Shown here piece by piece: positions 1 to 64,000 of a stretch of 64,000 bases of DNA (positions within the stretch are counted from its first letter, which is position 1; each line of letters opens with the position of its first letter). The DNA comes from Candidatus Thiothrix anitrata. GTDB lineage: Bacteria > Pseudomonadota > Gammaproteobacteria > Thiotrichales > Thiotrichaceae. Made by a program: the position numbers and the translations under genes. The notes under the pieces are model-generated. The model saw only the letters and a list, made by a program, of their open reading frames with translations. It searched no databases and had not been told where the DNA came from. The stretch covers positions 3,437,283-3,501,282 of the forward strand of contig NZ_CP072800.1 of NCBI RefSeq assembly GCF_017901155.1. The letters are read 5' to 3'.

Positions 1-22
1 CCGCGCTGGATGTGGTTTTCAT
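1..22 (-). CDS. Possible start of a further gene, cut by the window edge
   Basis: Reading leftward, an ATG at 22 follows the TAA stop of the neighbouring gene (29-31) by 6 bases and opens with codons for MKTTSSA before the window ends. The tight spacing suggests an operon partner. If the neighbour is an EACC1-type protein, the partner would be expected to be a protease or other conflict effector, but nothing of it can be read here. Confidence 0.25.
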
Positions 23-28
23 GGGGGA

Positions 29-430
29 TTATTCCTGTACTTGCATGGCTTTGATGATGTCATCCATATTTTCGGCTTTGACCGGGTAGGGGATGCCGCT
101 GACTTCCAGCCAGATGTATTCGTGGTCACGGGTCAGGATAGGTGTTGCCCAAGCAACTAACTCTTCCAATTTCTTTCTGGTTTCGAGCAAGCCATGAGCA
201 GAGTCTATCGCCAGTTTGATACCACCATATAATCCCAGCAAAATTTGAATAGATTCAGAATCAAACCCAATACCTTTGCTATTCGCATCGGTGGCATTCA
301 AGGTTGATGTATCGGCAGGTGTAGCCTCTACCTGCACTTGCCACGCGGTTTCTAAGTATTGCTGGAGTTCATAAGCGGTATCGGCTGCGGTGTCTGGCGA
401 GCCTTGGACAATAAAACGGATATTGGACAT
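29..430 (-). CDS. Small hypothetical protein, EACC1-like
   Basis: This 133-residue protein has no signal peptide or membrane segment. It opens with a beta-strand-like stretch (IRFIVQGS), has a helical middle (LLGLYGGIKLAIDSAHGLLE, residues about 64-83) and ends with a short strand-turn-strand (YIWLEVSGIPYPVK) followed by a helix (MDDIIKAM). That order resembles effector-associated constant component 1 (EACC1) proteins, which sit beside effector genes in bacterial conflict systems. The resemblance is one of layout, not of diagnostic residues. A possible partner gene begins 6 bases downstream. Function is unknown. Confidence 0.6.
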   Translation of the reverse strand: MSNIRFIVQGSPDTAADTAYELQQYLETAWQVQVEATPADTSTLNATDANSKGIGFDSESIQILLGLYGGIKLAIDSAHGLLETRKKLEELVAWATPILTRDHEYIWLEVSGIPYPVKAENMDDIIKAMQVQE

Positions 431-531
431 GCTGTACCTCGAAGATAGCTCAATTAAGATGTGATTTTAAGCAAGTATAGCAATGGCGATACGTCTCCAA
501 TAATAATCACGCCAACTCCTTTACCAGCGTA

Positions 532-885
532 TCAAGCTGCTTTTTGATACAGAGATGAATCTTCTGGGCAAGCGGCAGCACGTAACGCTGGTGGAAGTGT
601 CCCCAAACAAATAGCGGTCTTGGGAACACCCATTTCCATCAGGGTTTCATCCAACAGTTCTTCCGTATCGTTCCACTGAATCACAATTTGTTCATCCACA
701 ATGTCGATATGAATAGCACATTCGTGGATACGCTTATGACCGTTCCAGCCTAGCCACATCACCAAGTAACGCATCCGCTCATCATCAAAAATGAGTTCTG
801 TCTCGGCATCATCGGTTTTCAACATGCCATACTCGCTCAGTACGTGTTTGATGCAACGCTGATAAAAGGCTATTGGGGTTTCCAT
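532..885 (-). CDS. xisI: XisI family protein (fdxN element excision controlling factor)
   Basis: The 117-residue product matches the XisI family along its length: an N-terminal helix (YQRCIKHVLSEYG), a central RYLVMWLGWNGHKRIHECAI segment, HIDIVDEQIVIQWNDTEE, and the family ending G(V/I)PK..I.LG..PP.LR (GVPKTAICLGTLPPALR). The last 14 residues after PPALR are atypical. In the +1 frame the DNA from about 620 down to 510 also reads as a protein-like stretch (GHFHQRYVLPLAQKIHLCIK), so a late frameshift or an older fused end is possible. It follows xisH with a 16-base overlap. XisI was named from heterocyst DNA rearrangement in Anabaena, but it occurs widely with XisH without any fdxN element and its biochemical role is not established. 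Confidence 0.85.
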   Translation of the reverse strand: METPIAFYQRCIKHVLSEYGMLKTDDAETELIFDDERMRYLVMWLGWNGHKRIHECAIHIDIVDEQIVIQWNDTEELLDETLMEMGVPKTAICLGTLPPALRAAACPEDSSLYQKAA

Positions 886-1286
886 AAGAGCGGCTCCTCA
901 TCTGCTAGAGAATAGACAATCACATTAACCTTCAGCCCTTCTATTGCCACACGTCCAACTTCACGGCTAAGGATGTTATCCAGTGCATGGCGAGGAACAG
1001 CCAAATAGAGTTGGCGTTCTGGGTCGCTTTGGTGTAGAAAAAGCTGGTATAGAGCATACTGTCCAATCGCTTCTTCCAAATCAACCACTTGGGATGATCG
1101 AAGGAAGCTTTTGATTTCAACAGCAATACGTTCATAGCCCCGTTCAGCAGCAAGTAGACGCTCTGCACCCAAGTCGGTAGCAAGTTTAGGGTCAGTTTGG
1201 AACATGTACGGGTCATGTGTGATCGTCCAACCTTCTCGAATGAGAGCTTCTTTCACTGTTTCATGGTACTTGTCCCGCTTTGACAT
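870..1286 (-). CDS. xisH: XisH family protein, PD-(D/E)XK endonuclease-like
   Basis: The 138-residue protein has the XisH signature: an N-terminal DKYHETVKEALIREGWTITH segment, DLGAERLLAAE and the core VEIKSF (E-x-K of the PD-(D/E)XK nuclease fold), then GQYALYQLFL and RQLYLAVPRHA. The acidic, ExK and Gln/Tyr positions fit a nuclease fold, but cleavage activity in this family is inferred. It is the first gene of a two-gene unit and overlaps xisI by 16 bases. The pair is separated from the der gene by a 221-base divergent gap. Confidence 0.87.
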   Translation of the reverse strand: MSKRDKYHETVKEALIREGWTITHDPYMFQTDPKLATDLGAERLLAAERGYERIAVEIKSFLRSSQVVDLEEAIGQYALYQLFLHQSDPERQLYLAVPRHALDNILSREVGRVAIEGLKVNVIVYSLADEEPLLWKPQ

Positions 1287-1507
1287 CTGAACCCCTTTAT
1301 TTGTGCGCTGAATCGTGCGTTGACTAAGTATACAAGAATTTTGTCGTTAATGTTTATGCTGACAGCGAGAGCAGTCAGTGGGATTAGCCACCCCATTTGA
1401 TTACACTCGTGAGCCGAATCGGTGGCGGTGTTTGGCTGTGGTGGCGTTGGGGTTTGAGCGGTTGGTGTGGTATCCTTCGCCGATTGTTTTCTTGCAGTAT
1501 ACGTCGA

Positions 1508-2929
1508 ATGAAACCTGTTCTTGCCTTAATCGGCCGCCCTAATGTGGGTAAATCCACCCTTTTTAATCGCCTGACCCGCTCGCGTGACGCGCTGGTAGCA
1601 AATTTTCCCGGTTTGACCCGTGACCGTAAATACGGCACTGGTGACCTTAATGGGCGCAGCTACATGCTGATCGACACTGGCGGTTTAAGCGGTGAAGAAG
1701 TCGGCATTGACGAACACATGGCAAAGCAAACCCGCGCAGCGATGCAAGAGGCCGATGCGATTTTATTCATCGTGGATGGCAGACAAGGTTTAACCGCAGC
1801 CGACCAGCAAATTGCGCAAGATATTCGCGTGATGGGCAAGCCGGTATTCTTGCTAGTCAATAAAATCGACGGTGTGGATGCGGATCAAGCCTCTTCCGAG
1901 TTTTATACGCTGGGCTTTACCGAAGTTTTTCAAATTGCTGCGGTACAAGGGCGCGGTGTCACGGTATTGATGAACACGGTTCTTGATACCTTGGGTGCGG
2001 ATTTTGACGACGAAGAAGCCGAAGAAGATGATGGCAGTATTCGTATTGCTTTCGTGGGTCGCCCGAACGTGGGTAAGTCCACGCTGATCAACCGCATTAT
2101 GGGCGAAGAGCGCGTGATTGCGTTTGACCAACCTGGCACAACCCGCGACAGTATTTTCATCCCGTTTGAACGTGACGGACAAAAATACACCCTGATCGAC
2201 ACCGCTGGAGTGCGTCGCCGCAGCCGGGTCGATGAAACCATTGAAAAATTTAGCATTATCAAAACACTGGATGCGATTCAACGGGCTCACGTCGTGATTA
2301 TGCTGGTAGATGCGCACGACACCATCGCCGATCAAGACGCGCACTTACTGGGCTTGGTATTGGATGCGGGTAAAGCCCTAGTGTTGGCGATCAATAAATG
2401 GGACGGGCTGGAATCCGACGAACGCGACTGGATCAAGCAACAGCTTGAAATCAAGCTGCCGTTCCTTGATTTTGCCGAAAAGTATTTCATCTCCGCGCTG
2501 CACGGCTCCAATGTCGGCTTGCTGTATACGGCGGTGAAACGCGCTTACGATTCCGCCATGCTCAAAGTGCCTACGCCACGCTTGACGCGCATTCTGGAAA
2601 TGGCAGTGCAACAACATCAGCCGCCGCTCACTCGCGGGCAACGCATTAAATTGCGCTACGCTCACCAAGGTGGCAGCAACCCGTTCCGTATTATTATTCA
2701 CGGCAACCGCACCGATTACGTGCCGGATATGTATACGCGCTACCTGATCAACTATTTCCACAAGACCCTCAAACTGGTGGGTAGTCAGGTACGGATTGAA
2801 TACAAATCGGGTGAAAATCCGTATGAAGGCAAGCGCAATACCTTGACCCCACGTCAGGAACACACTAAAAAACGCCAAATGGCGCGAGTACGTGAAATCA
2901 AGAAAAGCGAGAAGAAGAAAAAGAAGTAG
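1508..2929 (+). CDS. der: Ribosome biogenesis GTPase Der (EngA)
   Basis: Der is an essential GTPase for 50S subunit maturation and is unique in carrying two GTPase domains in tandem. Both are visible: GRPNVGKS at residues 9-16 and again near residue 184, each followed by DTAG/DTGG-type G3 motifs and NKxD boxes (NKIDG, NKWDG). A KH-like domain with RYAHQGGSNPFRI and a Lys/Arg-rich tail (EIKKSEKKKKK) close the protein. An in-frame upstream TTG at 1397 exists, but the ATG at 1508 gives MKPVLALIGRPN, the usual start, and a 473-residue protein close to the family length of about 490. It converges on the next gene with 2 bases between stops. Confidence 0.96.
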   Translation: MKPVLALIGRPNVGKSTLFNRLTRSRDALVANFPGLTRDRKYGTGDLNGRSYMLIDTGGLSGEEVGIDEHMAKQTRAAMQEADAILFIVDGRQGLTAADQQIAQDIRVMGKPVFLLVNKIDGVDADQASSEFYTLGFTEVFQIAAVQGRGVTVLMNTVLDTLGADFDDEEAEEDDGSIRIAFVGRPNVGKSTLINRIMGEERVIAFDQPGTTRDSIFIPFERDGQKYTLIDTAGVRRRSRVDETIEKFSIIKTLDAIQRAHVVIMLVDAHDTIADQDAHLLGLVLDAGKALVLAINKWDGLESDERDWIKQQLEIKLPFLDFAEKYFISALHGSNVGLLYTAVKRAYDSAMLKVPTPRLTRILEMAVQQHQPPLTRGQRIKLRYAHQGGSNPFRIIIHGNRTDYVPDMYTRYLINYFHKTLKLVGSQVRIEYKSGENPYEGKRNTLTPRQEHTKKRQMARVREIKKSEKKKKK

Positions 2930-2931
2930 CC

Positions 2932-3669
2932 TTAGTCGAGTAGCAGTTTCAGCGAAACTAACAGCGACACTGTAACCAACACCGGGCGGATCAAGCGTGT
3001 ACCGTGCTTGACCGCCATGTGTGAGCCGAGGTAACTGCCGATCATCTGCCCTACCCCCATCACCAACCCCACCAGCCACACGATATGCCCCGACAGCGCG
3101 AAAAATAGCAGCGAAGTAATATTGCTGGTGAAATTCAGCAACTTGGTGTTACCCGTGGCTTTTGGCAAACCGTAGCCTAATAATGCCACGTAACCCATTG
3201 TGAAAAACGTGCCCGTACCGGGGCCAAAAAAACCGTCGTAAAACCCCACCGAAAACCCCACGCCCACTGCAAACGTTAGCGGCGATACCACTCGCTGCTG
3301 ATCCACATCGCTGATTTTTGGCGAAAATAAAAAATACAATGCAAACACCATCAACAACACCGGAATGGCTTTCTCCAGCACGCTCGTATCAATTTGCTGC
3401 ACCAATAAGGTCCCACACACAGCGCCAATAAAAGTAACGCCAATCGCTAACTTTTGCCCCTTTACATCCACTAAACCGTGACGGGCATAATTCACCGCAG
3501 CGGTGGATGAACCAAAACTAGCCTGTAATTTATTAGTTGCCAACGCCTCCAATGGTGTAAAGCCCGCCCACAACAATGCCGGAATGCACAACAATCCGCC
3601 GCCGCCACCAATGGCATCCACCCACCCAGCAATCAACGCGACCACAAATAAAGCTACTAATAATTCCAT
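2932..3669 (-). CDS. TSUP (TauE/SafE/YfcA) family permease
   Basis: The 245-residue protein is almost wholly hydrophobic with about 7-8 membrane segments. It carries the family hallmarks near the start (AGWVDAIGGGGGLLCIPAL) and in the second half (GFYDGFFGPGTGTFFTMG). TSUP permeases move sulfonates, sulfite, sulfoacetate or related organosulfur anions across the inner membrane. Substrate cannot be read from sequence, although a sulfur-compound role would suit a sulfur oxidiser. It is convergent with der and divergent from nnrS. Confidence 0.9.
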   Translation of the reverse strand: MELLVALFVVALIAGWVDAIGGGGGLLCIPALLWAGFTPLEALATNKLQASFGSSTAAVNYARHGLVDVKGQKLAIGVTFIGAVCGTLLVQQIDTSVLEKAIPVLLMVFALYFLFSPKISDVDQQRVVSPLTFAVGVGFSVGFYDGFFGPGTGTFFTMGYVALLGYGLPKATGNTKLLNFTSNITSLLFFALSGHIVWLVGLVMGVGQMIGSYLGSHMAVKHGTRLIRPVLVTVSLLVSLKLLLD

Positions 3670-3813
3670 GCCAAGCCTTTATTGGACGAATAAACACCGC
3701 TCGTAACCCAAGCACGCTCATAATACCGGGTTTCTTTTCCGCTGATGAAAAGAGTTCTGCTAAACTTCGCCTTTGTCTCGTTGCAATCTCTCATCCACCA
3801 GACAGGAAGTCAC

Positions 3814-5019
3814 ATGATCATCAATCTCGAAAAACCTTACACTGGCAAGTACGCGCTTGATCACCTCGGTTTTCGTCCGTTTTTCCTTGCGGCTGGCTTG
3901 TTTGCCCTCGTGAGCATGATCTTTTGGATGGGTATTTATCAATTCGGATGGCTCTTGCTGCCTAGCACTTATCCGCCAACGTTCTGGCATGGGCACGAAA
4001 TGATTTTTGGCTACGCTGTCGCCGTAGCTGCGGGATTTTTGCTAACAGCAGTAAAAAACTGGACTAACCTCCCCACCATTAGCCAGCAGCCATTACTCAT
4101 CCTCGCGTTACTGTGGTTTTTAGCACGGGTATTGCCGTTTACCGGTTTATTACACATTGCTGCGGTCGTCGATACGTTATTTTTACTATGGCTGAGTTAC
4201 GAAATAAGCCACCCCATTATCAAAGCCAAGCAATGGAAACAAGTCGCATTAGTGGGCAAAGTGGCTTTACTGATCCCGGCAAATATCGCGTTTTACCTCG
4301 GCTTATTGGGCTATTGGGACGCGGGGCTGTCCGTTGGCCTCTATGCAGGTTTTTACATCCTGTTGGCACTCATCTTCACCATGGGACGGCGCGTCATTCC
4401 GTTTTTCATTGAGCGCGGTGTCGGTTGCCCATTTGAAGCGAAAAACGATGTATGGATAGACCGCTTCAGCCTCATCCTATTCCTAGGCTTTGCGGTAGCG
4501 GACGTTATCGCCCTGACATTCGATCATGCTACTGCCCACTTTATCACGGGTTTACTGGCATTGGCGCAAGTTCCGTTACACGCCTTCCGCATGGTCGGTT
4601 GGTATCACCCAAACCTGTGGGAAAAAACGCTATTGTGGGTGTTATACCTTGCTTACGGCTGGCTGGTTACGGGCTTTTTCCTGAAATTTTTAGCCGTCAC
4701 TGGTTATGCATTACCCTGGGTTGCATTACATGCCTTCGCTATTGGCGGCATTGGTATGATGACTATCGGCATGATGGCGCGGGTAACATTAGGGCATACT
4801 GGACGCAATGTTATTGATCCACCGCAAATCCTTATCGTCGTGTTTCTGGTACTGTTCTGCGCAACGTTCATTCGTGTGTTGAATACGTGGCTTGTACCCG
4901 AATTTTACGGCGAATGGATTCTAAGCTCACAACTGCTATGGATTACCGCTTTTGTGCTGTTTGTGTGGCACTATGCACCGATGCTGATTAAGCCGCGCAT
5001 TGACGGGCGTTACGGTTAA
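3814..5019 (+). CDS. nnrS: NnrS family heme/copper membrane protein
   Basis: NnrS proteins are polytopic inner-membrane proteins that bind heme and copper and protect against nitric oxide stress. The 401-residue product shows about 12 hydrophobic segments and conserved family positions: the LGFRPFFLAAG opening, the FWHGHEMIFGYA motif with metal-ligand histidines, GRRVIPFF and LHAFAIGGIGMMTIGMMARV. The ATG at 3814 is chosen over an in-frame start at 3745 because it has AGGAAG just upstream (3804-3809) and gives the usual N-terminus. No clear FNR/NNR box was seen upstream. Confidence 0.92.
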   Translation: MIINLEKPYTGKYALDHLGFRPFFLAAGLFALVSMIFWMGIYQFGWLLLPSTYPPTFWHGHEMIFGYAVAVAAGFLLTAVKNWTNLPTISQQPLLILALLWFLARVLPFTGLLHIAAVVDTLFLLWLSYEISHPIIKAKQWKQVALVGKVALLIPANIAFYLGLLGYWDAGLSVGLYAGFYILLALIFTMGRRVIPFFIERGVGCPFEAKNDVWIDRFSLILFLGFAVADVIALTFDHATAHFITGLLALAQVPLHAFRMVGWYHPNLWEKTLLWVLYLAYGWLVTGFFLKFLAVTGYALPWVALHAFAIGGIGMMTIGMMARVTLGHTGRNVIDPPQILIVVFLVLFCATFIRVLNTWLVPEFYGEWILSSQLLWITAFVLFVWHYAPMLIKPRIDGRYG

Positions 5020-5087
5020 CTTCCTTACTGTTTGCACAATGGGGCAGTAGAATAATCCCTCAAAAGGAAAAGGACGGGTTGGTACTC

Positions 5088-6272
5088 ATGAAAAAAATCA
5101 TTCTGCCCCTGCTAGTAATTGCAGTCGGCTTCGGTTTGGGAAAATTTCTCATTGCTACCGGTCCCGAAGCCGAAAAGCAACCACGAGAAGTTCGCCCAAC
5201 CGTGGTTGAAGCCCAACCACTAAAAGTACAATCTTACCAAGTCAAGGTCAGTGCCTCCGGCATTGTCAAGGCGCAGACCCAAACCAGTCTAGTGGCGGAA
5301 GTCTCCGGCAAGGTACTGGAGATTTCCCCGAACTTTCAGGCGGGCAACTATTTTGACAAGGGCGAAACCTTGCTGAAACTGGATGCTGCCAACTACAGCA
5401 ATGCCATCACCATTGCCGCAGGCGATCTCGCGCAAAAACAACTTGCCCTGCAAGAACAGCAAGCCCAAGCAAAACTGGCGCAACGTGATTGGAATTTGCT
5501 GGACGGCAACGCTTCCCGCCCACAAAGCGACCTTGCCGCCCGCCGCCCGCACATTGCTGCTGCCCAAGCCGCCATCAATGCCGCCGAAGCCAAACTCCAA
5601 CAGGAAAAGCTCAATCTTGCCCGCACCCGCATTACCGCACCTTACAGCGGGCGCGTCCAGGAAAAACGCGTCGAAGTCGGGCAATACATCACCCCCGGCA
5701 CGGTGTTAGGCGTGATCTACGCCACCGATGCGGTGGAAGTGCATTTACCGCTTTCACTGGCGCAATACGAGCTGCTAGGAATGCCCGAAGCCTTCCGCGA
5801 CAAAGCCGCCGACACTGCCGCGATGCCCAAAGTGGAATTCAGCCCCAGCAACGGCAACCGCAGCGATGCTTGGCAAGGACAAGTGGTACGCAGCAGTGCC
5901 TCACTTGACGAAAAAAGCCGCCAAATCAGCGTGATTGCACAAATTGACCAGCCGTTCATTGCACGCGAAGGCGTGTCTGCTCCCTTGCGTATCGGGCAAT
6001 ACATCACCGCGAAAATTGACGGCAAAACTTTCAACAACGTGTATGTCGTCCCCGCGTCAGCGGTGCGCCAAGGCAAGGAAATCCTACTGCTACGTGACGG
6101 CAAAGTCAGCGTGCAACCGATTAACCTCGTGTGGAATGCCGAAAAAGACGTGGTAATCCAGACCGACGCTGATTTAAACGGACAACGTGTGATCATTACC
6201 CCATTGCCGCTGGCAACTGAGGGGCAAGCCGTGCAAGTGGCGGGTGAAAACAAGCCGGAGCCCAAACCATGA
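5088..6272 (+). CDS. RND efflux periplasmic adaptor subunit
   Basis: This membrane fusion protein of about 394 residues would bridge an inner-membrane RND pump and an outer-membrane channel. It has an N-terminal membrane anchor (ILPLLVIAVGFGLGKFL), a barrel-sandwich/lipoyl half (SLVAEVSGKVLEISPNFQAG), an Ala/Gln-rich alpha-hairpin with heptad-like pattern (about residues 105-175), the second lipoyl half (ARTRITAPYSGRVQEK) and beta-barrel plus membrane-proximal domains. The ATG at 5088 is preferred; a TTG three codons earlier at 5079 lies closer to the purine-rich GGAAAAGGA and cannot be excluded. The stop overlaps the pump start by 4 bases (ATGA). Confidence 0.93.
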   Translation: MKKIILPLLVIAVGFGLGKFLIATGPEAEKQPREVRPTVVEAQPLKVQSYQVKVSASGIVKAQTQTSLVAEVSGKVLEISPNFQAGNYFDKGETLLKLDAANYSNAITIAAGDLAQKQLALQEQQAQAKLAQRDWNLLDGNASRPQSDLAARRPHIAAAQAAINAAEAKLQQEKLNLARTRITAPYSGRVQEKRVEVGQYITPGTVLGVIYATDAVEVHLPLSLAQYELLGMPEAFRDKAADTAAMPKVEFSPSNGNRSDAWQGQVVRSSASLDEKSRQISVIAQIDQPFIAREGVSAPLRIGQYITAKIDGKTFNNVYVVPASAVRQGKEILLLRDGKVSVQPINLVWNAEKDVVIQTDADLNGQRVIITPLPLATEGQAVQVAGENKPEPKP

Positions 6273-9200
6273 TTGCTTGGTTCGTCCGCAACCCTGTTGC
6301 TGCCAACATCCTGATGGTTCTCGTCATGGTATTAGGAGCGTATTCCACTCTCAACCGTATTCCACTGGAAGTTTTCCCCGAATTTGAGTTAGATGTGGTC
6401 AATATTACTGTCGCCTACCCCGGTGCGACCCCTAGCGAAATCGAAGACGGTATTATTACTCGCGTCGAAGAAGCCATTGCCGATCTGCAAGGCATTATCG
6501 AAATCCTCAGTGATGCTTCGGAAGGCTCGGCACAGATACGCGTCGAAATCGACAAACAACACGACGTAACCGAGCTGGTCAACCAAATCAAAACCCGCGT
6601 GGATGGCATTGTCAATCGCCTGCCCGCCGATGCGGAACGCCCGGTGGTCGAACAAATGACCCGCCGCCGCGAAGTCATCAGTGTGGTGCTGGCCAGCAAC
6701 CAACTGTCGGAAGCGGAATTGCGCCTACAAGCCGAGGAAGTGCGTGATGAAATGCTGCGCCTGCCCGGTATTACCCAAGCCGATTTGGGCGGAGTACGCC
6801 CGTTTGAAATTAGCATCAGCGTGCCGCAAACTACTCTGCGCCAATACGGAATCACCCTTGATACGATTGCACAAGCCATTCGTAATGCCTCGCGAGACAT
6901 TCCCGGCGGCACGGTCAAAACCAGTGGCGGCGATATTTTGGTGCGCAGTCTGGGGCAAGCCTACCAGCAAGCGGAGTTCGCCAATATTACCGTGATCAGC
7001 GGCAATGATGGCTCAACCATCCGTCTCGGTGACATTGCCAGCATCAACGATGGCTTCAACGAAGACGAACTTTATTCCGAATACGACGAGCAAAAAGCCG
7101 CCTTCATCAACGTCTACCGCATCGGCGACCAGAATGCGATTACCCTTGCCAATACTATCAAGAATTACATTGCCGAACGTCGCAGCAATCTACCAACCGG
7201 AACCACGCTGGAATATTGGCGTGACAATTCCAAGACCATCAAGGCGCGTCTTTCCACCCTGACTTCCAGCGCAATTCAAAGTGCAATACTGGTGTTTATT
7301 GTGCTAACGCTATTCCTGCGCATTGATCTGGCGTTCTGGATTATGCTGGGAATTCCGGTGAGCTTTCTCGGCGCATTGTGGCTAATGCCGGAATTGGGGG
7401 TAACGCTCAATCTGGTAAGCATGTTTGCGTTTATTCTGGTGCTGGGGATTGTGGTCGACGATGCCATTGTCACCGGGGAAAATATTTATTCGCACGTCAA
7501 ACGCCATGATGACCCACTACGGGCAGCCGTCGAGGGTACACAGGAAATTACCGTGCCGGTGACGTTCGGGGTGATGACCACAGTGGCAGCGTTTTCACCG
7601 TTGCTGTTTATGGCAGGGGATCGCGGCCCGATTTTCGCGCAAATCCCGCTTATCGTGATTCCGGTGCTAATCTTCTCGCTGATCCAGTCAAAATTCGTAT
7701 TGCCGGTGCATTTGCGCCATTTGCACCCACGCCGTGACGATGAAATCGGTGCGTTCACCCGTTTCCAGCGTAAATTTTCTAACGGGTTAGAAAATTTTGT
7801 CGAGCGCGTTTATCGCCCCTCGCTGGAAATCGCGCTCAACTGGCGTTATCTGGTGATCAGCACATTCATTGTCTTGTTTATCCTTACCCTGACCTTGCCG
7901 ATGAGCGGACGCATGAAATTCACCTTCTTCCCACGTGTGCAAAGCGAATTTGCCACTGCCACTTTGCAAATGCAGGAGGGCACGCCGATTGACATGACCA
8001 CACGCCACATCGAGCGCATGGCGGAAGCTGCCACCCAATTACAGGCAAAATACATCGAGCCGACCACCGGCGAGAGTATTATCCAGCATATTCTCGTCAC
8101 GGTTGGTGCAACCGGCTCTTCTGGCCGACGTGGTGAAAGTACCGGCAAATCACATCTGGGCAGTGTCACCTTCGAGATTACCCCCCCTGAAGAACGTACT
8201 CTAGCCATCAGCAGCACCGCTTTGACCAACGAATGGCGTAAACTGATCGGTGCTATCCCCGGCGCACAAGAAATCAGTTTCCGTGCTGAAATTGCTCAAG
8301 GTGGCAGCCCCTTAGCGGTGCAATTGCGCGGCAATGATTTTGCAGAAATGGCACAGGTTGCTGACAAAATCAAAGCGAAAATGGCGGAATACGACGGTGT
8401 TTTCGACATCAAAAACAGCTTTGAAGGCGGCAAACAGGAAGTGCAATTGCGTATCCGCCCCGAAGCCGAACAACTGGGCTTAACACTGGGTGCTATCGGT
8501 ACGCAAGTGCGCCATGCGATTTTTGGTGCGGAAGCTCAGCGCATCCAGCGAGATAAATCGGAAGTCAAAGTGATGGTGCGTTACCCCAAAGAGGAACGCT
8601 ACTCACTGGCAGATTTACAAAACCTGTTGATCCGCACCGCCGATGGTGCGGAAATTCCCCTGATTGAGGTCGCGGACATTAATTTGGGGCAGGGTGCGCC
8701 AAAAATTTCACGGGTCAACCGCCAAAAGATCATTGATGTCACTGCCGATGTCGACAAAGGGCGCATCAATATCCCCAAGGTTGTCGCCGATTTTCGCGTG
8801 TGGCTGGATGCAGAATTGCAGCAACATCCGGGTGTGGGCTATGACATGGAGGGCGAGCAAAAAGAACAGCGTGAGTCGATGAGCAGCTTGTTCATGGGGC
8901 TGGGTTTTGCCTTGATGGCGATTTACATCTTGCTGGCGATCCCGTTGCAATCGTATGCGCAACCGTTGGTGGTCATGAGTGTGATTCCGTTTTCGATTAT
9001 CGGTGCATTCGGTGGACACACCTTGATGGGCATGGATTTGAGCATCAGTAGCATGTTCGGCTTGCTGGCACTGTTTGGGGTAGTGGTGAACGATTCCCTC
9101 GTGATGGTGGATCGTATTAACCACACCCTCAAAACCGGCATGGCAGTTGCAGCAGCGGTGAGGGAGGCAGGTGCTACCCGTTTCCGTCCGATTTTGCTAA

Positions 9201-9439
9201 CCTCACTCACCACGTTTGCCGGAATGACTCCGCTGTTGCTGGACAAGACCACGCAAGCACAATTCCTGATCCCAATGGCGGTGTCACTGGGCTTCGGGAT
9301 TTTGTTTGCGACCTTCCTTGCCTTGTATCTAGTACCTGCGTTGTATCTGGTGAAAGAGGACGTGCGTGAATTACCCGCCAAACTGTTCGGCAAGTCTCAC
9401 AAAATCGCCAAAACATCCGCCAAGGATTCAATGGTGTAA
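6269..9439 (+). CDS. RND family efflux pump, inner-membrane permease
   Basis: The 1056-residue length, the 12-segment layout with two large periplasmic loops and the HAE1-type sequence (AcrB/MexF relatives) mark it as the proton-driven pump partner of the adjacent adaptor. The proton-relay pair in transmembrane helix 4 is present as VVDD (D397, D398) within LVLGIVVDDAIVTGENIYSH. The start MIAWFVRNPVAANILMVLVM is typical of this subgroup. It is translationally coupled to the adaptor gene. No outer-membrane factor gene is nearby, so a TolC-like protein elsewhere would be used. The 3' end overlaps the convergent HAD gene by 43 bases. Substrate is unknown. Confidence 0.95.
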   Translation: MIAWFVRNPVAANILMVLVMVLGAYSTLNRIPLEVFPEFELDVVNITVAYPGATPSEIEDGIITRVEEAIADLQGIIEILSDASEGSAQIRVEIDKQHDVTELVNQIKTRVDGIVNRLPADAERPVVEQMTRRREVISVVLASNQLSEAELRLQAEEVRDEMLRLPGITQADLGGVRPFEISISVPQTTLRQYGITLDTIAQAIRNASRDIPGGTVKTSGGDILVRSLGQAYQQAEFANITVISGNDGSTIRLGDIASINDGFNEDELYSEYDEQKAAFINVYRIGDQNAITLANTIKNYIAERRSNLPTGTTLEYWRDNSKTIKARLSTLTSSAIQSAILVFIVLTLFLRIDLAFWIMLGIPVSFLGALWLMPELGVTLNLVSMFAFILVLGIVVDDAIVTGENIYSHVKRHDDPLRAAVEGTQEITVPVTFGVMTTVAAFSPLLFMAGDRGPIFAQIPLIVIPVLIFSLIQSKFVLPVHLRHLHPRRDDEIGAFTRFQRKFSNGLENFVERVYRPSLEIALNWRYLVISTFIVLFILTLTLPMSGRMKFTFFPRVQSEFATATLQMQEGTPIDMTTRHIERMAEAATQLQAKYIEPTTGESIIQHILVTVGATGSSGRRGESTGKSHLGSVTFEITPPEERTLAISSTALTNEWRKLIGAIPGAQEISFRAEIAQGGSPLAVQLRGNDFAEMAQVADKIKAKMAEYDGVFDIKNSFEGGKQEVQLRIRPEAEQLGLTLGAIGTQVRHAIFGAEAQRIQRDKSEVKVMVRYPKEERYSLADLQNLLIRTADGAEIPLIEVADINLGQGAPKISRVNRQKIIDVTADVDKGRINIPKVVADFRVWLDAELQQHPGVGYDMEGEQKEQRESMSSLFMGLGFALMAIYILLAIPLQSYAQPLVVMSVIPFSIIGAFGGHTLMGMDLSISSMFGLLALFGVVVNDSLVMVDRINHTLKTGMAVAAAVREAGATRFRPILLTSLTTFAGMTPLLLDKTTQAQFLIPMAVSLGFGILFATFLALYLVPALYLVKEDVRELPAKLFGKSHKIAKTSAKDSMV

Positions 9440-10002
9440 TCCGGCTCAAACGGGTGCGCGTCGGCTTCGCGCCGGTAATGGATGGTGGTCATACCAAAAC
9501 GCTTGGCCACCGCCAGATTTTCGCGGCGGTCGTCGATGAAGGCGATGTGTTCACCCCCTACCCCGCTGGCTGTTATCAGCACTTCGTAAATCGCCGGTTC
9601 CGGCTTTTGACACTGAACTGCACCGCTGATAATACGCGGCTCAAAACGTTCGCTGAAGGCAAACCGCGCTTCCAGCATCTCACCCCATTCCGCCCCCAAA
9701 TTGGAGAGGATGCTGAGGCGGTAACGCTGTGACAGCGCGTAGGTTACTGCCGCCAAGTCCGCATCCAATTCAAAAAAGTTGAGGAATTGCTGGCGAATCG
9801 GCGATTCCAACGTCAAACCGATGCCTTCCCAAAACGCCGCTTCGCTAATCTGCCCGCCGGTGTAAGCATCGTAATACGGCTTGACGGCGGCTTTGGTTAC
9901 TGTGGGTGGTAACAATGGCAGCAGACCGTGGGTAACGAGGTGTCCGTCGGAAATCACGACACCGAACAGATCGAAGGCGATGAGTTTGAGGGTGAGTTGC
10001 AT
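9397..10002 (-). CDS. HAD family hydrolase (YihX-like, HAD-IA)
   Basis: All four HAD motifs are recognisable in 201 residues: motif I AFDLFGVV, motif II ILSNLG, motif III KPEPAIYEVL and motif IV IAFIDDRRENLAVA. In motif I the general acid Asp of DxD is replaced (DLF), as also happens in YihX-type phosphatases, so sugar-phosphate phosphatase activity is plausible but unproven. Its ATG overlaps the stop of the preceding gene as TGATG, making it the third gene of a DUF433-DUF5615-HAD operon. It converges with the RND pump gene. Confidence 0.88.
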   Translation of the reverse strand: MQLTLKLIAFDLFGVVISDGHLVTHGLLPLLPPTVTKAAVKPYYDAYTGGQISEAAFWEGIGLTLESPIRQQFLNFFELDADLAAVTYALSQRYRLSILSNLGAEWGEMLEARFAFSERFEPRIISGAVQCQKPEPAIYEVLITASGVGGEHIAFIDDRRENLAVAKRFGMTTIHYRREADAHPFEPDYTIESLADVLAIL

Positions 10003-10343
10003 CAGCCGACTCCCTCAATCCGGTCATTGTAAACCTGAACCAGTTTATAAGTGTCACTCAACAGACAAACCTGATCCCATAATTGGCTAAGATGTTGGTG
10101 AAAATCACGCATTTTCATATTACCCGTCCTGATGTGGATAATACGGGGTGGTGGCTCAGCCAATAAAATACGATCTGAAAAATCAGCATCTTTGGTAACA
10201 ATCACTAGATTGTGCTGTTTGGCATACTCCCATATTTCGCTATCTTTCATTTCGTCATTAATGTTGACAACGTGTTCGTATGCCTCACCCGACCACAGTG
10301 AAAAGTAACGTGGCAGGTTTACGTCAATAAGGTACTTTTTCAT
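10002..10343 (-). CDS. DUF5615 PIN-like protein, putative toxin
   Basis: The 113-residue protein has the DUF5615 pattern of a PIN-like nuclease: KKYLIDVNLP at the start, then KDSEIWEYAKQHNLVIVTKD followed by DF (acidic metal-binding positions) and RIIHIRTGNM. This family pairs with DUF433 proteins as a predicted type II toxin-antitoxin system. The ATG at 10343 lies one base after the antitoxin stop; a TTG at 10352 would overlap it. Downstream it is coupled to the HAD gene. RNase activity is inferred from the fold. Confidence 0.85.
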   Translation of the reverse strand: MKKYLIDVNLPRYFSLWSGEAYEHVVNINDEMKDSEIWEYAKQHNLVIVTKDADFSDRILLAEPPPRIIHIRTGNMKMRDFHQHLSQLWDQVCLLSDTYKLVQVYNDRIEGVG

Positions 10344-10344
10344 C

Positions 10345-10593
10345 TCAGGCAATTTTCTGGAGGGTATAACGCTGATCCATCAACCGACTGGCAAAAGCCA
10401 AACACGCAGGAATATCCTCAGCTTCCAATGATGGATGCTGGCGTAATATCTCGCTGACACTTTCCCCAGCACTGAGATAGTCCAAAATGGTATGCACGGT
10501 AATCCGTTTGCCCCGGATAACTGGTTTGCCATTACACACATCAGGATCAATGCTGATCCTGCCGTACAGATAATGTACTTTTTCCAGTGTCAT
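10345..10593 (-). CDS. DUF433 protein, putative antitoxin
   Basis: This 82-residue protein carries the compact DUF433 helix-turn-helix pattern RISIDPDVCNGKPVIRGKRI followed by TVHTILDYLSAGESVSEILR and the closing ACLAFASRLM. An AGGAG Shine-Dalgarno sits 7 bases before the ATG. As the first gene of the operon upstream of the DUF5615 partner it has the usual antitoxin position and probably represses the operon by binding its own promoter. Confidence 0.87.
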   Translation of the reverse strand: MTLEKVHYLYGRISIDPDVCNGKPVIRGKRITVHTILDYLSAGESVSEILRQHPSLEAEDIPACLAFASRLMDQRYTLQKIA

Positions 10594-10957
10594 GATTTTC
10601 TCCTTTCCCGCACGTTGCTAAAGCATGGGATATTGTAGCACCATGCTAAGCTACCCGGCATAAACGATTACGACCTAGGTCATATACTCACGCCCTATGC
10701 TTCTTACGCCAACGGGATGGTGGGTCGAACCCGTGATTATGGGTAGGGACCGAACCCTGTGTCTGCCCTCTTTGCCGAAGAAGGGCAATCACGGGAGGAT
10801 TGCCCCCACACCAGATTTGAACCGCCACCAAACTCAGGTCTGCCCCACTACCGCCGCGTCTTGCATATCATTCAATACACAGCCAACCAAAAATCAGACA
10901 AAATCGCCGATAAACGGTATTATCACCCCCATTGTAAAGTGAACAGGGCGTACTCAC
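10594..10957. other. 364-base intergenic gap with an 8-bp hairpin
   Basis: No gene is supported here. The gap separates the divergent DUF433 operon from the SEFIR gene. It contains an inverted repeat at 10783-10805 and several short GGT.CGAACC-like strings (near 10730 and 10768) that look like tRNA T-arms but do not fold into a tRNA. The right end holds the SEFIR ribosome binding site (AGGG about 9 bases before ATG). Two small open frames overlapping 10697-10989 have no recognisable content. Confidence 0.5.
10783..10805. repeat. Perfect 8-bp stem palindrome
   Basis: GGGCAATC (10783-10790), a 7-base loop and GATTGCCC (10798-10805) form a perfect hairpin. It lacks a T-run on either side, so it is not a typical terminator. 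The sequence resembles dispersed palindromic repeats of intergenic DNA, but copy number cannot be judged from this window. Confidence 0.6.
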
Positions 10958-11644
10958 ATGACCAAGGTTTTCATCAGTTACAGCCATGACTCCCAACCCC
11001 ACCGCGATTTTATACGCGGGCTTGCTGACCAATTACGTACTGACGGGCTGGATTGTTTGATTGACCAATACGTGAACGGCTTTCCGCCCGAAGGTTGGCA
11101 ACGTTGGATGGAAAACCAGATTGAAGCCGCTGATTTTGTGTTGTTGGTTTGCACTGAAACCTATTTGCGGCGTTACCGTGGGCAGGAAATCAACGGCGGT
11201 AAAGGCGTTACGTTTGAGGGTGTGGTGATTTCACAAACGCTGTACGACCACTATTACCGCAATACCAAATTTGTGCCGGTATTGCCTGAGGGTGGGGATT
11301 TTGGGCATGTGCCGTTGCCGTTAAAGCCGTACAGTATTTACACGCTACCCCAACAATACGACAGCCTGTACCGCTACCTGACAGCACAGCCTGAGTATCT
11401 TGCGCCCGCCGTTGGCAGCAGACGGATTATGCCGCCAGCACAAGGGGCATCCGTCATGCCGACCTCGCCACCTACACCCGCGCCGGTTAATACACTGGGT
11501 AATCTCACAGCCGAACGGCGGGCGCGTTTGCAGGAAAAGTTGCGCCTCCTGTATCAGCAATACGATCTGGAAACCCGCGTTGAAGAGAAGATGCGTACAA
11601 AGGCGATCATTGACCAGACTGAAGCCGATTTGCGGGGGCTGTAA
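10958..11644 (+). CDS. SEFIR domain protein with C-terminal effector-associated adaptor
   Basis: Residues 1 to about 150 form a SEFIR domain, a TIR relative: KVFISYSHDSQPHRDFIRGL, then LRTDGLDCLIDQY, GWQRWMENQI and ADFVLLVCTETYLRRY. A Pro-rich linker (about 155-183) leads to a 44-residue helical module (about 185-228) that is 28/44 identical by hand count to the N-terminus of the next gene product. TIR/SEFIR domains in bacterial conflict systems act as NAD-consuming or signalling effectors; no experimental function is known here. The next gene starts 3 bases after the stop, so the two are certainly co-transcribed. The shared module suggests that the SEFIR protein is recruited to the STAND protein by homotypic contact. 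Confidence 0.9.
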   Translation: MTKVFISYSHDSQPHRDFIRGLADQLRTDGLDCLIDQYVNGFPPEGWQRWMENQIEAADFVLLVCTETYLRRYRGQEINGGKGVTFEGVVISQTLYDHYYRNTKFVPVLPEGGDFGHVPLPLKPYSIYTLPQQYDSLYRYLTAQPEYLAPAVGSRRIMPPAQGASVMPTSPPTPAPVNTLGNLTAERRARLQEKLRLLYQQYDLETRVEEKMRTKAIIDQTEADLRGL

Positions 11645-11647
11645 AAG

Positions 11648-14167
11648 ATGACGCAGGATTTGATTGAAGAACGCCGCCAACGCTTACAGGAACAGTGGCG
11701 GCTGTTGTATGCCAGCCATGATTTAGAAACTCGTGTCGATGAAAAAATACGGATCAAGGCGATTATCGACCCTATAGAAAAAGAATTGCAGGCATTGGGA
11801 GCAACCACCGCTTCTATGCCAACACCTAGCAACGTCCGTATCGACCGTTTGCCCACAGTCTCAGGTGAGTTTTTCGGACGTGAAGCGGAGCTACAACTGC
11901 TAAATGATGCTTTGGCAAACGACACTACCAACATCATCCAATTCATCGCCCCCGGCGGTACGGGCAAAACCAAAATGCTGCGCTACTGGCTAGATCAGGT
12001 ACGCCCTGAAAAGCTCATTGCATGGTCATTCTATTCGCAAGGCGCGAGTGAAGAGAAACAGCCAAGCGCAACCCTGTTTTACAACCTTTTGTTTGACTCG
12101 CTTGATCCGTCAAAAACGATCGCGGATTTTGCCAATCAGCCGGAAAAGATGGGCGAGTATTTGGCTGATCTGCTGCGGCAGCAAAACTGCCTGTTGATAC
12201 TGGATGGTTTTGAGCCGCTGCAACATTCCAGTGCTGTACTGCGTGGCGAACTCAAAGACAGAACGTTGCGTGCTTTGTTGAAATCACTGGCAGCGCACCA
12301 TACCAGTCTTTGTATCATCACTACCCGTATCGCAATAAGTGAACTCAGCGGTCACTCACAGCCTGTAGTCATTTCCCATAACTTGGAAAACCTTGCTGAG
12401 CAGGATGGTATCAAACTATTGAAATCCTTGGGTATAACAGGCAACAACGCTGCTTTGCTCAAGGCTGTAAATGAATATGGTCGCCATGCGCTGGCACTGC
12501 ACTTGCTGGGCAATGCACTCACCATCTATTTGGATGGCGACATCCTCAAACGCGACAGAATTCCTGAGTTATTTGGAGAAGAAGCCTATACCGACGTTGA
12601 AAGACACGCCTTCAAAGTCATGCAGGCATATAAAACATGGCTGAAAGATACGCCAGAGTTACAACTGCTGTACTTGCTGAGTTTGTTTGACCACCCGATT
12701 GACACCGAAGTCCTGGAAGTACTATGGAAAGCACAGATTCCCGGTTTGACGGACAAGATTCCACTCAAAGCATGGAAAGTTGCCATTCGTGACCTACGTG
12801 AAAAACACCGTTTGCTCTCAACACACGAAGGTCGTTCTGATCTGCTCGATTGCCACCCACTGCTCCGCGAGTATTTCGGCAAGCAACTGCAAACCCAGCA
12901 ACCTAAAGCGTGGCAACAGGCACATAAAAAGTTATACGAATACTACAAAGCTATACCTAAACTTTTACCAGATACCTTGGAAGAAATGCGCCCCCTATTC
13001 CATGCCGTAACACATGGGTGTGCCGCAGGTTTACAGCAACGAGTGGCGACCGAGGTTTACTATTCACGCATTATGCGTAAGGAAGAGGCTTATAATGTCA
13101 AGAAGCTTGGTGCTTTCAGTGATGATCTTGCGGTCATTGCCTGTTTTTTTACTGATGTATGGGACAAACCATCTACGAAACTAAAAGGCACTTGGCCGAT
13201 TGGTATAGTCGGTAATGCAGGGTTTTGCCTGCGAGCACTGGGTCGACTACGTGAAGCATTAGCTCCTATGCAAGCCTGTGTTGAAATGGCTTTACGACAA
13301 AAAGATTGGATAGAAGCGGCGAAAGGAGCCAGCAACCTCAGCGAACTGCAACTCACCCTCGGCGATGTGGCGCAAGCGGTGGAGAGCGGAGCACGCAGCA
13401 GCCGCTACGCCGACCAGTCCGGGGATATGTTTCTGCGTATGGGATTCCGCACCACCCGTGCCGATGCCCTGCATCAGATAGGGGACACCGCCACCGCCCT
13501 TGCCCTGTTCCGGGAAGCGGAGCAACTCCAACAGGAACATCAGCCGGAATACCCGCGTCTGTCTTCGCTGGGAGGTTTCTGCTACTGCGACCTGCTGCTG
13601 GCGCAGGGCAGCACGGCGGAGGTGCTGGAGCGGGCGGAACAGACGCTGGAATGGGTAACTCGTGCAAGGCGGGATGTGCTGAGTGCAGCACTGGATCAAC
13701 TCACCCTCGGACGCGCCCATCTGCAACAGGCTGTTGAAGAAACCCCTCCCAACCTCCCCTTGTCAGGGGAGGAGCAAGAGCAAGCTACCCACTTGTTGGA
13801 GCAGACTGTCGCTGGTTTGCGTGAAGCAGGACAACAGCAGTATTTGCCACTCGGTCTGCTCGCCCGCGCTGCGCTGCACCGCCACACCCGCGACTTCGCC
13901 CGCGCCCGGCAGGACTTGCAGGAAGTGTTCGACATCGCCGACGGCAGCGGGATGCGGCTGCATTTGACGGATTATCATTTGGAGATGGCGCGGTTGTTGG
14001 TGGCGGAGTCTCTTGCCCCCTGCCCCCCTTGCGGGGGAAGGGTTGGGGAAGGGGGGAATAGCCGCGAAGCGGCTAATCTTGCTTACCACATCGCCGAAGC
14101 CGAACGCCTGATCAACGAAACCGGCTACCACCGCCGCGACAAAGAACTTGCCGAATTAAAAACGTAG
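11648..14167 (+). CDS. STAND NTPase with N-terminal adaptor module and C-terminal TPR repeats
   Basis: This 839-residue protein begins with the helical module shared with the SEFIR protein (residues about 6-50). A linker leads to FFGREAELQLL (75-85) and a STAND/NB-ARC-type NTPase: Walker A GGTGKT (103-108), Walker B LLILDGFE (182-189), an ITTRI sensor-like strand and a GRHALALHLLG helix resembling the GLPLA region. After a winged-helix-like part, the C-terminal 350 residues are TPR-like helical repeats rich in Ala, Leu, Glu and Gln. STAND proteins hold effectors inactive until the repeat domain senses a trigger, so this is the likely sensor and switch for the SEFIR effector. Two GC-rich palindromic insertions interrupt the TPR part in frame (near 13737-13780 and 14011-14075). 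Confidence 0.92.
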   Translation: MTQDLIEERRQRLQEQWRLLYASHDLETRVDEKIRIKAIIDPIEKELQALGATTASMPTPSNVRIDRLPTVSGEFFGREAELQLLNDALANDTTNIIQFIAPGGTGKTKMLRYWLDQVRPEKLIAWSFYSQGASEEKQPSATLFYNLLFDSLDPSKTIADFANQPEKMGEYLADLLRQQNCLLILDGFEPLQHSSAVLRGELKDRTLRALLKSLAAHHTSLCIITTRIAISELSGHSQPVVISHNLENLAEQDGIKLLKSLGITGNNAALLKAVNEYGRHALALHLLGNALTIYLDGDILKRDRIPELFGEEAYTDVERHAFKVMQAYKTWLKDTPELQLLYLLSLFDHPIDTEVLEVLWKAQIPGLTDKIPLKAWKVAIRDLREKHRLLSTHEGRSDLLDCHPLLREYFGKQLQTQQPKAWQQAHKKLYEYYKAIPKLLPDTLEEMRPLFHAVTHGCAAGLQQRVATEVYYSRIMRKEEAYNVKKLGAFSDDLAVIACFFTDVWDKPSTKLKGTWPIGIVGNAGFCLRALGRLREALAPMQACVEMALRQKDWIEAAKGASNLSELQLTLGDVAQAVESGARSSRYADQSGDMFLRMGFRTTRADALHQIGDTATALALFREAEQLQQEHQPEYPRLSSLGGFCYCDLLLAQGSTAEVLERAEQTLEWVTRARRDVLSAALDQLTLGRAHLQQAVEETPPNLPLSGEEQEQATHLLEQTVAGLREAGQQQYLPLGLLARAALHRHTRDFARARQDLQEVFDIADGSGMRLHLTDYHLEMARLLVAESLAPCPPCGGRVGEGGNSREAANLAYHIAEAERLINETGYHRRDKELAELKT
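13753..13772. repeat. Palindromic insertion inside the STAND gene (first)
   Basis: CCTCCCCT, a TGTC loop and AGGGGAGG make a perfect 8-bp stem within the coding sequence. With its flanks it encodes a Pro-rich run (TPPNLPLSGEE) unlike the surrounding helical repeats. It resembles the C-rich/G-rich palindromes in the element at 54856-54982. Confidence 0.65.
14011..14075. repeat. Palindromic insertion inside the STAND gene (second)
   Basis: A CCCCC..GGGGG hairpin (around 14025-14036), G-rich runs, and a second hairpin TAGCCGC-GAA-GCGGCTA (14059-14075, perfect 7-bp stem) lie in frame. They encode a Cys/Pro/Gly-rich stretch (LAPCPPCGGRVGEGG) that breaks the helical TPR pattern. Composition and symmetry point to a dispersed palindromic element inserted without destroying the reading frame. 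Confidence 0.65.
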
Positions 14168-14183
14168 CAAAGAGAAAGGCTAG

Positions 14184-15266
14184 TTACACCGCTGAAGTTC
14201 CCAGCAAAACCCGTTTAAGCGCGTCCGGGTCAAAGTCAGCCGTAACGATGGATTCACCCAACGATTTCATCAATACCAGCCGCATCGTGCCATCCAGCAC
14301 TTTCTTATCCACGGACATGTAACGCGCAAAATCCGCGCCACTCATCTGCGCTGGCGGGTCAACCGGCAAGCGGGCGCGTTGTAAAATATGACGCACGTAA
14401 GCCACTTCATCCGTACCCAGCCATCCCATTTGCTGTGACATTTGCGCCGCCATTACCATCCCCGTTGCGACTGCTTCACCATGCAACCATTGCCCATAGC
14501 CCATGCTGGCTTCAATCGCGTGCCCGAAGGTATGCCCCAAATTGAGCAACGCCCGTTGCCCGGATTCACGCTCATCAGCCGCTACCACTTCCGCCTTGTG
14601 TTCGCACGAGCGGTAAATCGCGTAGGTCAAAGTTTGCGGATCACGCGCCAGCAAACCGTCCATGTTTTCGTCTAACCAAGTCAAAAACGCTGGGTCACGA
14701 ATCAAACCGTACTTCACTACTTCCGCAATGCCCGCACTGAGTTCACGATCTGCCAGCGTATTGAGGGTATCGGTGTCAATCAACACGCATTGCGGCTGGT
14801 GAAACGCCCCAATCATGTTTTTACCCAGCGGATGATTGACCCCGGTTTTACCGCCCACCGACGAATCCACCATAGCCAGCAAAGTGGTCGGAATCTGAAT
14901 AAAATTCACCCCACGCTGGTAACTCGCTGCTGCATAACCGGTCATATCACCAACAACACCACCACCCAAGGCAATCAAGGTGGTTTTACGATCCGCTTTG
15001 TTTTCGAGCAAATGCGTGTAAATCTGGTTCAGCGTATCCAGATTTTTGTATTCCTCCCCATCCGGCAAAATGGCAGCGGAATGCTTTAACCCCGCCAACA
15101 TCGCGTCGGTTGTCTGTAAATACAGCGGTGCAACTGTGGTATTGGACACCACCACCGCACTTTTACCGCGAATGTGCGGCGTAACCAGTTCAGGCTGTTG
15201 CAACAAACCTTGACCAATGTGAATCGGGTAACTGCGCTCGCCAAGATCAAGCTGGAGGGTTTGCAT
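14184..15266 (-). CDS. aroB: 3-dehydroquinate synthase
   Basis: AroB converts DAHP to 3-dehydroquinate, step 2 of the shikimate pathway, using NAD and a divalent metal. The 360-residue product has the NAD-binding [13 protein letters not shown], the substrate loop [36 protein letters not shown] and the metal-ligand region [12 protein letters not shown]. It overlaps aroK by 20 bases, a common pair at the end of the pilMNOPQ cluster. It is convergent with the STAND gene, with only 16 bases between stops. Confidence 0.97.
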
Positions 15267-15789
15267 GGGAAACTTCCTGTAACTGTTTTAGTTTGGTGTA
15301 AATATCGCGCAAAATAACATTCACTTTCTGCTTACCGGTTGGCACGATTAAATCGGCAACTTCCAAATACAACGGTTCACGCATTTTCAACAAATCGCGT
15401 AAAGTCTGTAATGGGTGACTGGTTTGCATCAAAGGACGGCTGCGGTCGTGCTTAATGCGCTGAAACAAATGCTCAGCACTGGCACGTAAATAGATGACGC
15501 AACCGCCTTCTTTAATGTGCTGGCGGTTGGTTTCACGCAAGACGCTGCCGCCGCCGGTAGCCAACAAAATGTTGGGCATTGCGGTCAATTCGGCAATGAT
15601 CTGTTCCTCGCGCTCACGGAAGCCCGCTTCACCTTCGATTTCAAAGATGGTGGGGATACCGACACCAGTACGCTCTTCGATTACCTTATCAGAATCGTAG
15701 AACGTCAGGTTCAGTCTCCGGGCGAGTTGTCGACCTATGGTGGATTTTCCCGCGCCCATCAGACCCACCAGAATGATGTTGTTTTGCAT
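15247..15789 (-). CDS. aroK: Shikimate kinase
   Basis: AroK phosphorylates shikimate at the 3-hydroxyl using ATP. The 180-residue protein has Walker [10 protein letters not shown] (residues about 8-16), the shikimate-binding [14 protein letters not shown] and [12 protein letters not shown] segments, and the LID region RPLM. It lies 47 bases after pilQ and overlaps aroB, the order pilQ-aroK-aroB being widespread in gammaproteobacteria. Confidence 0.97.
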
Positions 15790-15836
15790 CCGGGATTTAT
15801 GCCAGTACCGGGCGCGGGAATCAAGCGGATTATGGC

Positions 15837-18131
15837 TTAAGACTTACCATCGACAATTTTTGGTGTTACAAAGATCAACAACTCACGTTTGTCATTGCTT
15901 TTTCTATCGGTACGGAACAAACGCCCTAACACTGGCACATCACCTAGTACTGGTACTTTGGTGGTATCACGCAAATTCTCCTCTTCGTGTACCCCGCCTA
16001 ATACCACCGTTTGACCATTTTCAACCAGCACTTTGGTTTGGATTTCGCGGGTATTAATACTCGGCACTCCGGCAAATACTTGCCCCACGGTATCTTGGTT
16101 AACCTTCAAATCCATTGAAATGTGTTCATCCGGGGTAATTTGTGGCGTTACCTCCATGCTCAACACGGCCTTTTTAAAGGAAACACTGGTTGCACCGCTG
16201 GCGGAAGCTTCTTGATACGGAATCTCCACACCTTGCTCGATAGTCGCCTTGGTTTGGTTAGATGTCATGACTTTTGGTGTGGAAATAATTTCACCCTTGC
16301 TTTCCGCCTGCAATGCCGACAATTCCAAATCCACCATGAAATCTTTTGACAACAAAGAGAATCCGAACTTACCAGCCGCACCGACGACAGGTAAATTCAC
16401 ACTTAAGCGATCATTCAAACCCGGAATCGTGATTGGGGTTTTACCCGTTTCATCCGCTGCTGCTTCAGCAATACTGGTATAGTATTTATCAGAACCATTG
16501 AGACTGCCGATACCCACGCTATCTTTGTTGATCCACTTCGGGGTTACCCCGAAACGCGCCCCCAACTCTTTACCGAATTCGTCATTGGCAGTCACAATAC
16601 GCGATTCGATCAACACTTGTTGCACTGGCACATCCAGTGTTTTCACCAAGTCTCGGATGGATTCCACTTGGCTGATGGTATCTTTCACCAGCAAGGTATT
16701 GGTACGCTCATCCACGGATACTGTGCCGCGCGGCGATAACAAGGACTGTTTATCGTCGGTTTTACCCTTGTGAATCAAGGCTTCCAGATCGACGGCTTTA
16801 GCAAAATTAATCGCAATGTATTCTGTTACTAACGGCTCCAGCTCTTGCTTAGCTTTGATAGCCTCCATTTCCTGCTTTTCTTTGCTTTCTAATTCAGGCG
16901 CGGGAGCAACCCAAATGACATTGCCATTTTCGCGCATACCTAAGTTTTTGGATTCCAGCACAATATCCAATGCCTGATCCCACGGTACATCTTTTAAACG
17001 CACCGTAATATTACCTTGAACAGTATCACTGACTACGATGTTTTTATTGGTGAAATCGGCCAGCAATTGCAATACCGCCCGTACTTCAATGTCTTGGAAA
17101 TTGAGAGAAAGCTTTTCACCTGTAAATGTTTTCTTTTTCTTTTCACCCAAAGTTAGCTTCTCCGCTGGGGAAATCACCTTGGCCTTATCAATGAACACGG
17201 TGTATTCATTGCCTCTGCGCTGAGTACGATGGGTAAAGCCTTCACGCGCCGAAATTAGAATACGCGCTCCCATGTCACGCTGCGCCACATCCACTTCGGT
17301 AACTGGCGTGCCAAAATCCAGCACATCCATACGTTGTTGCAAATGCTTAGGGACATCCACATCCATCATAGAAACGGTCACTGCATTGCCACGCTTATTC
17401 TCATTCACCTTGGTATCAGCCGATGGCAACTCAAGCACGATACGCGCTCCACCATCAGGTTCACGCCGAAAATCTATACCGCGCAACTCCGACATATTTC
17501 TTGCTGCTTGGACTGGTGGTGCAGCCACAGCAACAGGCGTAGGAGCAACCCTCACAGGTGTCGCAGGCGCGGGTTGCGCCGCATGACCTGTAGGAGGCAC
17601 ATACCATTTATAACTAGGGTCAGCTAAGGCCTTTGGTGGCTCAGGCAGCACCACCGCTGATGGCAATTCAGGCACAACACCGGCCGTAGTCGCCTTCCCG
17701 GAAGTCGCAAACTTGGGTAATGACTCCTTTGCCCTTGATGTTCCAGCGTCGAACACCATAATCATAGCGTTACCCCGAACTTCCACGGTGTAATTCACTA
17801 ATTGCTGCATTCTGACCACAACACGGGCTTTACCCTTATTTCCAGCGGCTTCTACTGCCTGAATCTTACCCATATTCACGATTTTCTGACGGCTTGTGGG
17901 ACTCACCTCCGTGCCCGGAAAATCAAATACTAAACGCGGCGGATTTTCCAGGACTTCACCCTTAGGCGGAGTAACAGGCGCATTGAACTGCAAACGCAAC
18001 TCCGTTTTATTGACCGAAACCGGTTGCGCAGTCACTGCTTGTAATAAATTACCAGCAGCGAATACCACATCAACAACGGCAGCAGATGACAAAAAGAGTG
18101 CCATAGCAACGGCGTGTTTTATTGTTTTCAT
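15837..18131 (-). CDS. pilQ: Type IV pilus secretin PilQ
   Basis: PilQ forms the outer-membrane gate through which the type IV pilus passes. The start at 18131 gives a clean signal peptide (MKTIKHAVAMALFLSSAAVV) and 764 residues; an in-frame ATG at 18203 would add a non-signal stretch overlapping pilP. Order: two AMIN domains that bind peptidoglycan (about 30-130 and 235-330), a Pro/Ala linker, the STN/N0 domain (SLNFQDIEVRAVLQLLADFT), an N1 domain and the C-terminal secretin barrel with VPVLGDVPVLGRLFR and ELLIFVTPKIV. It is the last pil gene of the operon, 49 bases after pilP. Confidence 0.96.
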   Translation of the reverse strand: MKTIKHAVAMALFLSSAAVVDVVFAAGNLLQAVTAQPVSVNKTELRLQFNAPVTPPKGEVLENPPRLVFDFPGTEVSPTSRQKIVNMGKIQAVEAAGNKGKARVVVRMQQLVNYTVEVRGNAMIMVFDAGTSRAKESLPKFATSGKATTAGVVPELPSAVVLPEPPKALADPSYKWYVPPTGHAAQPAPATPVRVAPTPVAVAAPPVQAARNMSELRGIDFRREPDGGARIVLELPSADTKVNENKRGNAVTVSMMDVDVPKHLQQRMDVLDFGTPVTEVDVAQRDMGARILISAREGFTHRTQRRGNEYTVFIDKAKVISPAEKLTLGEKKKKTFTGEKLSLNFQDIEVRAVLQLLADFTNKNIVVSDTVQGNITVRLKDVPWDQALDIVLESKNLGMRENGNVIWVAPAPELESKEKQEMEAIKAKQELEPLVTEYIAINFAKAVDLEALIHKGKTDDKQSLLSPRGTVSVDERTNTLLVKDTISQVESIRDLVKTLDVPVQQVLIESRIVTANDEFGKELGARFGVTPKWINKDSVGIGSLNGSDKYYTSIAEAAADETGKTPITIPGLNDRLSVNLPVVGAAGKFGFSLLSKDFMVDLELSALQAESKGEIISTPKVMTSNQTKATIEQGVEIPYQEASASGATSVSFKKAVLSMEVTPQITPDEHISMDLKVNQDTVGQVFAGVPSINTREIQTKVLVENGQTVVLGGVHEEENLRDTTKVPVLGDVPVLGRLFRTDRKSNDKRELLIFVTPKIVDGKS

Positions 18132-18180
18132 TATATTGCCAATCCTTTCATGTAAGACAGCGCGGAAAAATGTTGCAATA

Positions 18181-18741
18181 TCATGGTTTATCTTCAACCA
18201 CATCGCTCAGTGCAATCGAGTTTTCCTGTTCTTTGTAACCGCCAAAACCATTTTCTACTAACTCTTGCAAAGTCACGCGCATTTCTTCAACTTTGATGAC
18301 TTTGCCATGATTCTTACCGAGGTAATTCCCCGCACGCACCCGATGCACTGCACCATCTGGGATTCGAATCAAAGCCCACAAATCTTTACCCTGATACACC
18401 GTACCCACCATGCGTAAACCATCCAACGGGAAACCCTCTAAAAATTCAGGGACACGGTTGGCATCAGGCATCATCACCCCCTTGAGTTGCGGGTCTTTAT
18501 CAGGTGCCAGAATTTTGGAATCAAACGGGCTGATCTCATGCCCCGGATAAATAAATCGCACATAAGGCTTCATTTCAGGAATCGGTTCAATCGGCGCAGG
18601 CACTCTGGCCTTTACTTCTTCCATGTAAATACTCAAGTCCGAAGTATCATCGTTACAACCTGAAAGCGACAATAACAAGCCAACACCCGCTAAAAACTTA
18701 ATCAATAACCGCAACCGTACTCTATTGGGATAGCTAATCAT
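18181..18741 (-). CDS. pilP: Type IV pilus lipoprotein PilP
   Basis: PilP is the inner-membrane lipoprotein that links the PilNO complex to the PilQ secretin. The 186-residue product has a signal peptide with lipobox (LLLSLSGCN), a disordered Pro-rich linker (ARVPAPIEPIPEMKPYV) and the C-terminal beta domain with LRMVGTVYQGKDLWALIRIP, VHRVRAGNYLGKNHGKV and ELVENGFGG. It overlaps pilO by 4 bases. Confidence 0.95.
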   Translation of the reverse strand: MISYPNRVRLRLLIKFLAGVGLLLSLSGCNDDTSDLSIYMEEVKARVPAPIEPIPEMKPYVRFIYPGHEISPFDSKILAPDKDPQLKGVMMPDANRVPEFLEGFPLDGLRMVGTVYQGKDLWALIRIPDGAVHRVRAGNYLGKNHGKVIKVEEMRVTLQELVENGFGGYKEQENSIALSDVVEDKP

Positions 18742-19358
18742 CCGGCGACTCCCTCTTGAGTTGCAACTGGCTCAACCATCGAATCATCTAAATAGCGGTA
18801 AGTGCGTACCATCGCTTCCATCCGCAGCTTCTCGGTATTCTCGCCATCGGGCTTCAACATAATATCGCTAATGGTCACAATACGCGGCAATCCCGCAATA
18901 TCGCTCACAAATGTTGCCAATTCACGATAACTACCTTTCGCAATGATTTTAATAGGCTTCTCTGCATAGAAATCCATCAACACATCAGCGGTCGGTTCAA
19001 ATAATTCCAACTCTAGGCCGTTAGATAAACCTTTCTCAGAAATATCGAGAATCAACCCCGGAATTTCCACATTGCTGGGTAATTGCTTCAATAAATCACC
19101 AAACACATGCTCCATTTCTGCCAACTGCGCTTGATATAAAGGCAACTGACTCGCTCGTTTTTGGCGTGTTTCAAAAGTTTGGCGTAACTCTTGTTCCCGC
19201 TGTTCCACCACTTCCAATTCTTCGATTTGATTCACAATCACCAACTTATAACCCAAAAATAACACCACCCCCATTAATACCGCCAAGGCCAAACCCTTAA
19301 CTGACCAAGAGACACTTGCGGGATCTTCCGCTAAACTATTAATCTCATTAAGATTCAT
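18738..19358 (-). CDS. pilO: Type IV pilus inner-membrane protein PilO
   Basis: PilO (206 residues) has one transmembrane helix (LALAVLMGVVLFLGYKLVI, about 27-45), a periplasmic coiled coil (EELEVVEQREQELRQTFETR) and a ferredoxin-like domain that pairs with PilN. The overlaps with pilN and pilP (4 bases each) indicate translational coupling inside the pilMNOPQ operon. Confidence 0.95.
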   Translation of the reverse strand: MNLNEINSLAEDPASVSWSVKGLALAVLMGVVLFLGYKLVIVNQIEELEVVEQREQELRQTFETRQKRASQLPLYQAQLAEMEHVFGDLLKQLPSNVEIPGLILDISEKGLSNGLELELFEPTADVLMDFYAEKPIKIIAKGSYRELATFVSDIAGLPRIVTISDIMLKPDGENTEKLRMEAMVRTYRYLDDSMVEPVATQEGVAG

Positions 19359-19957
19359 GGCTCACCTTCTGGTTTGTTATGGGTTTCAGACGGTTTACTG
19401 GACTCAGTTTGCGTCAATAGTTGGGTCACATCCAATTTAAAGTCACGCAAAGCCAAACCATCGTCTTGTGCGGCATTCGTAGAAATAATATTTAAATTAG
19501 ACGAGTTTAACCAAGGTGATGCATCCAGTTGATTCATATAACTGGAAACCCGTGCGTAAGACTCTGCCTTACCCTCCAACTGCACCAAAGTTCCGCGTTG
19601 TTGCAAATTAACGAGATACATACCCTTGGGTAAAGCATTCACCATATCATCGAATAAATGTACCACCGCCGGACGGGTACTTTGCAGACTCTCAATGACT
19701 TTCATCCGGTCTAGTAAAGCCTGACGAGTTTTATCCAACTCCTCAATTTGTTTAATCTGTGCATCTAACGCCGCAATTTCGGTTTCCAGCATTTGATTAC
19801 GCTCTAGCTGATAACCCAATGCCGATTGCATGTAAAAATGCCCCAGCACCACGAAACCAACTGCACTCATCAACGTCGCAGCCAATACGTTAAAAAACTC
19901 TTTCTTTTTGGCCTCTCGTGCTTTCTCACGCCAAGGCAATAAGTTTAACCCTGCCAT
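19355..19957 (-). CDS. pilN: Type IV pilus inner-membrane protein PilN
   Basis: PilN begins with the conserved INLLPW-like cytoplasmic motif (AGLNLLPWREK, residues 2-12) that docks into PilM. It then has a membrane helix, a coiled coil (LETEIAALDAQIKQIEELDK) and a periplasmic ferredoxin-like domain. The length is 200 residues. The start codon touches the pilM stop at 19957. Confidence 0.95.
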   Translation of the reverse strand: MAGLNLLPWREKAREAKKKEFFNVLAATLMSAVGFVVLGHFYMQSALGYQLERNQMLETEIAALDAQIKQIEELDKTRQALLDRMKVIESLQSTRPAVVHLFDDMVNALPKGMYLVNLQQRGTLVQLEGKAESYARVSSYMNQLDASPWLNSSNLNIISTNAAQDDGLALRDFKLDVTQLLTQTESSKPSETHNKPEGEP

Positions 19958-21009
19958 TAGTCCAACCCTCGCAGTGACAAACCCGCTGCCACCAACAGGG
20001 CTTGCATGTCATTGGTAAAACGTACCGGGCTAACTTTTGATCCTAATGCCGTGCGCGTGAAGGGATTCACTACTCGCACTGGCATTCCAATCAGTGCCTG
20101 AATCTGCTCATCAATCCCGGAAATTCGCGCACAACCACCGCAAATCAACACCTGTGCCACATTATCACGTTGACTAGAAGCGTAATAAAACTGTAAAAAC
20201 CGGTGCAATTGACGCACCATATTTTCTTTAAACGGCTCAAGAATTTCCGAAACATAATTTTCTGGCAGGTTGCCCTCTTTTTTCGCCAAACCTGCCTCCT
20301 GCCAAGACAAACCGTAACGGTGCATAATGTCCTCGGTTAATTGTCGTCCACCAAAGGATTGCTCACGCGAAAACATCAAACGGCCTTGTTCAAACACACT
20401 GATGCCCGTCATAGTCGCACCAAAATCAATCACCGCAACAGTATCGTGTTGCACCAGCTCATTGGTTAAAGTGCGCAATACTTTTTCTAAAGCATGGGTT
20501 TCGGTATCGACAATTTCCACGGTCAATCCGGCTAACTCCGCCGCAGCCACGCGAACCTCCACGTTTTCTGAGCGGGTTGCGGCTAATAACACATCAACCG
20601 TATCAGGCGAATGCGCCGACGGCCCCAATACTTCAAAATCGTAATTGACCTCGTTCATCGGGTAAGGAATATGTTGCTCCGCCTCCATCGCCATTTGTGC
20701 CTCCATTTCCGATGGCGGAATAGATGCAGACATAGGGACAATTTTGCTGATAGCCATCGACGTAGGAATAGCCAACGCGCAACGCTTCAGGCGCGTATGA
20801 CTGTCTCGTAAGGCTTTACGGATAGCATCACCGACGGGTTCTGGCTCAATAATATCCTTCTCGTTGGCAGCACCTTCAGGTAATGGACATACCGCATAAC
20901 TCTCAACACGGTAATCACGCCCTTTACGGGTCATTTCCACCAATTTGATCGCAGAAGAACTGATGTCCAAACCGAGTAGCGACTCTTTTTGAGAATAAAA
21001 TGAAAACAC
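19957..21009 (-). CDS. pilM: Type IV pilus assembly ATPase-fold protein PilM
   Basis: PilM is an actin/FtsA-fold cytoplasmic protein that binds the PilN tail. Visible features in 350 residues are the phosphate-1 loop LLGLDISSSAIKLVE, phosphate-2 AVIDFGATMTGISVF and the adenosine-loop VLICGGCARISG, followed by the C-terminal FTNDMQALLVAAGLSLRGL. It is the first gene of pilMNOPQ and is divergent from mrcA across 182 bases, the usual arrangement in Pseudomonas-like genomes. Confidence 0.96.
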   Translation of the reverse strand: MFSFYSQKESLLGLDISSSAIKLVEMTRKGRDYRVESYAVCPLPEGAANEKDIIEPEPVGDAIRKALRDSHTRLKRCALAIPTSMAISKIVPMSASIPPSEMEAQMAMEAEQHIPYPMNEVNYDFEVLGPSAHSPDTVDVLLAATRSENVEVRVAAAELAGLTVEIVDTETHALEKVLRTLTNELVQHDTVAVIDFGATMTGISVFEQGRLMFSREQSFGGRQLTEDIMHRYGLSWQEAGLAKKEGNLPENYVSEILEPFKENMVRQLHRFLQFYYASSQRDNVAQVLICGGCARISGIDEQIQALIGMPVRVVNPFTRTALGSKVSPVRFTNDMQALLVAAGLSLRGLD

Positions 21010-21191
21010 AGGCAGCTTCCGGGTTATTGTTATTATTAATCGTTATGGGTTGTATTTTTTTAATCCTATTTACCGCACAATGGTAGCGTCGAACTACAAA
21101 ATAGTCTACTCTGCCACTCTCAGCGGAGGCCTTTTCAGACAAACGGAATCTGCGCAGAAGAGTCGAAACATTCTAGCTAAAAACATAAAAC

Positions 21192-23735
21192 ATGCGCTTC
21201 ATTGGTAAATTTTTCCAGCTAATTTTGGGATCTTTTTTCGCCGCACTGACTTTAGGAGCTATTGGGCTGTTCGCGATTTACGCTTACTACACCCCAAAAC
21301 TACCGCCTGACAGCGATCTGCGTAAAATTGAGATCCATGTTCCGTTACGTATTTATAGCCGTGAAAATCAACTCATTGCTGAATACGGCGAAAAACGCAG
21401 CCGCCCGGTTAAACTGGATGATGTCCCTCAAAAACTTCAGGAAGCTTTTCTTGCTATTGAAGACACACGCTTCTACGACCACAACGGTGTCGATTTTAAA
21501 GGCGTAGCACGAGCGATATACAGCGCAGTCACTACTGGAGCGACCAGCCAAGGCGCCAGCACCATTACCATGCAACTTGCCCGCAATGCGTTTTTAACTT
21601 CAGATAAAACCATTGACCGTAAACTCAAGGAAACCCTCCTCGCCATCCGTATGGAGCAAAAACTCGGTAAACGCGAAATTCTTGAAATTTATCTCAATAA
21701 AATTTATCTGGGGAAAAGTGCTTACGGAGTCGCAGCAGCTGCCGAAGTCTACTATGGCAAACCGCTCAATCAACTCACGCTTGCACAATACGCTATGATT
21801 GCAGGACTCCCCAAAGCACCATCGCGTTACAACCCAATTGCCAATCCCGAACGTGCCATGATACGCCGCAATTACATTTTGCAGCGAATGCTGGAATTGA
21901 AATTCATTAATCGTGATGATTACGGTGTGGCTGTGCGCGAACCGAATACCGCAATGGTGCATCAGACAACCATTGAAACCAGTGCACCGTATTTAGCTGA
22001 AATGGTGCGTGCTGAAATCGTAAAACGTTACGGCGAAACTAACGCTTACACTCAAGGCTACCACGTCTACACCACTTTAGATTCCAGCCAACAAGCCCAC
22101 GCTGAAGAATCCCTACGCAATGCGTTGCTGGCCTATGATCGCCGCCACGGTTACCGTGGAGCTGAGGATAAACTGAACCTAAACGAGTTCAAAAATGAAG
22201 AAGAATTACGCGATAAACTCTCCAGCTATCCTAAACTAGGTGATTTAGAAGCCGCGCTAGTCTTACATGCAGACAGCAAGTCTGCTGAATTGCTGGTGGG
22301 AGAAACCAAAACTACACTAGACTTGAATGCTGTAAAATGGGCACGACCCTTTAAGAGTGCCGACCAACGAGGTGCTGCGCCGACACGCGTCAGCGACGTG
22401 ATCAAGCCCGGTGACATTATCCGCATTCGCCAACCAGACAAGACAAAAAATACTTGGGTTATGTCACAAATTCCGGGAGTCGGTGGTGCGCTGGTTTCCA
22501 TCGACCCTAACGACGGTGCAATTCGTTCTGTTGTAGGTGGCTTTGACTTCCTCCATTCAAAATTTAATCGTGCTACTCAAGCCTCACGCCAACCCGGCTC
22601 TAGCTTCAAGCCGTTTGTCTATGCTGCGGCACTTGCCAAAGGCTTCAGCCCCACCAGCATTATCAACGATGCCCCCATCGAAATTCCAGGGAGCAAGTGG
22701 AAGCCTCAAAACTTCGGCGGACGCTATGTCGGCCCCACTACACTCGCAGAAGCACTGGCAAAATCACGTAATTTAGCTTCTATCCGTTTGTTACAAACGA
22801 TCGGAGTAAAACACGCCATTGATTATGCAGTCAAATTTGGCTTTCCACGCGCCGACCTACCGCCTAACCTAACTCTAGCACTCGGCACAGGCATGACAAC
22901 ACCAGTAGGCATGGCGACAGCGTATGCAAGTTTCGCCAACGGTGGCTTTAAAATAGAGCCACATTTCATTACGCAAATCAAAGACGGTTCTGGCAACCTT
23001 TTGGGCGAAGACAAACCGATTAAAGTCTGTGGTGATGATGTGGAATCCTGCACCATCACAACCTCGCAAGACCCTGAAAAATTAGACGAAAAACCAGTCA
23101 AAACAAACGACAAAGATAACAAAAAGACAACCGAAGCCAAACCCATCTGGGAAACATCAGAACTCAACGGCGAAACACCTAGCGATGGCATGCAGTACCC
23201 AGCCGCAGAGCGCATTATTGACAAACGCACCCATTATCAAATAGTAAACATGTTACAAGGTGTCACCCAGTTCGGCACGGCAGCACGCGCCAGTCGTGTC
23301 CTCAATCGCAAAGATATTGCAGGAAAAACCGGAACGACTAACGACCAAAAAGACGCTTGGTTTTGCGGCTTTACCCCTAATATCGTGACCGTTACTTGGC
23401 TCGGCTTTGATGATATGGCAAAGCTAGGCGAAGGTGAAACTGCCACCGATCTCGCTTTACCGGTATGGATTGATTACATGCATCGTATTTTAAAGGGTGT
23501 GCCATCCAAAGAATGGGAACGCCCTAAAGACCTAAAAGACGAAGATTTAGGTTTAGGTTTACCTAGCGATGAAAATGCGTCAGACACAGCAGTACCAACG
23601 GGTAACCCTAGTGGATTCCAGTACCGAAATGAACGTGAATTAATGACTCCCCGCCCCAATCAGCAAGGCGGTACAGCAGCTCCCTCGCCACGTCGTGCAC
23701 CTGAACGGGTAGAAATTCCCGAACAGTTGTTCTGA
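21192..23735 (+). CDS. mrcA: Penicillin-binding protein 1A, bifunctional
   Basis: This class A PBP polymerises and crosslinks peptidoglycan. Order in 847 residues: N-terminal membrane helix; glycosyltransferase GT51 domain with AIEDTRFYDHNGVDF, GASTITMQLARN and KIYLGKSAYGVAAAA; an OB-fold insertion; a transpeptidase domain with the SxxK nucleophile in QPGSSFKPFVYA, the SRN triad and KTGTT. It is divergent from pilM, the common gammaproteobacterial order. No strong ribosome binding site precedes the ATG. The stop overlaps the next ORF start. Confidence 0.96.
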   Translation: MRFIGKFFQLILGSFFAALTLGAIGLFAIYAYYTPKLPPDSDLRKIEIHVPLRIYSRENQLIAEYGEKRSRPVKLDDVPQKLQEAFLAIEDTRFYDHNGVDFKGVARAIYSAVTTGATSQGASTITMQLARNAFLTSDKTIDRKLKETLLAIRMEQKLGKREILEIYLNKIYLGKSAYGVAAAAEVYYGKPLNQLTLAQYAMIAGLPKAPSRYNPIANPERAMIRRNYILQRMLELKFINRDDYGVAVREPNTAMVHQTTIETSAPYLAEMVRAEIVKRYGETNAYTQGYHVYTTLDSSQQAHAEESLRNALLAYDRRHGYRGAEDKLNLNEFKNEEELRDKLSSYPKLGDLEAALVLHADSKSAELLVGETKTTLDLNAVKWARPFKSADQRGAAPTRVSDVIKPGDIIRIRQPDKTKNTWVMSQIPGVGGALVSIDPNDGAIRSVVGGFDFLHSKFNRATQASRQPGSSFKPFVYAAALAKGFSPTSIINDAPIEIPGSKWKPQNFGGRYVGPTTLAEALAKSRNLASIRLLQTIGVKHAIDYAVKFGFPRADLPPNLTLALGTGMTTPVGMATAYASFANGGFKIEPHFITQIKDGSGNLLGEDKPIKVCGDDVESCTITTSQDPEKLDEKPVKTNDKDNKKTTEAKPIWETSELNGETPSDGMQYPAAERIIDKRTHYQIVNMLQGVTQFGTAARASRVLNRKDIAGKTGTTNDQKDAWFCGFTPNIVTVTWLGFDDMAKLGEGETATDLALPVWIDYMHRILKGVPSKEWERPKDLKDEDLGLGLPSDENASDTAVPTGNPSGFQYRNERELMTPRPNQQGGTAAPSPRRAPERVEIPEQLF

Positions 23736-24337
23736 TGCGTACATCCCATGAAGAACTCCGCAACCTTGTTGCGGAGGAAGCTGCACGTTTGATCTACGAA
23801 GAAGGATTTCGTGATTACCGGCTTGCCAAATTACGAGCAGCAGAACAGCTAGGGGCATCAACTCCCACAGCACAACCAACTAATGAAGCAATCGAAGCAG
23901 CAATCCATGAGCGGATTCGCCTGTTTGATGCTGAAACGCACCCCGCATTACTAAAAAAACACCGCGAAGTTGCCTTAGAAGCGATGGATTTCTTACAGCC
24001 TTATCACCCTTATCTCACTGGTGCAGCTCTCGAAGGCATTTCCAGCCCGCACTCAGCGGTAACACTGCTATTAGCTGCGGACAGTGCGGAAGAAGTCATG
24101 TTTTTTCTGGAAGATCACAAGATACCTTTTCAAACCCATGACCGACGGGTGCGCTTTGGCAGTAAAAAGCCAGAGTATTTTCCGTTATTGCGCTTTTATG
24201 TGGATGAAATTGAAGTGGAGTTAATGATTTTTCCACACAATGACCGCTTTACCCAAGCCCCGATTAGCCCGGTTACTGGTAAAGCGATGAAACGGGCAGA
24301 CCGCAAGAAAGTGGCTGCCCTGCTCAATCAGACGTGA
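23735..24337 (+). CDS. Conserved hypothetical protein downstream of mrcA
   Basis: This 200-residue soluble protein has an N-terminal helical half ([34 protein letters not shown]) and a C-terminal mixed domain ([46 protein letters not shown]). The C-terminal half vaguely recalls a nucleotidyltransferase-like fold without a visible catalytic GSxxxD motif. I do not recognise a named family. It is coupled to mrcA by a one-base overlap and its end overlaps convergent hemE by 10 bases. Confidence 0.85.
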
Positions 24338-25392
24338 TATTGCCGCCCTAATTCATGCACGGCATCGACCAATACTGCCACGTTTTCGGGATTAATATGC
24401 TGGTGAATGCCATGCCCCAAATTAAACACATGCCCAGAGCCTTGACCATAACTCGCTAATATATCAGCGACTTGCTGGCGAATAACTTCGGGTGATGCAT
24501 ACAAAACGCAAGGATCCATATTGCCTTGCAGCGCGACTTTATCGCCTACACGAGCGCGGGCATCAGCAATATTAATAGTCCAGTCCAGACCTAAGCCATC
24601 GCAACCCGTATCCGCCATCGGTTCGAGCCATTGTGCCCCACCTTTGGTGAATAAAATGACCGGAACTTTGCGACCATCATTTTCACGAGTCACGCCATCG
24701 ACGATTTTTTGCATATAACGCAATGAAAACTCGCGGTAAGTCGCCGGAGTCAACGAACCACCCCAAGTATCAAAAATCATTGCGGCTTGCGCACCGGCGG
24801 CAATCTGCGCATTCAGATACAGGATAATGCTGTCAGCAAGTTTATCCAGCAACAAATGCAAGGCTTTGGGATTGTCATACAACATACCCTTCACCTTAGC
24901 GAATTCCTTACTGGAACTACCCTCGACCATGTATGTCGCAAGTGTCCAAGGGCTACCTGTGAAACCAATCAATGGAACTCGCCCATCCAGCTCACGGCGA
25001 ATGGTACGCACCGCATTCATCACGTACTGCAATTCACCTTCAGGGTCGGGAATACCGATTTTCTCGATGTCCGCCATGCTTTGCACGGGGTTGGTGAAAC
25101 GCGGGCCTTCGCCTTCCGCAAAATACAAACCCAAACCCATTGCATCGGGCACGGTCAGAATATCGGAAAACAAAATGGCAGCATCCAGCGCGTAACGCTC
25201 TAAAGGCTGAAGCGTGACTTCGCAGGCAAGCTCAGGATTTTTACACAAATCCATAAAGCTACCGGCTCGGGCACGAGTGGCTCGGTATTCAGGCAGGTAA
25301 CGCCCTGCTTGACGCATGATCCAAATAGGTGTGGTATCAACGGGCTGTTTCAAGAGCGCACGTAGGAAACGGTCATTTTTGAGTTCGCTCAT
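24328..25392 (-). CDS. hemE: Uroporphyrinogen decarboxylase
   Basis: HemE decarboxylates the four acetate side chains of uroporphyrinogen III to give coproporphyrinogen III in heme synthesis. The start at 25392 gives [19 protein letters not shown] and 354 residues, the normal length, with GGGGTG 7-8 bases upstream. An extension to 25431 would overlap yqeY. Motifs: [46 protein letters not shown] and [16 protein letters not shown]. Confidence 0.97.
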
Positions 25393-25420
25393 ATCAACAC
25401 CCCTGTAAGCGAAGGAAGGC

Positions 25421-25867
25421 TCAACCACCAAGACGGGCTTTGATTAACCCGCTTAATTTACCCATGTCGGTACGGCCTTGTACTTGAGGCTTGAGCCAGT
25501 TCATAACTTTGCCCATATCACGCACCGATTCAGCACCACTTAGCTCAATGCCTTGCTGAATCAATGTCGCTAAGGCTGCGTCATCCAATGGTTGCGGTAA
25601 ATACGCTTGGATAACGCCGATCTCGAAAGCTTCCTGATCCGCCAAATCCATGCGCCCTGCATCGGTATATTGACGAATGGATTCACGGCGTTGCTTACCC
25701 ATTTTATCGAGTACTGCTAAAACCGTGGGTTCATCCAGCTCAGTGCGCGTATCAACCTCTTGCTGCTTAATCGCAGCCAACATCAAACGAATAACCCCCA
25801 AACGCGGCTTATCTTGCGCACGCATGGCGGTTTTCATGTCTTCGGTGATACGAGCCTTAAGACTCAT
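25421..25867 (-). CDS. yqeY: GatB/YqeY domain-containing protein
   Basis: The 148-residue protein matches Yqe[52 protein letters not shown] and the C-terminal [20 protein letters not shown]. The domain resembles the tRNA-binding tail of GatB and is proposed to be tRNA-associated; a precise role is not established. The start overlaps the rpsU stop by one base, a widespread rpsU-yqeY pairing. Confidence 0.95.
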
Positions 25868-26082
25868 TAGTACAGACGCACGCGACGGTTCAGGTCACGA
25901 GAAATGCGCTTGAGGTTGCGCTTAACAGCAGCCGCACGCATACGCTTACGTACAGAGGTAGGCTTTTCATAGAATTCACGAGCGCGAACGTCGGCTACAA
26001 CGCCAGCTTTCTCACAAGTGCGCTTAAAACGGCGCAGGGCAACTTCAAACGGCTCGGTATCACGTACTTTTACACTTGGCAT
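25867..26082 (-). CDS. rpsU: 30S ribosomal protein bS21
   Basis: The 71-residue basic protein shows the full bS21 pattern: [39 protein letters not shown] and an Arg/Lys-rich tail. bS21 binds the small subunit near the anti-Shine-Dalgarno and aids initiation. It heads an rpsU-yqeY-hemE run on the minus strand. Confidence 0.98.
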
Positions 26083-26156
26083 AAAAATCTATCTCAAATC
26101 CACAATTGAGTAAAACGCGGGATTATACCGGTCTGACTGATAAATGCAAAAGTGAT

Positions 26157-26576
26157 TCACGCCTTTTCGTCGTTATTGTCAAGAAACTCGCCGTAAAGGA
26201 TCAATGAATGCTCAGTAATACGGAAGTTATACTTTTCTGCCAATTCGCGCTGCCGCTGTTCAATGATCTCATCGTAAAATTCGACCACTTTACCGGTTCT
26301 CATGCATACCATGTGATCGTGATGTTTGTCTGAGGCCAATTCAAACACTGCTTGCCCACCTTCAAAGTGATGGCGGCACACTAAACCCGCCCCTTCAAAC
26401 TGGGTCAATACCCGATAAACCGTTGCCAAACCGATTTCTTCATCATTTGCCAACAACATCTTGTAAATATCTTCTGCGCTGAGGTGACGATCCCGCGCAT
26501 TACTCAGCAAATCAAGGATTTTTAGGCGCGGTTGCGTGACCTTTAGTCCAGCTCTTTTAATATCCTTCTCTTCCAC
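26157..26576 (-). CDS. fur: Ferric uptake regulator Fur
   Basis: Fur (139 residues) represses iron-uptake genes when bound to Fe(II). It has the winged-helix half (LKVTQPRLKILDLLSNA, DIYKMLLANDEEIGLATVYR) and the dimerisation half with the metal motif HHDHMVCMRTGKVVEF. The second Cys of the structural CxxC pair is replaced (CMRT), as in Pseudomonas Fur, and there is no C-terminal Cys pair. It is divergent from bamE over 67 bases, a conserved gammaproteobacterial arrangement. Confidence 0.96.
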   Translation of the reverse strand: MEEKDIKRAGLKVTQPRLKILDLLSNARDRHLSAEDIYKMLLANDEEIGLATVYRVLTQFEGAGLVCRHHFEGGQAVFELASDKHHDHMVCMRTGKVVEFYDEIIEQRQRELAEKYNFRITEHSLILYGEFLDNNDEKA

Positions 26577-26643
26577 CCTGCACTCTCCGTCGTTAATAGT
26601 CTATCATGGTACACATGTTTACTTTGTATGGTTCAAGATTAAC

Positions 26644-26973
26644 ATGATAAAACATCTCATTTCACTCACCTTAGCAAGTGTCTTGCTCAATGGCTGTAGT
26701 TTATACAAAATGGAAATCCAGCAAGGCAATAAAATCACTGCTGAAGAGCTGGCGATGGTGCGTCCGGGCATGGGTTCTGAGCAAGTGCAAGCAATCCTCG
26801 GCACACCGTTACTGGTCGATGATTTCCACAAAAATCGTTGGGACTATGTGTTCTACCTGAAAAGACCCAGTGGAGCGATTGAGCGTAACGGTGTGACAGT
26901 ATTCTTCCAAAATGGCGTAGTGCGCGAAATTCGCCAAGACCCTCAACCTGAAGCTGCCAACGCCCCAAAATAG
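26644..26973 (+). CDS. bamE: Outer membrane assembly lipoprotein BamE (SmpA)
   Basis: BamE is a small lipoprotein of the BAM complex that inserts outer-membrane beta-barrels. The ATG at 26644 gives a lipoprotein signal (MIKHLISLTLASVLLNGCS, lipobox LNGC) and 109 residues; the longer frame from 26536 would run through the fur promoter. The body shows MVRPGMGSEQVQAILGTPLL, RWDYVFYLKRP and VTVFFQNGVVREI. It faces fur divergently, as in many gammaproteobacteria. Confidence 0.96.
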   Translation: MIKHLISLTLASVLLNGCSLYKMEIQQGNKITAEELAMVRPGMGSEQVQAILGTPLLVDDFHKNRWDYVFYLKRPSGAIERNGVTVFFQNGVVREIRQDPQPEAANAPK

Positions 26974-26987
26974 GCTGACAAGCGCAA

Positions 26988-27236
26988 CTACAGCCACGCC
27001 ACCAAGTAATACAAATACTGCCCTTCCGATGATTTGGAAGGGCCTAATACGTGCGCGGGAAAGCGTTTAACATCACCTTGTGCTGCATCAATGGCGGCTT
27101 GAGCTGTCGCGTGAACATCCACACAACTGGCAGGAAAACGGTTACGATTAGCTTTGAATTTAGGCATATAAACCGTGGCATACACCATTTGGGAAATGCC
27201 CACACCGGATGGATCCATCGGAACCCTGCCAAGCAT
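26988..27236 (-). CDS. Small unrecognised protein downstream of rnfH
   Basis: An 82-residue frame starts with an ATG overlapping the rnfH stop (TGATG at 27236), which favours real, coupled translation; a GTG one codon earlier and an ATG at 27188 are alternatives. The protein is basic with no signal peptide (YMPKFKANRNRFPASCVDVH, AAIDAAQGDVKRFPAHVLGP) and ends hydrophobic (YLYYLVAWL). I do not recognise a family. It ends 14 bases from the bamE stop. Confidence 0.6.
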   Translation of the reverse strand: MLGRVPMDPSGVGISQMVYATVYMPKFKANRNRFPASCVDVHATAQAAIDAAQGDVKRFPAHVLGPSKSSEGQYLYYLVAWL

Positions 27237-27580
27237 CACTCGGCCTCCGCTGCGTCCGCATCCGTACCGCCGCCCTTTTTCATGCGCTTACCATCCGCTT
27301 CGCGTTGCTTACGCACCGCTTTAGGATCGGCAATTAACGGGCGGTAAATTTCAATACGATCACGATCACGCAAGCTTTCATCCAACTTTGTCAGCTTTCC
27401 GAAAATGCCTGCGTGTAAGGTTTCCAGTGATAATTCGGGGTAACGCCCCAAAATTCCCGAAGCCATAATACCCTCGCGCACGCTAGCACCACCGGGCACT
27501 TCTGCGGGCAGAAGTAACTGTTCATGCGGCAAGGGATAAACGACTTCAATGCGCATTGTTTCAGGCTTTTCCATAGACAT
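27236..27580 (-). CDS. rnfH: RnfH family protein (UPF0125)
   Basis: A protein of about 114 residues with the beta-grasp (ubiquitin-like) RnfH pattern: MRIEVVYPLPHEQLLLPAEV, VREGIMASGILGRYPEL, LHAGIFGKLTKLDESLRDRD and RIEIYRPLIADPKAVRK. The ATG at 27580 has AGAGGG about 8 bases upstream; the reading frame extends to 27598 with a TTG. Pairing with ratA immediately upstream is the conserved ratA-rnfH arrangement. Function is not established. Confidence 0.92.
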   Translation of the reverse strand: MSMEKPETMRIEVVYPLPHEQLLLPAEVPGGASVREGIMASGILGRYPELSLETLHAGIFGKLTKLDESLRDRDRIEIYRPLIADPKAVRKQREADGKRMKKGGGTDADAAEAE

Positions 27581-27998
27581 TTCTAGCCCTCTCAACAAAA
27601 GAATCCACTAAAGTATTGGCAACCTGATTAAAGATCGGCCCTACGGCGATGCTCAAAATTTTGTTGGAAAACTCAAAATCCAAGTCCAAAGACACTTTGC
27701 ACTTGCCTGCCATTAGCTCATCGAATCGCCAAAAACCCTGTAAATGCTTGAATGGCCCGTCGACTAAACGCATTTCAATGATTTTATTGGCCTGTAAACG
27801 GTTGAGCGTGGTGAAACGCTTATTCACTGCACCTTTGGCGATTTCAATACTGGCTTTGACTTGATCAGCGTCGCGTTCATGCTCAACCGCTGTTCTGCAC
27901 CAAGGCAAAAACTGCGGGTACTGCGGAATATTGTCCACCAACCGATACATTTGCTCTGGACTGTAGGGTACTAACGCGCTGCGATTGATGTGCGCCAT
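27561..27998 (-). CDS. ratA: RatA-like START/coenzyme Q-binding (COQ10) family protein
   Basis: The 145-residue SRPBCC-fold protein begins MAHINRSALVPYSPEQMYRL with AGGA 6 bases before the ATG; a longer frame to 28046 lacks such a site. LPWCRTAVEHE, FKHLQGFWRF and SIAVGPIFNQVANTLVDSFV are typical of the RatA/UPF0083 group. RatA in E. coli was described as interfering with 50S/30S association, while the eukaryotic COQ10 relatives bind ubiquinone. The 3' end overlaps rnfH by 20 bases. Confidence 0.93.
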   Translation of the reverse strand: MAHINRSALVPYSPEQMYRLVDNIPQYPQFLPWCRTAVEHERDADQVKASIEIAKGAVNKRFTTLNRLQANKIIEMRLVDGPFKHLQGFWRFDELMAGKCKVSLDLDFEFSNKILSIAVGPIFNQVANTLVDSFVERARNVYGKA

Positions 27999-28086
27999 GC
28001 CGGATCCTGTTGTTCCCGAAAACTGCCAGTATCCCACATCTTTCACGAAGAATCTGCTGTCAGCAACGCGCTAACGCGGCGGGTAT

Positions 28087-28489
28087 CTATTGCTGAATCA
28101 CGATACTACGCGCTAAACGGTCATGCCAACCTTGTGGACGACGCGCGTTAACAATCCCCGTCATACCCAAACCAAAGGACAATACGCAGCGACAACAGCA
28201 TTTTACCCGGTGTCGCATCAAACCAATACCAAAATCCCACTAAATACAAAAATGGCAAACACACCAGCAAAACCAAGACATCGACCAACAACGCCGACTG
28301 GACACCTCGGTAACCATGAGCAGCAGTAGCATCCACCGCCAACAAGATCAGCAAACCCAATAATCCCAACAACATCCAATCAAACGCCACAGCAATCAAA
28401 CGCATCCCGGACGGCGCGTAAACTGGTAACATCCGAGAAAAATCAATTGCATCGCCGACGTGTGCATCGACTATTTCACCACGCTTCAT
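28087..28489 (-). pseudogene. RDD family membrane protein, broken by frameshift and internal deletion
   Basis: The frame from ATG 28489 (AGGAG upstream) encodes the RDD start PSGMRLIAVAFDWMLLGLLG, a second membrane segment and FDATPGKMLLSLRIV, then runs out of family sequence and stops at 28148. In a different frame just downstream (about 28180 to stop at 28087) lies the family C-terminus GMTGIVNARRPQGWHDRLAR with the GWHD motif. Intact RDD proteins have a third membrane segment of some 40 residues between these blocks, so both a deletion and a frame change have occurred. The truncated 113-residue product might still be made. Confidence 0.75.
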
Positions 28490-28561
28490 ATCATGACACT
28501 CCTTGTCACACCCAAATAACACCTGTCCCAAATTATAGACGAAATATCACAAATGTTAGTT

Positions 28562-29338
28562 TTAATAAGCGGGCAATGTATATGCCGTTGGCAACCCAAA
28601 ATGCGCAGGATAATCCACATAGACAAAATACAAACCTGCTGCGGGTGCAGTGATGCCTGCAAGAGTACGGTCACGTTGCTCCAGTAAGGTTGCAATCCAG
28701 CTTACCGGACGTTCATCCGCTCCGACCTTCAGCAAAGACCCCACAATATTTCTAACCATATGATGTAAAAAAGCATTGGCGACAATATCCACATGAATAA
28801 AATCCTGCTCACGTGACACTCGCACTTCCATAATTTCACGCACCGCATGACGTGCCTGACACCCAGCCGCCCGAAAACTTGAAAAATCGTGCTCACCGAT
28901 TAATGCCTGTGCTGCCTGATGCATCGCATCGGCATCCAACGGCGCGTATTGCCAATACACCCGCCCTTGCAACAACGCAGGACGAGCAGTACGATTCAAA
29001 ATAATGTAACGATACCGCCGGAATCGTGCCGAAAAACGGGCGTGAAAATCATCACTAACCACTTGAATCCAACGAATTGCAATCGCATCTGGCAAATGTG
29101 CATTCGCTCCAAACAACCAACCCCGTTCAGGGCGTATGGCTGTTGTTTCAAAGTGAATCACCTGCCCTATTCCATGAACACCGCTGTCAGTACGCCCTGC
29201 ACACACCACGCTGATCGGTTCCGCCGCCACCTGCGACAATGCCTGTTCCACATGCCCTTGCACCGTAGAGCCGTGACTCAAACGCTGCCAACCGAAGAAC
29301 GGAGTTCCATCATACTCAATACATGCTGCAAATTTCAT
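28562..29338 (-). CDS. truA: tRNA pseudouridine(38-40) synthase
   Basis: TruA makes pseudouridine at positions 38-40 of the tRNA anticodon arm. The ATG at 29338 gives MKFAACIEYDGTPFFGWQ and 258 residues; the frame extends upstream into the fimV terminator and is not used. The catalytic Asp lies in CAGRTDSGVHGIGQV; RRYRYIILNR and HHMVRNIVGSLLKVG are conserved. It sits downstream of fimV as in Pseudomonas, separated by a terminator hairpin. Confidence 0.96.
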   Translation of the reverse strand: MKFAACIEYDGTPFFGWQRLSHGSTVQGHVEQALSQVAAEPISVVCAGRTDSGVHGIGQVIHFETTAIRPERGWLFGANAHLPDAIAIRWIQVVSDDFHARFSARFRRYRYIILNRTARPALLQGRVYWQYAPLDADAMHQAAQALIGEHDFSSFRAAGCQARHAVREIMEVRVSREQDFIHVDIVANAFLHHMVRNIVGSLLKVGADERPVSWIATLLEQRDRTLAGITAPAAGLYFVYVDYPAHFGLPTAYTLPAY

Positions 29339-29361
29339 AATTATGAGTTCGTTTAATGCAT

Positions 29362-29387
29362 AAAAAAGGCCGGATAGACCGGCCTTT
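29362..29387 (-). terminator. Rho-independent terminator after fimV
   Basis: AAAGGCCGG, a 5-base loop and CCGGCCTTT form a 9-bp stem (29365-29387). On the minus strand it is followed by a run of T residues. It lies between the fimV stop and truA, so truA needs its own promoter or read-through. Confidence 0.85.
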
Positions 29388-29409
29388 ATAACGAGAAAGT
29401 GATAAATCA

Positions 29410-32400
29410 TCAACCTGTCTGATGCAACAACACTTCCGCTTCACGACGCTGATCATCATTGCCTTCGACCATAACCTCTTCCAGCGTACTACGTGCTCCT
29501 TCAATATCTCCCATATCCAGATAGGCTCGTGCCAGATCCAGCTTGGTGCTGATATGCGCTTCATGCAAGTCGATTTCATCATCCGGGAAATCAAGGAATG
29601 ACAAGGCATCGTCAATATCACCCAACCAATCTTCACCCTGCCCGGCTGCTGTATCTGTCTCAGCTGGTGGCGCGTAGAATGTATCCTTTGGCAAAATACG
29701 ATTTAAACTGGAATTATCCAAATGTAAATTCAGACTAGTCGCAGAAGTTGTTGAGGCTGCACTCGCTGGAACTACACTGGAAACACCAGCACCAGCACCA
29801 GCACCAGCACCAGCACCGTCCGGCTCATCCAAACCATCCGTCAGGAAATCCAGCAAGTTATCACTGTCAGATGCCTTACTCAATGACTCCGCTGAATTTT
29901 CTGCCTCACTCTCCAAATTGAGTGGCTGGTCAAAATCCAAGTCCAAATCCAAATCAGGCAACGCTAAATCGTCGTCATCTACCTGTCCGACCACATCGAC
30001 AGAAGTGGGCATACCAGCAACCACCTGAGATGCAACAGGTCGCTCATCCCCTTGCAGCAGCTTATCAAGGTCAATATCATCGAAATCCAGTTCGCCCAAA
30101 TCCAAGTCATCTAGGTCATTTGGCGCAGTCTCGGTACTTGGCAAAGCTTCATCCGCAAAATCCGGCTCAGGTGCAGGCTTAATCTCACTGGTTTGAGCTT
30201 CACCAAAAAACAACTCCTCATCAGACTTCAAGTTATCGGCAATGGTATTACGCTGAGCAGAGGCAGGTTCAGCAAAAGCTGCCGTGGCCAATGCTGCTGC
30301 GGCTACTGAGCCCACGCCACTCGCCACGGATGCACCATCACCCAATGAGTTAGCATTTTGATACAACACATTATCTGGGCTGATTTTGCGACCCCATTCG
30401 ATAATACCTTTCCAGAGAGCTTCTTTATTGTAACCTTCCAAGGTAACAAACTGTTCCGCCTGACGATCAAATGCGTCGCGGTTATTCGCCACGAAGTAAC
30501 ACTCTAGCAACTTATGGCGATATTCCAAACGTTCAGGATGACGTTCAATGCCTTTCTTCAACTCGCTCTCAGCCTGCTGATACAAACCGTAAGCAATATA
30601 GACATTCGCCTCGGTCAGCAAATCATCTTCTTCGTGCGACTCGTCAGATAACGTATGATTAGTCTCTGAATACGAATCCTTCACATCCGCCTTAATTGGC
30701 TCAAATGCATCTCCCCAAGGGCTATCCTGATTCACATCCAACAAATCGGCAGCGGTATCGGTGTCAACATCTGCTACAAAACGCTTGCCGGACACATCCA
30801 CACCAGCAACACCCACAACACCGAAATCATCACCTAAAACCTGATCGACTGGCGGATCCATACCCACCTTCAAAGCAGTCTTCTTACTACGCTTATCGCC
30901 CTCACCAGCATCATCACTAGTGCCAGATTTACGCCGCCGACCTAACAACCACAACAGCAGCAGCAAAGCTAAAGCACCCGCACCCAACTGCATTGCCAGT
31001 GGCGATGTCAATAACGCCAACAAGCCCTCACCATCTTGCTGATCAGCAAACACCGGCGGAGGTGATGACTGAGCAACTTCATCGCTAGGTGGTGGCACAA
31101 TCGGGATTACATCAGGCGGTGCGATGTTGGCTACGGGCGGCGTTAATGGTGGCGGCGTTAACGCCGCAGGCATTTCTGGCTGCGGCGGCGAAGAAGGTAC
31201 GTTCGCCGGAGGAGTAACACTAGTGGATGGCTGCTCACCACGTAACACCGCGTCACCATCCTTACCCGCTATGTTAGCAAGATGCGCCTGCAAGTCTTTA
31301 CCTTGATCAGTCTCGTTCTGAGTAGGGGCTGGTGTCTGAGGCTCAACAACTGCATTAGCATCGTTTGCAACCTGACCGACATCGGCTAATGGATTAGTTT
31401 TAATGCCATTATCGGACAATTGTTTTTGCAAACTTGCCAATTGCTCATTACGTAAATCAATCAGGCGATTTTTCTTATCCAGCATCGACTCTAAATCACC
31501 AACGCGAGATTTAAGCTCTTCATTCTCTTTTTGACGGGTAGCTAACGATTCACGCGCCAATGCAAGTTGCTGCTCCATCTCACTTAACTTAGCGTTACCC
31601 GCAGCAACAGTGGCATTACTGGACTCGCCCTTGCCATCTTTCGCACCTAAAACCTCTAAACGCGCCTGAGCCTGAGTTTTATTTGCTTGCGCTTGATCGA
31701 CCTGAGCAGATTTACTCGTGGTAGCAACGCCACTCGTTTTTTGAGGCACGGTAGATTTAGCTAGCGACTGACGGAATTCACGCCACTCGGCATTTTGCTG
31801 ACGAATGTGACGACGCGCCTCCGCACGCGACACTTTACTCACATCCGCAGAGGACGGTGCCTTTAAGGTCACCCCAGCACGTAAATTATTGATATTGCGG
31901 TTAATGAAAGCACCCGGATTAGCACGGAACAATGCCATCATCATTTGCTCATTACTAACACCCGGACGTTGTAACCGTGAAGCAACCCGGAATAAGGTAT
32001 CCCCAGATTTCACGTGATAAGTGTTTCTGCCTGAGTTAACTGGCGCGGGGGCTGGTGCGGCTTGCGGTTGTGCTGCTGTGGAAACCGCTGACTGTGCCTG
32101 CTGCTGACGACGCACCGTCCCAACAGCTTTAGGTTCAGCACGAACACTTGCCTCACCACCAGCAACGGTATTGCCAGGCTGTAACATCACGGGAGGATCC
32201 AACATCACCGTGTATTCTTTAAGCAACTGACCTTGAGGCCAGCTCACTTCCAACAAGAAATTGACGAATGGTTCCTGCATTGGCGAATCAGAAGTCACCA
32301 AAATAACCGGCTTACCACCTTGAATCGTCGGCGTAAAATTCAGACTACCTAAAAAATCAGGACGAGCCACACCTACCCGATTGAAAACATCAGGGGACGC

Positions 32401-32577
32401 AAGGCGCACTTGGATTTTACTGGCATCAGCCGGAGCAGCGGCCAGCAACTCAATTTTAGCGCGGAGTGGTTGATTCAGGTGAGAACTGGACTCAATGTCC
32501 CCCAAACCTAAAGCGTGAGAGGCCGCAGGATAAGCTCCAGCGATAAATACAGCTAAGCTCAATGCCTGTTTATTCAC
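29410..32577 (-). CDS. fimV: FimV-type pilus assembly hub protein
   Basis: FimV is a peptidoglycan-binding inner-membrane protein needed for type IV pilus assembly, twitching and polar organisation. Order in 1055 residues: signal peptide; the conserved FimV N-domain (LGDIESSSHLNQPLRAKIEL); LysM (about 186-240, YHVKSGDTLFRVASRL); a coiled coil (about 327-390); Pro-rich stretch; transmembrane helix (about 530-550, GAGALALLLLLWLLGRRRK); an acidic cytoplasmic region with TPR-like helices; and the FimV C-terminal domain (KLDLARAYLDMGDIEGARST). A GAGAGAGAGAG run (near 935) is coded by five perfect 6-bp repeats at 29785-29814. The fimV-truA order matches Pseudomonas. Confidence 0.94.
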   Translation of the reverse strand: MNKQALSLAVFIAGAYPAASHALGLGDIESSSHLNQPLRAKIELLAAAPADASKIQVRLASPDVFNRVGVARPDFLGSLNFTPTIQGGKPVILVTSDSPMQEPFVNFLLEVSWPQGQLLKEYTVMLDPPVMLQPGNTVAGGEASVRAEPKAVGTVRRQQQAQSAVSTAAQPQAAPAPAPVNSGRNTYHVKSGDTLFRVASRLQRPGVSNEQMMMALFRANPGAFINRNINNLRAGVTLKAPSSADVSKVSRAEARRHIRQQNAEWREFRQSLAKSTVPQKTSGVATTSKSAQVDQAQANKTQAQARLEVLGAKDGKGESSNATVAAGNAKLSEMEQQLALARESLATRQKENEELKSRVGDLESMLDKKNRLIDLRNEQLASLQKQLSDNGIKTNPLADVGQVANDANAVVEPQTPAPTQNETDQGKDLQAHLANIAGKDGDAVLRGEQPSTSVTPPANVPSSPPQPEMPAALTPPPLTPPVANIAPPDVIPIVPPPSDEVAQSSPPPVFADQQDGEGLLALLTSPLAMQLGAGALALLLLLWLLGRRRKSGTSDDAGEGDKRSKKTALKVGMDPPVDQVLGDDFGVVGVAGVDVSGKRFVADVDTDTAADLLDVNQDSPWGDAFEPIKADVKDSYSETNHTLSDESHEEDDLLTEANVYIAYGLYQQAESELKKGIERHPERLEYRHKLLECYFVANNRDAFDRQAEQFVTLEGYNKEALWKGIIEWGRKISPDNVLYQNANSLGDGASVASGVGSVAAAALATAAFAEPASAQRNTIADNLKSDEELFFGEAQTSEIKPAPEPDFADEALPSTETAPNDLDDLDLGELDFDDIDLDKLLQGDERPVASQVVAGMPTSVDVVGQVDDDDLALPDLDLDLDFDQPLNLESEAENSAESLSKASDSDNLLDFLTDGLDEPDGAGAGAGAGAGVSSVVPASAASTTSATSLNLHLDNSSLNRILPKDTFYAPPAETDTAAGQGEDWLGDIDDALSFLDFPDDEIDLHEAHISTKLDLARAYLDMGDIEGARSTLEEVMVEGNDDQRREAEVLLHQTG

Positions 32578-32812
32578 TGCAATTCCCCTTGTATCGGTAC
32601 GATAATATCATCCCCGTTTCACCCTGTCTGATCATGTCTTATAAGCCCTTATTATTCTGGATGAACAGCGATTCTGTTTATTCTTTGTTGAAGATGGAAC
32701 TATATATCAGTACGTTATGGCACGCAATCTTGCACCAGTCTCAGCCCCTGACATTGCACAAAAGTACTTCATATCTGAGGCATATTGTCGTTACTAACGA
32801 ATTAATTCTCGC

Positions 32813-33847
32813 TTAACCAGCCTCTTGCCAGTAATTAAGAATCAAAATTTCAGCAATCTGTACTGCATTTAACGCTGCGCTACGACGTACATTATCGGCA
32901 ACCACCCAAAAATTCAGAGCTGTTGGATGCGAAATATCAGCACGAATACGCCCAACGTAAATCGAATCACTATACACCGCATCAGTCACGGGAGTGGGCA
33001 CATCGCCGAATGCTACGCCATCCATTACCGTTATTGCACCGCTTTGGCGAAGCATTGCTGTTACTTGTGTTCTAGTTAATGGCTGTGACAATTCGACATT
33101 TACCACCTCAGAATGCCCGAAAAACACCGGCACACGCACAGTGGTCGGATTAATGGGCATATCCGGCGTATCAAGTATCTTGCGCACTTCCCAAACCATT
33201 TTCATTTCTTCTTGCGTGTAACCGTTATCGAGGAACTCCCCGATTTGTGGTAGCAAGTTAAAAGCAATCTGTTTGGGATAAACGACAGACTCTACAGGTC
33301 TCGCATTTAGCAATTGAGCCGTTTGTCGTGCCAACTCATCAACTCCTTCCCGACCAAGCCCAGATACAGCCTGATAAGTGGCGACATTGAGGCGTGTAAC
33401 CCCAGCAGCATCATGTAATGGTTTCAACGCAATCAGCAGTTGCGTTACACCACTTCCCGGATTCGCAATAATTCTCCGCTGAGTATAACCGGCAATAGCT
33501 TGTGGATTAACTTCTGGTACGACCAACGGTACATCAACTTCGTAACGAAATGCCGGACTATCATCAATCACCACGCAACCTGCCGCTACTGCCAGCGGCA
33601 CGTATTGCAAGGCTAATACTTCAGAGGTTGCGAAGAAAACCAACTCAACCTTTGAAAAATCAAAGCCTTTCAGTTCTTCAACATCTAAGCCGCTATTACC
33701 GAAATCAACGTCCTGTTCACCATCGGTTTCGTATTCCAGCGCGTAAGCCTTAGCATACGGAAACTTACGCTTTCCCAACAAGTCGAGAATAGCCTCACCA
33801 ACCAGCGAGCCTGCGCCGACAACGGCGATGTTATAAGTCTTAGCCAT
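32813..33847 (-). CDS. usg: Aspartate-semialdehyde dehydrogenase paralogue (Usg-1-like)
   Basis: The 344-residue protein is an Asd-family NAD(P)-fold protein (IAVVGAGSLVGEAILDLL) in the leuB-usg-fimV order seen in Pseudomonas. The catalytic Cys of true enzymes (NPNCS) is missing: here the segment is IIANPGSGVTQ, placing Ser132 at the Cys position. The active-site His region is kept (VFFGHSEVVNVEL). It is therefore unlikely to act as a canonical aspartate-semialdehyde dehydrogenase; its role is unknown. It follows leuB by 2 bases, so it belongs to the leu operon. A 235-base gap without a gene separates its stop from fimV. Confidence 0.88.
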   Translation of the reverse strand: MAKTYNIAVVGAGSLVGEAILDLLGKRKFPYAKAYALEYETDGEQDVDFGNSGLDVEELKGFDFSKVELVFFATSEVLALQYVPLAVAAGCVVIDDSPAFRYEVDVPLVVPEVNPQAIAGYTQRRIIANPGSGVTQLLIALKPLHDAAGVTRLNVATYQAVSGLGREGVDELARQTAQLLNARPVESVVYPKQIAFNLLPQIGEFLDNGYTQEEMKMVWEVRKILDTPDMPINPTTVRVPVFFGHSEVVNVELSQPLTRTQVTAMLRQSGAITVMDGVAFGDVPTPVTDAVYSDSIYVGRIRADISHPTALNFWVVADNVRRSAALNAVQIAEILILNYWQEAG

Positions 33848-33849
33848 GA

Positions 33850-34929
33850 TTACCCTTGTAAAGCTGCAACAACCGCGTCGCCCATTTCCGCAGTGCCCAC
33901 CTTACGGTCGCCCTCGGTATAAATGTCGCCGGTGCGCACGCCTGATGCCAGCACTGTTTTCACTGCCCGCTCGATGCGATCAGCCAGTTCTGGACGGTTG
34001 AGGCTGTAACGCAGCAACATTGCCACGGACAGAATGGTTGCCAACGGGTTGGCAATGCCTTGACCTGCAATGTCGGGTGCTGAACCGTGGATCGGTTCGT
34101 ACAAGCCGCACGCAGAAGAATTCAAAGAGGCAGACGGCAACATGCCGATAGAGCCGGTCAGCATTGCCGCCGCGTCAGACAGCACGTCACCGAACAGGTT
34201 GCTGGTTACAATTACGTCAAACTGCTTGGGCGCACGTACCAATTGCATCGCGGCGTTATCGACGTACATGTGGCTGAGTTCGACTTCAGGGTATTCCTTG
34301 CCAACTTTCTCGACGATTTCGCGCCACAGTTCGCACACTTCCAACACGTTGGCTTTATCGACGGAACACAGGCGTTTGTTGCGCTTCATCGCGGTTTCAA
34401 AGCCGACGCGGGCAATGCGCTCGATTTCGGATTCGGTGTAAGTAGCGGCGTTGAAACCTTGACGTTCACCGTTTTCCAGCACCCGAATGCCGCGTGGTTG
34501 ACCGAAGTAAATACCGCCGGTCAATTCGCGCACGATCATAATGTCCAAACCTGCCACCACTTCCGGTTTCAGGGTGGACGCGGATGCGAGTTCTTCGTAC
34601 AGAATCGCGGGGCGCAGGTTGGCAAACAAACCCAAATCAGCGCGAATTGCCAGCAAACCGCGTTCGGGGCGCAACGGGCGATCCAGCGTGTCATATTGGG
34701 GGCCACCGACCGCACCGAGCAAAATCGCATCGGCTTTTTGCGCCAATGCACGGGTAGAATCCGGGTACGGCTGCCCTTCTTTGTCGTAAGCAATCCCGCC
34801 GATATTGGCGTATTCCAGCTCTACCGACAAATTGCCTTCAGCGGTGAAAACGTTGAGGACTTTAACTGCTTCTGCCACGATTTCCGGGCCAATGCCGTCA
34901 CCGGGCAATACTAAAATTTTGTGTGTCAT
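33850..34929 (-). CDS. leuB: 3-isopropylmalate dehydrogenase
   Basis: LeuB oxidises and decarboxylates 3-isopropylmalate with NAD in leucine synthesis. The 359-residue protein has [20 protein letters not shown], the substrate Arg/Tyr region [17 protein letters not shown] and the metal/NAD-binding [20 protein letters not shown] and [20 protein letters not shown]. The ATG at 34929 is preferred; another lies two codons upstream at 34935. It follows leuD and precedes usg. Confidence 0.97.
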
Positions 34930-34952
34930 AACCATCTAACCCAAATCAAATC

Positions 34953-35588
34953 TTAAAATAACCAAGGCGCGACTTGCTTACGCTTTGCTTCATACGCCCG
35001 AATATCATCAGCGTGTTGCAACGTCAGCCCAATATCATCCAGCCCGTTCAGCAGGCAATACTTGCGGAAGTCGTCAATGCTAAACGCAAACGCTGCGCCG
35101 CTCGGCGTAACCACTTGCTGATCTTCCAGATTCACGGTGAGCTGATAGCCTTCGGTGGCTTGCGCCTCAACGAATAACTGATCAATCACTTCAGCAGGCA
35201 AGGTCAACGGCAGCAAGCCATTCTTGAAGCTGTTGTTGAAGAAAATATCCGCGTAACTCGGTGCAATCACTGCCTGAATGCCGTAATCCGTCAACGCCCA
35301 CACCGCGTGTTCCCGCGACGAACCACAGCCGAAGTTTTCACGCGCCAACAGCACGGAAGCTCCCGCGTAACGCGGCGCATTCAGCACAAAATCGGGGTTC
35401 GGGGTACGCTTGCTGTGATCCATGCCCGGTTCACCCGGCTCAAGGTAACGACAGTCGTCAAACAACGTAGGGCCAAAGCCGGTACGCTGGATAGATTTCA
35501 AATATTGCTTGGGAATAATCGCATCCGTATCGACGTTGGAACGATCCAGCGGGATAACCAAGCCGGTGTGTACTGTAAATTTTTCCAT
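34953..35588 (-). CDS. leuD: 3-isopropylmalate dehydratase, small subunit
   Basis: LeuD pairs with LeuC to isomerise 2- to 3-isopropylmalate. The 211-residue product shows [20 protein letters not shown], the swivel-domain motif [16 protein letters not shown] and [14 protein letters not shown]. The ATG overlaps the leuC stop (TAATG at 35588), consistent with coupled translation of the two subunits. Confidence 0.97.
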
Positions 35589-36991
35589 TAGAGCGCCCTC
35601 ACATCCGCGAAATGACCTGTCACTGCTGCCGCCGCTGCCATTGCGGGGCTGACCAAGTGCGTCCGTCCGCCCTGCCCTTGCCGCCCTTCAAAGTTACGGT
35701 TGGAAGTGGAGGCGCAACGTTCGCCCGGTTCGAGACGGTCGGCATTCATCGCAAGGCACATGGAACAGCCCGGCGCACGCCATTCAAAACCGGCTTCGAT
35801 GAAAATTTTGTCCAGCCCTTCGTTTTCCGCCTGCTGTTTGACCAAGCCAGAGCCGGGAACAACCATTGCCAGTTTCACATTCGCCGCGACTTTGCGACCT
35901 TTGGCGACTTCCGCAGCAGCGCGTAAATCTTCGATGCGCGAATTGGTGCATGAACCGATGAATACTTTGTCGATTTGCACGTCAGTAATCGGCATATTGG
36001 CTTCCAAGCCCATGTATTTGAGCGCAGCGCGGATGCCACTGGCTTTGACGGGATCAGTTTCATTCGCGGGGTCTGGGGTTTTACCATCGACTGGTAACAC
36101 CATTTCTGGGGACGTTCCCCATGTTACTTGCGGCTGGATGCTGGCGGCGTCGACGCGGACAACACGATCGAAGACCGCATCCGCATCAGAGTGTAAATCT
36201 TGCCATGCAGCAACGGCTGCTTCCCAATCTTCCGCTTTAGGTGCGTAAGGGCGACCTTTGACGTAATTGATGGTGGTGTCATCGACCGCAATCATGCCAG
36301 CGCGTGCGCCGCCTTCGATTGCCATATTGCACACGGTCATGCGCCCTTCCATCGACAGGTCACGAATGGCTTCACCGCCGAATTCGATGGCGTAACCTGT
36401 TCCGCCTGCCGTGCCGATTTCACCGATGATGGCCAGCACAATGTCTTTGGCAGTCACGCCTGCACCGACTTTGCCATCCACGCTGATCAGCATGTTTTTC
36501 ATCTTTTTCTGGATCAGGCATTGCGTTGCCATGACGTGCTCGACTTCGGAGGTGCCGATACCGTGCGCGAGTGCGCCGAATGCGCCATGCGTGGAAGTGT
36601 GCGAATCGCCGCAAACCACGGTCATACCGGGTAAAGTTGCGCCTTGCTCAGGCCCGATGACATGCACGATGCCTTGGCGGATGTCGCCAATATTGAATTC
36701 GGTAATGCCAAACGTGCGGCAATTCGCATCCAAGGTTTCGACTTGCAGACGTGCTACGGGGTCAGTAATGCCGTGTTCCAGCCCGATGGTGGGAACGTTA
36801 TGATCGGGGACTGCCACCATCGAATTAATGCGCCAAGGTAGGCGGTTAGCCAGACGCAATCCTTCAAAGGCTTGCGGTGAAGTGACTTCGTGAACCAAGT
36901 GACGGTCGATGTAAAGTAGAGCCGTGCCGTCGGCTTCTTGCCGCACCACATGCGCATCCCAGACCTTATCGTAGAGCGTTTTGCCTGCCAT
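35588..36991 (-). CDS. leuC: 3-isopropylmalate dehydratase, large subunit
   Basis: This 467-residue aconitase-family subunit carries a [4Fe-4S] cluster. Cluster ligands are seen in [14 protein letters not shown] and [13 protein letters not shown]; the substrate motifs [20 protein letters not shown] and [17 protein letters not shown] are intact. It is the first gene of leuC-leuD-leuB-usg. Its 5' region is short, with the terminator of the upstream surface-protein gene ending about 70 bases before the ATG; no leader peptide was recognised. Confidence 0.97.
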
Positions 36992-37055
36992 AAATCCCCA
37001 AAACTGCCGTTGGAAAAGGGGAACATACTACACTTTTTTGCCGTGTATCATCTAC

Positions 37056-37084
37056 AAAAAAAGGCCAGCACGTGGCTGGCCTTT
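37056..37084 (-). terminator. Rho-independent terminator after the SdrD-like gene
   Basis: AAAGGCCAGC, a 5-base loop and GCTGGCCTTT form a 10-bp stem (37060-37084). On the minus strand it is followed by a T-run reaching 37056. It isolates the surface-protein block from the leu operon. Confidence 0.87.
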
Positions 37085-37112
37085 GTCCTGAGAAGAGAAA
37101 CCACCCGGCTAC

Positions 37113-40100
37113 TTAATCCTCCCGACGACGGCGAAAGAACGCTACCACTGCCAATAACATACTCATAATCGCCAGCCCCCAAGTGTTCGCCGTCGGGATT
37201 TGTACATGTGGTACAAAGCCACAATCGACACTACGGTTAGTGTTCGCGTCACTATCACCGTCATCAGTGGGTTCTGTACCTGCCTTCAGGGTAAACAGTG
37301 AAGTGGAACCATCAGCTGCGCAATTGCTGTCATCATTCGCCGAATTATCATCAACACTCCCACCGCTTTTGGTGAAAATGTTATACAGGCTTGGTGGTAT
37401 AGCCACGATACGATATTCACCTTCAGGGAGATTATCGAAGAAATAGCTACCATCCGGCTTAGTCACCTGTGTCGCGATGACATTGCCTTCCTTATCCAGC
37501 AACTTCACTGTCACATCACCTAAACCTGGTTCGCCGGGATCTTGCTTGCCATCACCATCTAAATCAACCCACATTTTATCGCCCACTGCCACGGTTTCTG
37601 GTTCAGCAGGTGGTGGCAGAACACCAAAATCCAGCGTGAGATTAGATTGCTCATCGACTGTACCCTTACCATCTTCACCGGGCTTTCCGTTGGCAGTATC
37701 GGTTTCACCAGTTGGCTCATCTACTCCCAAAGTGATCACTGTAGTGTTACAAATACCATCTTGGTGAACGTCATCGCCATTGTCGTTGTTATCCACATCA
37801 TCGTTCGGATCAAGCTCATTACCACCGGTACTTGCGGTGTAATTTGCCAGCAATCCAGTTGCGGCGAAATTACCCGGTGCAATACACACACGATAGTCTC
37901 CCGCTTCCAGATTATCGAATAAGTAGAATCCATTGACTGTTGTGGTACTGGCCAGATTTTGCGACGGCTCTGTGGTATTCCACAATTCCATGCGTACACC
38001 ATCGACCACGGGTTTTTCGCCAGTATCCATTTGACCGTTGTTAGCATTGACCGCTGTACCGTTACCATCGTCAATCCACACTTTATTGCCGAGGCTGTGT
38101 TTAACTACCGGAATCGGAGTTGGATAAAAACCACAGTCAATGGTCAAATCGCCGTTGGCATCATCGCCGTCAACTTCTGACTCCTGACCAGCCATCAAAC
38201 TGAAAGGCTCAGTGCCACCCAAGTCTGCCTCGCAGTTACTATCGTTATTAGCAGCGTTACTATCAGGGTCACCAACAGATTTTGTCAGCGTATAACCTAC
38301 AGCTTGTACTTTAATAATGTATTCGCCTTCGGGCAAATCAGAGAATAAATATTTACCATCTTCGCCAGTAATTTGTGACGGAATAGCCATGTCACCACCG
38401 ATCACCACCGGAGAGCCGTCTTTATTCAACAGCGTAACTTCTGCACCTTTCAATGGCAATTCTTCAGGGTCTTGCAACCCGTCTTGATCTGCATCAATCC
38501 AGATGTAATCACCGACGCTAACGCTTTTCTTTGGCGGTGATACAACCCCGAAATCAATCGTGAGGTTGGAACGGTTATCTGGTGTACTTTTACCATCATC
38601 ACCGTCATTGTTATCGGTAAACCCAAGCTCATTCAATGGTTCTTCATCATTCAACTCGACGAGATTGGTACAAATATCACCAGATACATCATCATCACCG
38701 TTGTCGTCACCATCAATACCCCGGTTATCCACACCACCGATATTAGGATTCTCTTTTTGATTTGGACCTGTACTCGCCAAGTAACCTGCCAATTTGCCAT
38801 CCACCGCAAAGTTTTCTGCTAGGACACACACTTGGTAGCTACCTGCACCCAGACCACTAAATAAATAGCGACCATGTGCATCGGTCTCTGTATCGCCGAT
38901 CGTAATTCCACCGTCATCTTTCAGGATCAGCTTAATACCAGCACCTGCATTCTCTTCACCAACATTTGCGTCACCGCTATTGTCTGCATCAATCCAGACG
39001 CGGTTACCGATGCTATACGTTGGTGCGACTGTTGGAATCAAACCGCAGTCTTGGGTCGGGTCGTTGTTGGCATCGTCGTCACCGTCGTCAATTTCTGCGC
39101 CAATCGCGAGGTTGATACCGCTGATTTTGCCGTCAGCCGTGCAATTGCTGTCAATTTTACCATCAGTGCCTTCGTTGATTTTGGTGAAGTCGTAGCCTGC
39201 GGGTTTGGTGACTTCAATGAGGTAGTCGCCTTCCGGCAGATTGACGAACTGATAGTTGCCGTTAACATCGGTTTGTTGTGCCGCAACGTCAACGCCATTG
39301 ATGTCTTGGGCAGGGCTGCCATCGGCTTTTTTGAGGGTAACGGTGACGTTAGCCAGCAGTTTGTCGGTGACTCCGCCTTGTTTGCCATCACCATCAACGT
39401 CTTCCCAGATGGTGTCGCCGACACTGACACTAGGCGTGGGTAGTTTGACTAAACCGCAGTCTTGGGTCGGGTCGTTGTTGGCATCGTCGTCACCGTCGTC
39501 AATTTCTGCGCCAATCGCGAGGTTGATACCGCTGATTTTGCCGTCAGCCGTGCAATTGCTGTCAATTTTACCATCAGTGCCTTCGTTGATTTTGGTGAAG
39601 TCGTAGCCTGCGGGTTTGGTGACTTCAATGAGGTAGTCGCCTTCCGGCAGATTGACGAACTGATAGTTGCCGTTAACATCGGTTTGTTGTGCCGCAACGT
39701 CAACGCCATTGATGTCTTGGGCAGGGCTGCCATCGGCTTTTTTGAGAGTAACGGTGACGTTAGCCAGCAGTTTGTCGGTGACTCCGCCTTGTTTGCCATC
39801 ACCATCAACGTCTTCCCAGATGGTGTCGCCGACACTGACACTAGGCGTGGGTAGTTTGACTAAACCGCAGTCTTGGGTCGGGTCGTTGTTGGCATCGTCG
39901 TCACCGTCATCAATTTCTGCGCCAATCGCGAGGTTAATACCGCTGATTTTGCCGTCAGCCGTGCAATTGCTGTCAATTTTACCATCAGTGCCTTCGTTGA
40001 TTTTGGTGAAGTCGTAGCCTGCGGGTTTGGTGACTTCAATGAGGTAGTCGCCTTCCGGCAGATTGACGAACTGATAGTTGCCGTTAACATCGGTTTGTTG

Positions 40101-40988
40101 TGCCGCAACGTCAACGCCATTGATGTCTTGGGCAGGGCTGCCATCGGCTTTTTTGAGAGTAACGGTGACGTTAGCCAGCAGTTTGTCGGTGACTCCGCCT
40201 TGTTTGCCATCACCATCAACGTCTTCCCAGATGGTGTCGCCGACACTGACTGTCGGTGGCGGAGGCAACCTAACCCCAAAATCGACAGTCAGATTTGAGC
40301 GATTATCCGGTGTACCCTTGCCATCATCACCATCTAGCAAGTTTGTGAATCCCAATTCATTGAGTGGTTCTTGATCATTTAACGTGAACGTATTGGAGCA
40401 AATACCATCTTCCACGGTATCTTCGCCATTATCATGCTCATCCTCATCGCTATCATCTGGATCAATTTTCTGGTTTACACCAGTACTAGGCAAATAGCCG
40501 ACCAATTTACCAGTACCCTCAAAGTTTTCCTTAAGAATACACACCTGATAATCACCGGCCGCCAAATCACTGAACAGATAACGTCCCTCTGTGTCCGTTT
40601 CAACCGGCTCACCAACTTGCACACCACCATCATCTTTCAGAATGAGTTTCACACCAGCACCGACACCCACCTCACCAACCGTAGCATCACCACTATTATC
40701 GGCATCAATCCATACAAGGTTGCCAATGCTGTAAGTCGGAATCGCTTCAATCGTCACTGGTGAGCAGGCTTCGTCATCCTCCAAGGTCTTAGGTTCGGCG
40801 TTAAATCCGCTCAGCAATTCTGCCTCGGTTTTATTACCCGGATCTGAATCTATATCCGTTTCGTTAGCCTTGCTCACCTGAGCGCAGTTGGTAACAACAT
40901 CTGCCGCCCACACAGGATTCATTGACGACAAGACACCGACCGCACAAAAGGTCAGCAACAAAGGTTTCATACCTGTCATTTTTTTCAT
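37113..40988 (-). CDS. Large secreted SdrD B-like repeat protein with IPTL-CTERM tail
   Basis: The 1291-residue protein has a signal peptide (MKKMTGMKPLLLTFCAVGVL...VWA), a short Cys-containing N-domain, then eight B-type (prealbumin/Cna-B-like) modules. Two kinds alternate: longer ones opening YSIGN.VWIDADNSGDA and shorter ones opening SVGDTIWEDVDGDGKQGG. DxDxDG loops in each suggest calcium binding. Three shorter modules in a row are nearly identical (411-bp units). The C-terminus has an IPTL-CTERM-type sorting signal: IPTANTWG, a hydrophobic helix and RRRRED. Such tails are cleaved by exosortase-like (XrtH) systems in proteobacteria; no exosortase is in the window. It is probably a cell-surface or sheath structural protein, 125 bases after the DUF11 gene and closed by a terminator. 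Confidence 0.9.
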   Translation of the reverse strand: MKKMTGMKPLLLTFCAVGVLSSMNPVWAADVVTNCAQVSKANETDIDSDPGNKTEAELLSGFNAEPKTLEDDEACSPVTIEAIPTYSIGNLVWIDADNSGDATVGEVGVGAGVKLILKDDGGVQVGEPVETDTEGRYLFSDLAAGDYQVCILKENFEGTGKLVGYLPSTGVNQKIDPDDSDEDEHDNGEDTVEDGICSNTFTLNDQEPLNELGFTNLLDGDDGKGTPDNRSNLTVDFGVRLPPPPTVSVGDTIWEDVDGDGKQGGVTDKLLANVTVTLKKADGSPAQDINGVDVAAQQTDVNGNYQFVNLPEGDYLIEVTKPAGYDFTKINEGTDGKIDSNCTADGKISGINLAIGAEIDDGDDDANNDPTQDCGLVKLPTPSVSVGDTIWEDVDGDGKQGGVTDKLLANVTVTLKKADGSPAQDINGVDVAAQQTDVNGNYQFVNLPEGDYLIEVTKPAGYDFTKINEGTDGKIDSNCTADGKISGINLAIGAEIDDGDDDANNDPTQDCGLVKLPTPSVSVGDTIWEDVDGDGKQGGVTDKLLANVTVTLKKADGSPAQDINGVDVAAQQTDVNGNYQFVNLPEGDYLIEVTKPAGYDFTKINEGTDGKIDSNCTADGKISGINLAIGAEIDDGDDDANNDPTQDCGLIPTVAPTYSIGNRVWIDADNSGDANVGEENAGAGIKLILKDDGGITIGDTETDAHGRYLFSGLGAGSYQVCVLAENFAVDGKLAGYLASTGPNQKENPNIGGVDNRGIDGDDNGDDDVSGDICTNLVELNDEEPLNELGFTDNNDGDDGKSTPDNRSNLTIDFGVVSPPKKSVSVGDYIWIDADQDGLQDPEELPLKGAEVTLLNKDGSPVVIGGDMAIPSQITGEDGKYLFSDLPEGEYIIKVQAVGYTLTKSVGDPDSNAANNDSNCEADLGGTEPFSLMAGQESEVDGDDANGDLTIDCGFYPTPIPVVKHSLGNKVWIDDGNGTAVNANNGQMDTGEKPVVDGVRMELWNTTEPSQNLASTTTVNGFYLFDNLEAGDYRVCIAPGNFAATGLLANYTASTGGNELDPNDDVDNNDNGDDVHQDGICNTTVITLGVDEPTGETDTANGKPGEDGKGTVDEQSNLTLDFGVLPPPAEPETVAVGDKMWVDLDGDGKQDPGEPGLGDVTVKLLDKEGNVIATQVTKPDGSYFFDNLPEGEYRIVAIPPSLYNIFTKSGGSVDDNSANDDSNCAADGSTSLFTLKAGTEPTDDGDSDANTNRSVDCGFVPHVQIPTANTWGLAIMSMLLAVVAFFRRRRED
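39040..40250. repeat. Three near-identical 411-bp tandem repeats inside the SdrD-like gene
   Basis: Units start at 39040, 39451 and 39862, with an exact 411-base period (137 residues); the third is cut short of the period at about 40250. By eye, units 1 and 2 differ at one base and units 2 and 3 at two, all apparently silent. The array is coding, so copy-number change by recombination would add or remove whole modules in frame. Confidence 0.93.
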
Positions 40989-41113
40989 TATGGTGGATCT
41001 CTTATTTTTTAGTTATTGCACCACGCCAACGCGCTCAACGCCGACCATGCTTTATCGGCCTAACCCTACCACAGGTCGTGATAGGGCTGTATTAATTCCC
41101 GAAGAACGGTTCT

Positions 41114-41452
41114 TTAATTGATAATAGTGATAATTTTTAAGATTTTTTGCTGTCCTGCTGATAAATCACCAACAACCCAAACACCCGTTGCACTGTTATA
41201 TTGCCCAGCCTCCTCATTATCACCGATATAACTTAAACCACCGGGTAATAAATCAGTAACATTCACCGCTGTTGCGACCGTATCACCTTTGTTCGCAGCA
41301 ATAATGGTGTACTCTACGGTATCACCGCTGTTTACACGGGTTTTATCCACACTTTTGGTAATTTCAACATCGGCAGCGGCGTAAGCCATACCCGCTCCAC
41401 ATAACATCATCACCCCCACACAACGTGCAAGGTATTGCTGATAGTGCTTCAT
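41114..41452 (-). CDS. Small secreted stand-alone DUF11 domain protein
   Basis: The 112-residue protein has a signal peptide (about 1-25, ending AYAAA) followed by one DUF11 Ig-like domain: VEITKSVDKTRVNSGDTVEY, ANKGDTVATAVNVTDLLPGG and GVWVVGDLSAGQQ. DUF11 domains are usually building blocks of large surface proteins, so a single-domain secreted form is unusual. The ribosome binding site GGAGG lies inside the 3' end of the GH18 gene, with the ATG 2 bases after its stop. The domain matches the C-terminal ends of the two FGE-like proteins upstream. Confidence 0.85.
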   Translation of the reverse strand: MKHYQQYLARCVGVMMLCGAGMAYAAADVEITKSVDKTRVNSGDTVEYTIIAANKGDTVATAVNVTDLLPGGLSYIGDNEEAGQYNSATGVWVVGDLSAGQQKILKIITIIN

Positions 41453-41454
41453 TA

Positions 41455-42648
41455 TTAGTTTCCTCCGGCGGCTAAGGCATTACGAATACTGTGCATAATT
41501 TCACGGCGTTTATTACCCGTTTGTGCGGCACGGTAATCCAACTGTAAATGCCAAATCATTGCGCCGCCCAATTGCATTTTCTTCACGTATTGGATTTTTT
41601 CTGCCACCGCTCGCGGATCATTAAATGAGATAAACTGATCGTCTGCGTCATTTTCCGTATCAATGCTGAGATAACCCATTTTTGCCACATCATCCCAATG
41701 ATACTGACCTTGCTGGTAACGGTTATCCATAAGCTGTGCATAGCTTTCCAGAGGAGTTCCGCTAGTCCATTCTTGCGGTACACTCGTCCATGTTTGAAAC
41801 GGTGCAGTTGCGCCTCCGGTAGCTGTGCCAGCACCGCCTTGCCAGATACGGATTTCAAAACTCATCCCCAAACCCAACTTATCACGCGGCACACCCGCAT
41901 CCAGCAATTGCTTGATGTAACCGTCCACCGATGACACTTTACCGCCGGTACTGGGGTAAGTTTTACCGCCGTCATACAACGCTGCATCGTGCCAAGTAAT
42001 CTCTTCCCAGCGAGTCGCCATGTTGTAAAACATGATATTGATCTGATCAAACTTGGTGTGTAAATGTGACAGCACCGTTTTTGCTCGGTGATCGGCAGCA
42101 ACAGTCAAGAGCGGAGGACGTTGTAACAATGCTGAAGTTTTTTGTTGCATCGCCGCGTGTAAGGCATTGATGAACACTTCGTAATCAGGATTTTCAGTCT
42201 GACCCCATGAGACAATCGGTTCAAGATCAATGTCTAAACCGTCATACCCCTCATCCAAACGTGCTAATAAATCATTAATCAAAGCCTGACGCTTAACAGG
42301 GTCGGCTAATACCGGTTTATGGATATTTTCCCACGCCACCACACTAAACAATATTGGGCGATTTTTGCTGTGTGCCAACTCAATGGCTTTTTGACGCTTC
42401 GTTAGCTCCATGCCGTTACCGTTATAGGTTAATGTCCCGGTATTAGGATCAATTTCTGAAGCGAAATGCACCACATGAGTAAGCATTTCCCAATCCGCAT
42501 CATCCATGTAAGCTGCATTACCCGCTCCGTCTTGGGTATAACCGGGCAAATAACCCGTTACCCACGGCGTAGCCGCCATTCCAGGGTTTGCCCACATTAA
42601 CCAGCACAACCCGGCAAGGGCGCACGCTTTCATCCAAGGTGTTTTCAT
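41455..42648 (-). CDS. Secreted glycoside hydrolase family 18 (chitinase-like)
   Basis: A 397-residue protein with a signal peptide (ending PGMAA) and a single GH18 TIM-barrel: WVTGYLPGYTQ at the start, HVVHFASEID, and the catalytic DxxDxDxE motif as DGLDIDLE, with E143 as proton donor and D141/D139 in place. IMFYNMA and GGAMIWHLQLD complete the barrel. GH18 enzymes cleave beta-1,4-GlcNAc polymers such as chitin or related glycans; the substrate here is open and could be the cell's own sheath polysaccharide. The ATG shares a base with the preceding stop (TAATG), so it is coupled to the FGE/DUF11 gene. Confidence 0.93.
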   Translation of the reverse strand: MKTPWMKACALAGLCWLMWANPGMAATPWVTGYLPGYTQDGAGNAAYMDDADWEMLTHVVHFASEIDPNTGTLTYNGNGMELTKRQKAIELAHSKNRPILFSVVAWENIHKPVLADPVKRQALINDLLARLDEGYDGLDIDLEPIVSWGQTENPDYEVFINALHAAMQQKTSALLQRPPLLTVAADHRAKTVLSHLHTKFDQINIMFYNMATRWEEITWHDAALYDGGKTYPSTGGKVSSVDGYIKQLLDAGVPRDKLGLGMSFEIRIWQGGAGTATGGATAPFQTWTSVPQEWTSGTPLESYAQLMDNRYQQGQYHWDDVAKMGYLSIDTENDADDQFISFNDPRAVAEKIQYVKKMQLGGAMIWHLQLDYRAAQTGNKRREIMHSIRNALAAGGN

Positions 42649-45600
42649 TAGTCAGCCCTCACTGTGATCATTAATTTAACCGGTACACCATTCGCCACCT
42701 TACCGACAGTCCAGATGCCACTGGCTGCATCATAACTGCCACGTTCGGCTTGGCTGCTCACATAGGTTAAACCTGCTGGCAACTGATCTTGCACCTGCAC
42801 ATTGCTGGCATCATCGGGGCCTTTATTCACCAGCGTCAGGGTATAAACCAACGTATCACCACGCTTGACCGTCGTCATACTGGCGGTTTTCACCAACTCC
42901 AGATCGACTTGTGGTGACGTTGAACAGTTCGCCCCCAAAGCAGCACCGTCTTCGTTATTACCCGGATTTTGATCCGTACTGCTTTGTGCTGAGACATTCG
43001 CTTTATTGATAACCGTGACACAAGACGGTGGCGGTGCAGAACACGACGCAGGTGGAGTCAAAGCAACATTGTTCAACTGACAACTGGCCTTGTTACTGTC
43101 GGCCAAGGTCGCTGTCACCGCCCCGCCACTGATCAAAAAGTTACCGTAAGTACCCGATTCCACGCCGTAAGGCACGTCTTGCACCGCTAATGTACCGGCC
43201 TGAATATCGTAGGTTGGAGCAACAAACACCCCCGATGTATTGATACGGAAACCAAACGTATCATCCGCCGCACTGCTCGTGCCATTGCTATAACATTGCG
43301 TGGTGACAACCGGCGTATTAATCGCACAATCACCCTCCAGCGGATTCAACACGCTCACAGACACGGTGCTATCACCCGCAATCGTGACCGATGCAGGAGT
43401 AATCACCGCAGTGCCGTAGCTGTAACCTGCTGGCGGTGTTGGCTGCGTTGGCTCTGTCACCGTACAGGTCGTACCGTGAGGAATATTGCTGATGGTTTTG
43501 TTTTCAGCCGCTTTAATCAGCACATCTTGGTCAAAGCTGTCATCTGAACAGTCCACCCTCAAGGTGTAATCAGGGCTGGTAAATCCGGCGGGCTGCCCAC
43601 TTACCGATTTACCCAACTGCAAACTACCGAGCTTTAGGGTTAATGGATTAGTCACCGTCACCGCAATGGTTGTGCCATTACCAATCGTCTGCGCACCACT
43701 GGGCGTAATGACGGGCGTGCCGTAATCATAACCTGCGGGTGCGGCTGGCACTGTCGGCTCTGTCACGGTACAGGTCGTGCCGGTCGGAATACTGTTAATG
43801 GTTGCAGTAGCACCATCAGCAACGGTCAATGTCTGGTCAAAGCTATCCACAGAACAATCCACCACCACTGAGAAATTAGGGCTAGTAAAACCGACCGGTT
43901 TGCCTGTCACTGCTTTCGTAACACTCAATGAACCTGTCGGTGCAGCAGCAACACTCAATGGCGTTGACCCGGAACAGGTTTGCCCTGCAACCGTGGTACT
44001 CGCTGTTACCGTTGCATTACCGGTTGCACTGGGCGTACCAGATACCGCCCCCGTTCCGGCATTAACGCTCATACCCGTAGGCAATCCAGCAGCACTCCAT
44101 GTATAAGTATATGGCCCTCCGCTACTGGCATTCGCTGACGGACTCGCATTGTAAGCCACACCCACCGTGCCATTCGGTAACGGATTCGGAGTAACGTTAA
44201 TCGTCGGGCAACTCACCGAGTTAAGCGGATTCGTTACCACCACTTCGATCGTGGTATTCGCTACAATCGTCTGCGCACCACTCGGCGCAATCGCAGGTGT
44301 GCCGTATTCGTAGCCAGCTGGTGCGGTTGGTAGTGGCGTAGTTTCCGTCACACTACAGGTCGTACCGACAGGGATATTGGTAATATCGCGTGTTGCACCA
44401 TGCGCCAACGTAAAGTTTTGATCGAAAGCGTCATCCGAACAATCTACCGCTATATTGAAATTCGGGCTGCTAAATCCTGCCGGAGGATTCGTCACTGTTT
44501 TCCGCACCCGTAACGTACCTGTCGGCGAACAACTCCCCGTGTCACTGATCGTCGCTGTACGGGTACAACTGCTGTTAGTTGCATCGGTGGCGGTCAAGGT
44601 ATACACCGTTCCATTGCCAGCCGAGCCGTTTTGTAGGCGGAAATTGGTTGCCGTACCGTAACTACCCGAAGTTGGGGTTACGATTCCACCATTATTGACG
44701 CTGACATTGTAGGTAGCTGCAACACCCGTACCCGTCAAATTCAATGCGAAGGTGCGGTAATCATCTGTGGCACTTCCAGTAGTACCATTGTTATTACATA
44801 CAGGAGCGATGGTGAAACTGTTAATAGAACAGGCTGCTTGCAGGGGGTTGGTGACTGTTACAGCTACAGTCGAGCCGTCACCCGGCACCGTGATATTTGC
44901 GGGACTAATGATTGCGGTTCCATAGGTGTACCCACTAGGCGCACCTGAAGGAGGCGTTTCTGTAACCGTACAAGTTGTTCCCTGCGGCATAAAGTCGGAT
45001 ACAGCAGTTTGACCGTGTTTTAGAGTAAAGGTTTTGTCATACAGCGTGCCAGCACAATTCAAGTTAATCGTGAAGTTACGGGTAGCATCACTGCCACCTG
45101 TAACTTGCTTGGTAATGCTGATCCGCGCAGATAGCTGGGCAACACCCATCCACACCCGGTAGCCGACACTCAAATAACGTCGCCCCGCATCCAGAGTTTG
45201 ACGGGTGTTCTTACTCGAATCAGACAGATTACCAAATGCGGATGCACCGCGCAGAATGGTTGTCCCTGTAGCACCGGGATTCAACGTGGTTTCGTGCCGG
45301 TTTCCCCCAAAGTCATAAATCCCCCAAGGATTTCCAGTTTCCTGACCAACTTGTGCATATAACCCTCCCCCATTACTAAAGACACCCGTTAATGCCCCGC
45401 CAACATTAGAATCATGCAAGCCAGTATTGACACTAGACGTTGCTAAAGCGGGAGTACCACTACCCAATGGATAAGTATAATAAGTATTAGTTGTCCCTGC
45501 TCTACGATACATGGCTTTGTAAAGCTCATCTTCCAAAGGTAAGCGCGGCCCCGGATAAGCACCATTGAAAGAGGCAATTGGCCAGTTACCTTTTGGTCCA

Positions 45601-46139
45601 CCATCATTTGTGAAAGTGAATGCCCCAGAATCAATACTACCTGTTGCCATCCAGTTCAGATAACGAGCTACGTTATTCAAAGAACGCCAATCGACAGGAA
45701 GTTTAGCTGCATCCGATGCACTCAAACTCATGCCATTTTGATTAAACGACGTTACTTGCCAACTACTCCCAGAATAGGCAAACGGTGAATAACACCAAGG
45801 GTTGTCACAATCAGGGTGGGATGTGGTCATTGGACCTAAACCCAAATCATTAGAACCCGTAGCCCCAATGTCATTCAGAAAATCCACCCAGTCCTGTACG
45901 GTAATCTGGGTCGCACTCACCATGTAAGAGTAGGGCACTCCACCGTATCCAGTCGAGTCGCCCGCATTTCCCGGATTGCCAACGACTACGAAATTATCGG
46001 CATACGATGGCGCTGGAACACCAGCGGGTGGTGTATAAGACTCCGCGCTTGCATGTTGGGCAGCAATCACGCACAACATACCCGTTACAATAGCCACGGA
46101 GTGGCGTATTGTTCCCAGTAACTTTTTTATACCCGTCAT
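42648..46139 (-). CDS. Large secreted FGE-like, DUF5979-repeat, DUF11 protein
   Basis: From ATG 46139 the product has 1163 residues; a TTG at 46157 would add six. After a signal peptide comes an FGE-sulfatase/SUMF1-like domain (about 30-320) with ITVQDWVDFLNDIGATGSND, VARYLNWMATG, PRLPLEDELYKAMYRR, GNPWGIYDFGGNRHETTL and YRVWMGVAQ. Four DUF5979-like beta modules follow, each with an F-[ST]-[IV]-x-[CD]C core and PxGTTCxVTE, mixed with two Cys-containing Ig-like modules and one putative He_PIG domain (LPNGTVGVAYNASPSANASS). A single DUF11 domain ends the protein exactly at the stop, with no membrane anchor. A surface or matrix role is inferred; catalytic residues of true formylglycine enzymes are not evident. 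Confidence 0.87.
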   Translation of the reverse strand: MTGIKKLLGTIRHSVAIVTGMLCVIAAQHASAESYTPPAGVPAPSYADNFVVVGNPGNAGDSTGYGGVPYSYMVSATQITVQDWVDFLNDIGATGSNDLGLGPMTTSHPDCDNPWCYSPFAYSGSSWQVTSFNQNGMSLSASDAAKLPVDWRSLNNVARYLNWMATGSIDSGAFTFTNDGGPKGNWPIASFNGAYPGPRLPLEDELYKAMYRRAGTTNTYYTYPLGSGTPALATSSVNTGLHDSNVGGALTGVFSNGGGLYAQVGQETGNPWGIYDFGGNRHETTLNPGATGTTILRGASAFGNLSDSSKNTRQTLDAGRRYLSVGYRVWMGVAQLSARISITKQVTGGSDATRNFTINLNCAGTLYDKTFTLKHGQTAVSDFMPQGTTCTVTETPPSGAPSGYTYGTAIISPANITVPGDGSTVAVTVTNPLQAACSINSFTIAPVCNNNGTTGSATDDYRTFALNLTGTGVAATYNVSVNNGGIVTPTSGSYGTATNFRLQNGSAGNGTVYTLTATDATNSSCTRTATISDTGSCSPTGTLRVRKTVTNPPAGFSSPNFNIAVDCSDDAFDQNFTLAHGATRDITNIPVGTTCSVTETTPLPTAPAGYEYGTPAIAPSGAQTIVANTTIEVVVTNPLNSVSCPTINVTPNPLPNGTVGVAYNASPSANASSGGPYTYTWSAAGLPTGMSVNAGTGAVSGTPSATGNATVTASTTVAGQTCSGSTPLSVAAAPTGSLSVTKAVTGKPVGFTSPNFSVVVDCSVDSFDQTLTVADGATATINSIPTGTTCTVTEPTVPAAPAGYDYGTPVITPSGAQTIGNGTTIAVTVTNPLTLKLGSLQLGKSVSGQPAGFTSPDYTLRVDCSDDSFDQDVLIKAAENKTISNIPHGTTCTVTEPTQPTPPAGYSYGTAVITPASVTIAGDSTVSVSVLNPLEGDCAINTPVVTTQCYSNGTSSAADDTFGFRINTSGVFVAPTYDIQAGTLAVQDVPYGVESGTYGNFLISGGAVTATLADSNKASCQLNNVALTPPASCSAPPPSCVTVINKANVSAQSSTDQNPGNNEDGAALGANCSTSPQVDLELVKTASMTTVKRGDTLVYTLTLVNKGPDDASNVQVQDQLPAGLTYVSSQAERGSYDAASGIWTVGKVANGVPVKLMITVRAD

Positions 46140-46170
46140 ATTTATTATCAGCCCCAATCAACAATGTTGT

Positions 46171-47742
46171 TTAATTCACGGTCACATCAATCGTCAGCGT
46201 CACCACATCATCTTTTGCCAACGCCCCGACAGCCCATATACCCGTATCCTTGTCATACGTACCCGTGACTGTCGCATGAGCAACATACGTGACTCCGGCT
46301 GGCAACTGATCTGTGGCTTCTACACCTGTCGCCGCCCCCGGCCCCTTGTTAGTCAAGGTAATGGTGTAACGCACGGTATCACCTGATGCAACATTCGATT
46401 TATCTGCCACTTTGGTGATTTCTAAATCAACATCCTGTGCCACAGCAGGTTGCAAAGGGTTGGTAACGGTAATCAGCTTCGGATTATTCGCCTCAATCGT
46501 TACTGTTTGCCCCGGTGCGTATTGCGCCGCGCCGTAAGTGAAACCTGTCGGAGCCGTTGGTGTTACCTCGGTCACAGTACATTGTGTGCCGACAGGAATC
46601 GCATCGGATTCGTAAGTTTCATTGTGTTTAACGAGGATGCCAGTCTTGTCAAAATTATCGCCAGCACAATCCAGATTGAAACTGAATGATTGCGGGTCTG
46701 TACCGTTTGTTACTTCTTTTTTGATACGTAACACCCCGGAAGGCGCGGAAACCCCCATCCACACCCGGTAGCCGATACTCACATAACGATTGCCTGCGGC
46801 TAAAGTATCGCGAAAATCATACTTTGATGCAGACACCGCCCCAAATGCCGCAGCACCGCGTAAAATGGTCGTGGTAGGCGCACTAGGCTCCAAAGTGGTT
46901 TCATGGCGATTCCCTGCTGTATCAAACACCCCCCACGGATTGCCAGTTTCCTGCCCCACTTGTGCATAGTGCATAGTTCCGCCATAACCCGGAACTAATG
47001 CGCCACCCGCATTACTGTTATGAATGCCACTGGCATCAATTCCAGCCAATACTGGCGTACCATCTCCCTGTACGTTATTAGTGGGATAATCGTTATACGC
47101 TTGCTTTGCCTTATCCCAGAACATAGCCTTGTATAACTCGTCTTCCAACGGCAACCGTGGCCCAGGATAGTTCGCATCAAAACTGGTAATGCTTACGTTG
47201 CCAGAGGTCGTGTCACTGAAGGTAAAAGCCCCTTGGTTAATATTCCCGGTCGCCAACCAGTTCATGTAGCGAGCCACCATATTCAAAGACAACCAATCAA
47301 TCGGTAATTTCGCCGCTTCTGTCGCCGACATCGCCATACCATCTTGGTTAAACGGTGTCACACTCCAAGTGCCACCACTATGGGTATACGCAGCAAAGCA
47401 AAAGTCATTTCCGCAACTTGCCCCAATCGGTCCAAACCCCATCGAATTACCCGGATCAACAGCATTCAGGAACGCCACCCAGTCACCCACAGTAATTTGC
47501 GTCTGACTGACTCGGTACTTATACCCCACACCACCATAGTTACCTGCACGGTTATCATCAGGATTACCTGCATCATCAATCACCACAAAACTATCGGCAA
47601 ATGACGGTTTTGGCACACCAGCAGGCAAGGTCATAGAATCAAGTGCATACGCGGACGAACTGCCCACAAACAGCATTGCCACACACACACCGATAGCGAA
47701 GGATGAGCGTTGCAACGCCCATGATTGGTTGGTCGTTTTCAT
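46171..47742 (-). CDS. Secreted FGE-like, DUF5979, DUF11 protein
   Basis: This 523-residue paralogue of the next gene has the same plan in short form: signal peptide (cut near SSAYA), FGE-like domain (about 30-325; ITVGDWVAFLNAVDPGNSMG, PRLPLEDELYKAMFW, GVFDTAGNRHETTLEP, YRVWMGVS), one DUF5979-like module (PVGTQCTVTEVTP) and a C-terminal DUF11 domain (VDLEITKVADKSNVASGDTV). The ATG at 47742 is preferred because AGGGG lies 8 bases upstream; an ATG at 47760 has no such site. It is first in the block and ends 31 bases before the larger paralogue starts. Confidence 0.88.
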   Translation of the reverse strand: MKTTNQSWALQRSSFAIGVCVAMLFVGSSSAYALDSMTLPAGVPKPSFADSFVVIDDAGNPDDNRAGNYGGVGYKYRVSQTQITVGDWVAFLNAVDPGNSMGFGPIGASCGNDFCFAAYTHSGGTWSVTPFNQDGMAMSATEAAKLPIDWLSLNMVARYMNWLATGNINQGAFTFSDTTSGNVSITSFDANYPGPRLPLEDELYKAMFWDKAKQAYNDYPTNNVQGDGTPVLAGIDASGIHNSNAGGALVPGYGGTMHYAQVGQETGNPWGVFDTAGNRHETTLEPSAPTTTILRGAAAFGAVSASKYDFRDTLAAGNRYVSIGYRVWMGVSAPSGVLRIKKEVTNGTDPQSFSFNLDCAGDNFDKTGILVKHNETYESDAIPVGTQCTVTEVTPTAPTGFTYGAAQYAPGQTVTIEANNPKLITVTNPLQPAVAQDVDLEITKVADKSNVASGDTVRYTITLTNKGPGAATGVEATDQLPAGVTYVAHATVTGTYDKDTGIWAVGALAKDDVVTLTIDVTVN

Positions 47743-47962
47743 TAGCAGCCCCTGTTTCATTAGATACTTTGTAAATTTTTATGCCGATTCTTATATTTCA
47801 TTAGAAAAATCTATTGGCCATTAGTATGGTAGCATTTTACTCAACACAGCCCAACCGAAACCAGAAGAACGGTAATTCCTCCTGCAAACGTTGCAGAATG
47901 CGCCACTTGCACGTTATCTTGCATCCCCATAACAACGACATTTTGAAAGAGGAGGATGCCCC

Positions 47963-48724
47963 ATGTTGCAAGCTATACGCACTTACGGGTTGATGGTTTT
48001 TATTGCTGCCTTACTGATTAGTTCCCTCCTCCAAGTATGGACGGGGAAACCAGTAGCTATTTTATTAGTCACCCTAGCTTTTGCCGTATTCAGTGCGGTG
48101 AACTATCAGCGTGCGTCCTGCACACAAGCCGATTGGCAGACAGTGCGTCGCCCCCCTGATTTGTGGCTCACGATCTTAGGTAAAGGGGTGTTCTGGGGCA
48201 TTACGCTAACCTTGCTGATGCTGCAAGAACAAATCTGGCCTTGGCTGGGTTTTGTGTTCTTTTTTGTCTTAACCAGTTGGCGGATGGCGGCACTGCCACA
48301 AACACACATTGAAACGGGGCTGATACCCGTCGGCGCGTTAGGTGTCATGGGCAGTGTTCTCGCCTTGGGACTGCCGCTTTCTACTGCGGTATACGTTGGC
48401 ATCATGAGTTTGTTAGGTGCGATGGGTGCTTTATTCATCATGCCGTTGCAAGCCCTGCTGACTTACCTCGCCACCCCGGAGCACCAAACCAAAGCCAGCA
48501 GCATTGATGTGCTGACCCAAACCCTGATCATGTTGCTGTTTACCAGTAGCTGCGCATTATTGCTGTGGTTAGGGCTAGACACGCCTGTGTTACTGACGGC
48601 GTTGAGTTTAGTCACCGTGATGGGCACGTTGTATACCATTTACCAAATGCCGCAATCGTTGCTGCGCTATGTGTTTAGTCGCCTATTTCATGCGCGTTAC
48701 CGCTCTGAAAGTCTTGGGGTTTGA
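47963..48724 (+). CDS. Membrane N-terminal part of an LplT-Aas-type fusion, separated by a frameshift
   Basis: The 253-residue product has about six membrane segments and matches the C-terminal half of an MFS transporter as found fused ahead of Aas in many proteobacteria (GAMGALFIMPLQALLTYLAT). A strong GAGGAGG ribosome binding site precedes the ATG. Its last residues (LRYVFSRLFHARYR) are the start of the acyltransferase domain, after which the frame shifts: one extra base near 48703-48706, compared with the second copy at 51691, ends this frame at 48724. Before the shift the two parts would have formed one protein of roughly 960 residues. It may still act as a separate membrane subunit. Confidence 0.75.
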   Translation: MLQAIRTYGLMVFIAALLISSLLQVWTGKPVAILLVTLAFAVFSAVNYQRASCTQADWQTVRRPPDLWLTILGKGVFWGITLTLLMLQEQIWPWLGFVFFFVLTSWRMAALPQTHIETGLIPVGALGVMGSVLALGLPLSTAVYVGIMSLLGAMGALFIMPLQALLTYLATPEHQTKASSIDVLTQTLIMLLFTSSCALLLWLGLDTPVLLTALSLVTVMGTLYTIYQMPQSLLRYVFSRLFHARYRSESLGV

Positions 48725-50855
48725 ACATTTGCCTGCATCCGGCGGGGTGTTATTGCTGGGCAATCACATCAGTTTCATTGACTGGGCATTGGTGCAAATG
48801 GCAAGCCCGCGTCAATTGCATTTCGTGATCGAAAAAGGCTATTACGAACGTTGGTATTTAAAAGGTTTCCTCAACTGGTTCGGGGTAATCCCGATCAGCA
48901 GCGGAGCGAGTGCGGATTCGCTGGAAAAAGTCACAGAAATGCTCAAAGCCGGTGAAGTGGTGTGTTTATTCCCCGAAGGCACGATTAGCCGTACCGGGCA
49001 GTTGTCCGAATTCAAGCGTGGTTATGAGAAAGCGGTGAAAGGCACGGGCGCGGTGATTGTGCCGTTTTACCTGCACGGTTTGTGGGGCAGCCGGTTTTCA
49101 CGTTCCAGCGGCTTTTTGCGCGAAAATCGCCAGTCCGGTTTCAAGCGTGACATCGTGGTGTCGTTTGGCAAAGCCTTGCCGGAAACCATTCCCGCGCACG
49201 AATTGAAACAGAAGGTGTTTGATTTGTCGTTTGCGTCGTGGGAGGCGTATTCGCACCTGATCGACCCGATTCCGGTGAACTGGTTGCGTGCGGCCAAGCG
49301 CATGAGTTTCCGCATGGCGGCAGCAGATGTGATCGGCGAACCGTTGAGCCATCACCGTTTTATGACAGCGGTGTTCCGCTTTGCGGTGCTGATTAAAAAG
49401 CTTAGCCCAGAACAGAATATTGGCTTGTTATTACCCACCAGCTCGGGTGGGGCGATTGCGAATATGGCGGTGCTGACGCTGGGTAAAACCATTGTGAATC
49501 TGAATTTTACCGCCAGCAGCGAATCGATCCATAGCGCGGCGCAGCAGGCGGGCTTGCAACGGGTTTACACCTCCAAACGTTTTCTGGATAAGCTGAAAGA
49601 GCGTGGGATTGATATTCCGGCGATTTTGCCTGACACCCCGTTGACGTTTTTGGAAGATTTGAAAGCGGAAATTCCCAAACACCAATTGCTGACTACGCTG
49701 TTGATGGTGATGTTATTGCCAACCCGTTTATTGCAGTGGTTGTACATTCCGAAAATTGACTTGGATGCGACGGCGGCGATTCTGTTTTCCAGCGGCAGCG
49801 AAGGTGCGCCCAAAGGTATTGAGCTTTCCCATCGCAATCTGGCGGTGAATGCGCGGCAGGTGGCGGATGCGCTGAATACGCTGGATAACGATGTGATCAT
49901 GGGGACATTACCGACGTTCCACGCCTTCGGTTTGCTGGCGAGCACGCTGATGCCGTTGTCGGAAGGCATTCCGATTGTGTGTCACCCCGACCCGACCGAT
50001 GCGGTGAATATTGCCAAAGGTGTGGCGCGTTATGAGGCAACCTTGCTGTTTGGCACAGGGACGTTTTTGCGTTTGTATGCGAAAAATTCGCGTGTGCATC
50101 CGCTAATGTTCCAATCGTTGCGCTATGTGGTGGCGGGGGCGGAAAAACTGGCACCGGAAGTGCGTCGCTTATTTCTCGATAAATTTGGCAAGAAATTGCT
50201 GGAAGGTTATGGCGCAACTGAAACATCACCCGTTGCCAGCGTGAATTTGCCCGATCAGCTTGATACCCGTTACTGGAAAGTACAGGCAGCGAACAAAGAA
50301 GGCACGGTGGGTTTGCCATTGCCGGGAACGAGTTTCCGCATCGTTGACCCTAATACGTTGGAAACTTTGCCGACGGGTGCGGATGGCTTAATCCTGATCG
50401 GTGGCCCGCAAGTGATGAAAGGCTATTTGAATGCGCCGGAAAAAACCGCGCAAGCGATTGCCGAACTCGACGGGCAACGCTGGTACAAAACTGGCGACAA
50501 GGGACATGTGGATGAAGACGGCTTCCTGACCATTGTTGATCGCTATTCACGCTTTGCCAAACTCGGCGGGGAAATGGTGAGCTTGACTGCCGTTGAACAC
50601 CAAGTGCGGCAAATTTTGGGCGATGCGGAACTGGAATTAGTCGCGGTCAATCTGCCCGATGATAAGAAGGGCGAAAAGATCGTGTTACTGATGGCGGGCG
50701 CGTATGACGAAGCGGCGGTGAAACGCAAACTATTAGAAGGCGGGATGAATTCATTGGCGATTCCATCAACGATTCGCAGTCTGGCGGAGATTCCGAAGTT
50801 GGGAAGTGGCAAGACGGACTTTGGGTCGGCACGGAAGGTGGCGGAGAGTTTATAG
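48669..50855 (+). CDS. aas: Acyltransferase / acyl-ACP synthetase (Aas-like), copy 1
   Basis: The 728-residue product is close in length to E. coli Aas (719), which reacylates lyso-phosphatidylethanolamine and activates fatty acids on ACP. The PlsC domain shows LLGNHISFIDWALVQM (HxxxxD) and CLFPEGTISRTGQLSEFK. The AMP-binding domain shows AAILFSSGSEGAPKGIELSH, YVVAGAEKLAPEV, GYGATETSPVASVNLP and WYKTGDKGHVDEDGF, ending with the catalytic-Lys region LGSGKTDF. Only its first dozen residues are out of frame relative to the ancestral fusion, so it can be functional. It begins a 2.9-kb segment duplicated at 51691. It overlaps the upstream membrane part by 56 bases. Confidence 0.88.
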   Translation: MCLVAYFMRVTALKVLGFEHLPASGGVLLLGNHISFIDWALVQMASPRQLHFVIEKGYYERWYLKGFLNWFGVIPISSGASADSLEKVTEMLKAGEVVCLFPEGTISRTGQLSEFKRGYEKAVKGTGAVIVPFYLHGLWGSRFSRSSGFLRENRQSGFKRDIVVSFGKALPETIPAHELKQKVFDLSFASWEAYSHLIDPIPVNWLRAAKRMSFRMAAADVIGEPLSHHRFMTAVFRFAVLIKKLSPEQNIGLLLPTSSGGAIANMAVLTLGKTIVNLNFTASSESIHSAAQQAGLQRVYTSKRFLDKLKERGIDIPAILPDTPLTFLEDLKAEIPKHQLLTTLLMVMLLPTRLLQWLYIPKIDLDATAAILFSSGSEGAPKGIELSHRNLAVNARQVADALNTLDNDVIMGTLPTFHAFGLLASTLMPLSEGIPIVCHPDPTDAVNIAKGVARYEATLLFGTGTFLRLYAKNSRVHPLMFQSLRYVVAGAEKLAPEVRRLFLDKFGKKLLEGYGATETSPVASVNLPDQLDTRYWKVQAANKEGTVGLPLPGTSFRIVDPNTLETLPTGADGLILIGGPQVMKGYLNAPEKTAQAIAELDGQRWYKTGDKGHVDEDGFLTIVDRYSRFAKLGGEMVSLTAVEHQVRQILGDAELELVAVNLPDDKKGEKIVLLMAGAYDEAAVKRKLLEGGMNSLAIPSTIRSLAEIPKLGSGKTDFGSARKVAESL

Positions 50856-51290
50856 GCGATAATCCCCATGTTCTTCGTGAATCTTTAACGGTTTGTACGG
50901 CAATGCCAGTTGTTGGCATTGCACCGTTTCAAACTCAGGGTCTTTATGCACCAGTGTCGCGCCTTGCAGCAACGCACTGGCGGCAATCCACGCATCTGCC
51001 AGTGAAACCCGGCAGGTGGCTTTGAGTTCCGCCGCCTTTTCCAACAATTCCGGCGACTCACGAATCCAGTCGATAGGCAGAGATTTGCACTGCTCATACG
51101 CCAGTCGCCCAGCCTGCTCCCCCTCATTCTTCCAAACACGATAGAGAATTTCCATCTGGCTCATGAAACAGGCAAACACTTTCGCCTGCCCATATTGGCA
51201 TTGTTGAAGAATGTCAGCGACAGTATTTACGCCCTCTTCATCATCACGCAAGGTCAGAAGTGCGGAAGTATCCAGCAAGTAACGTTTCAT
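50850..51290 (-). CDS. vapC: PIN domain toxin (VapC-like), copy 1
   Basis: This 146-residue PIN-fold ribonuclease toxin has the expected acidic residues: D7 in YLLDTSALLTL, E47 in MSQMEILYRV, D99 in LADAWIAASALL and D117 in VHKDPEF. It overlaps the AbrB-type antitoxin gene by 4 bases (ATGA) and converges with aas copy 1, whose stop it overlaps by 6 bases. The second copy differs by very few residues (for example EEGV versus EEGA). Confidence 0.92.
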   Translation of the reverse strand: MKRYLLDTSALLTLRDDEEGVNTVADILQQCQYGQAKVFACFMSQMEILYRVWKNEGEQAGRLAYEQCKSLPIDWIRESPELLEKAAELKATCRVSLADAWIAASALLQGATLVHKDPEFETVQCQQLALPYKPLKIHEEHGDYRL

Positions 51291-51514
51291 TCACGCTCCC
51301 GGTCAAAAGCACGATCTGCCAGCAATTGGGCGGTAGAGCCTTTACGCTTGCTGCTGCCCCGGAAAGCATCAATAGGATTTTCCTGCACCGGAATGACACG
51401 GATGGTGTTGTTCTCAATCACCCATTCCAGACGATCCGCAGCGGAAAGGTGGAAGAAACGCCGGACTTCGGCGGGGATGACGGTTTGCCCACGGGAAGTG
51501 ATGGTGCTGCGCAT
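51287..51514 (-). CDS. vapB: AbrB/MazE-type antitoxin (VapB-like), copy 1
   Basis: The 75-residue protein starts with the swapped-hairpin AbrB DNA-binding fold (MRSTITSRGQTVIPAEVRRF, ADRLEWVIENNTIRVIPV) and ends with a flexible basic/acidic toxin-neutralising tail. AGGAG lies 7 bases before ATG 51514; a longer open frame to 51640 is not supported. Directly upstream is a perfect inverted repeat that probably serves as its operator. Confidence 0.9.
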   Translation of the reverse strand: MRSTITSRGQTVIPAEVRRFFHLSAADRLEWVIENNTIRVIPVQENPIDAFRGSSKRKGSTAQLLADRAFDRERE

Positions 51515-51525
51515 AGCGGCACTCC

Positions 51526-51558
51526 TTGAATTACTTAATTGCAAAAATGGTAATTCAA
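51526..51558. promoter_or_regulatory. Inverted-repeat operator of vapBC copy 1
   Basis: TTGAATTAC (51526-51534), 15 bases and GTAATTCAA (51550-51558) form a perfect 9-bp inverted repeat beginning 11 bases upstream of the antitoxin ATG. Position and symmetry fit an autoregulatory AbrB-type operator. The duplicated segment ends at its outer edge. Confidence 0.7.
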
Positions 51559-51578
51559 GCATTGCGGTAATACAAGCG

Positions 51579-51689
51579 TCAATGCCGCCACATTTCATCA
51601 AGCTGTGCGTACCAACGATCCCGCTCCTCCACCAGCGCATCCAGCCCCTCCGTTAACTCCAGCTTTTCACGCCGCCAGATTTCGTTGCG
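51579..51689 (-). pseudogene. C-terminal remnant of an unidentified gene between the duplicated copies
   Basis: A frame ending at the TGA 51581-51579 reads as 36 protein-like, charged residues (IWRREKLELTEGLDALVEER, DRWYAQLDEMW) and runs into the junction with copy 2 at 51691, where the family context is lost. It looks like the tail of a gene truncated by the duplication. The family is not recognised and no start is available. Confidence 0.35.
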
Positions 51690-51690
51690 A

Positions 51691-53880
51691 TGCGCTATGT
51701 GTTTAGTCGCCTATTTCATGCGCGTTACCGCTTGAAAGTCTTGGGGTTTGAACACCTGCCTGCATCCGGTGGGGTGTTATTGCTAGGCAATCACATCAGT
51801 TTCATCGACTGGGCATTGGTGCAAATGGCAAGCCCGCGTCAACTGCATTTCGTGATCGAAAAAGGCTATTACGAACGCTGGTATTTAAAAGGTTTCCTCA
51901 ACTGGTTCGGTGTCATTCCCATCAGCAGCGGGGCAAGTGCGGATTCGCTGGAAAAAGTCACGGAAATGCTCAAAGCGGGCGAAGTGGTGTGTTTATTCCC
52001 GGAAGGCACGATTAGCCGCACCGGGCAGTTGTCCGAATTCAAGCGCGGTTATGAAAAAGCGGTGAAAGGCACGGGCGCGGTGATTGTGCCGTTTTACCTG
52101 CACGGTTTGTGGGGCAGCCGGTTTTCACGTTCCAGCGGCTTTTTGCGCGAAAATCGCCAGTCCGGTTTCAAGCGTGACATTGTGGTGTCGTTTGGCAAAG
52201 CTTTGCCGGAAACCATTCCCGCGCACGAGTTGAAACAAAAGGTATTTGATTTGTCGTTTGCGTCGTGGGAAGCCTATTCGCACCTGATCGACCCGATTCC
52301 GGTTAATTGGCTGCGGGCGGCAAAACGCATGAGTTTCCGCATGGCAGCGGCGGATGTGATCGGTGAACCGTTGAGCCATCACCGTTTTATGACGGCGGTA
52401 TTCCGGTTTGCGGTGCTGATTAAAAAGCTTAGCCCGGAACAGAATATCGGCTTGTTATTACCCACCAGCGCGGGCGGGGCGATTGCGAATATGGCGGTGC
52501 TGACGCTGGGCAAAACCATTGTGAATCTGAATTACACCGCCAGTGGCGAGTCGATCCACAGCGCGGTGCAGCAGGCGGGCTTGCAACGGGTTTACACTTC
52601 CAAGCGTTTTCTGGATAAGCTCAAAGAACGTGGGATTGATATTCCGGCGATTTTGCCTGACACCCCGTTGACGTTTTTGGAAGATTTGAAAGCGGAAATT
52701 CCTAAGCACCAATTGCTGACTACGTTGTTGATGGTGATGTTATTGCCAACCCGTCTGTTGCAGTGGTTGTACATTCCGAAAATTGATTTGGATACGACGG
52801 CGGCGATTCTGTTTTCCAGTGGCAGCGAAGGTGCGCCCAAAGGCATTGAGCTTTCCCATCGCAATCTGGCAGTGAATGCGCGGCAGGTGGCGGATGCGCT
52901 GAATACGCTGGATAACGACGTGATCATGGGGACATTGCCGACCTTCCACGCCTTCGGTTTGCTGGCGAGTACCCTGATGCCGTTATCGGAAGGTATTCCG
53001 ATTGTGTGCCACCCGATCCGACCGATGCGGTGAATATCGCTAAAGGTGTAGCGCGTTACGAGGCAACCTTGCTGTTTGGCACGGGAACGTTTTTGCGCTT
53101 GTATGCGAAAAATTCCCGCGTACATCCGCTGATGTTCCAATCGTTGCGCTACGTGGTGGCGGGGCGGAAAAACTGGCACCGGAAGTGCGCCGCCTGTTCC
53201 TCGACCGTTTCGGCAAAAAACTGCTGGAAGGCTATGGCGCGACTGAAACCTCGCCGGTTGCCAGCGTGAATTTGCCCGATCAGCTCGATACCCGTTACTG
53301 GAAAGTACAGGCAGCGAACAAAGAAGGCACGGTGGGTTTGCCATTGCCGGGAACGAGTTTCCGCATTGTTGACCCGAATACGCTGGAAACCTTGCCGACG
53401 GGTGCGGATGGCTTGATCCTGATCGGTGGCCCGCAAGTCATGAAAGGCTATTTGAATGCGCCGGAAAAAACCGCGCAAGCGATTGCCGAACTCGACGGGC
53501 AACGCTGGTACAAAACCGGCGACAAGGGGCATGTGGATGAAGACGGCTTCCTGACCATTGTTGACCGCTATTCGCGCTTCGCCAAACTCGGCGGGGAAAT
53601 GGTGAGCTTGACAGCGGTTGAACAGCAGGTGCGGCAAATTTTGGGCGATGCGGAACTGGAATTAGTCGCGGTCAATTTGCCGGATGATAAAAAAGGCGAA
53701 AAGATCGTGTTACTGATGGCGGGCGCGTATGACGAAGCGGCGGTGAAACGCAAGCTATTAGAAGGCGGGATGAATTCATTGGCGATTCCATCAACGATTC
53801 GCAGTCTGGCGGAAATTCCGAAGTTGGGAAGTGGCAAGACAGACTTTGGGTCGGCGCGGAAGGTGGCGGAGAATTTATAG
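51691..53880 (+). pseudogene. aas: Aas-like acyltransferase / acyl-ACP synthetase, decayed copy 2
   Basis: This is a truncated duplicate of the aas gene. The first frame (from about 51690, stop 53033) carries PlsC and the start of the AMP-binding domain. A one-base loss in a C-run near 53012-53014 turns CHPDPTDA into CHPIRPMR and stops. The next frame continues to a second one-base loss in a G-run at 53161-53164 (VVAGAEK becomes VVAGRKN), and the remainder is open to 53880. The three pieces are each highly similar to copy 1 (48669-50855). Both losses are in homopolymers, so sequencing error should be excluded before calling it dead. Confidence 0.85.
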
Positions 53881-54315
53881 GCGATAATCCCCATGTTCTT
53901 CGTGAATCTTTAACGGTTTGTACGGCAATGCCAGTTGTTGGCATTGCACCGTTTCAAACTCAGGGTCTTTATGCACCAGTGTCGCGCCTTGCAGCAACGC
54001 ACTGGCTGCAATCCACGCATCTGCCAGTGAAACCCGACAGGTAGCTTTGAGTTCCGCCGCCTTTTCCAGCAGTTCCGGCGACTCACGAATCCAGTCGATA
54101 GGCAGAGATTTGCACTGCTCATACGCCAGTCGCCCAGCCTGCTCCCCTTCGTTCTTCCAAACACGATAGAGAATTTCCATCTGGCTCATGAAACAGGCAA
54201 ACACTTTCGCCTGTCCATATTGGCATTGTTGAAGAATGTCAGCGACAGTATTTGCGCCCTCTTCATCATCACGCAAGGTCAGAAGTGCGGAAGTATCCAG
54301 CAAGTAACGTTTCAT
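53875..54315 (-). CDS. vapC: PIN domain toxin (VapC-like), copy 2
   Basis: Near-identical duplicate of the toxin at 50850-51290, with 146 residues and the same D7, E47, D99 and D117 acidic set. The reading frame is fully intact, unlike the adjacent aas copy, which suggests selection to keep the toxin-antitoxin pair. It overlaps its antitoxin by 4 bases. Confidence 0.91.
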   Translation of the reverse strand: MKRYLLDTSALLTLRDDEEGANTVADILQQCQYGQAKVFACFMSQMEILYRVWKNEGEQAGRLAYEQCKSLPIDWIRESPELLEKAAELKATCRVSLADAWIAASALLQGATLVHKDPEFETVQCQQLALPYKPLKIHEEHGDYRL

Positions 54316-54539
54316 TCGCGCTCCCGGTCAAAAGCCCGATCTGCCAGCAATTGCGCAGTAGAGCCTTTACGCTTGCTGCTGCCCCGGAAAGCGTCAATAG
54401 GATTTTCCTGTACCGGAATGACACGGATGGTGTTGTTCTCAATCACCCACTCCAACCGATCCGCAGCGGAAAGGTGGAAGAAACGCCGGACTTCGGCGGG
54501 GATGACGGTTTGTCCACGGGAGGTGATGGTGCTGCGCAT
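54312..54539 (-). CDS. vapB: AbrB/MazE-type antitoxin (VapB-like), copy 2
   Basis: The 75-residue product appears identical to copy 1 (MRSTITSRGQTVIPAEVRRF). AGGAG precedes ATG 54539. The frame is open further upstream to 54779 through a DUF559 fragment, but that part is unrelated. Because the two antitoxins match, each could neutralise either toxin. Confidence 0.9.
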   Translation of the reverse strand: MRSTITSRGQTVIPAEVRRFFHLSAADRLEWVIENNTIRVIPVQENPIDAFRGSSKRKGSTAQLLADRAFDRERE

Positions 54540-54550
54540 AGCGGCACTCC

Positions 54551-54582
54551 TTGAATTACTTAATTTGAAAAATAGTAATTCA
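54551..54582. promoter_or_regulatory. Inverted-repeat operator of vapBC copy 2
   Basis: TTGAATTAC (54551-54559) and GTAATTCA (54575-54582) repeat the operator of copy 1, with an 8-bp match because the outermost base has changed at the duplication edge. The spacer keeps the 15-base length. Confidence 0.65.
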
Positions 54583-54625
54583 GATGAGATTGTGAGGCAA
54601 GTATTGATGTTGGGCTTCTTCGTGA

Positions 54626-54779
54626 CGACGATGAAACCAGCGATGGGTTTTTGGCGGTAGAACTGGAGACCACAAAGCTGCTTGCGCCGCAGTTTTGACC
54701 ACAGTAACTTTTCAGCTTCGGTTTGGTTCTTGCGTAGATCGCGGGCGGGATCACGCAGATGTTGATGGTATTCAAGCAT
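54626..54779 (-). pseudogene. 5' fragment of a DUF559 (endonuclease-like) gene
   Basis: From ATG 54779 about 51 residues match the start of DUF559 proteins, a PD-(D/E)XK-like family: HLRDPARDLRKNQTEAEKLL, WSKLRRKQLCGLQFYRQKPI, AGFIV. The expected continuation (the DFYCP..L.VE.DGGQH core) is absent and the frame runs into the vapBC promoter. The gene was probably truncated at the edge of the duplicated segment. Confidence 0.7.
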
Positions 54780-54855
54780 GGTTTTTGGTTATGGATTTTA
54801 ACGCCTCCAGCTTACCTGCTTCTTTGTGAAACGTGTCAGGAAACTGATGAGCTGC

Positions 54856-54982
54856 GAAGAAAATCCCCCCTCAATCCCCCTTTTTCAAAGGGGGAGTCCG
54901 GAAAACATTCCGTAGAATCAATCAGGTAAAAAATCTTACCCCCCTCCTTTGCAAAAGGAGGGGCTGGGGGAGGATTTTCTTC
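54856..54982. mobile_element. MITE-like palindromic element, 127 bp
   Basis: An 11-bp perfect terminal inverted repeat (GAAGAAAATCC at 54856-54866, GGATTTTCTTC at 54972-54982) encloses two strong hairpins: an 8-bp stem at 54876-54894 and a 10-bp stem at 54941-54963. There is no coding capacity. The right end reaches into the stop codon of the TIR-STAND-FGE gene (54981-54983). No clear target-site duplication was found. Similar C-rich/G-rich palindromes occur inside the STAND gene near 13753 and 14025. Confidence 0.7.
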
Positions 54983-57830
54983 AAGGAGTCCTGGATGCAC
55001 GCAAAACACGCAAACCGACATCATTGGTACGGCTGCCCGCGAGGCTCCAGTAGCGGGCGGAAGGGCGCGAGAACACCGACCTGTCGAACCACGAACCGCC
55101 CCGCGACACACGACGGTTAGAAGCCGCATCAGGCTTCGCACATTCGCCTTCACTGCCATCAAAGTCAATTTGCCATTCCGAACACGTCCATTCCCAGACG
55201 TTGCCTGCGGTGTCATACAGACCGAAAGGATTGGGTTTGAAACTGCCAACGGGTGCGACAAATTTATTATCCCATTGGCTACCACAGCCCAAACAATTGG
55301 CATTGTTCTGCCCAACTTCATCACCCCACCAATAGCCCGTCGTGGTTCCGGCACGGGCAGCATATTCCCACTCTGCTTCCGTTGGCAGACGGTAAGCATC
55401 ACCCGTTTTGATACTGAGCCATTGCAAATAACCCTGAGCATCATCCCACGACACATTCACCACTGCCCGTTGCCCGCGTGCATTTTCGTTGGGCGGATTA
55501 CCGGGATAGGCTGGTGAGTTTTCCACTCCCTGTTGCGACCACACGTAATAATCGTACTGCTCAAAGGTCACTTCGTATTTACCCAAAGCAAACGCCTCCG
55601 TCAGCGTCGCCATAACAGGCGGAATCCCCATGTTCACTTGCTCTTTAGGAATACCATTTTGCTCCAACAAAGGCGCAAGGCTTGCATCATTATCACCCAC
55701 CTGAAACTCACCTTCCGGCAATGGAATCTCCACCATCTCCGGCAAGGGTTCCGGCAACAACCCCCAACTTGCCAGCCGGAATTGCTGTTGGGTGAGCATG
55801 TAACCGGGTGGCATCGCGTTGTTGAGCGTCCACAGGTAGGATTGCCCGACAAAGCCCAGCAGCAACGCCAGCGCACCACCCTGCACCCACGCCATGCGAC
55901 GGCTGCGGTGCAGAAACCGTTCATCGACGCTGCCCCGCTCCGGGCGCAGCTTGCGGTAGGCGCGTAATTCGCCCCAGCCTGCCAGATTGAACCAACGCCC
56001 CCACACTGATTTGCCCTGCCATTCCTTGGCTTGCCGTGCGAGTTGGTCACGGTAGAAACCGCGTTCGCGGTTCTTGTCAATGTAGTCGTAGAGGGTTTTC
56101 CAGTAACCGACCAGCTTGCCGCTGGCTTCATCCTTGCCTTTGGCGCGGATCAGGGTTTCGTGGATGAGGTCAACCGACAGTACGCTATCGGTTGGGGATG
56201 GGTTTCTTTCTTCCCCCACCACGGTCAGCAGCCGCAAACTCCCATTCGCCTTGCGGTTGCTGCCATCCGGTTCCAGCCTGCCGCTCAGGTAGTCAATGAT
56301 CTTTTGCCCGCGCACCGGGTCGGCTTTTTTGCCGCCCGCTGCCAATCGCGCTTCCCCCAAGGGCAAACGGCGGCGGGTATGGCGACCTTCGTCATTGATG
56401 CGGGTCAGTGACAGCAGCAGTTCCAGCGCGTCGGCTTTGCCTTTGGGCAAATCCCTGTCCAGCCGTGCCAACAGTGCATCCGCTTGTTCTTCCAGCAACC
56501 CGGCAATGCCGCCTTTGCTGAGATACAACTCACCGCTGAGACGGTTGCCTTCGCGCTGTTCCCACAATACCCGCAAAGCGTTTTCCACCAGCGGCAACGC
56601 CCCCGGTTCACCTTTGGCATCGTTGAGCATCGCCTCCACCAGCCCCTCATCCACCTGCAAACCCGCCAGCCGCGCCGGATACACAATCAGTTCGCGCAAA
56701 CCCGCCTCGGTCATGGTCGGCAACAGGTAATCGCCCTTGAGGGTGTTGTACAGCTTGAGCAATTCCGGCAGGTATTCAAAGCGGTCAAGGAAATCCGAAC
56801 GAATGGTGCTGATCAGGAACAGCGGGCAATCCAGGTCAGCCAGCGCCGTTGCCAGCAAGCGGTCAAACTGACGGCGTTCTGATTCTTCCGCCAGCGTGAA
56901 CAGTTCCTCGAACTGGTCAACCACCAACAACACCGCACTACCGGCAGGAACCAGAGGACGCAACGCATACGACAAGGCTGCTGGCTTTGCGGGATTTCCC
57001 AGCCTCTCCTCCCACTCATCCATATCTTTTTGCGGGAACGCCTTAGCCAACTTCTCCGCTAACATGGCAACCGGCTTTTCAGCCGGCATCATCGGTTCGA
57101 GAATCTTCCAGTCGGCATAACCAGTCCGCCGCCACAACAGCCCCTGCTCAATCTTCGGCAACATCCCGGCACGCACCAGCGACGACTTGCCCGCCCCACT
57201 GGCAGCGTGGATTTGCAGCCAGCGGTAGTAACGCGAATGCGGCTGGGTGGAAGATTCCGGCGCAATATCTTCAGCATAGCCCAAGCCATGCAGGGCTTGC
57301 AGCACTTCCTCATGCCGCCCGAAAAAGCGATCAGCGTCTTCCCGACGGAAATAGCTCAAGCCACGGTAGGGTTCACCTTTCAACAGCTGCGATGCAGTTT
57401 GCAGGGATTCGCTTGTCTGCAATGCCTCGCGCAAACCGTGCGGCAAATCACTGCTGCCGGGATGCCAGACCAGCGACTGAATTTGTTGCAGGAATACCGG
57501 CAAATCGGCAAACACCGCTTCCGCCAACAACACGGGGAAAATCGGCAAGCGTTCGCGGTCATCGTGCGGCGACAGCTTGCGGCTCAAAGCGACTTCAACT
57601 TCCGCCCCCACCCAGCGCTGTTGCTGCACACCATCGCGCCCAACCAGTAGCACAAAAGCAGCACAGCCTTGCACTGCATCCTGTAAACTTTTTAGCCAGT
57701 TGTCACCGATACGGATGGATTCTTCGTCGCGGAACACGCTAAAACCGGCTTGTTCTAGCCGTTCGCGCAAGGTTTTCGCCGCATCTTTGTTGGTGCGGCT
57801 GTAACTGAGAAAAATTTGAGGGCTTGTCAT
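54981..57830 (-). CDS. TIR, STAND NTPase, transmembrane, FGE-sulfatase domain protein
   Basis: From ATG 57830 the product has 949 residues; the frame extends to 57854 without better support. Order: TIR domain (about 1-145; SPQIFLSYSRTNKDAAKTLR, DNWLKSLQDAVQGCAAFVLL); a linker; STAND-type NTPase with Walker A GAGKSS (212-217) and Walker B LLVVDQFEELF (301-311); helical region; one membrane helix (about 647-667); and an FGE-sulfatase/SUMF1 domain (about 698-945; RLPTEAEWEYAARAGTT, FGLYDTAGNVWEWT, RVSRGGSW). The membrane helix would place the FGE part on the other side from TIR and NTPase. The final 40 residues after GGSW look like a diversity-generating retroelement variable region. TIR-STAND proteins are predicted antiviral or cell-suicide switches. 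Confidence 0.92.
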   Translation of the reverse strand: MTSPQIFLSYSRTNKDAAKTLRERLEQAGFSVFRDEESIRIGDNWLKSLQDAVQGCAAFVLLVGRDGVQQQRWVGAEVEVALSRKLSPHDDRERLPIFPVLLAEAVFADLPVFLQQIQSLVWHPGSSDLPHGLREALQTSESLQTASQLLKGEPYRGLSYFRREDADRFFGRHEEVLQALHGLGYAEDIAPESSTQPHSRYYRWLQIHAASGAGKSSLVRAGMLPKIEQGLLWRRTGYADWKILEPMMPAEKPVAMLAEKLAKAFPQKDMDEWEERLGNPAKPAALSYALRPLVPAGSAVLLVVDQFEELFTLAEESERRQFDRLLATALADLDCPLFLISTIRSDFLDRFEYLPELLKLYNTLKGDYLLPTMTEAGLRELIVYPARLAGLQVDEGLVEAMLNDAKGEPGALPLVENALRVLWEQREGNRLSGELYLSKGGIAGLLEEQADALLARLDRDLPKGKADALELLLSLTRINDEGRHTRRRLPLGEARLAAGGKKADPVRGQKIIDYLSGRLEPDGSNRKANGSLRLLTVVGEERNPSPTDSVLSVDLIHETLIRAKGKDEASGKLVGYWKTLYDYIDKNRERGFYRDQLARQAKEWQGKSVWGRWFNLAGWGELRAYRKLRPERGSVDERFLHRSRRMAWVQGGALALLLGFVGQSYLWTLNNAMPPGYMLTQQQFRLASWGLLPEPLPEMVEIPLPEGEFQVGDNDASLAPLLEQNGIPKEQVNMGIPPVMATLTEAFALGKYEVTFEQYDYYVWSQQGVENSPAYPGNPPNENARGQRAVVNVSWDDAQGYLQWLSIKTGDAYRLPTEAEWEYAARAGTTTGYWWGDEVGQNNANCLGCGSQWDNKFVAPVGSFKPNPFGLYDTAGNVWEWTCSEWQIDFDGSEGECAKPDAASNRRVSRGGSWFDRSVFSRPSARYWSLAGSRTNDVGLRVLRASRTP

Positions 57831-57958
57831 TGCGTTTTTCCAAAGCGAAGGCATGAACGGAATTATGGCACATTTGTCATAAGGAAAAACAACCAGTCAA
57901 ACGTTCCATACGCTGATAACATCACTGAAAATCCGGGCATAACCACAAGGGGAAAACC

Positions 57959-58729
57959 ATGCGCCAATTACCCATTCTGACGCTGTTGCTGGCATTACTG
58001 CTGGGTGGCTGCAATGCGTTGCCCGATGCCAGCGATGCCGGGTTGCAAGCCATTGCCCCCAACATCCACGTCGAACCGGCGATGGATGGCATGACCCGCG
58101 CCCGCCTGATTCAAACCCTAGCGGAAGCGGAACGCGCTATCGGCACAATGTACGGCTCAGTGCGTAGCCATCCGCCCGTTTACGCCTGTGTCACCGTCAA
58201 CTGTTACACCCATCTGGGCGGAACGCTAGGCTCCACCGCCGAAGCACTTGACGACCGCATTCTGTTATCACCTACGGGGCTGAACTGGCATTTCATTGCG
58301 CACGAATGGGCGCATGTGGAATTGTTCAAACGCATGACACCACGCGCATGGAAGCAACTACCGCAGTGGTTCAATGAAGGGCTGGCAGTCGCCATCAGCC
58401 AAGAGCCGGAATATTCCGAAAATGCATGGCAATACCTGCTAACTGCCAATATGCCCCATCCCAGTTACCCAGAACTTCGGGGACTTCGCAGCTTGCAGCA
58501 ATGGACAGGGGCTGTCGGTTTCTACCAGCAGCAAGTGCAAAGCAGACAATTTGACGGTATCGGCGTTAGCCCGGTCTACACCGCAGCAGGTCATGTTGTG
58601 CGCAATTGGCTGGCAACGGTAGGCAATCAAGGCGTGCTAATGCTGATCCAACGGATGAATGCAGGCGAATCATTTGATGCGGCTTACCAAGCTATTACCC
58701 CGCAAACAAACACTTACCCGCCGCTTTAG
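57959..58729 (+). CDS. Lipoprotein with gluzincin-type zinc protease motif
   Basis: A 256-residue protein with a lipoprotein signal (MRQLPILTLLLALLLGGCN, lipobox LGGC) and AAGGGG 6 bases before the ATG. A zinc motif HEWAH (HExxH, residues 115-119) is followed by WFNEGLAVAIS, with E140 as the likely third ligand. This HExxH...NEGxA spacing is typical of MA-clan gluzincins, although short. It is therefore a probable envelope-anchored metallopeptidase of unknown target. The 3' end overlaps convergent dnaQ by 35 bases. Confidence 0.82.
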   Translation: MRQLPILTLLLALLLGGCNALPDASDAGLQAIAPNIHVEPAMDGMTRARLIQTLAEAERAIGTMYGSVRSHPPVYACVTVNCYTHLGGTLGSTAEALDDRILLSPTGLNWHFIAHEWAHVELFKRMTPRAWKQLPQWFNEGLAVAISQEPEYSENAWQYLLTANMPHPSYPELRGLRSLQQWTGAVGFYQQQVQSRQFDGIGVSPVYTAAGHVVRNWLATVGNQGVLMLIQRMNAGESFDAAYQAITPQTNTYPPL

Positions 58730-59405
58730 TAATCGCCGCGACGCGCTCAGCATGTGCGGCTAATTCTGTATCATCTGCGGCAATTACCCGCAAACGGCTA
58801 ACATCCGCAGTAATCCGGCGGATGCCAGCCCCACCGTCAGCATCGCGGTTGCTATCATCTTCGCCACCCAGTAATAAACTCACCTGCCCGCCGGTCATTG
58901 CAAGGTAAACGTCAGCTAAAATCTCCGCATCCAATAACGCGCCGTGCAAGGTGCGGTGGGCGTTATTGATCTCGTAGCGTTTACACAAAGCATCCAAACT
59001 GGCACGTTGACCGGGGAATAATTGCCGCGCCATCACCAAGGTATCGGTAACGCTGCAATACGCGCTCATCGGTTGGTAAGCCGGGTCAACCAGTTGCAAC
59101 TCATGGTTCAAAAACCCAATGTCAAACGGCGCGTTGTGGATAATTAGTTCCGCCCCACGCAAATACGCCAGTAAATCTTCCACAATATTTTCAAAACGCG
59201 GCTTGTCGGCAAGAAACGCGCTGCTGATTCCATGCACTGCTTCCGCTTCCGCATCAATCGCACGGTCAGGCTGTAAATAATGGTGGAAATTATTCCCCGT
59301 CAGACGGCGATTAATCATTTCCACACAGCCGACCTCGATAATGCGATGCCCGTCTTTGGGGTCAAGCCCGGTGGTTTCCGTATCCAGAATAATTTGGCGT
59401 GTCAT
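58695..59405 (-). CDS. dnaQ: DNA polymerase III epsilon subunit (3'-5' proofreading exonuclease)
   Basis: The 236-residue protein has the DEDDh exonuclease motifs: Exo [12 protein letters not shown] (D and E metal ligands), Exo [15 protein letters not shown] and Exo [22 protein letters not shown]. The C-terminal part would bind the alpha subunit. It overlaps rnhA by 4 bases, the conserved rnhA-dnaQ pair. Confidence 0.96.
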
Positions 59406-59845
59406 GCTTTTTTCTCATCAATGGCTTTATTGGCGAGTTGATCAACCCGCTCGTTTTCATCGTGTCCGCTATGGCCTTTGACCCAACGCCAATCCACTTG
59501 ATGCGGTGCGGCTGCCTGATCTAAACGCTGCCACAAGTCTTGGTTTTTTACCGGCTTACCCGCTGCCGTTTTCCAGTTTTTGCGCTTCCAACCGGCGATC
59601 CATTCGGTAATGCCTTGTCTGACGTATTGCGAATCGGTGGTTAAAATCACCTCACACGGGCGGGATAAAGCTTCCAAACCCTGAATCGCAGCCATCAATT
59701 CCATCTGATTGTTGGTGGCTTCGGCTTGGTAGCCGTATAACTCGCGTTCCGTGCCGTTATAGCGTAACAACGCCCCCCAGCCACCCGGCCCCGGATTGCC
59801 GCGACACGCGCCATCGGTAAAAATTTCCACCACTTTATTCGACAT
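59402..59845 (-). CDS. rnhA: Ribonuclease HI
   Basis: RnhA degrades the RNA strand of RNA-DNA hybrids. The 147-residue product shows all catalytic carboxylates: [46 protein letters not shown] and [14 protein letters not shown]. It is translationally coupled to dnaQ and overlaps the methyltransferase gene by 11 bases. Confidence 0.97.
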
Positions 59846-60635
59846 AATCCCGCCTTTTGTCTGAAATGCGCCCCGCTCCCGGATTCACAATAATCCCCGG
59901 TCTCAACACCGGAGTCACTTTGCGCGACGGCAATAATGGAGTGCGGTTAGACACTTTTTTCTGCGCATGGATCAGGTAAACGCTACCCACGCCCGGTTGA
60001 AAACGATCACCCAAACGCTCTAACCAACGGGTGTGCTGAAACACTCGATCCCCGCCGAATGCAGGCCAAAAGCCAGCCGTTACCGTTTCCAACACTTCAA
60101 AACCTAACACCCCCAGCCAATCGTGTACCCGTCGCGAGCTGTACATCCGGCACGGCAAATGCTGTTGCCGCCCTGCGTATCGCCACTGCCCGATACCGCG
60201 CAAACTCAAGGGATTAAACCCCACCAAAATGCAATGCCCCTCAGGGACTAACACCCGCTCAATTTCCCGCAACACCTGATGCGGCTGCTGCGAACAATCG
60301 AGGCTATGGCTCGCCACCACCAAATCCACATTGCTAGGGGTAATCGGCAAATAGTCAGGATGCGCCATAGCATTGACTTGCTCACCTGCCAAACCACCAA
60401 GGGCAAAGCGATTAGTAATCCGCGAATCCTGCAAAAAACGGTGCTGCCCCGCTAATACGCCGGTTTCCAACGCGTAATAACCAAACACATCTGTCGTCAT
60501 CCGGGTCAAATGCGTTTGCAACTGCATTAAAGTCGCCACTCCCACCGGAGTGGCATACCAGTGACGGCATACCAACACGCCCGTGTGGGAAGATAAAGAG
60601 GGGGTTGCAACGTTCAGCGGTTTTTCCTTGTTCAT
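59835..60635 (-). CDS. Class I SAM-dependent methyltransferase (YafS-like)
   Basis: The chosen ATG at 60635 gives a 266-residue protein; the frame extends to 60761 through a hydrophobic stretch overlapping the mltD promoter, which is less likely. Features are [20 protein letters not shown] (post-II region of the Rossmann fold), [19 protein letters not shown] and [18 protein letters not shown]. The gene order methyltransferase-rnhA-dnaQ, divergent from mltD, is conserved in gammaproteobacteria. The methyl acceptor is not known from sequence. Confidence 0.87.
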
Positions 60636-60732
60636 TAGCAAAACACGTATTATATTCGGGAACATTAAAAACGATCCCGCCAAAGGCAAATTATAGCGGC
60701 GAATCAGGATCGGTATAATAACAATGGGCTGA

Positions 60733-61917
60733 ATGGATAAAACAATGATAAAAATGAGCACTTACGCGCTGGTTACAACCTCACTCGTGGCTATTTTCAG
60801 CGGTTCCGGCTGTTCCAATAACCTTAAAAAACCAACGGTTAACACCCCGAAATTCCAAAAAGCGTCTCTCGACACGCGAACCAGCGGTATCAAAACCCAG
60901 ACACACAAGGCCAGTTACAGCAAGAAGCCTCAACCCACCCAAGCCAAGCCAAATAAACATGGCGATACTTGGGAGCGTGTTTTTCAAGGCTTCAAATTGC
61001 CCAACCACACCAATAAAGCGCAGGTACAACGCTTCGTCAACCAATACGGACGCAACCCACGCCAGTTAAGTGCACTATCAGAACGCGCCAGTACTTATCT
61101 GCATATGATTGTCCACGAGGTAGATCGGCGTAATCTACCCACAGAATTAGCACTGCTACCATTCGTGGAAAGTGCTTTTAAGCCTGACGTGTTCTCGCAC
61201 GCAGGTGCAGCGGGGCTGTGGCAATTTATCCCTGAAACCGGCAAACGTTACGGCTTACGACAAGCCAAAGGTTACGATGCCCGTATGGATCCTTTTGCAG
61301 CAACCGGAGCAGCTCTCGACTATCTGGAAAAACTCAATGCCGATTTTAACGGCGATTGGTTATTAGCATTGGCAGCTTATAACTGTGGTGAAGGCCGGGT
61401 ACAACGCGAAATTAACCGCAATCGCAGCAAGGGCTTACCCACCGACTTTTGGAACTTATCACTTCCTAAAGAAACCCGTGAATACGTCCCGCGATTGCTG
61501 GCTTTCAAGGAATTGACCCGTAATGCCAAACGCTACGGCATTGCGCTGGCGGATACCCCGAATGAAGCAAAGCTGGCACAATTGCGCGTCGATAAACCCG
61601 TAAACTTACGACAAGTTGCGCTACAAGCGGGATTAGATGCGGATCATTTAATCTCATTGAACCCCTACTTCCGCACAGGTATCACCACCCCGCATTATTC
61701 CAACCGAATTGTATTGCCACGTGAACATGCACAACGCTTAACCCAAGTGATTGCCACCTTACCTCCGGCTTCACCACGCGCTGCTGGCAATGCGCATCAA
61801 TACAATACATTGGCGACCACCCGAACTGGTAAAAAAGCCTCCAAAAGTACACAATACACCCGCGTAAAAACCAATCTACGCAGTGCGCAACTCCATAAAC
61901 AAAAGGTGAATGCCTAA
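60733..61917 (+). CDS. mltD: Membrane-bound lytic murein transglycosylase D-like
   Basis: MltD cleaves peptidoglycan to 1,6-anhydromuropeptides. The 394-residue product has a lipoprotein-like start (VAIFSGSGCSN), an SLT catalytic domain with LPFVESAFKPDVFSHAGAAG (catalytic Glu in VESAF), LWQFIPETGKRYGL and LALAAYNCGEGRVQREI, and a C-terminal LysM-like segment (NLRQVALQAGLDADHLISLN). It is shorter than E. coli MltD and has only one such repeat. ATGs at 60745 and 60754 are alternative starts. TATAAT at 60714-60719 could be a -10 box. Confidence 0.92.
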   Translation: MDKTMIKMSTYALVTTSLVAIFSGSGCSNNLKKPTVNTPKFQKASLDTRTSGIKTQTHKASYSKKPQPTQAKPNKHGDTWERVFQGFKLPNHTNKAQVQRFVNQYGRNPRQLSALSERASTYLHMIVHEVDRRNLPTELALLPFVESAFKPDVFSHAGAAGLWQFIPETGKRYGLRQAKGYDARMDPFAATGAALDYLEKLNADFNGDWLLALAAYNCGEGRVQREINRNRSKGLPTDFWNLSLPKETREYVPRLLAFKELTRNAKRYGIALADTPNEAKLAQLRVDKPVNLRQVALQAGLDADHLISLNPYFRTGITTPHYSNRIVLPREHAQRLTQVIATLPPASPRAAGNAHQYNTLATTRTGKKASKSTQYTRVKTNLRSAQLHKQKVNA

Positions 61918-61919
61918 TC

Positions 61920-62531
61920 ATGCCTGAATTGGTCGTGGTACTGGAAAAACAAATCATCAAACGAATGACACTCAAGAGCACCAGTGTCACTTTAGGCCGT
62001 CATGCAAAAAATGATATTACGTTGCAGGATCGTACCATCAGCCAACAGCACGCCCGCATTACACAAGTGCGTGATGATTGTTTTCTAGAAGACCTCAACA
62101 GCACCAATGGTACCTACGTTAACCATCAAAACATTGAACAACACTATTTGGAAGACGGCGACATTATTAGTTTGGGTAAATACCAAATCATTTTCCGCAG
62201 CACCCGAGGCATTGAAGCGCAACTACAACGCCTCACCATTCATCCCAAATTGCTAGACCCGCATTATCCCGCTTGGTTAAAAATCGTAGATGGGCGTAAA
62301 ACCGGCTATGTCATTCCCCTCACGAAAGAACGTATTACCTTAGGCAACCAGCAAAGCGGACGTTACTTGATTGAATTAACCCCGCACCAAGGCTATGTAT
62401 TACAACCCCTGACTCAAGGCAATACCGCCAGCGCACCAGCGCAACCACTAAAACCGGGCGAAGAATTTAAAATTGGCGACGTTACCCTTCAATTTTGCTT
62501 AAAATTACCAAATGCCAACACCCACACCTGA
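61920..62531 (+). CDS. FHA domain protein
   Basis: This 203-residue protein has an N-terminal forkhead-associated domain that binds phosphothreonine peptides: VTLGRHAKNDITLQDRTISQ, QHARI and LNSTNGTYVN contain the conserved Gly-Arg, Ser, His and Asn residues. The second half (about 110-200) is a weaker, FHA-like repeat (ITLGNQQSGRYLIELTPH). It starts 2 bases after the mltD stop and overlaps the next gene by 20 bases, so it is in the same operon. Partner kinase unknown. Confidence 0.9.
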   Translation: MPELVVVLEKQIIKRMTLKSTSVTLGRHAKNDITLQDRTISQQHARITQVRDDCFLEDLNSTNGTYVNHQNIEQHYLEDGDIISLGKYQIIFRSTRGIEAQLQRLTIHPKLLDPHYPAWLKIVDGRKTGYVIPLTKERITLGNQQSGRYLIELTPHQGYVLQPLTQGNTASAPAQPLKPGEEFKIGDVTLQFCLKLPNANTHT

Positions 62532-63117
62532 ACAAACTCAACGGCGGTTATTACGCCAGCAACGTGCGGCACTTGCCCCACAACAGCAACAACAATGCGC
62601 CCGTGCCATGGCTTGGCATCTCAGCCAGCAAACGATATGGCGTAATGCCCGCCATATCGCGTTGTATTTACCCGTGCGCGGTGAGGCTGATCCACGCACT
62701 ATTCGCCGCTATGCCCTGCCCCACCAGCAATTTTACCTGCCGGTACTTTCACCGTTTCGTAAGGATAAACGCTTGTGGTTTATTCGTTGGAACTCACAAA
62801 CACGCTTTCGATTAAATCGCTTCCGTATTCCTGAACCACTCCCTCGTTACCCACAACGACGAGCGGCGCAGTGGTTGGATTTAGTCGTGACTCCCTTAGT
62901 AGCATTTGACAATTCAGGAACTCGCATGGGAATGGGTGGCGGTTTTTATGACCGCACTTTTGCCTTTAAGCACCGCACTACACTGCACGCCTCACGCCCC
63001 CGTTTAATCGGACTTGCTTACAATTTCCAACGTATTGATAAATTAGAACGTCAGCCATGGGACGTTCCTCTGGATGCGCTAGCCTCAGAAACACAATTTT
63101 TTCATTTTCAGCACTAG
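62512..63117 (+). CDS. fau: 5-formyltetrahydrofolate cyclo-ligase
   Basis: This enzyme converts 5-formyl-THF to 5,10-methenyl-THF with ATP. The 201-residue product has a basic N-terminal helix (RRLLRQQRAALAPQQQQQCA), HIALYLPVRGEADPRTI and the signature DLVVTPLVAFDNSGTRMGMG followed by GGFYDRTF. The start overlaps the FHA gene, giving mltD-FHA-fau. Confidence 0.94.
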   Translation: MPTPTPEQTQRRLLRQQRAALAPQQQQQCARAMAWHLSQQTIWRNARHIALYLPVRGEADPRTIRRYALPHQQFYLPVLSPFRKDKRLWFIRWNSQTRFRLNRFRIPEPLPRYPQRRAAQWLDLVVTPLVAFDNSGTRMGMGGGFYDRTFAFKHRTTLHASRPRLIGLAYNFQRIDKLERQPWDVPLDALASETQFFHFQH

Positions 63118-63201
63118 ACTATATTAGAATATACTGATATATTAAGTTCATGGTTAGCCAAACAGGCTGACTGCCAGATAACCGCACTAGGAGATTTCAA
63201 G

Positions 63202-63645
63202 ATGAAAAAATTACTGATCGGCTTAAGCCTGCTGGCTTTCTCCGCTACTGCAAATGCAGATTTTTTTGGTGGCAACAACGGCGAATGGAAAATGGGTCCT
63301 CAAGGCCCTTACTATGAAGAAAGCGACTGGCCAGAATGGACTCCAATGTACTGGATGGAAGAAATGATGGATAGCTTCGACGACGATGACAGTGGCTATG
63401 GCAACAATGGATTCATGGGCGGAATGCCGTTCATGGGTAACAATAACAACTTCGGTGGTATGCCATTCATGGGCAACAATAACAACAACTACCCTGCTAT
63501 GCCTTATGGTGCACCAATGATGGCTCCGATGCCTTATGCACAACAGCCAATGATGGCTCCACCGATGATGGCTCCCATGCCTATCCCTGCTGCACCGCCT
63601 GCTGCGGTTCCAGGGCCTGCAATCGCAGCTCCAGCAGCTAACTAA
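63202..63645 (+). CDS. Sulfur globule-type envelope protein
   Basis: A 147-residue secreted protein: signal peptide MKKLLIGLSLLAFSATANA, then a low-complexity mature part rich in Gly, Asn, Met and Pro (GGMPFMGNNNNFGGMPFMGN, APMPYAQQPMMAPPMMAPMP). This is the pattern of sulfur globule proteins that coat periplasmic elemental sulfur inclusions in Thiothrix, Beggiatoa and purple sulfur bacteria. AGGAG lies 7 bases before the ATG. The AT-rich 84 bases upstream probably hold its promoter. A hairpin follows the stop, so the gene appears monocistronic and probably highly expressed. Low complexity limits certainty about the exact family. Confidence 0.8.
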   Translation: MKKLLIGLSLLAFSATANADFFGGNNGEWKMGPQGPYYEESDWPEWTPMYWMEEMMDSFDDDDSGYGNNGFMGGMPFMGNNNNFGGMPFMGNNNNNYPAMPYGAPMMAPMPYAQQPMMAPPMMAPMPIPAAPPAAVPGPAIAAPAAN

Positions 63646-63671
63646 TCTATCCTCAAAAAGGATATACTAAG

Positions 63672-63692
63672 CAGGCCGGTTCATCCGGCCTG
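63672..63692 (+). terminator. Hairpin terminator between the two sulfur globule-type genes
   Basis: CAGGCCGG, a 5-base loop and CCGGCCTG form an 8-bp GC-rich stem 27 bases after the stop of the first gene. Only a short T-rich tail follows, so efficiency may be partial. Confidence 0.65.
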
Positions 63693-63734
63693 TTGCATGT
63701 TAGCGTGATCATTTTTAAAAGGGAGCAACAATCT

Positions 63735-64000
63735 ATGAAACACATCGTAGCGAGCATTATCTTCGCCAGCATAGCCAGTACTGCACAAGCGGGCGGTTGG
63801 GGCTTCGACAATTTTGACTGGAATCCCAATATGAATTGGGGCAACAACCAAACGTGGGGCAATAACACCCCTATGGGTTTTAATACCGGCAATAGCCCAT
63901 CATGGAACATGCCGAATATGGGTTGGAACAACGGCCCAAAATGGGGGAACACCCCCGGCTGGAACAATGGCTCTTCTATGCCATTTTGGAACAACGGCCC
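63735..64000 (+). CDS. Second sulfur globule-type protein, cut by the window edge
   Basis: An ATG at 63735, preceded by AAGGGAG about 10 bases upstream, opens a frame that continues without a stop to the window end (88 codons seen). It encodes a signal peptide (MKHIVASIIFASIASTAQAG) and a Trp/Asn/Gly-rich mature part with irregular WGNN, MGWNNGPKWGN and PGWNNG repeats. The composition differs from the Met/Pro-rich neighbour but fits the Gly/Asn/aromatic type of sulfur globule proteins. The C-terminus lies outside the window. Confidence 0.78.
   Translation, partial: MKHIVASIIFASIASTAQAGGWGFDNFDWNPNMNWGNNQTWGNNTPMGFNTGNSPSWNMPNMGWNNGPKWGNTPGWNNGSSMPFWNNG

Follow-up and report, generated by a model that had tools for sequence, protein, structure and literature searches.

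Split DUF11 domains on neighbouring secreted proteins of Candidatus Thiothrix anitrata as putative partners in surface assembly

Introduction

In a minus-strand gene cluster of Candidatus Thiothrix anitrata, several secreted proteins carry the same domain, DUF11, at their exact C-termini. A preliminary description of the locus had suggested a common docking or secretion function for it, with a stand-alone DUF11 protein as base or competitor. DUF11 was described in 2025 as the CLIPPER isopeptide domain, with a set of Lys, Asp and Asn (PMC12617251). All positions below refer to the window, the whole stretch of 64,000 nucleotides that was analysed.

Results

The five genes follow one another on the minus strand in the order P1, P2, GH18, P4 and gene 5. 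Pfam analysis of P1 (46171-47742) gave a signal peptide, an FGE-type head, one stretch of DUF5979 and a terminal truncated DUF11, here termed the catcher. P2 (42648-46139) comprises an FGE-type head, four DUF5979 domains, He_PIG, an orphan strand unit and a terminal catcher (Pfam); its start at ATG 46139 was picked by eye, the ORF list giving TTG 46157. The third gene, GH18 (41455-42648), encodes a chitinase-like enzyme with a signal peptide assigned by eye and no DUF11. P4 (41114-41452) is a signal peptide followed by a bare catcher, and gene 5 (37113-40988) carries an N-terminal tag, described below, eight SdrD_B stretches and an IPTL-CTERM end (both from Pfam). As noted earlier, GH18 sits between DUF11 genes, with TAATG coupling at the P2/GH18 junction and a ribosome-binding site, GAGGG, within the 3' end of P2; the GH18/P4 junction reads TAATAATG. 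The operon first described keeps its gene order but not its end at 41114, since gene 5 belongs to the unit: it follows P4 on the same strand after a gap of 125 bases, and the only strong terminator, an intrinsic one (37084-37060, minus strand), lies 3' of gene 5. The transcription unit is predicted to extend past 41114, with gene 5 as the fifth gene that a five-gene order requires.

GH18 has the catalytic motif DxxDxDxE in the form DGLDIDLE at residue 136 (141.6 bits) and is read as a passenger enzyme of the operon, serving perhaps in matrix or wall remodelling. The FGE-type head of P1 would adopt a C-type-lectin-like fold. The catalytic Cys pair of FGE lies between the RGG and GFR motifs; no Cys is present in P1 or P2 between RGA(A/S)AF (RGAAAF in P1) and GYRVW, and FGE enzyme activity of both proteins was set aside because this Cys pair is absent. 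A third, PilY1-type FGE paralogue outside the window has two Cys between RGG and GFR-type motifs and scores 19.7 bits against the PilY1 beta-propeller (cut-off 28.1). A PilW gene lies near it.

The claim that P1, P2 and P4 terminate in a single DUF11 was confirmed by Pfam, though the domain is incomplete. The matches (87.6, 89.5 and 83.8 bits, respectively, against a curated cut-off of 24.6) extend from position 1 to position 84 of the 114-position profile, one residue short of the chain end, so that Lys and Asp are kept and the last strands with the Asn are absent. Counted from ATG 47742, the P1 catcher (46174-46431, minus strand) contains Lys444 and Asp478, whose codons start at 46413 and 46311, respectively, and the chain ends 45 residues past Asp478. 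The P2 catcher (42651-42908, minus strand) contains Lys1090 and Asp1124, numbered from TTG 46157. In P4, Lys33 and Asp67 were aligned by phmmer with the Lys and Asp of 9ifr in a match that is not significant (E 0.077); the Lys-Asp spacing of 9ifr is 34 in this alignment versus 33 by the numbering of PMC12617251. No anchor family match was found in P1, P2 or P4 among the Pfam families searched. The T9SS C-terminal domain family is absent from the Pfam matches of the window proteins.

AlphaFold2 modelled a P2 catcher fragment with pLDDT 93-98 over fragment residues 51-130. The model matched 9ifr (Z 9.2, rmsd 2.2, 88 aligned residues) in a tie with mu-adaptin chains, and at the level of this tie the P2 catcher is predicted to share the CnaA-like fold of 9IFR. 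The matched part of 9ifr is residues 18-109 for the P2 catcher and 18-140 for a complete domain (VIA), whose fold search likewise returned 9ifr, with a Z tied with integrin rows.

Truncation at this place is recurrent. Among 13 DUF11 frames found in the same genome (Pfam search, E up to 0.001), the eight best-scoring end at the domain cut, within 2 residues. A further set of 79 terminal copies was assembled from the genus and from four genomes of the same family (G019, G025, G031 and G033); these were picked for ending no more than 2 residues from the domain, in loci matching P1 or its DUF11, and do not represent a rate, the unbiased figure being the 8/13 above. Lys is present in 79/79 and Asp in 76/79; the Glu that replaces Asp in the other three speaks against the explanation preferred below. 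The Asn strand follows the Asp in none. The 47 representatives at 70% identity keep Lys in 47 and Asp in 46. On an outside DUF11 model, made from 34 complete domains of 20 loci in other families (12 of the 34 from two proteins), the catcher end falls at positions 83-86 in 78 of the 79. Outside the family, the chain continues for at least 34 residues in 23 of 28 DUF11 loci, runs off the fetched stretch in three and ends at once in two. Lys retention is not proof of a bond, because two of five internal copies without the Asn also keep it (one having Asp and one Ser in the Asn position); two lack Asn, Asp and Lys together, and in one the Lys place is uncovered. The final residue of the chain, which is Asn in both P1 and P4, was rejected as the bonding residue: it varies across the 79 copies (Lys 31, Asn 26, Asp 10, Gln 8, Pro 3, Glu 1), and complete domains carry the Asn one strand later.

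Other secreted proteins, that of gene 5 among them, carry the missing strands at the mature N-terminus. The gene-5 tag (40743-40904, minus strand), a mature N-terminus by a cleavage site assigned by eye, contains Asn34 (codon 40889-40887), Cys35 and Cys75; it scored 12.3 bits at positions 91-121 of the outside model, and none of 200 shuffles of its own sequence did as well. A search for similarity to residues 1-80 of gene 5, a stretch that includes the signal peptide, yielded 31 tag rows from 30 genes (the window gene appears twice, L090 being the same gene), which map to about positions 89-129 of the model. All 200 own shuffles were beaten by 27 of the 31 and the best of 6200 pooled shuffles by 21, in tests that are not independent because the tag rows are related to each other. 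The weakest tag, on a 4783-residue protein (2.7 bits), was equalled by 5/200 own shuffles and three others by 1/200. When the N-termini of 275 ORFs from 29 sources were compared with the outside model, 21 matched its C-terminal part, all of them bearing the tag motif, which occurs in 22 of the 275; nine further N-termini reached 6 bits through other parts of the model. By leave-one-out, the N-terminal tag was the second-best window of its protein in 12 of 13 linkers and the fourth in one. Only the Asn and the two Cys are invariant across 13 chosen diverse tags. In the reverse test, the tag profile matched unrelated repeats of G135, at the strand following the DUF11 bodies, 18-27 bases after 12 of the 14 listed bodies; it gave no match at E 0.05 in the DUF11-holding G050, G114, G201, G274 and G400, and G135 is therefore the sole basis of this test. 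Catchers are also present in a second family (G278, G373), which gave weak, unplaced tag-profile matches.

Judged from sequence, complementary halves of one domain lie on separate proteins, with catchers at positions 1-86 of the outside model and tags at about 90-125, the arrangement of a split isopeptide pair. The genome holds two tags versus eight catchers, an imbalance that counts against the explanation preferred below, and congener tag proteins include linkers of roughly 510 residues. When a linker was modelled, both strands of its N-terminal tag (2-9 and 44-51) formed with pLDDT of about 62-73; Foldseek with a 470-residue linker returned integrin-like chains for the most part, at TM values below 0.3, and the linker profile (A1) gave no match against PDB sequences. 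The orphan strand unit of P2 (42924-43022, minus strand; CVTVINKANV...GANC, with Asn1051 numbered from 46157) lies directly before its own catcher and scored 13.3 bits, up to model position 118.

Conservation of the five-gene order among relatives, proposed earlier as a check, proved weak, the complete order being kept in one of 15 congeners (G010). Elsewhere among the 15, a P1 counterpart occurs in just two genomes, G003, where it is interrupted, and G004, where it contains stops, and in both the GH18 matches lie far from it. A tag gene lies beside a catcher gene in 15/15 congeners and adjoins a terminal-DUF11 gene in all 17 genomes with an N-terminal tag, namely 16 of the genus, this one included, and G019. 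The conserved element is the tag/catcher module, not the five-gene order.

Gene 5 ends in an IPTL-CTERM sorting/anchor motif (PF18203; 37122-37199, minus strand; 26.6 bits, cut-off 20.8), which we take to pair with XrtH. An XrtH exosortase is encoded elsewhere in the genome (TIGR04177, 200.4 bits, cut-off 86) and is present in 16/16 genomes of the genus; Exosortase_EpsH (PF09721) gave no match in this genome, XrtH being found with its own model.

Discussion

It is proposed, with a probability of about 0.6, that the catchers dock by strand complementation on tagged, anchored stalks and that a Lys-Asn bond, formed spontaneously, probably seals the joint. The catchers of P1, P2 and P4 would provide the first seven DUF11 strands, among them those bearing the Lys for the bond and the Asp for its catalysis, and the tags of gene 5 and of the congener linkers, starting right after the signal peptide, would provide the last two strands with the bonding Asn and two Cys, completing the sandwich in trans in the envelope. 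The isopeptide bond would most likely form without help, as it does in complete CLIPPER domains. The IPTL-CTERM end, probably after processing by XrtH, would keep gene 5 attached to the cell and leave the tag at the free end, where it may accept P1 or P2 with their FGE heads pointing outward, possibly as adhesins, or alternatively P4, which would act as a cap. Linkers bearing both a tag and a catcher may build longer chains. The earlier idea of docking through the shared final domain is supported in this form; the pairing is probably not DUF11 against DUF11, because the terminal domains lack the Asn strands and these sit at the N-termini of other proteins, so that such a surface is not needed. 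The suggested role of P4 as competitor fits, as does that of a cap.

The same complementarity would also be explained by donor-strand complementation in trans with no covalent bond, Lys and Asp being kept for fold stability only. Some DUF11 domains are bond-less according to PMC12617251, the Cys pair of the tags could form a disulphide instead, and Lys persists in the two internal copies described above; conversely, the exact bonding set is kept (Lys in 79/79, Asp or Glu in 79/79, Asn in 13/13 chosen tags) and the two internal copies that lost Asn and Asp lost Lys as well, which makes this reading unlikely. A truncated DUF11 that serves as a C-terminal secretion or sorting signal for an export machine, and is perhaps removed, would suit its exact place on unrelated passengers; we consider this improbable, as it leaves unexplained both the missing strands at the neighbours' mature N-termini and the kept Lys and Asp.

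Closure in cis, in which orphan strands such as those of P2 complete their own catcher in a circularly permuted manner, would give closed monomers of which only some assemble. Eight of 60 single-DUF11 catcher proteins do carry such strands immediately before the catcher (match ending at model positions 118-122), but the other 52, P1 included, show no upstream match above 5 bits, P4 has no room for such a unit, and AlphaFold2 did not dock the P2 strands confidently onto their own catcher (pLDDT 36-55); there is little to recommend this reading. That the catcher is an ordinary stalk domain, ending early by chance and partnerless, is least credible of all: DUF11 is common in stalks (PMC12617251), yet the cut falls inside four model positions in nearly every copy and the chain mostly runs on outside the family.

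SpyTag was derived from a CnaB-type domain, and sortase-built Gram-positive pili are covalently joined surface polymers whose subunits serve as anchor, backbone or tip. The roles proposed for split CLIPPER in Thiothrix are similar, whereas its ligation step would be sortase-free and its anchor an IPTL-CTERM end with XrtH. In chaperone-usher and type V pili each incomplete Ig fold receives its lacking strand, non-covalently, from the subunit that follows; the strand completion would be the same here, with a covalent seal only in the Thiothrix proposal. Both pili are named for donor strand complementation in PMC9715654, which also describes the archaeal threads of Saci_0406 as a head-to-tail filament built in this way, with a proposed intermolecular isopeptide bond that links Asp24, through its N-terminal amine, to Asn57 of the second subunit along. 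Donor strands and an intermolecular bond involving the N-terminus would be shared with Thiothrix, but here a Lys side chain would be joined to Asn, in a split DUF11 with different heads. CLIPPER (DUF11, PF01345; 9IFR) has the same family, Lys and Asp places and fold as the window catchers, but its bonds are described within one chain (PMC12617251), while here the Asn and the last strands lie on another protein. SpyTag/SpyCatcher likewise pairs a part that contains the Lys with a short strand that contributes its partner residue, in an engineered split (PMC6539128), unlike the genomic split of a CnaA-like domain in Thiothrix; moreover, the Thiothrix tag comprises two strands bearing two Cys, and a single linker carries both ends. 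Auto-crosslinking Sporesilk fibres have an autocatalytic intermolecular isopeptide bond, as proposed here, and an alpha-helical hairpin fold, per a text citing them, unlike split DUF11. Among the matches listed in the open-access literature, no report of a split DUF11/CLIPPER acting between proteins was found, and searches of this literature for DUF11 with Thiothrix and for a Thiothrix holdfast or sheath returned nothing.

Whether Thiothrix-type bacteria possess a genome-encoded, sortase-free ligation, in which split CLIPPER domains weld anchors, extenders, heads and caps together as covalent chains with a set polarity on the surface, is an even bet. The pairing is testable with two proteins, P4 and a segment of about 55 residues. 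If true, it would be a natural counterpart to a widely used engineered protein glue, SpyTag/SpyCatcher, and a source of new tag/catcher pairs. Anchor, extender, head and cap roles would be legible from sequence alone, scattered "DUF11 proteins" would become a single assembly system, and a Gram-negative filament former would have a sortase-free route to covalent surface structures.

Operon layout and neighbouring sequence

All five genes lie on the minus strand. Pfam analysis assigned an FGE-type and DUF5979 head and an end DUF11 domain to the secreted proteins P1 (46171-47742) and P2 (42648-46139), a GH18 enzyme to the gene that follows (41455-42648), an end DUF11 to the small secreted protein P4 (41114-41452), and eight SdrD_B stretches with an IPTL-CTERM end to the next gene, gene 5 (37113-40988). 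P1 and P2 are spaced by 31 bases, the TAATG coupling of P2 and GH18 noted in the preliminary description is indeed present as an overlap, and the GH18/P4 junction reads TAATAATG. A gap of 125 bases separates P4 from gene 5, and a strong terminator was placed 3' of the latter. Inspection by eye showed, in this gap, an inverted repeat (41064-41086; CCCTATCAC...GTGGTAGGG) that is imperfect and lacks a T run. A 411-base unit is repeated in tandem in the SdrD_B region of gene 5 (39040-40250; 2.9 near-identical copies, 99% matches), and the counterpart in the congener G010 is a longer open frame (1578 versus 1299 residues); the length of the gene 5 stalk may therefore vary by recombination.

The neighbouring region (48706-53400) carries a partial tandem duplication of an acyltransferase/AMP-binding gene with a spacing of about 3026 bases, in which matched stretches are 91-94% identical and the second copy is split in two frames. 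The copies flank a PIN-domain and MazE-type antitoxin pair (50850-51640).

The terminal DUF11 domain is cut short

The claim that P1, P2 and P4 each end in one DUF11 domain held for the presence of the domain at all three ends, but every match stops at profile position 84 of 114 (Pfam). Among seven proteins of named relatives, six end in DUF11, at position 84 in four and 85 in two, whereas an IPTL-CTERM protein, the last of the seven, has no DUF11 (Pfam). DUF11 was described in 2025 under the name CLIPPER: the domain is CnaA-like, its isopeptide bond joins a Lys to an Asn, and an Asp is the presumed catalyst (PMC12617251). The 79 terminal copies, referred to as catchers, all keep the Lys, and 76 keep the Asp (Glu takes its place in three). 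The later strand with the Asn is missing from all 79. The corresponding numbers for 29 internal copies are 24 (Lys), 27 (Asp) and 24 (Asn); two of the five without Asn have lost Asp and Lys too, one is not covered at Lys, and the two that keep Lys have Asp or Ser at the Asn place. After the last matched DUF11 body of 28 control loci outside the family, the chain continues for at least 34 residues in 23, leaves the fetched stretch in three and stops within two residues in two.

An AlphaFold2 model of the P2 catcher has seven strands (pLDDT 93-98) and aligns with the CLIPPER structure 9ifr from residue 18 to 109 at Z 9.2, a score that mu-adaptin chains share. The complete internal DUF11 of a linker protein (linkers are congener proteins of about 510 residues) is modelled with an extra strand (316-328) bearing its Asn, and aligns over residues 18-140 (Z 12.4). 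The bonding Asn806 would be residue 118 of 9ifr on our inferred numbering, past the end of the catcher. The models thus agree with the missing end, a fold by itself being no demonstration of function.

N-terminal segments match the missing strands

In the linker, the signal peptide is followed directly by a segment of the type TVTNCAQVSATIETDTDSTP; GEVED comes next, then one complete DUF11, and a catcher closes the chain. Leave-one-out scoring with a matrix built on the internal Asn strand placed the N-terminal segment, or tag, second among all windows of the protein for 12 of 13 linkers and fourth for the remaining one. Gene 5 starts with the same type of segment (ADVVTNCAQVSKANETDIDSDPGNK), as do proteins of named relatives with IPTL-CTERM-like ends (Pfam match checked for one); across 13 tags, only the Asn and two Cys are invariant.

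An outside model of 131 positions was built from 34 complete DUF11 domains (20 loci, other families of the class). Catchers end at its positions 83-86 in 78 of 79 cases, and the tags (31 rows, the window gene counted twice) occupy positions about 89-129 with the consensus Asn at 96. For 27 rows, no shuffle of the row itself (200 each) scored as high; for the other four, 1, 1, 5 and 1 shuffles did. Twenty-one of the 31 rows exceeded the best of 6200 pooled shuffles (12.1 bits). The window and 28 loci (genus and same-family genome G019) supplied 275 ORF N-termini; 21 of these gave at least 6 bits against the C-terminal part of the model, and every one of the 21 bears the tag motif. Nine more match other parts. 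Conversely, in tandem DUF11 proteins of genome G135, 12 of the 14 DUF11 bodies listed are followed, at a distance of 18-27 bases, by a match to a 13-tag profile. At E 0.05 this profile matched seven of 18 genomes (own genome and G019 strongly, also G135; G278 and G373 more weakly; G031 and G025 marginally), with no match in G050, G114, G201, G274 and G400, though DUF11 is present there. The outside-model placements, ORF N-termini and reverse matches, all drawn from sequence, indicate that tag and catcher are the two complementary parts of one domain (probability about 0.85).

Distribution

A search of 57 genomes detected tags in 17, comprising G019 and the 16 genus genomes without exception, and in each of the 17 a terminal-DUF11 gene adjoins a tag gene. 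XrtH exosortase, which is linked with IPTL-CTERM, is encoded in all 16 genus genomes. Conservation of the five-gene order, proposed in the preliminary description as a check, proved weak, the exact order recurring in one of 15 congeners (G010). The P1 counterpart of the congener G003 (C1:1578679-1581677) is split by some 1.4 kb that carry a frame of 450 residues on the opposite strand, and that of the congener G004 contains stops; decay of the FGE catcher may be under way in relatives. The own genome encodes a second anchor and catcher pair, namely a 4783-residue protein that starts with a tag, continues through some 20 DUF7507 stretches and carries IPTL-CTERM (L012:1088-17554; G000:C1:2867587-2884053), followed by a GEVED catcher protein.

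In another family of the class (L177, L178 and L179; G278 and G373), several proteins stop at the same DUF11 point, so truncation may be more widely used. Four fetched proteins have the catcher 1-2 residues from the end, with no N-terminal tag in their fetched stretches.

Proposed assembly

Known relatives are CLIPPER itself (PMC12617251), SpyTag/SpyCatcher, where the split is engineered (PMC6539128), and an archaeal thread that uses donor strands and for which an isopeptide bond of different chemistry has been proposed (PMC9715654). No report of a split DUF11 acting between proteins was found in the literature searched.

Truncation, residue conservation, complementarity and gene adjacency are demonstrated above; for the predicted system we infer the following location, binding, covalent bond and function. 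Gene 5 would be held via its IPTL-CTERM end and display its tag at the far end, where a catcher protein would complete its domain with the tag and a Lys-Asn bond would then seal the pair. Assembly in trans is likely, and a covalent bond between the two parts is mildly favoured. Tag-like strands lie just before the own catcher in eight of 60 single-DUF11 catcher proteins, including P2, which may close in cis. P4, as a cargo-free catcher, may serve as cap or competitor, and the congener linkers would allow chain extension.

P1 and P2 would contribute their FGE-type heads, which are without the FGE cysteines at what we take to be the place of that motif. A third FGE and DUF5979 paralogue (L017:5713-10401; G000:C1:2755712-2760400), near a PilW gene, is fused to a PilY1-like C-terminus (PilY1 match below cut-off), placing the same head on an apparent type IV pilus tip protein. 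The absent cysteines and the recurrence of the head on this paralogue fit a predicted role of the FGE-type heads of P1 and P2 as exchangeable binding heads.
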